Shown one piece after another: positions 1 through 31,130 of a stretch of 31,130 bases of DNA. The stretch lies in the IMG/VR virus record IMGVR_UViG_3300042392_002234, positions 1-31,130 of that record. The stretch is one strand, 5' to 3'. Below the pieces are notes generated by a model. That model was not told where the DNA came from. It made no database searches and saw nothing but the letters and a program-made list of their open reading frames with translations. Each line of letters starts with the position of its first letter. Within the stretch, counting starts at the first letter, position 1. The stretch is from a virus. Both the position numbers and the translations under genes were made by a program.

Positions 1-771
1 CTAGTTCACTGGAATGATTTCCTTAAAGAGACTGATGGAGACACCTACGATTGGGTCATACCAGGACTTCTTGAGAGAAGCGAGCGTGTCATAGTCGTGG
101 CCGCTGAGGGTGTTGGTAAGACAATGCTCGCCCGACAAGTGGCGCTCCTCTGCGCTGCAGGAATCCACCCGTTCTCTTTTCAGCCCATGCCAGCCATAAA
201 GACGCTCACCCTCGACCTAGAAAACCCAGACAGAATTATTAGACGTACTGGTCACTCAATTGCTATGCAGGCAATGGCTTCTGGCCGAGTGACTAGACTA
301 AATGCAGAACTATTGACCAGGCCGTCCGGAATGGACCTGCTCAAGGCAAGCGATAGGGCATCACTTGAAGAGGCCCTAGACAGGGTGCGTCCTGACTTAC
401 TAGTCATTGGCCCGCTATATAAGGCTTTCCTTGACCCAGGCGGGCGGACCTCTGAATCAATCGCCCTAGAAGTAGCAAAATATCTAGACACCATTAGGAC
501 TGTTTATAAATGTGCGCTATGGATTGAGCACCACGCCCCACTTGGCACAAGCATGACCAGCAGGGACCTGCGGCCATTTGGTTCTGCCGTGTGGTCGAGG
601 TGGCCGGAATTTGGCATATCCCTTCAGCCAGACCCAACAGCTCTCGGCGCATATGTTTACGATGTCCGTCATTTCCGTGGTGCACGTGACGAGCGCCAAT
701 GGCCGACTAAAATAAAGAGAGGCGTCAAATTCCCGTTTGAGGTCATTGACTGGTCTAAGGCTGTAACGTGA
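1..771 (+). CDS. RecA/RepA-like P-loop ATPase, 5' partial
   Basis: The reading frame is open from the first base, so the N-terminus lies outside the window; 256 residues are visible. A Walker A loop of the form VVAAEGVGKT is encoded at about 94-123, and a Walker-B-like strand (DLLVIGPLY) follows about 90 residues later. A later EHHAP segment resembles the motif seen after the core in RepA-like and DnaB-related phage ATPases (AAA_25 group). The usual acidic residue of Walker B appears as Gly, and the first Gly of the P-loop is Ala, so the family is recognisable but divergent. Likely a DNA-associated ATPase or hexameric helicase. The stop codon overlaps the GTG start of the next gene by four bases, so the two are translationally coupled. 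Confidence 0.75.
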   Translation, partial: LVHWNDFLKETDGDTYDWVIPGLLERSERVIVVAAEGVGKTMLARQVALLCAAGIHPFSFQPMPAIKTLTLDLENPDRIIRRTGHSIAMQAMASGRVTRLNAELLTRPSGMDLLKASDRASLEEALDRVRPDLLVIGPLYKAFLDPGGRTSESIALEVAKYLDTIRTVYKCALWIEHHAPLGTSMTSRDLRPFGSAVWSRWPEFGISLQPDPTALGAYVYDVRHFRGARDERQWPTKIKRGVKFPFEVIDWSKAVT

Positions 772-1436
772 GCGACGAAAAATCAAAACCAATTACTACT
801 AAAGAGTTCCTCCACGAGCGCGATATGCGCATCTTCAAGATGAGGCAAGCCGGAACTTCTGTTAATGAGATAGCCCGACGATTCGGCATATCTACTCAGT
901 CGGTAGCACGCTCAGTTCAGCGTCAATTAGAAAAAATGAACAAGGAGGCCATTCTTGCGTATCCAGAAATTCTGAGAATGGAGCTCGAACGGCTAGATAA
1001 TCTCCAGCAAGCAATTTGGCCAATGACACAACATAGACGTGTCTCAATGGACGACGGAACAGAAGTGCAGGTCGAGCCAGACCTCAAGGCAATTCAACAG
1101 GTCCTATCAATCATGGACCGAAGAACAAAACTACTCGGCATGGAGCAGACAAATGTTAATGTAAATGTTGACGCAAATATCAACTCTACAATTAGGGCAA
1201 CCATTGCCGGACAGCCTGGTGTAATCATGCCTGCTTCCGGCTTTGACGCTGAATCAGAAGCCAGAAAACTACTAGAACTCATGGGTATAGCAGGCGTTCT
1301 ACCTGCGGAAACAGTTTCATCTATTCTTGCAAAAAATCAAAAACCTGACGACGGCATTATCGATGCTGAAGTAGTATCGGATTTAGAAGACAGGCCGATT
1401 TACAGGGATTTTGACAACAATGACCCAGGACAGTAA
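768..1436 (+). CDS. HTH DNA-binding protein, possible terminase small subunit
   Basis: A 222-residue protein starting at a GTG that overlaps the upstream stop (GTGA). Residues about 17-50 form a helix-turn-helix (AGTSVNEIARRFGISTQSVA). A long helical section follows, with the pattern ELERLDNLQQAIWP ... VLSIMDRRTKLLGME, which is common in terminase small subunits. A polar stretch rich in Asn and Val comes next, then an acidic tail. Family knowledge supports DNA recognition for packaging; the absence of a terminase large subunit in the visible neighbourhood keeps this tentative. It could instead be a transcription factor working with the adjacent ATPase. Confidence 0.6.
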   Translation: MSDEKSKPITTKEFLHERDMRIFKMRQAGTSVNEIARRFGISTQSVARSVQRQLEKMNKEAILAYPEILRMELERLDNLQQAIWPMTQHRRVSMDDGTEVQVEPDLKAIQQVLSIMDRRTKLLGMEQTNVNVNVDANINSTIRATIAGQPGVIMPASGFDAESEARKLLELMGIAGVLPAETVSSILAKNQKPDDGIIDAEVVSDLEDRPIYRDFDNNDPGQ

Positions 1437-1746
1437 CCCAGAAGAAGACAATATTCGTGCGGCAATGGACAAAGTGGCAGAAACAATAACGCCAACGGTC
1501 TCCCCGTTAATCAATGCTGCTGATGGCCCTGCGGATAAGCAGGTTTTAATCAGAACCAACGATTATGAACGAAATAGATGGAAAGAGGCCGCAACGCTCG
1601 AACAGGTAACTCTTTCTGCGTGGATACGGAATACCCTCAATTCAGAGGCCAAGCGTCTTCTGGAGTGTGAACACCCGCTGAACATGATGCGCTTCTACCC
1701 GTGGGCAAAAATATGCACCAAATGCGGCGCTCGCCTCAAATCCTAG
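1420..1746 (+). CDS. Ribbon-helix-helix protein with C-terminal zinc-binding tail
   Basis: A 108-residue protein. I chose the ATG at 1420; a TTG nine bases upstream is possible. After an acidic N-terminus, residues about 45-80 look like a CopG/Arc ribbon-helix-helix unit (QVLIRTNDYERNRWKEAA, then LSAWIRNTLNSEA). The tail carries Cys and His residues in the order C-x-H ... C-x2-C-G, consistent with a small zinc ribbon. It overlaps the end of the preceding gene by 17 bases. Likely a DNA-binding regulator or accessory factor placed just before the giant gene; it may control that gene's promoter, which is an inference from position only. Confidence 0.65.
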   Translation: MTQDSNPEEDNIRAAMDKVAETITPTVSPLINAADGPADKQVLIRTNDYERNRWKEAATLEQVTLSAWIRNTLNSEAKRLLECEHPLNMMRFYPWAKICTKCGARLKS

Positions 1747-1757
1747 GTTATTTACAA

Positions 1758-1766
1758 TGGTATTAT
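1758..1766 (+). promoter_or_regulatory. Extended -10 promoter of the giant gene, leaderless start
   Basis: TGG followed by TATTAT forms an extended -10 (TGn-TATTAT). The giant gene's ATG begins eight bases after the box, and the bases between are only T and A with no Shine-Dalgarno sequence. This places the expected transcription start at or very near the ATG, as in actinobacterial leaderless mRNAs. No convincing -35 was seen, which fits an extended -10 promoter. Confidence 0.5.
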
Positions 1767-1774
1767 TTAATTAA

Positions 1775-4700
1775 ATGTCTGTAGATAACAATGAGTTCCA
1801 CATCCCCTTTGAGGAAACGCGTCGCGGTGTAGATTCAAACACCGAAGAAAAGGCCGCCCTCGGTCGGCTGGGGCGCTATTTGGGCTCCAGAGCCACAAAC
1901 AGACCCACTATCGGCCAGAGGCGAAGAGGCAGGGGCGGTGGTCGAGGGGTCGAAATACCTACCGGCGGCAAGCCAGGCACACGAAACCCAACGGGCTCGC
2001 GAAGGGACGTCGATGGAGACGGCTGGGCTGACGAAGGAACCAAGAAGCCGGTATGGGTGGGGATGGGGAATACGGAGCCCGCATCAAAACCAAAGCCTCA
2101 AGCGCAAAGACAAACAGCGAAAAGAACCGAGACAGAAGTTGCCAAGAAGCTATCCAGTGGATTGGAGCAACTGTCGCCGTTAGAGCGTTACGACTATGGT
2201 CCAGTGGTTGCTGCCAAAAAAATCAAAAGCAAAGACACCGAATACAGGCTAGTCATTAGGAATGACTTTGATATTGGCATCTATCTTGAATCAGATTTCA
2301 ACAAAGCACGCGACGTTTTAGTCGAGAGATTCAACAAACTTGGAGCGAACCCCTTCAACGATAAGCCATCTCCATTGGGTCCGGAGGATATCGACGACAG
2401 GGATGTTCTGAGGTTCATGCTCGACAACGATAAGACCATAAAAACCATGTCGGCCATGCAAGTATGGTCGCCCGGTGGCGGCAGTCGAACTGAAGTTTTT
2501 CAAATCAACACAAGACCCAAACACCAAAGACGTGGTCTCGCAGCAGAGATGTTCAATACACATAGGGAAACTTTCCCTGAGTTGGACCTTCAGCACAGTG
2601 ATGCGTTGAGCGAGGATGGTCGAGCATTTTCAAAAGCAGTACCGGCTACGTCCAACATGGAATCCCCAGATAGGCCGTCCAGTCTTTCGTCTGGAAAAAA
2701 ATATCAAGAGCTTGTCGATGCTCAGCCAGAATTAACCGAAGAAAAGTTGCGTCAGATAGACGAGCTTAATGAATTATTAAGAAGCGATTTACTTGATAGC
2801 GCCGACTCGTATAGTGAAGATACTGATGTATTTGGCACAGGAATAGATATTTTAAATGATTCACCAGAGCGTGCAGCACAAAGAAAAAGAGTGCATGATT
2901 TATTACGTGAAATTTTTAGTGGAGAAATTGAGTTAGAGGAAGACATCATCGTCACCGCTACTAATGGCGAAAAAATAAATTTAGGAAAAACTGTTGTTGT
3001 TGATGTTGCTGAATCTTTCGAAGCCCTTGGCTGGCAGGTGGAGATAGACGAAGTAAGTGAAGAAGATATACAACTAGTCCAAGACCAAACTTTTGAACCA
3101 TTTCTTTCAGCCGATTCAACCGGCATTGGCCTAGCCGCAAGATTTCAATTCAAACTAACCCCCACTGCCGATGCCGCAGAACGACTAACTGCAGCCGGGG
3201 TGCCAGATGAAATGATTTGGGATGAGATGATGTCGGTTGGGCCCGGCACCCAAGGAGAAGTGCAATTTGGTCGCTCCGCAAGAATGCTTTCGTATTTTCC
3301 TGGAGATAAACCAACGGCGACGATGCAGCATGAGACTTTCTTTCTGAATTCGGAGTCTCAAGGACACGGCATAGGAAGCGCATTCAATGCAAGAAATGAA
3401 AAAATATACGAAGCTATCGGTCAATTAAAAATATTTGCAGCGGGGACGTCCAATACCGAAGAATCCATTGGGGCGACGCACTGGCCTAGAAATGGATTCA
3501 CGTGGGCCGGGGAACCAGGGAAACAAACTTTTCTTGGGACAATCGCAGAAGCCCTCGATGATACTGAACAGAACTGGTTTAGTCCGGAAGAGAAATCCCG
3601 GATATCGTCATTAATACGGAAAAATCCTGATACGGGCTTATTTGAAACTGACTCAACCCCAGAAAATCTTCTCAAATTCCAACGAGCAACGGAATTATTC
3701 AAAGAAAAAGAATTGTCGATTCTTTACGTGCGTGAAGTATCCAAGAGAAAGACTCCAGCCGGCGCACTTTCCAGTGGGCGCATCGGAACCGTAAAAACAG
3801 AACCAGTCGAGATGATGCGTTCAACGGAGTTTCCGAAACTAGGTACTAAATTAATTGATTCTGGCGGTACGCCCGACCCCACCTCTAGTCAAAAACAATA
3901 TATGGAATTCCCGGTTTACGAAATTGACGGGAAAAAATTTGCGTTTGGCAATACTGACTTGGGCCGATTCCAGCCTGAGTTCAATACCGAAGATATAGAG
4001 ATAGTCCCTCTAAATCCTTACGCAATTGTCGGACTGCCCAAAACCTCCACCGAAGGACAAGAGTGGGCGTTGAAAATGTTTCATGCGATTCAAGCAGTTT
4101 CTCTTCTTGACGACATTGAGGCTGGGCGTGTTGGCAATAGAAAAGTTGGCCTAGTCGCAGCTTTAACTTATGCTGCGAAGCGGGGAGATAAGCCTGCCCT
4201 AGAAGAACTGGAACGTTTGGCAAAAATTGGTGAGGAGCTTTTAGTAAACAACCGACGAGATTTCGTATCGGCTGCGAAGGTGTACAACGAACAGATGTGG
4301 GACGTTGACGGCACCTATTGGGACGACACGCCAAATATGCAAGTCGTTCTTGGCCCGACAAGAACCAATGAATACGGCGACACCGTCCGCACAACAAGAG
4401 CACTAGGCATCGATGACATGTTTCTTGTTCACCAAACATCATATAAGCCTCAGTATGATGACGACGGCAATATTATTCTTAAACCAACCGGGGATTTTAT
4501 CCCAATTGACCCCAATACTGGCGAGCAATTATTGGACCCCATATCAGGCAAGCCAGTCGCCATGCCAGACCGCGATTCCATACATATGACCCTTAATCAC
4601 ATGGTCAAGGGTCATATGTGGAGAAATGAGCCCACGGAATCAACAAGCGTTATCATCGTTCCACTAAGAGACGTACTTGACGCTAACCCCGGCTCCTTGG

Positions 4701-7700
4701 ACAACCTTTTCGTAGTTGACACATTCCTCACACCAAAGCCAGGTGAAGGACTTGTCATACCAATGAAAAAAGGAAAGGTCGTGGAAGGCTCTGGCAAGGA
4801 ATTGAAGGAATCCGTTCATGAGGCCTTGCTTGAAGTAGGCAAACTGCACAATGGGCATCCCGAATATATTACGCCGACGCTTTTAGGCGGAGAAAGTTTT
4901 TCAGAAACGCCGAATGCCGACGACCGGGTGGGGGTGGTCGCACTGCAGGATATACCGAAAGAATACCCCGAATATGCCGAAGGTGTCGTGGGGTCGCCTC
5001 ACGCAGACCACCCAAGTGTCAGGTTGGCAGAATTTGATAATTTTTATGTAAATAGCGCCTCTTCTCGCATGGCCGCCTATGACTACGGCCGATTGAGTCC
5101 TAATGCAAAATTAAGAATTTACGATAGCAATTCGGATAAGTACTCCTCAGCCAGAATTGAAACAATTTATGAAGACAGTGGGTTTTCTTCTGGAAGAGTA
5201 CAACGACGTACGCCAAAATCTGGAGCAAACCTCGCGGATGCGTTTGATGAACCAAGAGAAGTAACTCAAGAAGAGGCCACTCGAATGGGCTCATCGCGAG
5301 AGGTGTTGACCAGCAAAAGAGTTGCTGAAAGAATAATAAAAAAAATAGAAGAAAAAACCGGCACAGAGCTAACAACAAATCAAAAGAACACTATTGAAAA
5401 TACTATTCCTGGTTTATTGGACGAAATTGCTGAAAAAACACTCTTAGATGTTGAGGTCAGCGACGCATTTTCCGAAACTGGGGAGCAGTTACTGTCCTCG
5501 ATAGCGATTGATATTGCTTCTGACGGAATCCCGTTCGTGTCTGCTGACCCAATACCTCAACTGGCAGAACAAATTCCAGACAAACGAGACTGGAGTACTG
5601 TCGAGCTACCAAAACGAGATGATGTTCTTTCGATACTTGATGAAGCACTTAAAGACACTCTTATATTTAAAAACAATGTTTGGCTCGACACTGATGGCAA
5701 TATTGTTGCAAGAAAAATAGATAAAGATGGCAGCTCTTCCTTGGAATTTGAGAGCGAAGAAGCCAGAACTAGATTCCCATTGTTGGAAATGATAGCTCCA
5801 TTAGGATTCGTAATAGCGGGTGACAAGCTCAGTCTTCCACGCTTACAGCAAGACACATTGCCCAAGCCATATATCGAGGCATGGAAAAAACATTCAGAAT
5901 TTATGGTGGAGCTTTCGCGTCGGGCTGGCAAATTGATGGGGGATGAGGGACTCTTTGTTCAAGGCTCTAGAAGAATTCACAACTCTTCTACCTATATTCG
6001 TGGTTACATCGGCGGGATAACTGACCCATCTAAATTTAATATGGGGCTCACTGGTAAGGCTCTTCAGGATTCTCATGACCTATTCGGGCACTTGGGAACA
6101 GGAAGAGGCTTTGACCGTCACGGGGAGTGGGCCAATGACCTAGCCATGATGTCAATCATTGACCACCCCGATTCTCCTTTGACGCCAAAAGAAAAATTAG
6201 CTGTAAAACACCTTCACTATTTACTTTACTCTGCCAATCGAATCAAAGAGGGTAGAAATGATGAGGCAAAAGATACTACAGGAATCGTTCAGCGCATTAA
6301 TCGAGCAAGAACCATACTTGACGTCGCATATCAAGACGTAGGCGATACACGCACATCAACACCACGCGTATATGCAGGTGATTTTGGTTCCGTTATCAAG
6401 AAACTTGATGCAGCATCAACCACTAAGGGGCTTTCATCTGGCCGTAAGTCAATCTATGAAGCCGACCCTGAAGATGTTGAGCTTGCTCTTGCGTATGACG
6501 CCTTAGGAATGAGCAATAGACTTGCATCCGGACGAGAGCGTCCTCGCATACTTGCAAGACCCATTCTGAGACGCCCAACTATTGAACCAGGAAGACGTGC
6601 AGTAAAGGGGTACGGCAAGCCAGATGCTTCCGGGAATGAAGTACGCAGAAACTCAAATAAGTGGCTTGCTGGAATGACCCCAGAAGAAATCTCTCGCGTT
6701 ATTATTCCGAGCTCACAAGCGGAACATTTTGAAATGTGGGCAGACGATATGGCTGGTGGTTCATGGAGAACAAACAGCAAAGAGCGCGAGTTCCTGCAGA
6801 AGTACTACGACGAGTTGAGGGCTAATAAAAACAGTCTAGATATTGATTACTCACCAGAGAACGTAAAAGCTACACAAGAGTTAGTGGAGGGAATGCTCAA
6901 ATCTTCTCCACAGATGTTGTGGATGTTTGAAAACTTTGGTTCGCCGATGATTGTTTCCTTCACGCGTGAAGCAATGGAGGGTTTTGAAGTATCTCCCGAA
7001 ATGAAAGAACGCTTAGAACTCAGTCGTCAGCAACGCGGAGCGGAAAAGTCGCAATTTATTAGCGGTTTATCTTCTCCTGCATTTGGATTAATAGGGCTAG
7101 CACCACGCGCCCTCATTGACAGAGAGTCGATGACAACGAATGAAAAAGGCGTTTACCCGATTAATCTTGACCCTGCCAGAATTCCTCAACCACGAGATGC
7201 ACACGTTGATAGGTCGCTCCACGGTGTTGTAATGCACGAATATGGTCACTGGCTTCATTACAGGGCCGCATGGGACTCGGAGGCGAATGGTAAATCGCGC
7301 AAAGAAAAGTCTTTCTACGGCTCCGGGGATATTGGTGACCCACGCTATGTCGCTGCATTAGAAGTAGCAGACGAGTACATGAACCCCGATGCGGACGATG
7401 AGGCTATTAAAATCTGGTCTGAGTTCATAGACTTAACTGAACGTAGTGCGGAGGAAATGTTCGGAGCCAATCGCGACAAGGCCCTAACGGCAACGTCATA
7501 TGGAAATGTAAACAAGCGGGAAGCTATTGCCGAAGCATTTGTTGCAATTATGCATCCAAACAAAGACATGCCCAAACTTGCTCTGAGCAAAAAACTACGC
7601 GATGACGTGTATGCGCTCGCCGGTGTTGACCCCAGTAATTTGCCATGGGCAGCTCGTACCGACGGAAGGCCGACGATTCAACTTTCTTCTAACGCTGAGA

Positions 7701-10700
7701 CGAGGGTTGCTCCGGATGGAGAACGCAGCGTCATGTCTAGAATATTTGACGTGGTGCGGACAGGGGAGGGTCGGACTAGTACGCCGTCAAGAAAAGAATC
7801 TTTATCTTCTGGGAAAAAACCCCATACTCCAAAATGGAAATCCGTCGAAGACATTATTGATTATGCTGCAGTGGGAGCATTACCCGACCACGACCAGCAA
7901 CAAAAAGAACAAGTAATGAGCGAGTCGGTAAGGGACTGGGAAGAATGGATGCCGTGTCGTCAGATAAGAATGGCTTCTTACGAACTTGCCGGAATAAAAG
8001 ATTATTCTGACAGAGACCCCAATATTGATGAAACTCGTGGATTTTGGGGAGATGCAATGCGATTTGACGCCACCGTCTCTCCAGAAGCAAGAACCGAGCA
8101 GGCTCGCTATATTATGGCCAACATCGTTGATTCTTTGCTAAATAAAGGCAAATACGACAGACAGCCCTATCTATACAGGGCCATGACATTCTCCTCCCCG
8201 GAAGAAGCAAAACAATTTTTTGACGCAATGCAAGTTGGTGCTCAGGTCGATATTCCATTAATTGCTTTTGTTGATAAAGGACCATCCCCTAGTGGAGGAC
8301 ATTTTTTGACCAAGTTTGGTACCGATGCTCTTTTGGTTCTCGAAGACTTCCCTGGCGCCTATAAAGCAGAAGGAACATTTGAACCACTTTTCAATAGCAC
8401 GGATGAAAGCGACACTCTTTACAATATTAATGAGTTTGCGGAAAGCATCTTGGCTGGTGTAGAAAGAGGAGAAATTGATGAAGAGAATATCGAGTTTGAT
8501 ACAGAGTTTGCTAACAGACTTATTAAACTTGTTGAAGACTATAGAGAGTCTAGAGACCCATCGGAGAGGCGCCGTTTAAAAACGGAGATGGGAGAAGCTC
8601 TTGAAGAAACAGGAAATGAAAGCATAAATCTCGAATGGGAGGGAGAGCCCCTTCCAGAAGACCACGAAGGCTATTACGAGGCACTGTATTATCACGAGTC
8701 ATTATATGATGAAAGCAGTAACAGGAGCCCACGTGAGCATATTTCTGGAGGAAGGCTTGAAGTTATTAGCGTTGAGCCGGACCCAGCAGGACTATATAAA
8801 GAAGTAGTCACCCTACGTCAGGTTGGCGCTTTTGACCCTCAAGAAAAGGGTGCCTTAGTTCTCAAGACGGACGGACAAGCACGAAGCGCGGCACTGTCTT
8901 CTGGCAACAGAAACAATTCATACAATCTTGTTGCCATAGAAACAGACGACTCAACGCCGGACATGCTGGAATCCCTCAAAGAAAAACTCGGGGATGCTTT
9001 AGTTAGTCATGAAACATCAACAGTTGATTTAGGCGCCAGAGGACAGACGAACGTCAGAAAGAAACATACCTTCACTATTTCGAGCGAAAAATTACGAAAT
9101 ACCCACGCGCATAATTATGCAACAAATAGAAGCTTCATGGCGCAAATACAAGAGCTTTCATCTGGAGCGAAGCCTCCGCAATATCCTCGTAAGCCAACCA
9201 TGGGCGCCTTTATTGGCTCTGCGGATTCGGAATTTGACGGAATAACTAATTGGGAAGATTTCAAGAGCGCCATTGCAGACAAAGAAATAGTTTTCATTGA
9301 CTACGAAACAACTGGTCTTAAATTTGACAAGTTCAACGAATCTGCAGGGAACGGCTCTCCTACTCAAATAGGCGCTGTAAAAATGAAGAATGGTGAAGTA
9401 ATTGCGCGATTCAACGTTTTTGTTAACCCCGGCATGCCAATGTCGGAATGGGAAAAATGGTCGCAAGACAATCTCAAGGATGGAGATGGCAACCCAATAA
9501 CAGATGCATACCTAGCAGACAAGCCTTCAATAGCAGAGGCCCATAGGCAACTGGTTGAATTCATGGGTGATACAGAGTTGATGGGCATGCAAAATGCTGT
9601 TTTCGATAACGAAGTCCTAGAAGACGCGTTGAAAGAATCAGGCATTGAATGGAGACCCAAGGGAATTATTGACACCAAGGAAATTTCCGACATGGTACTT
9701 CCAAAATGGTCAGAGACGAATCCCGACGCACCGTTCAGAGTGAACAAGGATGGGACCAAGTCACCTTCAAACTCACTTGGGGACATAACTAAATATCTTG
9801 GCGTTGACCTTGGGGACAAGCATCATAACGCCGATGCGGACGCCGAAGCAACGGCAAAAGTTCTACAAGCAATTGTTGATGGTGCTATTGAAAATAATTG
9901 GCCAGCTGACGTCCTAGACAAAGGCAAGCGTCGTGATAAAGAGAGTAAGACGCAAATTAAATTTGAGAAAGCGGTTTCTGAATTTGAGGATGCTAAACGA
10001 AAGTTCATAGAAGACTCAGAACAGGAATCCCTCTCTTCTGGTGGCGACACTCTTAGTAGTGGTTCAACAATACTTTCTCAATGGATGGACGTCACTGCAA
10101 GTGATTCATTTGGCAAATCAGGGTCGGAATTACGAAATACTTTTGGGCGAGCAGACTTAGAACGGTTGCAAAAAGTATTACAAGACGAACAATCTGCCTT
10201 GTCAAAAACTATTGATGAATGGCAAAAAACGGGCGTATGGAATGGGGAAACAAACGGCGTCGCATTACCACGAACGAAAAATCCCAAATCAGGCATAACC
10301 CGAAATATCTCAGCAGAAGAATCAAGTGGGATGGGGGACAAGGACACTTTAAGTTCCACATTTAATGGCTACCTATCTCAAATTGAAAAACAACTAGACC
10401 ACGTAAATGAACGACTTATCAATTTGGACAGAATGGAAAATGATGGAGATATTGCACATGTAAATGCCGTATCAATCGCCGACCTCCCAAATTTTGCAGC
10501 CCTAGCCGAACGTGGCAAAAAAATAAGAGAATCACGTGGTTCGTGGGAGGACAGGGAGTGGTCGTTAACCAAAGATGACCCCGATGCGATGTGGTTGATT
10601 CATACTGGCGCACCGATACTCGAGGGCGGAGTCCTCGACCCATCATTTACGCTACCCAAGGGCGGAGACGGAACCTACTTGCGTCAAGGCATGGATACCC

Positions 10701-11692
10701 AGAGGCTCAATGAGACAACCCGAAACAGTATAATTAGCCTCTACGAGGAGGCGGAAAGCAATTTCAATGCCTATCAACTCGCGCTGAAAGAATATGATGA
10801 AACTGGAGTTTGGGATGGGCCAAAGTTGGCCCAAAACACAAGAGTTCCAGGCAGGGATAGGGACCGCAAGGAATATCAGACCTACGTAGCGGGCCAAGAT
10901 GACGAACGCATTAATCCTGAATATTTGAGGGACATTGCTCGTGGCTATATTGATAATGGACGAAGGGTGATGGCGCGATATGAATATGCCTATCCGCTAG
11001 CAAAAGCAGGCAAAGAACATCTTAGTTATAACCATGCTTCCTTCGGGCCTAGCAGGGGATACGTGCGCAATGCCTTCCCAACAAGTAAAACATATCTCGT
11101 AAGAGTTCCCGAGCGAGAGGTAGTAGAAGGGTTCCCGTCTCAGGAGTATCAGATTTTTGAGGCCAGAACACCGATAGCAAGTTTTGAGGTACCAAATCAG
11201 TTCAACGTTCCAAATATGACAGAAGTAGAAGATGCTTCTATCGCCCTTTTTGAACAGGCCGCACAGAAACACCTTTCAAGTGGTGCAACAGACGACAACG
11301 GGGGTCGCCTACTACGAAGTATGCAATTGCATGACGATGAATTCGAGAAAAAATATAATCAGAAAGTCCCTAACGGAGACGGAGATTGCTTTAGTGAAGC
11401 AATAGAGCAGGCAAGAGATTTGGCCGAAACTTATGAAAGCATGAAAATAGCTCATGGCTATCCCCTTGGAACGGGAGGAGATGCCGAAGGACTCAGGTTC
11501 CCGCACGCATGGAACGAATTCATGAGAGACGGCGTCGAGTGGGTTAGGGACTACTCTAATGGGAATGAAGTTGAAATCCCGAAGGCTGTTTATTACGCCA
11601 TTGGCAACATTGCAGAGCAGGACGTAAGTGTATTCAGCCTTGAAGAAGCAGAAAAGAGCATGAGCGAAAATGGACACTATGGGCCCTGGTAA
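1775..11692 (+). CDS. Giant multidomain polyvalent protein / candidate polyprotein with LSSG motifs
   Basis: A single frame of 3305 residues. Order, by approximate residue: basic N-terminus with a DxDxDG calcium-type loop (~78-84); GNAT-like domain (~130-300); second GNAT-like domain (~305-660, with QGHGIG); unknown block with FLVHQTS and HMTLNH segments (~666-1136); HDLFGH/RHGEW domain (~1140-1550); zinc metallopeptidase with HEYGH at 1821-1825 (~1585-2005); ADP-ribosyltransferase-like domain (~2012-2370); short unknown segment (~2375-2460); DEDDh exonuclease (~2465-2750); coiled-coil block with an HTG segment (~2762-3165); papain-like domain (~3168-3305). Boundaries are marked by LSSG tetrapeptides. 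This architecture matches the phage 'polyvalent protein' concept: effectors thought to enter the host with phage DNA. No ribosome-binding site is seen; the start follows an extended -10. Confidence 0.85.
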   Translation: MSVDNNEFHIPFEETRRGVDSNTEEKAALGRLGRYLGSRATNRPTIGQRRRGRGGGRGVEIPTGGKPGTRNPTGSRRDVDGDGWADEGTKKPVWVGMGNTEPASKPKPQAQRQTAKRTETEVAKKLSSGLEQLSPLERYDYGPVVAAKKIKSKDTEYRLVIRNDFDIGIYLESDFNKARDVLVERFNKLGANPFNDKPSPLGPEDIDDRDVLRFMLDNDKTIKTMSAMQVWSPGGGSRTEVFQINTRPKHQRRGLAAEMFNTHRETFPELDLQHSDALSEDGRAFSKAVPATSNMESPDRPSSLSSGKKYQELVDAQPELTEEKLRQIDELNELLRSDLLDSADSYSEDTDVFGTGIDILNDSPERAAQRKRVHDLLREIFSGEIELEEDIIVTATNGEKINLGKTVVVDVAESFEALGWQVEIDEVSEEDIQLVQDQTFEPFLSADSTGIGLAARFQFKLTPTADAAERLTAAGVPDEMIWDEMMSVGPGTQGEVQFGRSARMLSYFPGDKPTATMQHETFFLNSESQGHGIGSAFNARNEKIYEAIGQLKIFAAGTSNTEESIGATHWPRNGFTWAGEPGKQTFLGTIAEALDDTEQNWFSPEEKSRISSLIRKNPDTGLFETDSTPENLLKFQRATELFKEKELSILYVREVSKRKTPAGALSSGRIGTVKTEPVEMMRSTEFPKLGTKLIDSGGTPDPTSSQKQYMEFPVYEIDGKKFAFGNTDLGRFQPEFNTEDIEIVPLNPYAIVGLPKTSTEGQEWALKMFHAIQAVSLLDDIEAGRVGNRKVGLVAALTYAAKRGDKPALEELERLAKIGEELLVNNRRDFVSAAKVYNEQMWDVDGTYWDDTPNMQVVLGPTRTNEYGDTVRTTRALGIDDMFLVHQTSYKPQYDDDGNIILKPTGDFIPIDPNTGEQLLDPISGKPVAMPDRDSIHMTLNHMVKGHMWRNEPTESTSVIIVPLRDVLDANPGSLDNLFVVDTFLTPKPGEGLVIPMKKGKVVEGSGKELKESVHEALLEVGKLHNGHPEYITPTLLGGESFSETPNADDRVGVVALQDIPKEYPEYAEGVVGSPHADHPSVRLAEFDNFYVNSASSRMAAYDYGRLSPNAKLRIYDSNSDKYSSARIETIYEDSGFSSGRVQRRTPKSGANLADAFDEPREVTQEEATRMGSSREVLTSKRVAERIIKKIEEKTGTELTTNQKNTIENTIPGLLDEIAEKTLLDVEVSDAFSETGEQLLSSIAIDIASDGIPFVSADPIPQLAEQIPDKRDWSTVELPKRDDVLSILDEALKDTLIFKNNVWLDTDGNIVARKIDKDGSSSLEFESEEARTRFPLLEMIAPLGFVIAGDKLSLPRLQQDTLPKPYIEAWKKHSEFMVELSRRAGKLMGDEGLFVQGSRRIHNSSTYIRGYIGGITDPSKFNMGLTGKALQDSHDLFGHLGTGRGFDRHGEWANDLAMMSIIDHPDSPLTPKEKLAVKHLHYLLYSANRIKEGRNDEAKDTTGIVQRINRARTILDVAYQDVGDTRTSTPRVYAGDFGSVIKKLDAASTTKGLSSGRKSIYEADPEDVELALAYDALGMSNRLASGRERPRILARPILRRPTIEPGRRAVKGYGKPDASGNEVRRNSNKWLAGMTPEEISRVIIPSSQAEHFEMWADDMAGGSWRTNSKEREFLQKYYDELRANKNSLDIDYSPENVKATQELVEGMLKSSPQMLWMFENFGSPMIVSFTREAMEGFEVSPEMKERLELSRQQRGAEKSQFISGLSSPAFGLIGLAPRALIDRESMTTNEKGVYPINLDPARIPQPRDAHVDRSLHGVVMHEYGHWLHYRAAWDSEANGKSRKEKSFYGSGDIGDPRYVAALEVADEYMNPDADDEAIKIWSEFIDLTERSAEEMFGANRDKALTATSYGNVNKREAIAEAFVAIMHPNKDMPKLALSKKLRDDVYALAGVDPSNLPWAARTDGRPTIQLSSNAETRVAPDGERSVMSRIFDVVRTGEGRTSTPSRKESLSSGKKPHTPKWKSVEDIIDYAAVGALPDHDQQQKEQVMSESVRDWEEWMPCRQIRMASYELAGIKDYSDRDPNIDETRGFWGDAMRFDATVSPEARTEQARYIMANIVDSLLNKGKYDRQPYLYRAMTFSSPEEAKQFFDAMQVGAQVDIPLIAFVDKGPSPSGGHFLTKFGTDALLVLEDFPGAYKAEGTFEPLFNSTDESDTLYNINEFAESILAGVERGEIDEENIEFDTEFANRLIKLVEDYRESRDPSERRRLKTEMGEALEETGNESINLEWEGEPLPEDHEGYYEALYYHESLYDESSNRSPREHISGGRLEVISVEPDPAGLYKEVVTLRQVGAFDPQEKGALVLKTDGQARSAALSSGNRNNSYNLVAIETDDSTPDMLESLKEKLGDALVSHETSTVDLGARGQTNVRKKHTFTISSEKLRNTHAHNYATNRSFMAQIQELSSGAKPPQYPRKPTMGAFIGSADSEFDGITNWEDFKSAIADKEIVFIDYETTGLKFDKFNESAGNGSPTQIGAVKMKNGEVIARFNVFVNPGMPMSEWEKWSQDNLKDGDGNPITDAYLADKPSIAEAHRQLVEFMGDTELMGMQNAVFDNEVLEDALKESGIEWRPKGIIDTKEISDMVLPKWSETNPDAPFRVNKDGTKSPSNSLGDITKYLGVDLGDKHHNADADAEATAKVLQAIVDGAIENNWPADVLDKGKRRDKESKTQIKFEKAVSEFEDAKRKFIEDSEQESLSSGGDTLSSGSTILSQWMDVTASDSFGKSGSELRNTFGRADLERLQKVLQDEQSALSKTIDEWQKTGVWNGETNGVALPRTKNPKSGITRNISAEESSGMGDKDTLSSTFNGYLSQIEKQLDHVNERLINLDRMENDGDIAHVNAVSIADLPNFAALAERGKKIRESRGSWEDREWSLTKDDPDAMWLIHTGAPILEGGVLDPSFTLPKGGDGTYLRQGMDTQRLNETTRNSIISLYEEAESNFNAYQLALKEYDETGVWDGPKLAQNTRVPGRDRDRKEYQTYVAGQDDERINPEYLRDIARGYIDNGRRVMARYEYAYPLAKAGKEHLSYNHASFGPSRGYVRNAFPTSKTYLVRVPEREVVEGFPSQEYQIFEARTPIASFEVPNQFNVPNMTEVEDASIALFEQAAQKHLSSGATDDNGGRLLRSMQLHDDEFEKKYNQKVPNGDGDCFSEAIEQARDLAETYESMKIAHGYPLGTGGDAEGLRFPHAWNEFMRDGVEWVRDYSNGNEVEIPKAVYYAIGNIAEQDVSVFSLEEAEKSMSENGHYGPW
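6524..7804 (+). other. Zinc metallopeptidase (HExxH) domain of the giant protein
   Basis: Residues about 1585-2009. HEYGHWLHY at 1821-1829 gives the HExxH zinc site (H1821, E1822, H1825). About 90 residues later NKREAIAEAFVAIMH supplies candidate third-ligand glutamates (E1916 or E1920), the pattern of gluzincin-like domains in phage polyvalent and MuF-associated proteins. It may process the polyprotein or attack a host protein. Confidence 0.7.
7811..8893 (+). other. ADP-ribosyltransferase-like domain of the giant protein
   Basis: Residues about 2013-2373, bounded by LSSG motifs on both sides. The order is an Arg strand (PYLYRAMTF), a middle strand block (VDIPLIAFVDKG) and a late E-containing strand (REHISGGRLEVISVE). 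This mirrors the R-S-E type of ADP-ribosyltransferase, although the canonical Ser strand is weak. An acidic insertion of about 120 residues separates the last two parts. Likely substrate is a host protein, by analogy with other phage ARTs. Confidence 0.5.
9167..10030 (+). other. DEDDh 3'-5' exonuclease domain of the giant protein
   Basis: Residues about 2465-2752. Exo I is IDYETTG (D2509, E2511), Exo II is NAVFDNEVLEDAL, and Exo III is HHNADADAEATAKVL, which gives the His and final Asp of the DEDDh (DnaQ/RNase T) superfamily. All catalytic positions look intact. Flanked by LSSG motifs at 2461 and 2753. Confidence 0.85.
11285..11689 (+). other. Papain-like peptidase domain at the C-terminus of the giant protein
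   Basis: Residues about 3171-3305, directly after the last LSSG. GDGDCFSEAIEQA carries a candidate nucleophile C3205, RFPHAWNEF carries H3244, and VRDYSNG carries D3259. The end reads NGHYGPW. Cys, His and Asp in this order and spacing, with an HAW motif, match small papain-fold domains I know from phage and plasmid multidomain proteins. Best candidate for cutting at LSSG. Confidence 0.6.
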
Positions 11693-11912
11693 AGAAGAAG
11701 ACAACAAAGATATTTTTAGTTTAGAATTAAACGAAATAGGAAAACGTGGACTACCTGTTGCGAAAAGACAAATGACGGGAAAAAATAAGGCAAAAGAAGA
11801 AACAAAAAATAGTAAGGTTTCTGTTTTAGACATACCGTCCTTGGGCACTCCAACGCCACCTATATATATGAAGCCGCTCAAGAGAGAACAAAAAGAGAAA
11901 AAGAAAAAATGA
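11670..11912 (+). CDS. Small lysine-rich protein, unknown function
   Basis: An 80-residue, very basic protein ending in a Lys/Glu run. It starts inside the last 23 bases of the giant gene (ATG at 11670; an in-frame ATG at 11679 is equally possible), so translation is probably coupled. Its stop overlaps the next start (ATGA). No domain was recognised. Composition and position suggest a nucleic-acid- or virion-associated accessory protein, but that is inference. Confidence 0.6.
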   Translation: MDTMGPGKEEDNKDIFSLELNEIGKRGLPVAKRQMTGKNKAKEETKNSKVSVLDIPSLGTPTPPIYMKPLKREQKEKKKK

Positions 11913-12397
11913 GAGAAAATAAAAATTCACCGGACTCGCCTGCTTGGGTCGAAGACTCAATCGCAAAGTTTGTAGAAGATGCCCCAGGGGTGCTGGAAAA
12001 AACTGCAAAAATGTCTTACACGAAGCCGAATGTTCGCGAACGGATTAAGAACCGAATAATGGCTGGCTCGCGAGGAGGGAAGCCTGGTCAGTGGAGTGCA
12101 AGAAAAGCGCAGCTTCTGGCGATGGAATACCGAAAAGCTGGCGGAGGATATAGGGGCAAGCCGAAGAAAGCACAGCGCTCTCTAAAGAAGTGGACTCGTG
12201 AAAAATGGACGACCTCTGACGGCAAGCCCGCAATCAGAAAAGGTGGAACTACCAGATACTTGCCAGCAAAGGCGTGGTCAAAGTTGACGCCGGCACAAAG
12301 AACTGCAACCAATAGAAAGAAAACAATAGGAAGCCGCAAGGGCCGACAGTTTGTCCCCAATACTGAAGCCGCGGCCAAAGCGAGAAAAAAAGCATAA
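11909..12397 (+). CDS. Basic protein with DUF6321/DUF5872-like domains
   Basis: A 162-residue strongly basic protein. Residues about 48-80 include SRGGKPGQWSARKAQLLA followed by a GGGY turn, the signature I associate with DUF6321. Residues about 90-150 include KKWTREKWTT, RYLPAKAWSKL, ATNRKKTIGSRKGRQFV, the pattern of DUF5872. These two domains occur together in tailed phages and large DNA viruses; their function is not known to me. Basic charge suggests nucleic acid binding or packaging. It overlaps the upstream gene by four bases. Confidence 0.75.
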   Translation: MRENKNSPDSPAWVEDSIAKFVEDAPGVLEKTAKMSYTKPNVRERIKNRIMAGSRGGKPGQWSARKAQLLAMEYRKAGGGYRGKPKKAQRSLKKWTREKWTTSDGKPAIRKGGTTRYLPAKAWSKLTPAQRTATNRKKTIGSRKGRQFVPNTEAAAKARKKA

Positions 12398-12398
12398 C

Positions 12399-12584
12399 AT
12401 GGCAACGCATTTTGACCCAGACGACGAAGAATATCTACAGCTCCTAGCCGAGTACGAAAGATATATGCAGCATAGTCCTGGCGCATACGAGGACTTTGAT
12501 GACTGGCTTGAGCTAGAATATGGTTCATCCAGGCGAAAGGCGCTCAAGCGCAATACAAGGTTCCGTAAAGAGAAGGACTTTTAA
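12399..12584 (+). CDS. Small acidic protein, unknown function
   Basis: A 61-residue protein with an acidic, aromatic N-terminal two-thirds (many D, E, Y and W) and a basic tail. The ATG at 12399 lies one base after the preceding stop. It is a member of the same run of short genes downstream of the giant gene. No family recognised. The charge split could suit a protein-protein adaptor. Confidence 0.6.
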   Translation: MATHFDPDDEEYLQLLAEYERYMQHSPGAYEDFDDWLELEYGSSRRKALKRNTRFRKEKDF

Positions 12585-12585
12585 T

Positions 12586-12792
12586 ATGACATTCCCAGGA
12601 TTTGATGGCGATATTAAAATTCTCGCAGACATCGCCGCTATTGACTCAAAAAGACTCACTCAGGACCAGGAACGGGCCCTCGACTTGGTCGCCACGCTTA
12701 AGCACTTGCGAAAAAACATGCGATTTAAAACCGGAGAACTGGCTTTTTCAGAAGAAAAAGACGACCAAGAAGAAGACCAGGACGAGGACTAG
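12586..12792 (+). CDS. Small helical protein with acidic tail
   Basis: A 68-residue protein beginning at ATG 12586, one base after the preceding stop. The middle is helical (LTQDQERALDLVATLKHL) and the end is a Glu/Asp run. It is the last gene of the plus-strand run; its stop codon overlaps the stop of the convergent minus-strand gene. No family recognised. Confidence 0.6.
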   Translation: MTFPGFDGDIKILADIAAIDSKRLTQDQERALDLVATLKHLRKNMRFKTGELAFSEEKDDQEEDQDED

Positions 12793-13037
12793 GGCTTGCG
12801 AGTCTTGCGTGATTTGGTGGAATTTAACGCAGAAGCTTTCTTGACAAGTTCTTTCATTTCGGCTTCATAGATTTCGTCAAACTCGTCCCAGTAGCGAGTC
12901 TTGAGTACCAGGTGTGCACGACGACGTGCTTCCTGACGAAGCGAGTTTCGTAGCGTTGATGCGGCCTTCTGCTCTGGGCTATGTGGAGGCCTACCTCGGT
13001 TAATTCCTTTTTGAAGAAGCTTGCTGTATTCTGACAT
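12789..13037 (-). CDS. Small basic helical protein, unknown function
   Basis: An 82-residue protein with a clear ribosome-binding site (AGGGAG, five to six bases before ATG). A full promoter lies upstream. Residues about 15-70 are rich in Arg, Lys and Glu and predicted helical. The Lys/Arg-rich tail suggests nucleic acid binding. It follows ssb on the same strand but has its own promoter and is separated from ssb by a terminator. Confidence 0.7.
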   Translation of the reverse strand: MSEYSKLLQKGINRGRPPHSPEQKAASTLRNSLRQEARRRAHLVLKTRYWDEFDEIYEAEMKELVKKASALNSTKSRKTRKP

Positions 13038-13077
13038 TTTTATCTCCCTTTTAATAAGTGGGTTGATGGGAATTCAA

Positions 13078-13106
13078 ATGATATGGCGACCTTTTTGCTT
13101 TAGCAA
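13078..13106 (-). promoter_or_regulatory. Promoter of the small basic gene
   Basis: On the minus strand TTGCTA (13101-13106), a 17-base spacer, then TATCAT (13078-13083). It sits about 40 bases upstream of the ATG at 13037 and matches the primary-sigma pattern. Confidence 0.6.
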
Positions 13107-13152
13107 CATTTTTTTTTAAAAAGTTTTTAATTCACCAAATGTGCCCATAAAT

Positions 13153-13193
13153 GCAAAAACCCGACCATACCAGGCTTCCCTAGTGGTCGGGTT
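13153..13193 (-). terminator. Rho-independent terminator of ssb
   Basis: AACCCGACCA and TGGTCGGGTT form a perfect 10-bp stem with a 16-base loop. Read on the minus strand the stem is followed by TTTTTGC, about 50 bases after the ssb stop codon. Confidence 0.75.
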
Positions 13194-13243
13194 CTTGCTC
13201 TTCGTGTGGGGCTTATTAGGCCCCTATAACGGCTACTTAATGC

Positions 13244-13720
13244 TCAGAATGGTTCTTCTGATTCTGGCATCAACATTGCGCCTGCTGGGACTTTTGCCGC
13301 GCTTGGGCGAGCTCGACGTGGCTGAGCAGAACCTCCACGAGGTGCTCCGCCTTCGGAGTTTTCACTGCGCAGGCGACGCTCGATGGTCTCTAGTGACTTG
13401 GTGGAGATTGCAATTTCCTCTGCAACTACCTCAACAACAGAGCGCTTATTGCCCTCTTTGTCATCGTAGGTGCGTTGCTCAAGACGGCCATAGACGATGA
13501 CTCCAATACCTTTTTCAAGGGTGCGTGCGGAGTTCTCGGCAAGATAGCGCCATGCAGTGATGTTGAAGAAACTAGTCTTCTCTTGCTTTTCTCCGGCAGC
13601 GTCGTACCAGATATGGGTGTTTGCTACAGAGAAGCTAAGCTTCCCTTGTCCTGTTGTTGTGTAGGTAAGTTCGGGGTCTGCTGTCAGATTCCCGATGATT
13701 GTGATTGGGGCTAAATTCAT
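13244..13720 (-). CDS. ssb: Single-stranded DNA-binding protein
   Basis: A 158-residue SSB with an OB fold. It starts with the typical strand MNLAPITIIGNLTADPEL, then KLSFSVAN, TSFFNITAWRYLAENSA, KGIGVIVYGRLEQRTY and a final strand SVVEVVAEEIA. The tail is disordered (Gly, Ala, Pro, Arg) and ends in the acidic-hydrophobic peptide ESEEPF, close to the DDxPF-type tip that recruits repair and replication proteins. An upstream in-frame ATG exists, but homology starts at the Met used here, and the promoter lies between the two. Function: coats phage ssDNA in replication and recombination. Confidence 0.93.
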   Translation of the reverse strand: MNLAPITIIGNLTADPELTYTTTGQGKLSFSVANTHIWYDAAGEKQEKTSFFNITAWRYLAENSARTLEKGIGVIVYGRLEQRTYDDKEGNKRSVVEVVAEEIAISTKSLETIERRLRSENSEGGAPRGGSAQPRRARPSAAKVPAGAMLMPESEEPF

Positions 13721-13762
13721 TGGTTTGTCTCTTTTCTCTAAGTGTTGCCCTAAGGCGTACTC

Positions 13763-13791
13763 ACTATACAGGCTCGATGGTAGTCTGTCAA
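13763..13791 (-). promoter_or_regulatory. ssb promoter
   Basis: Minus strand: consensus TTGACA (13786-13791), 17-base spacer, TATAGT (13763-13768). About 40 bases upstream of the chosen ssb ATG. The -35 abuts the start of the divergent gene at 13794, so the two directions may interfere. Confidence 0.8.
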
Positions 13792-13793
13792 CC

Positions 13794-14033
13794 ATGACAC
13801 ACTCAAGCGGAGCAGAACTTAGACTTTCTCTAAGTGATTTAATTGCAAACACAATTTATCATTTCATAGATAAAGAAGACATCGGTCCAGGTGACGAGCG
13901 AGAAAATCTCCTTAACGCGGAAGACGCTGCCGAAAATATATTTGAAATTCTTGGTCTGCAAGTCAATGACGGGCCGAACGCCGAAGGCGAAATTGAGACT
14001 TTAATTACTAGAGATGTGCCGGATGAGCTATAA
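13794..14033 (+). CDS. Small acidic protein, unknown function
   Basis: A 79-residue acidic protein, divergent from ssb. Its segments LSLSDLIANTIYHFI and ENLLNAEDAAENIFEILGL are predicted helices. No strong ribosome-binding site precedes the ATG. It overlaps the nuclease-like gene by 11 bases, so it is probably the first gene of that operon. No family recognised. Confidence 0.6.
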   Translation: MTHSSGAELRLSLSDLIANTIYHFIDKEDIGPGDERENLLNAEDAAENIFEILGLQVNDGPNAEGEIETLITRDVPDEL

Positions 14034-14469
14034 GTTCGACATCCCAGCACGGAATTTTGACTTTGCATCTGACTTGAAATTTGGACAACAAAGCGAAAAT
14101 GATATATCCGATTTTCTCAATGTCCTGTCAGACGGTTCTTTTGAAGTCAAGACGGATAGGTACAGAAACGGCAGAATGTTTGTAGAAACAGACCAAAACC
14201 CGAAAGGGTTGCGCGACCAAAATGATGAATCAATTTGGAAAAAAAGCGGCATCAATGTCACTGAAGCGAAGTGGTGGGTTTATGTATTTTCACCAAAACA
14301 AGGATTTGTAATTGTGGATGTCAATAGACTAAAAAGATACTTACGTTTAAATAAGGATAAATTTAACGAATCCACAAAGACTTCCGTCGGTGGCAGCAAC
14401 CCAACCATGGGTTTCCTGTTGATGGCTGAAGATGTAAAAGATTTACTCACAAAAGAAATCTACGACTAA
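14023..14469 (+). CDS. PDDEXK-like nuclease
   Basis: A 148-residue protein starting at ATG 14023 inside the end of the previous gene. The core reads DFLNVLSDGSFEVKTDRY, then GRMFVETD, then a later KKSGINVTEAKWWVYVF. The E-x-K of FEVKTD, the following acidic strand (FVE) and the SGI...T.A.WW segment match a family of small phage PDDEXK-fold nucleases that I recognise by pattern. Likely a resolvase or endonuclease used in replication, recombination or host DNA breakdown. The proline-aspartate of the motif is not obvious, so activity is likely but unproven. Confidence 0.6.
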   Translation: MSYKFDIPARNFDFASDLKFGQQSENDISDFLNVLSDGSFEVKTDRYRNGRMFVETDQNPKGLRDQNDESIWKKSGINVTEAKWWVYVFSPKQGFVIVDVNRLKRYLRLNKDKFNESTKTSVGGSNPTMGFLLMAEDVKDLLTKEIYD

Positions 14470-14506
14470 ATTTAATAAACGCTGCACTTTTCATTAACTA
14501 CTAGGA

Positions 14507-14512
14507 TACTAT
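14507..14512 (+). promoter_or_regulatory. Candidate -10 of thioredoxin gene
   Basis: TACTAT ends seven bases before the thioredoxin ATG, and no properly spaced Shine-Dalgarno is present (AGGA is 13 bases away). This suggests a leaderless transcript. The -35 is weak. Confidence 0.4.
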
Positions 14513-14519
14513 CTGCATC

Positions 14520-14858
14520 ATGACAACAGAGCTGACATCTGATACATACGACGAATTTATTAACAGCGCCGAACTGCCGGTTATTGTTGATTTTTGGGCA
14601 CCATGGTGCAAACCCTGCCTCCAGATAGCTCCAATTATTGACGAACTCGCAACAGAGATGCAAAGCGAGATTACATTTGCAAAACTCAACATTGAAGATT
14701 TCCCAGAGTTTGGCAAACGGTACGAAATCTTATCGATACCTGCTCTCCTCGTCATTAAAAACGGCTTGCCCAATGGACGAGTAGTAATGAACGGTGGCTT
14801 CAATAAGGAACGCATGATAGAGGCTATGCGAAAAGCCATAAACGAAACAACAACCTGA
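14520..14858 (+). CDS. Thioredoxin
   Basis: A 112-residue classic thioredoxin. Strand VIVDFWAPWCKPC places the redox cysteines at C30 and C33 (WCKPC rather than the common WCGPC). The cis-proline loop is in SIPALLVIKNG, and the last helix is present. Length is standard. Phage thioredoxins can reduce ribonucleotide reductase or serve as a polymerase processivity factor; neither partner is visible here. It is followed after eight bases by a small RHH gene. Confidence 0.92.
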   Translation: MTTELTSDTYDEFINSAELPVIVDFWAPWCKPCLQIAPIIDELATEMQSEITFAKLNIEDFPEFGKRYEILSIPALLVIKNGLPNGRVVMNGGFNKERMIEAMRKAINETTT

Positions 14859-14866
14859 AGGTGAAT

Positions 14867-15025
14867 ATGTCAAACGATAAAGATTTTGAACGAGTGGTTC
14901 TTCATATTTCACGCGAGTTGCATAACAGACTTTTGGTCGCTTCAGATAAAAAGAAGTTGTCAATCGGCTCCATGCTTAGAGAAGCAGTTCGCACATATTT
15001 AGATGAAAGCGAAAGTAAAAAGTAA
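14867..15025 (+). CDS. Small ribbon-helix-helix regulator
   Basis: A 52-residue protein. The start follows an AGGTG ribosome-binding site shortly after the thioredoxin stop. Residues 8-50 read FERVVLHISRELHNRLLV, then KLSIGSMLREAVRTYLDE, the strand-helix-helix arrangement of CopG/Arc repressors. These bind DNA as dimers. It could autoregulate the thioredoxin operon. Its small size means many gene finders would miss it. Confidence 0.7.
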   Translation: MSNDKDFERVVLHISRELHNRLLVASDKKKLSIGSMLREAVRTYLDESESKK

Positions 15026-15056
15026 TGCCCACGACAACAAAGAAAAAGGAATCAAA

Positions 15057-15479
15057 ATGAAACGACTCATTCCAATCATTATCGGCACACTCGTACTCGT
15101 AGGTTGCGGAAGCAAGACCGTGTATGTCACTAGTACCGAAGCACCCGACACAACAGTCAAGGTGACCAAGACAACTGACGCACCGATTGCGACCCCAGCA
15201 CCCACTCAGCCACCTGTAGCGTGGAGCGACGAAGAGGAGTTCATCTACGACATCTACAACGAAAACACTGGTCCCATCTACCTTGAAGACCAAGACCTGA
15301 TTGACACAGGATATGCGGTTTGTGATGGTTTACGCAGTGGCATGACTGGCTATGATGCACTTGACGCAATTGTCTCATCATCTGAAGGTGATGCCGCAGT
15401 AGAAGAACTGCTTATCAATGTTACAGCAGCCGCGGTTGTGAACTTCTGTCCCGAACAGGCCTACAAGTTTGACAACTAA
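15057..15479 (+). CDS. DUF732-like secreted lipoprotein A
   Basis: A 140-residue lipoprotein. The signal peptide is MKRLIPIIIGTLVLVGC with lipobox LVGC (C17). A Thr/Pro/Ala linker follows, then a helical domain with EEFIYDIYNENTG, LIDTGYAVCDGLRSGMTGYDAL and a final AAVVNFCPEQA. The paired cysteines and the ...G..vCd.L..G... and ...FCP... motifs fit DUF732, a small actinobacterial secreted domain of unknown function. An upstream in-frame ATG was rejected because it would bury the signal peptide. It is paralogous to the lipoprotein at 15627. Candidate role: cell-surface alteration or superinfection exclusion. Confidence 0.75.
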   Translation: MKRLIPIIIGTLVLVGCGSKTVYVTSTEAPDTTVKVTKTTDAPIATPAPTQPPVAWSDEEEFIYDIYNENTGPIYLEDQDLIDTGYAVCDGLRSGMTGYDALDAIVSSSEGDAAVEELLINVTAAAVVNFCPEQAYKFDN

Positions 15480-15599
15480 ATGAGGAACTTTTTTACCAAA
15501 TTGCTTCATAAATTTGACGCAATCTTGGTCTGGTCATTGGTTGTATGTTCTTGGGCAATGTGTATAATCCTTTTTCTGTTACTGATGTTTTTTGTGTGA
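15480..15599 (+). CDS. 39-residue single-pass membrane protein
   Basis: The ATG follows the stop of lipoprotein A directly (TAAATG). The product has a short amphipathic N-terminus, then one hydrophobic helix from about residue 14 to the C-terminus, rich in Leu, Phe, Val, Cys and Trp. It lies between two paralogous lipoprotein genes. No own ribosome-binding site is seen, so it probably depends on coupling. It might be an accessory to the lipoproteins or a small membrane toxin or holin-like peptide. Confidence 0.45.
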   Translation: MRNFFTKLLHKFDAILVWSLVVCSWAMCIILFLLLMFFV

Positions 15600-15626
15600 A
15601 AACTCCTATCTAAAGAAAGCAACGAT

Positions 15627-16049
15627 ATGAAAAGCCTACTACCACTAACATTTCTTTTCCTCGTCGGTTGTTCGGCAGGAATCTCCGATGGAGAGACGAC
15701 TACTCTTGCTCCCTTACCAACGACTGGAGTCCCAGTCTTCGACACAATCCCGTCCACGGATAGTCCATTCACTCAAGAGCAAACATCATTCTTGGATGAC
15801 GTGTATTTCTTTTACGGCTCAACGCCAACAATGCCTGACGAAGAAATCGTACAGACAGGCGAGTTGTGGTGTCAGTTGATGAACGAGGGCATGACTGCTG
15901 ACGATGTGATTGGCCGCATTAACGAAGGCTCGGCGGATAATGATGAGGCAAAACTTCATTACTCTATAGTTATGTCTGGTGGAGAGAACTTGTGCAAAGA
16001 CCAGTTCGCTAAGGCTGAGTCAATCGCTCTACGTCCGCTCACTCCGTAG
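15627..16049 (+). CDS. DUF732-like secreted lipoprotein B
   Basis: A 140-residue lipoprotein with signal MKSLLPLTFLFLVGC (C15) and a Thr/Pro-rich linker, followed by a helical domain containing QTSFLDDVYFFYGS, EEIVQTGELWCQLMNEGMTADDV and a late GENLCKDQF. Same length and same motif order as lipoprotein A, so the two are paralogues that have diverged. Two domain cysteines could form the DUF732 disulfide. Exported to the outer face of the cytoplasmic membrane. Confidence 0.75.
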   Translation: MKSLLPLTFLFLVGCSAGISDGETTTLAPLPTTGVPVFDTIPSTDSPFTQEQTSFLDDVYFFYGSTPTMPDEEIVQTGELWCQLMNEGMTADDVIGRINEGSADNDEAKLHYSIVMSGGENLCKDQFAKAESIALRPLTP

Positions 16050-16142
16050 AACTGCTAGCGAAAGTAGAAAATCGTGACCGAGGCGTGCCCGCTTTATATC
16101 AAATTCATTTGTAAATTGAAAACCATAATTGATTTAAAATTT

Positions 16143-16148
16143 TATAAT
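16143..16148 (+). promoter_or_regulatory. Candidate -10 in the 16050-16183 gap
   Basis: A TATAAT box in an A/T-rich stretch, about 35 bases before the next ATG. No good -35 at standard spacing was seen, so confidence is limited. Confidence 0.35.
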
Positions 16149-16183
16149 ATTCCTTACAAATTAAAACCCAAAGGATAAAATAC

Positions 16184-16486
16184 ATGGCGAACAACAAGGG
16201 GACACTAGGAGCCATACATGTTGAGGGCAAGGACCTTGATGTTGTGTATGTTATTTGGCATACATCTGACCCCTCTAAAAGATGGTTTGTGACGGTAGAG
16301 GAAACCAAAGAGAGAGCAATATTGCAATCACTAGTGGACCGACGGCCCCATCCCGGAAATCAAGGGTACACTCAGGACGCATGGACATACGAAATAGTTA
16401 GCGAAAAAACATGGCTACGAATGAATGCCGGCGGGCTTCCAATCCCTCCGAAAAGAATGTTAGTAAACACAAACTCAAATCAATAG
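16184..16486 (+). CDS. Hypothetical protein, 100 residues
   Basis: Starts at ATG 16184 with AGGA at suitable distance. The sequence is a mixed alpha/beta protein with several Trp residues (VIWHTSDPSKRWFVTVEE, DAWTYEIVSEKTWLRM) and a Pro-rich end. No signal peptide, membrane helix or family was recognised. It is followed directly by the tRNA gene. Confidence 0.65.
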   Translation: MANNKGTLGAIHVEGKDLDVVYVIWHTSDPSKRWFVTVEETKERAILQSLVDRRPHPGNQGYTQDAWTYEIVSEKTWLRMNAGGLPIPPKRMLVNTNSNQ

Positions 16487-16499
16487 AAGTTCCGAACTA

Positions 16500-16576
16500 G
16501 GGCCTGTAGCTCAGATGGTTAGAGCAGGGGACTCATAATCCCTTGGCCGCGGGTTCAAGTCCTGCCGGGCCCACCA
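16500..16576 (+). tRNA. tRNA with CAU anticodon, probably tRNA-Ile2
   Basis: A full cloverleaf: acceptor GGGCCTG pairs with CGGGCCC (one G-U), D-arm GCTC/GAGC, anticodon stem GGGGA/TCCCT with loop CTCATAA, T-arm GCGGG/CCTGC, discriminator A and encoded CCA. CAU could be elongator Met, initiator Met or Ile2. The anticodon arm and flanks (AGGGGACTCATAATCCCTTGG) closely resemble Escherichia coli tRNA-Ile2. The C4-G69 and C5-G68 acceptor pairs are identity elements for lysidine synthase TilS. I therefore favour Ile2, which would read AUA after lysidine modification. Confidence 0.9.
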
Positions 16577-16605
16577 AATAAAAGAAACATAGGAAGAGGA
16601 TAGTC

Positions 16606-16788
16606 GTGACAGACAAGAAGAATAAACCATCACCAAAACAAAAAGCACTTCCGCGCACGACCGTAAGGCCGATAAAAAGCGAATCGACCGCAGCCTCGAC
16701 GACTACTGCCGTCGCTCGTGTGAAAATTCTGCCGATTGATAAGGCGGCCATTGCATTATCCAAAATCAAGAAAAGGAAAACACAATGA
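16606..16788 (+). CDS. Small basic protein, unknown function
   Basis: A 60-residue protein starting at GTG 16606 behind AGGAAGAGG. It is rich in Lys, Pro, Thr and Ala, with a low-complexity centre and a basic end. It overlaps the next gene by four bases (ATGA). No family recognised; likely disordered. Confidence 0.55.
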   Translation: MTDKKNKPSPKQKALPRTTVRPIKSESTAASTTTAVARVKILPIDKAAIALSKIKKRKTQ

Positions 16789-17054
16789 CAACAAGAGAGA
16801 AAATTTCTAAACTTTTTGAAGAGATGGATGAATCAGTTCTTCTGATGGACGGATTTGAAGAAGCTTTTATTGGATACAGCCAGAGAATGAACGAACCAGT
16901 CCTGGCGGTTTACTCTTATGAAAAAATGCTTGGCGTACTTGTCCGTCGAGACGACATGGACTACGACGAAGCTGCCGAATACATCAGTTATAACTGCCTC
17001 GGCGCATGGGTAGGGGAAAGGACCCCAATCATCGTAAACGACTCCCCGTTTTAG
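16785..17054 (+). CDS. Conserved phage hypothetical protein
   Basis: An 89-residue acidic protein. The C-terminal pattern MDYDEAAEYISYNCLGAWVGERTPII is one I recognise from small phage proteins of unknown function (acidic helix, then YN..GA.VGE.TP). The start overlaps the previous stop. It is the last gene before a strong terminator, which suggests it ends the operon that begins near 13794. Confidence 0.7.
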   Translation: MTTREKISKLFEEMDESVLLMDGFEEAFIGYSQRMNEPVLAVYSYEKMLGVLVRRDDMDYDEAAEYISYNCLGAWVGERTPIIVNDSPF

Positions 17055-17096
17055 GGGCAGCACCGCCGGCTTGGACCCTTACGTATACTGTGGCGA

Positions 17097-17157
17097 CCCT
17101 CTATCTCAGATACGGGAACAGCGCCCCTGTTGGGGTTCTTTTCATCTGAGGGTTTTT
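17097..17157 (+). terminator. Nested hairpin terminator
   Basis: An inner stem CCCC/GGGG (loop TGTT) is followed by TTCTTTT. An outer stem pairs CAGAT and CCCT with ATCTG and AGGG, leaving a bulge, and is followed by TTTTTCTT. It lies about 45 bases after the stop of the last plus-strand gene. Confidence 0.65.
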
Positions 17158-17244
17158 CTTCTGATTTCTTTTTACGAAGCATGAATCAATTTTCTCACAA
17201 TTTCAACGACCTTAGATTAGCTACGGCCAATAAATCTGAAATTG

Positions 17245-17442
17245 TTAAAAAAGTGAATGATTTTCGGGAATTTTAACCTCACTGCAAAACACATGTTTGT
17301 ACTCGTACATTTCCTCAATTACGCGATTTACTGTCTTGCCGTTTCCTTTTAGCCAAACAGAAGCTTTACGCTCTACTGTATTGTCGCCAGGACGAAGTGA
17401 CAGCCCGCAACCCTTGCAAGTAAACATCGATGGGAGATTCAA
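17245..17442 (-). CDS. Small zinc-ribbon-like protein
   Basis: A 65-residue protein with C-x2-C (FTCKGCG) near the start and H-x2-C (KHVFC) near the end, a likely zinc site. The start is TTG at 17442, preceded by GAGGA at about six bases, and it overlaps the stop of an upstream 29-residue gene as TTGA. An ATG five codons later lacks a ribosome-binding site. No function assigned; zinc ribbons of this size often bind nucleic acid or protein partners. Confidence 0.6.
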   Translation of the reverse strand: MNLPSMFTCKGCGLSLRPGDNTVERKASVWLKGNGKTVNRVIEEMYEYKHVFCSEVKIPENHSLF

Positions 17443-17528
17443 TCTTTTTCCTCAAATCTTTTTGACTTCTTCAAAATTACATAAACCACACCCAGTAGGG
17501 CGAGTACAGGAATCGTCGTCCAGTTCAT
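17439..17528 (-). CDS. 29-residue membrane peptide
   Basis: Product: MNWTTIPVLALLGVVYVILK followed by a short charged tail (KKSKRFEEKD). It has one hydrophobic segment with a positive-inside tail. A GGG-rich ribosome-binding region precedes the ATG. Its TGA overlaps the TTG of the next gene, the usual sign of coupling, which raises confidence in both. Function unknown. Confidence 0.5.
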   Translation of the reverse strand: MNWTTIPVLALLGVVYVILKKSKRFEEKD

Positions 17529-17634
17529 TATTCCCAGCCCTTTGCAAAATTTTTCATATTTACCCTTCTTTAAGTGTCTAGTAATAATACCCAGACTATT
17601 CAGAAATATGCAATCCCATGTATTAGTATTTTCT

Positions 17635-17698
17635 TAAATCGGTGAGGCTCGCTCAATCTCTCCTTTCGACATATCCCTGTGCGAGTCTCGCCGATTTA
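17635..17698 (+). promoter_or_regulatory. Long RNA hairpin upstream of the SNF2 gene
   Basis: TAAATCGGTGAGGCTCGC (17635-17652) pairs over all 18 positions with GCGAGTCTCGCCGATTTA (17681-17698), with a 28-base loop. The two non-Watson-Crick positions are both G-U wobbles in plus-strand RNA, and would be A-C mismatches in the other strand. No T-run follows, so it is not an intrinsic terminator. It ends 16 bases before the helicase ATG and could mask or regulate that start. Confidence 0.7.
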
Positions 17699-17714
17699 CA
17701 GTACCCTGTATCCA

Positions 17715-19631
17715 ATGAAGTTGTATTTAGACAAAAACGAGATAGTGCTCGATTTCCCTTACGACGCCCAACAGGTATCAGAGCTTAAACAGATTCGTGG
17801 GGCGCGATGGGACAAGCAGTCCAAGCTTTGGCGGGTTCCAATAACCTCCCTTGCTGAAGCACGTGATTTTGCCATAAATCATGACTTCGAAGTGACAATC
17901 GATGTTCTTACATTCAGTGCACCGAAGCCACGCACAGGAAGCGCCAGGGTCTCCCTAGAGAATGACGCGATTGCTATTCGCGTACCATATGAGCGCGTCA
18001 TCATTAAGGCCGTCAAGCAGATTCCTGCAGTTTCATGGAATGCAGATAAGCATTATTGGGAGGCTCCAAATTCATCAGTAATCAACGTCATGGAATGGGC
18101 CGAAAAGTTTGACGTCGTCGTCCAGCCAGATGTGTCGGCGATGTCGAGTGAGGTTACCGCTCGTATGAATCAGTTCATCGAGGCTTCACGCTCTACTGAT
18201 GCAAAAGTAGAAATTCCAAATCTTCAGGGGGATTTACTTCCGTATCAGCATGCCGGCGTTGCGTATGCAGCAAATGCACGTCGAACATTTATCGCCGATG
18301 ATATGGGACTGGGAAAAACTTTACAATCGATTGCAACATTAGAATACGTATGGGATTCGTATCCTGCAGTTGTTGTATGTCCACCAAGCCTTGTTTTAAA
18401 TTGGGTTGCTGAATGGAATCGATGGCTACCTAATCGAAAGATTGCGCCGGTAATAAATCGCAAAGATTTCCCCGAAAAAGGTTCTTATGACGTTGTCGTT
18501 ATTGGTTACAGCAACATTGCTCACTGGGAAAAGCGCCTAACCGGCCATCGCTCTTATATTTTTGACGAGAGCCACTATGCAAAAACGCCAACAGCCCAGA
18601 GAACAAAGGCTGCTGTAAAAATAGCAAAGTCCGCACACAAAGATGGGATTGTTCTTTGTCTCACCGGGACACCAGTAACAAATCGACCTAACGAATATGC
18701 GTCACAGCTAGACATTCTCGGTCGCCTTAAAGACTTTGGGGGACTGTGGGGCTTCTATCGCCGTTACTGCGGAGCATTCCAAGACAATTTTGGACAATGG
18801 AACATCAGTGGGAACTCCCATCTCGATGAGCTTAATGAAAGACTCCGAGGCACCTGTTACATACGCCGCACGAAAGACCAAGTTCTTTCAGATTTACCAC
18901 CGGTAGTGCACAGTAAGGTTCTCGTCGAAGGTAACCCTGCAGCGATGAAAGAATACATCAAGGCAGAAAAAGACATTTTGTTGTACATCGCAGAACGGGC
19001 TCGACAACTTGCCCTAGAGCAAGGGAAGCCGTCTTATGGCGCAGCTATCGCCGCAATGATTAGAGCTGAAGCCAATGAACACCTAGTGCGGTTGTCTGTT
19101 CTTCGTAGACTAGCCGCTAAAGCAAAAATGGAAGTTGCGGCGGAATGGATTAATGGACGCATTGAGAATGGCAAGAAAGTCGTAGTTGCTGCTCACCACC
19201 GTGAGGTCGTTGATGAGCTCGCTCGCAAGTTCGGAAATATTCGAATCCAGGGTGGTATGTCAGTAGAAGAAGTAGAGGAAAATAAACGTCGTTTTCAGAC
19301 GGAGAGTATTGACAGTGCGCCTGTAATAGTTCTTTCTATACAGGCAGCAAAAACCGGACACACATTAACGGCAGCTGAAGAATGCCTTTTTGTCGAACTG
19401 CCATGGACGCCAGCAGACCTTGACCAGACATACAGTCGCTTGCATCGTATTGGTCAGAAAGGAAGCGTCACTTCAACATATATGCTTGCGGCAGGAACGA
19501 TAGATGAAGACATTTATGATTTAATAGAAAAGAAACGGGCTGTCGTTGACGCCGCCATAGAAGGTGGCGAAGTATCCGATGAAAACAGCACCGTGCAGAT
19601 GATTATGAGATTATTTGAAAAGTTAAACTAA
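17715..19631 (+). CDS. SNF2-family helicase with two HARP-like repeats
   Basis: 638 residues from ATG 17715. Residues 1-65 and about 78-145 are two related modules (QIRGARWDKQSKLWRVP and QIPAVSWNADKHYWEAP) that match the HARP domains of SMARCAL1-type annealing helicases. The ATPase follows: DDMGLGKT (K201), a DESH box (D284-H287), LTGTP, and C-terminal motifs around SRLHRIGQ (~573-581). This is an SF2 ATPase that remodels or reanneals DNA, probably at forks or recombination intermediates. A GTG 12 codons upstream would place the RNA hairpin inside the gene and adds no homology, so I reject it. No clear Shine-Dalgarno is visible. Confidence 0.92.
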   Translation: MKLYLDKNEIVLDFPYDAQQVSELKQIRGARWDKQSKLWRVPITSLAEARDFAINHDFEVTIDVLTFSAPKPRTGSARVSLENDAIAIRVPYERVIIKAVKQIPAVSWNADKHYWEAPNSSVINVMEWAEKFDVVVQPDVSAMSSEVTARMNQFIEASRSTDAKVEIPNLQGDLLPYQHAGVAYAANARRTFIADDMGLGKTLQSIATLEYVWDSYPAVVVCPPSLVLNWVAEWNRWLPNRKIAPVINRKDFPEKGSYDVVVIGYSNIAHWEKRLTGHRSYIFDESHYAKTPTAQRTKAAVKIAKSAHKDGIVLCLTGTPVTNRPNEYASQLDILGRLKDFGGLWGFYRRYCGAFQDNFGQWNISGNSHLDELNERLRGTCYIRRTKDQVLSDLPPVVHSKVLVEGNPAAMKEYIKAEKDILLYIAERARQLALEQGKPSYGAAIAAMIRAEANEHLVRLSVLRRLAAKAKMEVAAEWINGRIENGKKVVVAAHHREVVDELARKFGNIRIQGGMSVEEVEENKRRFQTESIDSAPVIVLSIQAAKTGHTLTAAEECLFVELPWTPADLDQTYSRLHRIGQKGSVTSTYMLAAGTIDEDIYDLIEKKRAVVDAAIEGGEVSDENSTVQMIMRLFEKLN

Positions 19632-19652
19632 GTTAACTGTGGGGGCGCCTTC

Positions 19653-19681
19653 TTTTCAAAGAGATGCCGTGGATGTATAAT
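19653..19681 (+). promoter_or_regulatory. Promoter of the lysis cassette
   Basis: TTTTCA (19653-19658), 17-base spacer, perfect TATAAT (19676-19681). About 35 bases before the endolysin ATG. Confidence 0.6.
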
Positions 19682-19716
19682 GGTACTTGTCGAATAATCA
19701 ACCAGGAGACCCCCGC

Positions 19717-20535
19717 ATGTCCAAGTATCCTTTCATTAAACTCGTAGTACCAACACCACTTAAGCAGTTCAAGAATGGCCAGTTGCCAGCAAATGTTTTG
19801 GCAAAAGTCAAAACTGGCGGACAAATGTACGCCCCGGTTGCGGAACAATTTAACAAGATGTACGACGCTGCCCTCGCTGCTGGTTTCAAGCTTAAGAATG
19901 TTGGCGACTATCGTTCATTCGAAGGTCAGCTGAGCATGTTTATGGACCGCTACGTGACCACCGATACTGGCACTGGCGTCACCCGTCAGTACGAAGGCAA
20001 GACTTGGTACCTCAAGAAGGGCAAGGCCCCTTCGGCAGCACCGGACCCTACTGGTCTTAAGGGCTCGAATCATGGTTGGGGCCTCGCGATTGACCTTGGG
20101 TATGATGTCAATGGCAAACTCACCTCAATGGGTGGCGCCTGTGGCGACTGGATGTGCGCAAATGCACCAAAGTGGGGCTTCTACCTCCAAGGCGACAATC
20201 CTGCCTCTAAAGAATTTGAACTATGGCACTGGCAATACGCCCTCGGTGACGCTTCTCCCGATGGTTCCGCCGCTGCCGCACCTGCTCCTGCCGCCGCTGC
20301 TGCTGCACCTGCCGGTGGCGGTGGGGGTTTGACGTTTGGCTACCCGGGCGCCCCTGTCAAAAAGGGCTCCAAGGGAGACGCAGTAAAACTTGTTCAAGCA
20401 ATGGTTAAGGCCAACCCCGTTGATGGCGACTTTGGTGCCGGTACCGAGGCTCAGGTCAAGGTCTGGCAAAAGGCTAATGGTCTCACCGCAGACGGCGTCA
20501 TTGGACCCGTCACTTGGAAGAAAATGTTCGGCTGA
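19717..20535 (+). CDS. Endolysin: M15 D,D-peptidase plus peptidoglycan-binding domain
   Basis: 272 residues from ATG 19717, with AGGAG eight bases upstream. Residues about 15-180 form a VanY/M15 zinc peptidase: SNHGWGLAID supplies H119 and D126, and FELWHW supplies E168 and H171. An Ala/Pro and Gly linker of about 25 residues leads to a PG_binding_1 domain (about 210-272: KKGSKGDAVKLVQ ... DGDFGAGTEAQVKVWQKANGL.ADGVIGPVTW). It cleaves peptide cross-links in peptidoglycan at lysis. No signal peptide, so export depends on the holin encoded just downstream. Confidence 0.93.
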   Translation: MSKYPFIKLVVPTPLKQFKNGQLPANVLAKVKTGGQMYAPVAEQFNKMYDAALAAGFKLKNVGDYRSFEGQLSMFMDRYVTTDTGTGVTRQYEGKTWYLKKGKAPSAAPDPTGLKGSNHGWGLAIDLGYDVNGKLTSMGGACGDWMCANAPKWGFYLQGDNPASKEFELWHWQYALGDASPDGSAAAAPAPAAAAAAPAGGGGGLTFGYPGAPVKKGSKGDAVKLVQAMVKANPVDGDFGAGTEAQVKVWQKANGLTADGVIGPVTWKKMFG

Positions 20536-20556
20536 CGGCCCGAAAGAAGAGGTGCC

Positions 20557-20748
20557 ATGAAAATTCATAGATTAGCAATTGGCTTATCTTTAATTCTTGC
20601 CCCATTCCTGGCTTCTTGCGGGGATGGTTCATATAGATATGCATGTCAAGACCCTGCAAACTGGGAGAACATGGAATGCAACCCACCTATTTGCGAAGTA
20701 AATGGACATTGTTGGTACACGCTTGTCGGAAAAGGAAGTCAACCATGA
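20557..20748 (+). CDS. Small Cys-rich lipoprotein in lysis cassette
   Basis: A 63-residue lipoprotein with AGAGGTG before the ATG. The signal ends in lipobox FLASC (C21). The mature part, YRYACQDPANWENMECNPPICEVNGHCW, has four cysteines that could form two disulfides; the YRY.CQ.P.NW...EC..P.C pattern recalls small lipoproteins found beside lysis genes in aquatic phages. Its role is unknown; a spanin-like part is possible but an actinobacterial host lacks a classical outer membrane. It overlaps the holin-like gene (ATGA). Confidence 0.7.
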   Translation: MKIHRLAIGLSLILAPFLASCGDGSYRYACQDPANWENMECNPPICEVNGHCWYTLVGKGSQP

Positions 20749-21014
20749 GAAAGAAACGCTATTCGTCAGATGAGCTGGATGCTCGCCTGAAATTTGTTAT
20801 TGGCTGCGTCCTTGGCGGAGTTCTTCTTATTACGACAGGTGCAATCCTGTATGCGCTCGTGTTCGTCACCCAGCCCATCGGTGTTCAAGCCGAGAACGAC
20901 AAGATGTTTTTCAGCGTTCTTTCAAGCGTTGCAACTTTCATTACGGGAACTCTCGCCGGCTTGATGATTTCCAACTCACGCAAAGGTACAGACGACACAG
21001 ATTCGGAAGTCTGA
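20745..21014 (+). CDS. Holin-like two-helix membrane protein
   Basis: 89 residues. A charged N-terminus is followed by two hydrophobic helices, about 20-45 (FVIGCVLGGVLLITTGAILY) and about 58-80 (FFSVLSSVATFITGTLAGLM), with a polar acidic tail. The size, two helices and position three genes into the endolysin cassette support a class II holin that times lysis. The start overlaps the lipoprotein stop. Confidence 0.7.
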   Translation: MRKKRYSSDELDARLKFVIGCVLGGVLLITTGAILYALVFVTQPIGVQAENDKMFFSVLSSVATFITGTLAGLMISNSRKGTDDTDSEV

Positions 21015-21331
21015 TGACCCAGGCTTCCTTATTCCCCGAAGGGCCGAAAACCGCTCAATGTTCAGCATGTCTTTCTTTGCTGCCATGCACGCAACAACGG
21101 TCATACCCTGACCTGGGTTGGGTGCTGCCGTTTGATACGTTCGGCTACTACGGGGGATTCGACGACAACACTGACGTACTCTCTGGGTATATGCGTTCCA
21201 GGGAATGGATTCTCTGCCACGATTGTGTTGTGAAGTTTCTCGAGACATTTCCTTTACTTGCCCAGACCATTGGGCAGAATTGTCATCAAAGCAACTCGAG
21301 CTCCTCGACGCCATGCTGCAATCACGCCTAA
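21014..21331 (+). CDS. Zinc-ribbon protein, unknown function
   Basis: 105 residues. The start overlaps the holin stop by one base (TGATG). CSAC near residue 16 and CHDC near residue 68 give a CxxC...CxxC zinc site enclosing an aromatic, Gly-rich middle. The C-terminus is Ser- and Cys-rich. No family recognised. It is the last gene of the lysis transcript. Confidence 0.6.
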   Translation: MTQASLFPEGPKTAQCSACLSLLPCTQQRSYPDLGWVLPFDTFGYYGGFDDNTDVLSGYMRSREWILCHDCVVKFLETFPLLAQTIGQNCHQSNSSSSTPCCNHA

Positions 21332-21367
21332 GAAGAATTAAGTCTCGGATTTAAGAAGAAGTTCGCG

Positions 21368-21396
21368 TTGACATCGTGATTTCGTCTAGGTAAAAT
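21368..21396 (+). promoter_or_regulatory. Consensus promoter with leaderless start
   Basis: Perfect TTGACA (21368-21373), 17-base spacer, TAAAAT (21391-21396), then six bases and ATG at 21403. No room for a ribosome-binding site, so the mRNA should begin at or next to the start codon. Confidence 0.85.
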
Positions 21397-21402
21397 GCCC
21401 AC

Positions 21403-21636
21403 ATGATGGACGAAGAATATACCGACAATCAAATCATTAACGACATGGAATATTTGAGAAGACTAGGCCTAATAGAGGTCGTGGGTATGAATGCCGACGG
21501 CGAATGGCTTTGGGGCGCTACGTCAAAAGGCCATGAAGTATCAAGTCGGATGTCGAACTCTTCACTCAAAGAAGAGACCCTCCGTATACTCAACGAGGAA
21601 TCCGCAAATATTTTTGGAGATGACGAAATTGGATGA
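21403..21636 (+). CDS. Small winged-helix-like protein
   Basis: 77 acidic residues. YTDNQIINDMEYLRRLGLIEVVG, then WLWGATSKGHE, resembles the recognition helix and wing of a small winged-helix domain, followed by a helical acidic tail. It is driven by the strongest promoter in the window and overlaps the next gene. Could be an early regulator or host-takeover protein; this is inference from promoter strength. Confidence 0.6.
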   Translation: MMDEEYTDNQIINDMEYLRRLGLIEVVGMNADGEWLWGATSKGHEVSSRMSNSSLKEETLRILNEESANIFGDDEIG

Positions 21637-21805
21637 AGGTCGTATTTACGCCTACTCCTATAACGCCGATAATCCATCTATTTGCACGCTATTGTGCTCC
21701 ACTCATGAAATTGACGTCTGGGAAGAAATAGGCACCGTCGATAGGCAATATGCGCAACTTATTGTCGTGGCACTAAATCACCCACATGAGAAAATGTACA
21801 ATTAG
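21620..21805 (+). CDS. Hypothetical protein, 61 residues
   Basis: Starts at ATG 21620 within the previous gene; a TTG at 21629, with GGAG nine bases upstream, is an alternative. The sequence is short, mixed alpha/beta (GRIYAYSYNADNPSICTLLC, HEIDVWEEIGTVDRQYAQ). Its end overlaps the convergent lysozyme-like gene by four bases. No family recognised. Confidence 0.5.
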   Translation: MTKLDEGRIYAYSYNADNPSICTLLCSTHEIDVWEEIGTVDRQYAQLIVVALNHPHEKMYN

Positions 21806-22314
21806 CACCTGGTTGCCCAAGGCCTCCAGCCACACTTGTTGCGTTCTTGGCTGTAATTCCACATGGCCAATCCTGCACGTAGATTGACTTCAGGGATAAA
21901 CAAGTCCTCGCAAGTATTGAGGATTCCCTTTGCCTGAAGCCAGCCAGTTGGGTTGTACTTGTTCTTTTTGCACCAGTAGCCGTTGATTTGAATGAGCCCA
22001 CGACTTCCGCCATTTGGGTCAGTCCTATTGAATGACATTGTATTACAACGTGATTCACGGTACATCACGAAACTCAACTTCTTCCAATGCGCCTCAGTCC
22101 AGCCAACCGAAATAGCCAAGTCGTGGTATTCACCGCACCGCCCGTACATAAAACGAGCTAGTTCGGTCCAATTGACTCCAGATAAATCAATAGGGGCTGT
22201 TGTACTGACCGTTTGTGCTGCTTTCGCCTTGTCCTCGCCGGCACCGCAGGTAGCCACGGTCACAACTAGGGATACGAGAACAATGCCAATTAACCATCTT
22301 TTTAATAGCTTCAT
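21802..22314 (-). CDS. Secreted lysozyme/SLT-like protein A
   Basis: 170 residues from ATG 22314 with GAGG upstream. N-terminal signal or lipoprotein-type segment (hydrophobic to about residue 22, then VATCG). The catalytic-domain pattern is VMYRESRCNTMSFN, GGSRGLIQINGYW and a late MWNYSQ, the E...GLIQIN signature of SLT/goose-type lysozyme folds, with E as likely catalyst. The C-terminus CGWRPWATRC may be a cap. A paralogue lies directly upstream. Could open the wall during infection or release. Confidence 0.75.
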   Translation of the reverse strand: MKLLKRWLIGIVLVSLVVTVATCGAGEDKAKAAQTVSTTAPIDLSGVNWTELARFMYGRCGEYHDLAISVGWTEAHWKKLSFVMYRESRCNTMSFNRTDPNGGSRGLIQINGYWCKKNKYNPTGWLQAKGILNTCEDLFIPEVNLRAGLAMWNYSQERNKCGWRPWATRC

Positions 22315-22325
22315 TTTGTTTCCTC

Positions 22326-22865
22326 TCACTTACACGGACGTGACCATGGCTTGAAGCCACAGTAGCCGTGGTCCTCATGCCATCTGTACATTTCCCATGC
22401 CCAAGCAAAGTTGTAACGAGGGTCATTGACTACACGCCAGTCACCATACTTTGCTTCAATGTCATCAAGCCAAACTTGGTTGATTTGAAGTGGTCCTCGG
22501 TCATGACCATTCCATTGAGGGTGACCCTCAATCACATTCTGACAACGAGACTCGGACCAGACTTCACGTAGAAGTTCGGGGAGTAGGTGCCAAGGCCATC
22601 CAGCATCGAGTGCCGTTTGAGCCCATTCTTGACACGGAACCTCGGGAGGAAGCGTCGGCAGAGAGAAGCCTTCAGGAAGCGTCACCACAGTTGTTGTAAC
22701 AACTGGAACAACAGTTATCGGCGGTGTCGTTGTTGTAACGGCAGGGGCGACAATTGTCGTTGTAAGGCTCACGCTTTCTTCCTCTCTTCCTTGAGCATTC
22801 ACTCCAACTGCAACAGCTAGAAGTATGGCGGGTATGGAAAATAGAAGTTTCAGCGGATATTTCAT
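22326..22865 (-). CDS. Secreted lysozyme/SLT-like protein B
   Basis: 179 residues, AGGAG before ATG. Signal peptide MKYPLKLLFSIPAILLAVAV to about VNAQG, then a Thr/Val/Pro linker of about 45 residues, then the catalytic part: LREVWSESRCQNVIEG, DRGPLQINQVW, FAWAWEMYRWH, and ends CGFKPWSRPCK. This is the same layout and ending as protein A, so they are tandem duplicates. It is 11 bases upstream of A and probably cotranscribed with it. Confidence 0.78.
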   Translation of the reverse strand: MKYPLKLLFSIPAILLAVAVGVNAQGREEESVSLTTTIVAPAVTTTTPPITVVPVVTTTVVTLPEGFSLPTLPPEVPCQEWAQTALDAGWPWHLLPELLREVWSESRCQNVIEGHPQWNGHDRGPLQINQVWLDDIEAKYGDWRVVNDPRYNFAWAWEMYRWHEDHGYCGFKPWSRPCK

Positions 22866-22931
22866 TTATCTCCTGTGTTTGGGGAATACGGACGGCCCTG
22901 TTAATAGTGGGCTCTTATTTGGTGGTAGTTA

Positions 22932-22937
22932 ATTATA
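22932..22937 (-). promoter_or_regulatory. -10 box of the lysozyme-like operon
   Basis: Minus strand TATAAT about 67 bases upstream of the ATG at 22865. The -35 at 17-base spacing is poor. Confidence 0.4.
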
Positions 22938-23002
22938 CCATTTACACATCCTAGTGCACGGACCGGCCGAAGGCAACCCGCCCCCGGGGATAACTCCATT
23001 AA

Positions 23003-23036
23003 ACACAAAAGCGACAGCAAATCGCGTTTTTTTTTT
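23003..23036. terminator. Bidirectional terminator
   Basis: Stem GCGA/TCGC (23011-23014 and 23022-23025) with a CAGCAAA loop. It is followed by GT10 on the plus strand, and on the minus strand by TTTTGTG. The minus orientation would end transcription of the genes at 23206-23743 before the lysozyme-like operon. Confidence 0.55.
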
Positions 23037-23053
23037 AGGGACCTACATATTCT

Positions 23054-23067
23054 GGATAAATTTATCC
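23054..23067. promoter_or_regulatory. 14-bp perfect palindrome GGATAAATTTATCC
   Basis: A perfect palindrome in a 340-base gene-free stretch (22866-23205). The half GGATAAATTTA recurs at 23791. A second near-palindrome, TAGGGG-TC-CCCCTA, follows at 23095-23108. Operator-like; no binding protein is identified. Confidence 0.5.
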
Positions 23068-23205
23068 GACAGTGCTCAATGCCTCTCAAATTTATAGGGG
23101 TCCCCCTAAATATGAGTCAGAAAAATAAGCGCCGGCCTTTTATTCCTCCACGGAAGGGAGTCGGAATAGCCAGACGGATACCCAATTGGGATGTGAATTG
23201 TTCCC

Positions 23206-23445
23206 CTATTTTGGGGAAGGGGGGTCGACGCCAGGCTGGCTGAGGAGGAAACAGTCTGTATGCCAGAACTTCTCATCACTCTTCTTGCCGGATTTGCCCG
23301 GAGAGGGGTCTAATTTGACCATAGAGCGTGCCCTATCCCATGTACCGCAGCGAGCACATCTTTTATCATCCAGCACCCTCTCAATGGCTATGGTGAACAC
23401 CCACAGAAACAGCACAATGACGGATGCGGCAATGATTGTAGTCAT
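23206..23445 (-). CDS. Membrane-anchored zinc-ribbon-like protein
   Basis: 79 residues. Residues 2-20 form one membrane helix (TTIIAASVIVLFLWVFTIAI). A soluble part follows with CARCG and a later HTDC, a possible zinc site. No clear ribosome-binding site was found. It is downstream of the gene at 23486-23743 on the same strand. Function unknown. Confidence 0.5.
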   Translation of the reverse strand: MTTIIAASVIVLFLWVFTIAIERVLDDKRCARCGTWDRARSMVKLDPSPGKSGKKSDEKFWHTDCFLLSQPGVDPPSPK

Positions 23446-23485
23446 GACAACAAATATATATGGTCTCGAGACCCCAAAACCACTA

Positions 23486-23743
23486 CTAGTCCCCTGAAAG
23501 AACTTGCATATTCATCTCATCCCACAAATCCTTGACATGGACGTGAATGGAAGGATGAACCTCCTCCTTGTGAAAAGGGTCATACTTGGTAGCGCGAATC
23601 TTGTTGGCGATGTTGGGTCGAAACTCCCATAAACAGTTGAAATACACCTGCCCAAAGAGAATCGATGGGTCGACGGCCTTCAGATAGTCATATTCCTGGC
23701 GTACAAAGATGCAGAATTCGTCATAACCATAGATTGTGCTCAT
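23486..23743 (-). CDS. Hypothetical protein, 85 residues
   Basis: Predicted helical, aromatic-rich protein (YGYDEFCIFVRQEYDYLKAV, VYFNCLWEFRPNIANKI) with a His-rich segment near the end. A -35 (TTGTCA), 16-base spacer and TGTATC lie just upstream, with eight bases between the box and ATG, again suggesting a leaderless start. No family recognised. Confidence 0.6.
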   Translation of the reverse strand: MSTIYGYDEFCIFVRQEYDYLKAVDPSILFGQVYFNCLWEFRPNIANKIRATKYDPFHKEEVHPSIHVHVKDLWDEMNMQVLSGD

Positions 23744-24060
23744 GAGGCGAGGATACAGTATGGCGCCGGCCTATGACAACTCAGGATATTGGATAAATTT
23801 AAACAAAAAAAGAGGGGCTCTAAATTTTGATTTATGGCTGCCCACCGCTATCTGACGCGTTCGGAAAGCGTGCGGGGCTCACAGAGCACCCCCATTTTTC
23901 GCCGTTATGGGGGAGTGTCATTCGCCCACTCGCACTAATGAAGTGCCCCATAGTGACTAGCGATAGTCGGGTTCGGGACAGTCGGGCGGGCGGGCAGTGC
24001 TTGCGAATAATGCTTACGGGGGTGGCGGATAATGCTTACGGGGGGGGGTAATAGATAAGT
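23744..24060. other. Gene-free G-rich segment
   Basis: No credible gene. Contains a hairpin CCCCCAT/ATGGGGG (23889-23895 and 23907-23913), a GACTA/TAGTC hairpin, five GGG tracts in 26 bases (23969-23994), a direct repeat of GATAATGCTTACGGGGG-type units (about 24005-24049), and the module GGGGTAATAGATAAGT at its end. The plus strand is G-rich here and becomes almost G-free downstream. Confidence 0.7.
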
Positions 24061-24520
24061 CCAACGCAACACGCAACGACGCAACACGCTATGACGCAAC
24101 GACGCAACACGCTATGACGAAACGCAATACACAACGACGAAACGCAACATCGCAACGAAACGCAATGCCCTGAACTAAACACGAAACGCAACGCAATACG
24201 AAATGAAACGCAATACGCAACGCCTCAACGAAACACAAAACAAAACGCAATGCCTCAACGAAACACGCAACGCAATACGCAATACGCAATGCCTCAACGA
24301 AACGCACTAGCAACACGCAATGAAACGCAACGCACTAGCAACATCGCAACGCACTAGCGAAACGAAACACACAACATACAACGACGCGACGCGACGCAAC
24401 GCCTCAATGAAACGCAACGCATACGACGCAACGCATAAGCAATACGCATACGACGCAATGCGCAATGCCATCAACGCAACGCATAGGGCAGGCACACCAT
24501 CAACGCAATGCCTCAAAGCA
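24061..24520. repeat. ACGCAACGC-type degenerate tandem repeats
   Basis: About 460 bases made of degenerate units of ACGCAA, CGCAATGCCTCAACGA and AACGCAATACG. T is scarce on the plus strand. Open frames inside are low-complexity translations of the repeat on either strand and have no start signals, so I do not call genes. Confidence 0.85.
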
Positions 24521-24535
24521 ATAGAGTAGATAAGT

Positions 24536-26094
24536 GAAATCGCTAGGTGCTACGGGTATCCCATACCAATACCCCTCACCTCATAGCCATACCCCTTACC
24601 TGTACCCATACCCCTCACTCATACCAATACCCCTATCACCTATCCCCATTACTCATCACCATTCACCCATACCCCTTGCTCATCACCACCACCCCTACTG
24701 CTCATCACCCCCTATCACTCATCACCCATTACCTCGTACCCTTGACCTCGTATCACTTTCGCCAAGTGCTACGGGTATCTCACGGGTAGTCATACCCCAC
24801 CACCCTTACTCATATCACTCACTACTAATACCCCTTGCCATCATTCATTCATTCGTTCATTCATTCACTACTCATACCCCCTACCATCACCTACCTCATT
24901 CACTCATACCCCTCACCTCATATCACTCACTCACCTAACACCATTCATCACTACTCATTCATTCATTCACTCATACCCCTCATTCACTCATACCTCTCAC
25001 CATCACCTACCTCATTCATTCATACCCCTCATACCATCACCCCCTACCTCTCACCATCACCTACCTCATTCATTCATACCCCTCATACCATCACCCCCTA
25101 CCTCTCACCATCACCTCATACCATCACCTACCTCGCTCACTTACTAACTCATACCCCTCACCCATCGCTCACTCATACCACCCACCCCACCTAGCACCAT
25201 TCATCACTACTCGTGCCTATGACTACCCACTCACTACTCATTCATTGCTCATGCTCATTACTACTCACCTACGCCACTTACCTAATACCCTTACCTAGTC
25301 ACTCACCTCACTCGCTCACCTATTGCCCCTTACCTAATGCCCCTATTACATATCTCATTCACTCATATCACTCATATCACTCATTCACTAATACCCCTCA
25401 TACATACATACATACATACATACATACATACATACATACATACATACATACATACATACATACATAGCGCCTCACTCGCTACTGATACCCCCTACCTCGC
25501 ACCACTCACTCACTCATAGCCTTCCCTTCACCTAGTGCCTACCCTCATACCATTGCTCATATCACTCACTCATTCATTCACCCTTGCCCCTCGCTGTTCA
25601 TCGCCCTTGTCTTTCGTCACCTTCACCACTGAACCCCTTGACCGGAAATCGCCAAGTGCCACGGGTATGCCACGGGTACTCATACCCCTACCACCCCCAC
25701 CTAGTACCTCGACACCTTCACCCTTGCCACCTACCCTCGCTACCTATCCCTACCCCACCTCATACCCTTATCTACTCTTGCCCCTTGACCCCTTGCTCAT
25801 ACTCCTCGCCCACCTACCTCTTGCTCGATGACCCATTGTGACCCATTGTGATACATCGTGATACATCGTGATACGCACCCCACTACTCGCCTGCCTCGTA
25901 CGCCTGCCCTCACACCCCGCAGTTTGCGACGCTTTCACCCCGCAACATATGACTATGCGCCTATCTATACGCCTACCCACCCCTCGTACCACCATCCCCC
26001 TTATGCCCCCTTATGCCCCCTAACACTTTCCACTTAGTGCTTGACCCCCTTAGCCCCCGAAATCGCCAAGTGCCACGGGTACCCTACGGGTATC
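24536..26094 (+). repeat. Four dispersed copies of CGCCAAGTGCYACGGGTA
   Basis: Copies begin at about 24536, 24760, 25645 and 26059, all in direct orientation. The first has CGCTAGGTGC instead of CGCCAAGTGC. Three copies carry GAAATCG ahead of or overlapping the core, and three are followed by a second ACGGGTA within 15 bases. Spacing (about 224, 885, 414) is irregular. These are the most G-rich parts of the tract and look conserved against its drift. CCACGGGTA also occurs in the promoter regions near 28231 and 26778. Confidence 0.75.
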
Positions 26095-26168
26095 TGATTG
26101 GATACCTATCCTCTACCACCCCTTACTCAATACCGATAGCCATACCATTGACTACCCACCACCGTCAC
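24560..26168. repeat. 1.6-kb C/T/A-rich, G-poor low-complexity tract
   Basis: The plus strand is dominated by C, T and A (units such as CTCATACCCCT, CACCATCACC, ATTCATTC), with very few G. Local tandem arrays: (CATA)17; four 10-base units of ACCCATTGTG/ATACATCGTG at 25831-25870; CCCCCTTATG repeats at about 25996-26020. Repeats of 4, 7 and 10 bases suggest growth by slippage. Long open frames here (His/Pro/Ser/Tyr-rich) are products of the composition and were not called. Confidence 0.85.
25399..25466. repeat. (CATA)17 microsatellite
   Basis: Sixty-eight bases of perfect tetranucleotide repeat, 17 units with no interruption, inside the G-poor tract. Confidence 0.97.
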
Positions 26169-26176
26169 GGTACGAT
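26169..26176 (+). promoter_or_regulatory. GGTACNNT -10 element, leaderless start
   Basis: GGTACGAT with eight bases between TACGAT and the ATG at 26185, and no ribosome-binding site. Member of the promoter family seen at 26593, 27094, 28222 and 28943. Confidence 0.5.
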
Positions 26177-26184
26177 ACGAACCT

Positions 26185-26394
26185 ATGAACTCATTAGACC
26201 TACACTCCACCACCATTGATAAACTCTCATTGGTAGGAACAGTCATTCATATCAACACCATTGGGAATACCGTAGAAGTGTGGTTAGCCGTACCTACCTC
26301 AGATGGTACGCAACGCATTATCAGAAGTATCCCGTGTGAAACGCACTATCAGGCTCAGAGTGTTGCCCGACTGTGTAATGCGGTATGGTGCTAG
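26185..26394 (+). CDS. Hypothetical protein, 69 residues
   Basis: First gene after the low-complexity tract. Beta-rich pattern (KLSLVGTVIHINTIGNTVEVWLAVP) followed by a helix (ETHYQAQSVARLCNAVW), a small alpha/beta fold. The next gene starts three bases after its stop. No family recognised. Confidence 0.6.
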   Translation: MNSLDLHSTTIDKLSLVGTVIHINTIGNTVEVWLAVPTSDGTQRIIRSIPCETHYQAQSVARLCNAVWC

Positions 26395-26396
26395 GT

Positions 26397-26570
26397 ATGA
26401 ACACTTACCGCATAACCGTCGTAGTCCGTAAAAGAGATGACATAGACGCACCATCGAGCATCGATGAAGCTGTGTCTATGGTTCATCAGTTACTAGAGCA
26501 GGGAAGCTTTCTAGAAGTTCTTGCCGTAGAGCCGGAAGAGAGACCGACGAACACAGTTCAGTGGGGATAG
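26397..26570 (+). CDS. Hypothetical protein, 57 residues
   Basis: Starts at ATG 26397, two bases after the previous stop; an in-frame ATG at 26385 overlaps the upstream gene. Strand-helix-strand layout (TYRITVVVRK, SSIDEAVSMVHQLLEQG, FLEVLAVEPEE). No family recognised. Probably cotranslated with the upstream gene. Confidence 0.55.
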   Translation: MNTYRITVVVRKRDDIDAPSSIDEAVSMVHQLLEQGSFLEVLAVEPEERPTNTVQWG

Positions 26571-26590
26571 GACACCCGCCCGCACAGTGA

Positions 26591-26600
26591 GTGGTACTCT
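26591..26600 (+). promoter_or_regulatory. Extended -10 GTGGTACTCT, leaderless GTG start
   Basis: TGG-TACTCT, then six bases, then GTG at 26607. Same family as the promoters at 27092, 28222 and 28943. Confidence 0.5.
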
Positions 26601-26606
26601 CTCTCT

Positions 26607-26972
26607 GTGTCAGGAATTTACAGGCCACCCCACGCCCTCCATCAGTCCATTCGTGTTTCGTACCTGACCAACGACTACCTGACCGATGAAGAAAACTTAG
26701 AACAGATGCTCACTTGTTCATTGTTTCTAACAAAAGTTTTTCGTGCCTGCCGTGACGCAGGCGTGACGCCCCAGAGTGCCACGGGTAGTGAAGTAAACCT
26801 CGTATCGCTTATGAGAGATACCGAGATGGAGTTGGACATCTATTGGTCACCGGATGAAATGGGCCGGCTCTCAGAACGGAAGCTATCCGAAGTCGAGAGC
26901 AGAACGAAACAACGCAGGGGTTACTGCTATGCCGTTATGTACCGCATGACATCAGGACAAATAATCTCCTGA
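26607..26972 (+). CDS. Hypothetical protein, 121 residues
   Basis: Starts at GTG 26607, six bases after an extended -10. Mostly helical: LTNDYLTDEENLEQMLTCSLF, KVFRACRDAGV, RDTEMELDIYWSPDEMGRLSERKLSEVE. No signal peptide or metal site. No family recognised. A composite regulatory module follows it before the next gene. Confidence 0.6.
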   Translation: MSGIYRPPHALHQSIRVSYLTNDYLTDEENLEQMLTCSLFLTKVFRACRDAGVTPQSATGSEVNLVSLMRDTEMELDIYWSPDEMGRLSERKLSEVESRTKQRRGYCYAVMYRMTSGQIIS

Positions 26973-26982
26973 AGCAAATGAG

Positions 26983-27101
26983 CGGGGCTCCTACCCACGA
27001 ACACGAAACAAATACCTTTTTTACAGGGTGCGTGGGGGGGTAATAGATAAGTTGTCTCCACTTAGAGTAGATAACTAAATCTGTCCGCCTAGTGGTACAG
27101 T
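26983..27101 (+). promoter_or_regulatory. Composite regulatory module and promoter
   Basis: In order: GCGGGGCTCC, GCGTGGGGGGGTAA, TAGATAAGTT (27044), AGAGTAGATAACT (27064-27076), a TCTGT -35-like box (27080) and extended -10 GTGGTACAGT (27092-27101). The ATG of the next gene lies 32 bases on, with GGAAAGGG as ribosome-binding site. The same order occurs, reversed, before both minus-strand genes at 28192 and 28936. Confidence 0.6.
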
Positions 27102-27133
27102 ATTGACATCTACACGGAAAGGGAAAATCCAAA

Positions 27134-27835
27134 ATGCGTACAATCACAAGCCAGCAAGTTATTGCGGAAATGCTCACGGAGAACACGGGTCGTCATATCC
27201 TAGATAGTGGCGATGCCTACGGGAGGCATTGGCAAAAGAATAACGGGCGCACGCTCTCAGAGTGGAACAGCGAACCCGAAGCGTGGGCAGACAGTTGGGG
27301 CGTAACGCTCTCTGTCTATCACTACCTAACCAACCGTCTTGAGTATGCGCCACTCTTAGACGAAGAGTTCCGTAGTTTCTGCGAAGCAAACCCCGATGAT
27401 AGTCACCTCGGATTAGCCGAAAGTTTCGCAACCGAAAAAGACAGCAGTGCTCATTCGTGGAATACCTATAACGGGAATGACTCACTATCGCAGACATTAC
27501 AGGGCGTGACATTCTCAGACGGTGACGAAGTTTTTGTCCTACTCCAAATACACGGGGGCGCAGATGTCCGAGGCGGATATACCACGCCTAGGGCGTTCCG
27601 TGTCACGGTTGATATGGCGGAAGCGTTCCCGTATGACAACGCCGATTATTATCTCCACTGCCCGAACGATGAAGAGCACTCAGTGAGTGTGAACTACGGC
27701 GAAGCGGTCTCCCTTGTTCACGGGTACTCGCTCGCCGATGATGAGTCACCGATATTCGGCGAAGCAGGGTCAGAGTCCCCCTTGTGTCCTAAGTGCAAAA
27801 TACCGTTCACGGTAGAAGCACCACAGGCGTACTAG
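27134..27835 (+). CDS. Conserved phage protein with C-terminal zinc knuckle
   Basis: 233 acidic residues. The N-terminal motif ENTGRHILDSGDAYGRHWQ is one I recognise from conserved hypothetical proteins of actinophages and related plasmids. A middle region is rich in Asp and aromatic residues, and near the end SPLCPKCKIPF supplies CxxC. With a CPN-type cysteine (YYLHCPNDEEH) about 60 residues earlier, a zinc site is possible. Function unknown. It has its own promoter and module upstream and converges with the gene at 28004. Confidence 0.7.
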   Translation: MRTITSQQVIAEMLTENTGRHILDSGDAYGRHWQKNNGRTLSEWNSEPEAWADSWGVTLSVYHYLTNRLEYAPLLDEEFRSFCEANPDDSHLGLAESFATEKDSSAHSWNTYNGNDSLSQTLQGVTFSDGDEVFVLLQIHGGADVRGGYTTPRAFRVTVDMAEAFPYDNADYYLHCPNDEEHSVSVNYGEAVSLVHGYSLADDESPIFGEAGSESPLCPKCKIPFTVEAPQAY

Positions 27836-27949
27836 TTCGGTACACGACGCACGCACCGTGTCGGCGCTCATCTATGAGAGTAGATAAGTTGTCGGCTCGG
27901 TGCTTGTGCGCCTTGCTCAGTAGAAGTAGACCGCTAGGAGTCGCCACCT

Positions 27950-27991
27950 GTTATCTACTCTCACCACCGCCCGTGAGTGAGAGTAGATAAC
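27950..27991. repeat. 15-bp perfect inverted repeat carrying the TAGATAAC motif
   Basis: GTTATCTACTCTCAC (27950-27964), 12-base loop, GTGAGAGTAGATAAC (27977-27991), then TTTT. It lies between convergent genes, so it could be a terminator, but each arm is also a copy of the operator-like motif found before genes. A direct copy GAGAGTAGATAAGTT is at 27876-27890. Confidence 0.75.
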
Positions 27992-28003
27992 TTTTCGGCG
28001 TTG

Positions 28004-28192
28004 TTAGTGCATCGTTCGGGCGACGATGATATCGACTGAGCGCTCATTTTCTCTCGTTTCAGGAAAGTAGAACGCTAGCCCGAGATGTTTCATAGCGGAT
28101 TTCTCACTACGAAAGCCCGTTCCGTCTACGGTCTTTACCGTTCGCCCGTCTGTCAATACCGCTACCCGATAGATGCTGAATGTATCTGACAT
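28004..28192 (-). CDS. Hypothetical protein, 62 residues
   Basis: ATG preceded by AAGGGG. Beta-hairpin start (SIYRVAVLTDGRTVKTVDGTGF), a helix (EKSAMKHLGLAFYF) and a final strand (SVDIIVART). Compact alpha/beta fold, family not recognised. Promoter GTGGTACGCT lies about 30 bases upstream. Confidence 0.6.
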   Translation of the reverse strand: MSDTFSIYRVAVLTDGRTVKTVDGTGFRSEKSAMKHLGLAFYFPETRENERSVDIIVARTMH

Positions 28193-28221
28193 TTCGTATC
28201 CCCTTTCACTTGGATACCTTT

Positions 28222-28301
28222 AGCGTACCACCACGGGTACAGACTTCTAAACTTATCTATCACCCCCCACGCCCGCCCCTAGCGGCCAGGAGCCCCGCAA
28301 T
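28222..28301 (-). promoter_or_regulatory. Promoter and composite module of the 28192 gene
   Basis: Read on the minus strand: GCGGGGCTCC, GCGTGGGGGG, TAGATAAGTT (28250-28258 region), TCTGT, then extended -10 GTGGTACGCT (28222-28231). A palindrome GTACC-N6-GGTAC (28225-28240) covers the -10 and part of the spacer, the place where a repressor would block RNA polymerase. Confidence 0.6.
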
Positions 28302-28345
28302 AATTCTTGACTCTCCCGCCTCGCTTCGCTCGTTGGGCTGACGCA

Positions 28346-28368
28346 CAAGCGAGAAATGCGCTCGCTTG
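28346..28368 (-). terminator. GC-rich hairpin after the 28442-28936 gene
   Basis: Perfect 8-bp stem CAAGCGAG/CTCGCTTG with a 7-base loop, about 75 bases downstream of that gene's stop on the minus strand. No T-run, so it is only a possible terminator. Confidence 0.35.
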
Positions 28369-28441
28369 CTTGTCCTCGCTCTAGAGGTGAGAGGGGGCTA
28401 GGTCGGGCAAGTGTGCGCCGAGTTATCTACTCCCGTTGGGG

Positions 28442-28936
28442 TCACCACCCTTCCTGTTCCATCTCAAAGCGGATATTATCTCGTTCGCGCTCTTCGGGGG
28501 TCATGTCCATATAGTAAGGCACGGGTTCTTCTCCGAGAACTTTCTGTCGCCACGCTTGTGGTGCGTCGCTTGCGAGTCCACCGCCCATAACCCAATTCAT
28601 CACGAACTCTCCGTAGGCTTCGCCGTCTGCGTCGGTGTCGGCTTCCGCTTTATGGGCAAGTTCGGCTTGGCGTTCTAGTTCGTATTTGGAAACGGCGACG
28701 CCGTTCACCATTTCGTACTCACCCGAAAACATAAGCACCTCGTTCAGGTGGTCGGCGGTTGCGCTGTCCATCTTGCGAACCTTGGCGATGACTTGCGCCT
28801 TGGTCATAAGCCCTGGGAACTCAGCGATGATTTCATCATCTCCGTAGCAGGCGTAAATGGTTCCGTCGCCCTCGCAGGCGTTCATCAGGTTGAGGCTTGT
28901 GGTTCGGACTAAGTTGAGAAGTTCGGTTCGGTTCAT
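28442..28936 (-). CDS. Hypothetical acidic protein, 164 residues
   Basis: Acidic, largely helical protein (LLNLVRTTSLNLMNACEG; ITAKAQ-like segment MTKAQVIAKVRKMDSATADHL; KYELERQAELAHKAEAD) with a tail rich in Glu and Met. ATG lies six bases after the -10 TACAGT, so a leaderless start is likely. No family recognised. The anionic nature would also fit DNA mimicry, but nothing specific supports that. Confidence 0.65.
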   Translation of the reverse strand: MNRTELLNLVRTTSLNLMNACEGDGTIYACYGDDEIIAEFPGLMTKAQVIAKVRKMDSATADHLNEVLMFSGEYEMVNGVAVSKYELERQAELAHKAEADTDADGEAYGEFVMNWVMGGGLASDAPQAWRQKVLGEEPVPYYMDMTPEERERDNIRFEMEQEGW

Positions 28937-28942
28937 ACCCGA

Positions 28943-29068
28943 ACTGTACCACGGGGGGTACAGACTTGCGAGAGTTATCTATTACCCCCCCACGCTCGCC
29001 CCTCGCAAGCGAGGGGAAAACCCCAAACGCCTAGCCGTTCTCTTTTTGTCCGCGGGAGCCCCGTTAGA
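28943..29068 (-). promoter_or_regulatory. Promoter and composite module of the 28936 gene
   Basis: Read on the minus strand: CGGGGCTCCC, a CCCCTCGC/GCGAGGGG palindrome (28999-29016), GAGCGTGGGGGGGTAA, TAGATAACT, TCTGT and extended -10 GTGGTACAGT (28943-28952). Palindrome GTACC-N6-GGTAC at 28946-28961. Confidence 0.6.
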
Positions 29069-29132
29069 TTTCCTTCCCCTATACGGCAAGTTTTTCAGAT
29101 AGATTTATCTAGTAACAGAAAACGGAGACGCA

Positions 29133-30158
29133 ATGGCTCATCAGATAGAAATGAACGACGACGGCACGGCTCGTATGGCTTATGCCGATAGGGAAATCCC
29201 TTGGCACCGTATGGGCGTGGCGATGAAAGGGCTCCAGACAGCAGACGCAATGCTCGCCGCAGCAGGGGCAGACTTTGATGTAGTAACGGCACGGGTGGCT
29301 GTGTGCGACAACTATGGTGAACCGATTAGGCAACCTGATGGAACTGTAATCCTCGTTCCAGACTCACGGGCAACTGTACGGGTGAACGACGACGGCTCAT
29401 TTGATGGGCTAGCAACCGTCGGGACACGCTATGTAGTCCAACAAAATAGAGAGTGTCTAGATTATGCGCTCACTATCGTTGGGGCTACGGGTGGCGACGC
29501 AGTAGTTGATACTTGTGGAGTTCTCCACGGCGGGCGAGAATTCTTTGCGTCAATAGATATGGGTTCTTTAGTCATTGACCCCACAGGCGTGAACGACACA
29601 ATAGAAAGATATCTACTCGTACACAACGGACACGACGGTAAGACTGCTATCACTTTTGCGAATACGAGTATTCGTGCCGTATGTAAAAATACCGTTATTG
29701 CGGGTATCGCTTCAGGAAAGCGAGTATTTACGGCGAGACACACACGCAATGCGGATAAGGCAATAGAACACGCCAACGAGGTTCTAAACATTTCTAATGC
29801 GTGGGCAAAAGAATTTTCGCAAGCAGCAGAAAAACTCTTGTCAATCAGTGTTCCCGCATCGTCACAAATACTTGACAGGACACTAGCAACCGTATTCCCG
29901 ATAGCAAAAGACGCAACAGACCGTCAGTCAAAAAACCGAGATGAAGTAGTCACTCTTGTTCGTGCCATTTACTCCAATGATAACAACGCAAAAAACTACG
30001 GGTACAACGGTTGGTCTCTCGTGAACGCAATCGGAGAATATCTAGACCACTATCGTGACGCTACTTTGACAGAAAGAGCGCTGGCGTCGATGGCAGCCAA
30101 CTCGTGGGTGTCACGGGCTAAATTAAAGACACAGGACTATCTCTTGTCGGCTGTTTAG
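29133..30158 (+). CDS. DUF932 phage/plasmid-like protein
   Basis: 341 residues, GGAG before ATG. It starts with AHQIEMNDDGTARMAYADREIPWHRMGV, the typical opening of the TIGR03299/DUF932 phage/plasmid family, and continues with TVGTRYVVQQNRECLDYA, ATGGDAVVDTCGVLHGGREFFASID, and YLLVHNGHDGKTAITFANTSIRAVCKNT, all family landmarks. Length is normal. Proteins of this family are widespread in phages and plasmids and are thought to act in DNA metabolism, but the biochemical role is not settled. A palindrome with TAGAT/ATCTA arms lies 22 bases upstream. Confidence 0.9.
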   Translation: MAHQIEMNDDGTARMAYADREIPWHRMGVAMKGLQTADAMLAAAGADFDVVTARVAVCDNYGEPIRQPDGTVILVPDSRATVRVNDDGSFDGLATVGTRYVVQQNRECLDYALTIVGATGGDAVVDTCGVLHGGREFFASIDMGSLVIDPTGVNDTIERYLLVHNGHDGKTAITFANTSIRAVCKNTVIAGIASGKRVFTARHTRNADKAIEHANEVLNISNAWAKEFSQAAEKLLSISVPASSQILDRTLATVFPIAKDATDRQSKNRDEVVTLVRAIYSNDNNAKNYGYNGWSLVNAIGEYLDHYRDATLTERALASMAANSWVSRAKLKTQDYLLSAV

Positions 30159-30225
30159 CGTTTATCGCTGTTATCATTTATTTATCGTCGCCGTGTGTGT
30201 GGTGCGGAGAATGCAGGAGAAAAGT

Positions 30226-30678
30226 ATGTCCAATGATAGAGACGACGACGACTACGCTGATGACGATACAGATGATTTCGACGACAAGTCGAGTGCCGAA
30301 CTTGCCGTGTGGCTATCGGAGTTTATGTCTCAATCACAGAAGGCTCAAAAGATGTATCAGGCGCACTTCTGTAACATTGTCGTAAATCGTTTTTATCACG
30401 AATTCGGGGTAGAGGGATTATGCGAACTGATGATGGCCATAGACACTCGTGCGGGCTGGATTTCGGACATACTCATAGAAGATACCGAAATTCACGACGC
30501 ACTGTTTAGTATCCACGGCGTATTTGATGATGACGCAATTACAAAAGCCCGTATGAGTACGCAGATGATAGAGATGAACCGCAAAATCTGGCGGCTACGT
30601 AGGAAGTACGCAAAGCTAATCGCTCAGGAAATAGTCTCCGGTATCGACGATACAGAGACAGCAGCAAATAACGAGTAG
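30226..30678 (+). CDS. Hypothetical protein with acidic N-terminus
   Basis: 150 residues from ATG 30226, with AGGAGA upstream; an earlier in-frame GTG lacks such a site. The first 25 residues are almost all Asp. The rest is helical (SAELAVWLSEFMSQSQKAQKMYQ, VEGLCELMMAIDTRAGWISDIL, MIEMNRKIWRLRRKYAKLIAQEI). No family recognised. It follows DUF932 and may share its transcript. Its last codons form half of a palindrome shared with the convergent gene. Confidence 0.7.
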   Translation: MSNDRDDDDYADDDTDDFDDKSSAELAVWLSEFMSQSQKAQKMYQAHFCNIVVNRFYHEFGVEGLCELMMAIDTRAGWISDILIEDTEIHDALFSIHGVFDDDAITKARMSTQMIEMNRKIWRLRRKYAKLIAQEIVSGIDDTETAANNE

Positions 30679-30707
30679 TTATCTACTCTCCGTGACGTAC
30701 TACGTCA
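30673..30707. promoter_or_regulatory. Palindromes at convergent gene ends
   Basis: GAGTAG-TTAT-CTACTC (30673-30688) contains the TAG stops of both convergent genes, four bases apart, and also the motif AGTTATCTACT. Next to it TGACGTA-C-TACGTCA (30693-30707) is a perfect 15-base palindrome inside the minus gene. Confidence 0.6.
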
Positions 30708-30838
30708 GAGAGCCAATCAATTTCCGACTCGCCAGACGCACCTTCACCGGTGGCGAAGTTATCAAGCTGGCGCTGCCTTTTGAGTTCCTTGCGTGATAAT
30801 TTCCAATTCTCAAAACTGCTATAAAGTTTGTTATTCAT
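30683..30838 (-). CDS. Small protein, 51 residues
   Basis: MNNKLYSSFENWKLSRKELK, then a basic-polar segment and an acidic end. The start overlaps the stop of the upstream gene by four bases (ATGA), strong support for a real coupled pair. Family not recognised. Confidence 0.6.
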   Translation of the reverse strand: MNNKLYSSFENWKLSRKELKRQRQLDNFATGEGASGESEIDWLSDVVRHGE

Positions 30839-31122
30839 CGGTTGCTCTCTCGGTAGGCGATATTCGCACGTTTCGTTGACTCGTTACAATCTTCGTGTTC
30901 TAACTCGCAGTAACAATCATAATAGGGGAATTGCGTCAAGCAAGTGTCGCACACGGTTACGAACTGATGGTAGGTAAATCCATCGGGTCGTTGAGCTTCG
31001 CAGCAAAATGGTTCAGGCAGAAGGTATCTCATCGGACACCTACCGACATCGAGCCATTGCGGGAAGTCTTTATTCCGTCGACGCACTTGTGATTCTTGTA
31101 CCACATCTGTACGTGCGACCAT
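30835..31122 (-). CDS. Cys-rich small protein, possible zinc protein
   Basis: Up to 95 residues from ATG 31122; an internal Met at residue 31 is an alternative, and the true start may be uncertain because the window ends eight bases upstream. Cysteines: CC, CDTC, CYC and C in about 50 residues, suitable for zinc or another metal. A TACAGT -10-like box lies at the window edge. Coupled to the 51-residue gene downstream. Function unknown. Confidence 0.55.
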   Translation of the reverse strand: MVARTDVVQESQVRRRNKDFPQWLDVGRCPMRYLLPEPFCCEAQRPDGFTYHQFVTVCDTCLTQFPYYDCYCELEHEDCNESTKRANIAYRESNR

Positions 31123-31130
31123 CTACTGTA

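Follow-up and report, generated by a model that had tools for sequence, protein, structure and literature searches.

A giant phage protein divided by a repeated, lineage-specific tetrapeptide: a putative polyvalent polyprotein with predicted cut sites

RNA-virus polyproteins are long chains that combine several enzymes, carry repeated junction sites and depend on a virus-encoded protease. In the head maturation of T4-type phages, the cleavage motif is xE, and encapsulins, which are HK97-fold shells, load their cargo by means of short peptides. The polyvalent proteins of phages and conjugative elements have been likened to RNA-virus polyproteins and, in the passages of the same article that deal with them, release by embedded metallopeptidases is proposed (Iyer et al. 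2017, PMC5512222). According to the pertinent parts of other reports, gp245 of phage SPN3US cleaves head and ejection proteins at AXE (PMC10052503), Pro of phage P1 acts on the capsid protein and on DarA (PMC9024508, PMC12810830), and capsid-targeting sequences occur in T4 and in P1 DarB.

Here, we describe a phage protein that, with a probability of about 0.7, we take to be a virion-destined polyvalent polyprotein in which predicted [LF]SSG cut sites separate about ten effectors. Its cleavage, cut position, packaging and injection, the protease and the number of about ten released effectors are what we infer. As with the polyvalent proteins in the passages mentioned (PMC5512222), many unrelated effector domains share one phage-encoded chain predicted to be packaged, and MPTase-PolyVal and ArdC-N are present in a sister polyprotein; unlike in those proteins as presented there, the joints can be read from the sequence as a repeated, lineage-specific border peptide. 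As described in part for SPN3US and P1, a phage protease would act on several virion proteins, trimming them before infection, and SPN3US likewise has a short motif; there, however, N-terminal propeptides are lost (sometimes by several cuts in SPN3US), whereas here the motifs divide the chain. The border logo, L/F-S-S-G, does not end in glutamate as xE-type sites (T4/phiKZ) do. By this reading, the protein would work like an RNA-virus polyprotein without being a member of that class: both have one chain, several enzymes, a repeated motif at the junctions and a protease encoded by the virus, but here the virus is a DNA phage, the cargo would be accessory effectors rather than replication or structural proteins, and the modules are interchangeable. 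Among open-licence PMC papers, judged by their titles and the opening of their abstracts, none was found to describe a border peptide that recurs in this way or differs from lineage to lineage; the one paper that matched LSSG concerns an Aeromonas secretion system. Cleavage products were seen neither in this analysis nor in the papers searched. Giant multidomain phage proteins are common and their domains are usually guessed; here the phage marks the joints, so that individual injected effectors would become readable from the sequence. If cleavage is confirmed, these proteins would be a bacterial-virus counterpart of RNA-virus polyproteins and would provide a natural series of protease-site pairs, and it becomes possible to test directly if polyvalent proteins, once injected, act as whole chains or as fragments.

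The window, that is, the whole stretch of viral DNA analysed (31,130 bases), contains one open frame that starts with ATG and encodes 3305 amino acids (1775..11692, forward strand, as are all features below). LSSG occurs ten times in the translation (residues 126, 304, 665, 1553, 2010, 2374, 2461, 2753, 2760 and 3167), FSSG once (1137) and LASG once (1583), exactly the count given in the original prediction, against three occurrences of the next commonest tetrapeptides. In 1000 residue shuffles, LSSG appeared 0-2 times, and the maximum for any tetrapeptide was 4. The segments between motifs reach about 470 residues, again as predicted; the shortest, of 3 residues, separates the tandem LSSG pair (2753 and 2760). 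The repeat is no assembly artefact, because the identical open reading frame (ORF) recurs in other IMG/VR contigs: at 100% identity over its full length in four (L002-L005), and with its 5' part at 100% identity in three more that end inside it (L006-L008).

The chain begins with a leader (residues 1-125; 1775..2149) in which a basic RP-IG-RRR stretch is followed by an acidic DVDGDGWADEGT stretch. LSSG 126-129 (2150..2161), a border seen in sequence, clustering and AF2 prediction, separates the leader from module S (2162..2683), and LSSG 304-307 (2684..2695) and LSSG 665-668 (3767..3778), both identified by sequence and AF2, enclose module N (2696..3766), whose extent is also indicated by the borders in its relatives. 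Modules S and N are probably GNAT-like acetyltransferases: GNAT-type enzymes make up most of the best Foldseek matches of the AF2 model of the pair, with E-values that are weak (9e-4 at best). Module O (3779..5182), which belongs to a cluster found in 5 genomes and 5 neighbour contexts and, by eye, is possibly ADP-ribosyltransferase-like, is followed by the FSSG variant at 1137-1140 (5183..5194) and by module V (5195..6430), which is found also in the phage with the GLAS motif. LSSG 1553-1556 (6431..6442) and the LASG variant at 1583-1586 (6521..6532) flank the short segment Z (residues 1557-1582; 6443..6520), present in G008 and G018 too; LASG stands at the start of module A, and G018 has LASG at the same border. 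Module A (6533..7801) is a zincin-like metallopeptidase with HEYGH at residue 1821. Past LSSG 2010-2013 (7802..7813) lies module AL (7814..8893), ADP-ribosyltransferase-like by eye and present also in G034, and past LSSG 2374-2377 (8894..8905) a short segment (residues 2378-2460; 8906..9154) with no relative among the 19 phages read.

LSSG 2461-2464 (9155..9166; sequence, clustering and AF2) marks the 5' border of module F (9167..10030), a DnaQ-type 3'-5' exonuclease (PF00929, E 7.4e-15; phrog_192) whose Foldseek matches are polymerase and DnaQ-type exonucleases. Behind it stand LSSG 2753-2756 (10031..10042) and the tandem copy 2760-2763 (10052..10063), both recognised in sequence and AF2 model, then a module of ~400 amino acids (10064..11272), ADP-ribosyltransferase-like by eye and without a relative among the 19 phages read, LSSG 3167-3170 (11273..11284) and the C-terminal module AM with the stop codon (11285..11692). 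Motifs for which no other evidence is named were located by sequence. Thus, unrelated effector domains are joined in one chain: a DnaQ exonuclease (from Pfam), the GNAT-like S and N (from structure, weakly) and a zincin (from HEYGH). In a tblastn search with residues 1-3000, phages were matched by the exonuclease region only (15 records); no GenBank phage proved nearly identical to the 25 kb of the window that served as query, and a search of bacterial and archaeal genome contigs gave no relative of module N.

The ORF is carried by a 119,748-base contig (G001) of an uncultivated tailed phage, among whose ORFs we read a portal, a capsid protein, a tail sheath and a 1619-residue tape measure protein. 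Two further giant proteins of this phage contain LSSG, and the virion-gene context comes from these sisters only. One, of 2887 residues, has an N-terminal S78 prohead protease domain (PF04586), ArdC-N, MPTase-PolyVal and UvrD-type helicase domains; the two of these that are typical of polyvalent proteins, MPTase-PolyVal and ArdC-N (PF18818 and PF08401), are found in this sister and not in the window protein. The other, of 2849 residues, contains a zincin HExxH. Brevibacterium phage Cantare and the Gordonia phages ChisanaKitsune, Chidiebere and GMA6 have capsid proteins that share 47-48% identity with that of G001. In the 35-41 kb read of each of Cantare, ChisanaKitsune and GMA6, the cargo-type genes are separate ORFs and no repeated border motif was found.

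A capsid search of IMG/VR yielded 367 stretches, and 18 contigs from the best 80 of the 367 loci (16 read whole, 2 in part) were combined with G001 into a set of 19 phages. ORF calling was mechanical, gave priority to the longest frames and took the first ATG, GTG or TTG of each as its start, so that start sites are approximate. Judged by sequence, LSSG is one of several lineage-specific border motifs, namely, [LF]SSG in 13 of the 19 phages, [IV][SAT]GxM in four (G016 and G017, and G024 and G026 in the form ISGRM) and GLAS in one (G033), with the regular expressions for the other lineages' motifs set post hoc, after these genomes had been viewed; in G028, no border motif was detected. Among the 13 [LF]SSG genomes, LSSG occurs 212 times in 146,232 residues of ORFs of at least 900 amino acids, tail proteins and all other kinds included, versus 11 times in 367,388 residues of smaller ORFs, where it is about 48-fold rarer. 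Likewise, ISGR is found 13 and 14 times in the big ORFs of G024 and G026 and not once in the small ones. In a tree of the major capsid protein (MCP), built from 56 distinct rows out of the 76 loci with a recognised MCP among the best 80 of 367, a single clade (41 rows; SH-aLRT 98) contains every LSSG and FSSG locus, together with 10 rows that have no motifs or too few to score; the ISGxM label requires 2 changes, which none of 500 shuffles attained. Motif discovery in loci with no known motif (L085-L088, L090, L098 and L099) produced nothing convincing except a possible GMAS in L088.

That the motif lies at domain borders, as originally predicted, is borne out by comparison of relatives as well as by two structure predictions. 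When the proteins were split at the motif and the segments clustered, modules proved to be shuffled, lost and duplicated between the 19 phages, with up to 21 motifs in one chain; some segments of 1000-1600 residues have no motif inside. The DnaQ module (segments of 282-456 amino acids) occurs in 13 genomes and 11 neighbour contexts, bordered according to lineage by [LF]SSG (once MSSG), ISGRM or ISGAM, and is the last segment in G017. Modules A, V, R and AD are common to [LF]SSG and GLAS phages. In L009, the leader and the GNAT, exonuclease and peptidase modules are arranged in a different order, with LSSG at every joint.

Because splitting at the motif could itself create a border pattern, unsplit proteins were compared by BLAST (45 proteins; 1439 HSPs of at least 60 amino acids and below 70% identity), leaving out proteins with fewer than three motifs, tape measures, and G016 and G028, which were then without a motif class. 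Motifs lay strictly inside HSPs in 613 cases, as opposed to a mean of 1406 and a minimum of 1201 in 1000 circular shifts, and 964 of the 2878 HSP ends were within 25 residues of a motif, compared with a mean of 325 and a maximum of 477 in the shifts. The partner had a collinear motif in 429 of the 613 cases and none nearby in the other 184, so that borders without a motif exist.

Module N provides a further comparison. A search of IMG/VR with this module gave 50 loci. Seven of them duplicate the window phage; among the remaining 43, 37 were examined and, after removal of 11 duplicates, 26 distinct loci were left. In all 19 distinct relatives whose match starts at the first residues of the module, [LF][SA]SG precedes it and ends 0-2 residues before the match, a count that is only partly independent since several of the 19 were already in the capsid set or the query alignment. 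The match extends to residue 346 or beyond in 17 of them and stops earlier in two. In the six loci that had been set aside at first, the module start likewise has [LF]SSG. The remaining seven distinct matches cover part of the domain only, come from more distant phages and have no motif near it. Within the clade, relatives thus keep the motif at module borders, in favour of the original interpretation, whereas the refuting outcome named with it, homologues that retain the domain and not the motif, is what the distant phages display; the motif is therefore limited to lineages.

The different codons among copies and the stronger conservation of the motif than of its flanks agree with the claim that selection acts on the peptide. 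The ten LSSG copies of the window ORF are ten different 12-base DNA words that use both TCN and AGY serine codons, all 17 copies across the three giant cargo proteins of this phage are distinct words, and 200 LSSG copies comprise 124 different 12-mers with both serine codon families. Since the DNA words differ to this extent, the motif is not a DNA joint, and a DNA-level repeat or recombination site was rejected. Across the 613 alignments through the motif, identity was 0.58 in the motif, 0.32 in the flanks (12+12 residues) and 0.41 over whole HSPs. This aligned-column measure replaced a first one, made at orthologous borders (0.88 in the motif vs 0.20 in the flanks; 119 pairs, or 87 without tape measures), which was partly circular because the borders had been chosen by the motif.

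By structure prediction, the motifs tested are not buried and lie in predicted disordered linkers, which favours the original interpretation. In the AF2 model of the exonuclease fragment, where 238 of 342 residues have pLDDT of at least 90, two stretches that flank the folded domain have pLDDT below 50 (1-24 and 315-342), and the motifs at 22-25, 314-317 and 321-324 (fragment numbering) fall within these or at their edges. In the weaker model of the S+N pair (mean pLDDT 71.6), the motifs at 26-29, 204-207 and 565-568 are at or in low-confidence stretches (1-27, 175-206 and 558-595). The hydrophobic fraction is 0.189 in motif flanks versus 0.280 at random sites; the motif is most often preceded by R (105 of 264) and most often followed by R, A or K. 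Such a setting, and the linker-like content of Ser and Gly, could be expected of a neutral seam: a flexible linker, be it a recombination joint or a favoured linker sequence, that module exchange leaves behind and no protein recognises. We regard this as very improbable, given that a residue sequence encoded by so many DNA words is conserved above both its flanks and the whole alignments, and that the sequences of other lineages, such as ISGRM, are not generic linkers.

Modules that have genes of their own bear on what the motif does. Module H usually comes last in its polyprotein, preceded by a motif, but in 4 of 13 genomes (G010, G013, G015 and G025) it has a gene of its own immediately 3' of the polyprotein; module AM has a stand-alone relative in G013 (128 amino acids), and module A has one each in G015 and G025. 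None of these seven genes has a border motif, although the stand-alone H gene of G013 contains an internal MSSG, so that a gene border takes the place of the motif. Two proteins of fewer than 1000 residues contain the motif of their own lineage (G033 at 49004 and G016 at 84217). The suggestion that LSSG is a processing signal thus gains indirect support, and is to be amended in that LSSG is only one among several lineage motifs.

Alternatively, the motif could be a docking peptide of a protein that stays whole: each module would have one short linear motif that binds to part of the capsid, portal or tail so as to be loaded or ejected. The kinds of protein that bear it, the three polyproteins and the tape measure, are plausibly ejected, and the cargo-loading peptides of the encapsulin type offer a parallel. 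A terminal loading peptide would be expected at an end of the chain and also on single-domain cargo, whereas only 2 of 373 motifs are within 30 residues of an ORF end, and single-module genes, the seven above, do without the border motif. As a loading signal, the leader is the more plausible element, given that G028, in which no motif was detected, repeats leader-like stretches: its cargo proteins are smaller, and acidic stretches resembling the leader, counted by pattern and by eye, recur ahead of several modules (in the proteins at 41456, residue 41; 43701, residues 46 and 586; and 48554, residue 178; more loosely at 65548, residues 34 and 683). Docking is accordingly improbable in our judgement, and these three contrasts, the stand-alone genes, G028 and the non-terminal motifs, favour a processing site.

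The window leader resembles the start of 8 other window-type polyproteins, and a leader-like stretch follows the protease domain in most prohead-protease polyproteins of the clade. A profile built from nine window-type leaders together with two protease polyproteins recovers 9 of the clade's 11 other protease polyproteins and matches three G028 proteins weakly (domain E 0.003-0.005). We propose the leader as a packaging signal, taking the capsid-targeting sequences of T4 and P1 DarB as the model.

In the polyprotein model, this single N-terminal leader would direct the whole chain, presumably into the prohead, with about ten effector modules (acetyltransferases, zincin, DnaQ exonuclease and others) behind it, joined by disordered linkers that contain [LF]SSG. 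A phage-encoded protease would cut at these sites, so that one gene would deliver many separate proteins into the host cell at a fixed ratio. With its own cut site at each border, a module would be freely exchangeable and, each lineage having its own site, site and protease would be expected to evolve together. In an extended form, to which we give about even odds, the motif would be an open standard: all modules of a lineage would share one tag read by one co-evolving protease, the tags (LSSG, FSSG, ISGRM, GLAS) would switch as a set, tape measure included, much in the way that the polyproteins and proteases of RNA viruses co-evolve, and any module that gained the tag could plug into the giant genes.

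As for the enzyme, one form of the best explanation is that the S78 prohead protease cuts the motif during head maturation. S78 is encoded in all 19 genomes and all three isolates, in 14 of the 19 genomes (the 13 with [LF]SSG and the one with GLAS) it forms the N-terminus of a polyprotein that has the motif, and DarA and the SPN3US proteins are precedents. However, its sequence is 69-75% identical (best matches) across motif types, and equally so in G028, which has S78 and no detected motif; the presumed capsid junction likewise does not change with the motif. This junction, where S78 would be expected to cut, reads L[ST]S[RHS]E among the [LF]SSG phages, and LTSRE is found as well in L063, L065 and L066, whose cargo motif is [IV][SAT]GxM, so that it does not follow the cargo motif. 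The capsid LSSR junction had been considered as a further substrate and was dropped because phages with another cargo motif keep LTSRE. We hold S78 to be a possible reader, though a doubtful one.

Since S78 and the presumed capsid junction do not follow the motif and the zincin family appears to differ by lineage, we lean slightly towards the zincin of the second giant protein as the candidate reader, a tentative choice that falls just short of an even bet and draws on about four lineages. A zincin of one family is present in all 13 [LF]SSG genomes. In the four [IV][SAT]GxM genomes, among them the two with ISGRM, a protein with HExxH occupies a comparable position, and comparison of shallow profiles detected no similarity between these proteins and the [LF]SSG zincin. 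The 544-residue counterpart in G028 has no HExxH, the isolates without the motif encode HExxH proteins as well, and in a survey of zincins at the MCP loci, most loci stop before the zincin. A host protease that cuts only after injection, the tag exploiting the host, might explain why tags differ, as the host ranges of the lineages may differ; but at least two candidate proteases are encoded by the phages themselves and no observation here points to a host enzyme, which makes this the least credible of the alternatives and a most unlikely one.

The tape measure protein, which would not be expected in the prohead, has the motif near its N-terminus, at residues 36-39, in 10 of 12 [LF]SSG-lineage genomes. 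These copies lie outside the head, a further point against S78, and the reader is therefore probably not confined to the prohead.

The border motifs also occur in the tape measure proteins of these phages. In the window phage, this protein is encoded on the minus strand of its 119,748-base contig G001 (G001:34961-39817; 14961-19817 of locus L011), and among the genomes of the [LF]SSG lineage, 10 of 12 carry [LF][SA]SG at tape measure residues 36-39, often with a second copy between residues 560 and 690. Three related phages with other border motifs display corresponding sites: LTGAM and LAGRM are found near residue 44 in G016 and G024, and the tape measure protein of G033 contains GLAS-type sites at residues 22, 581 and 590. 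G033 also encodes a zincin-bearing cargo protein with a DUF2510 domain (PF10708; L214:509-5740).

The protease polyprotein of another relative, G010, appears to be divided into two ORFs (G010:32963-43728; L162-L163). The first of these has LSSG at position 2480 of 2489, a few residues before its end, and the gene looks as though a break had occurred where two modules meet.

Directly after the giant ORF of the window lies a gene for a 162-aa protein (11909-12397), with similar small genes present in several relatives. Its product shares 73% identity over about 120 aa with the interior of AH, the first segment of an ISGRM-lineage polyprotein; because AH extends from the ORF start to the first motif, the matching unit has no adjoining motif. 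The 3305-aa product of the giant ORF itself (1775-11692) is almost devoid of cysteine (0.1% of residues).

Several phages of the compared set, including the window phage (G001:9103-12111), encode collagen-like GATG/GPTG repeat proteins of about 900-2100 aa, which are likely tail fibres.
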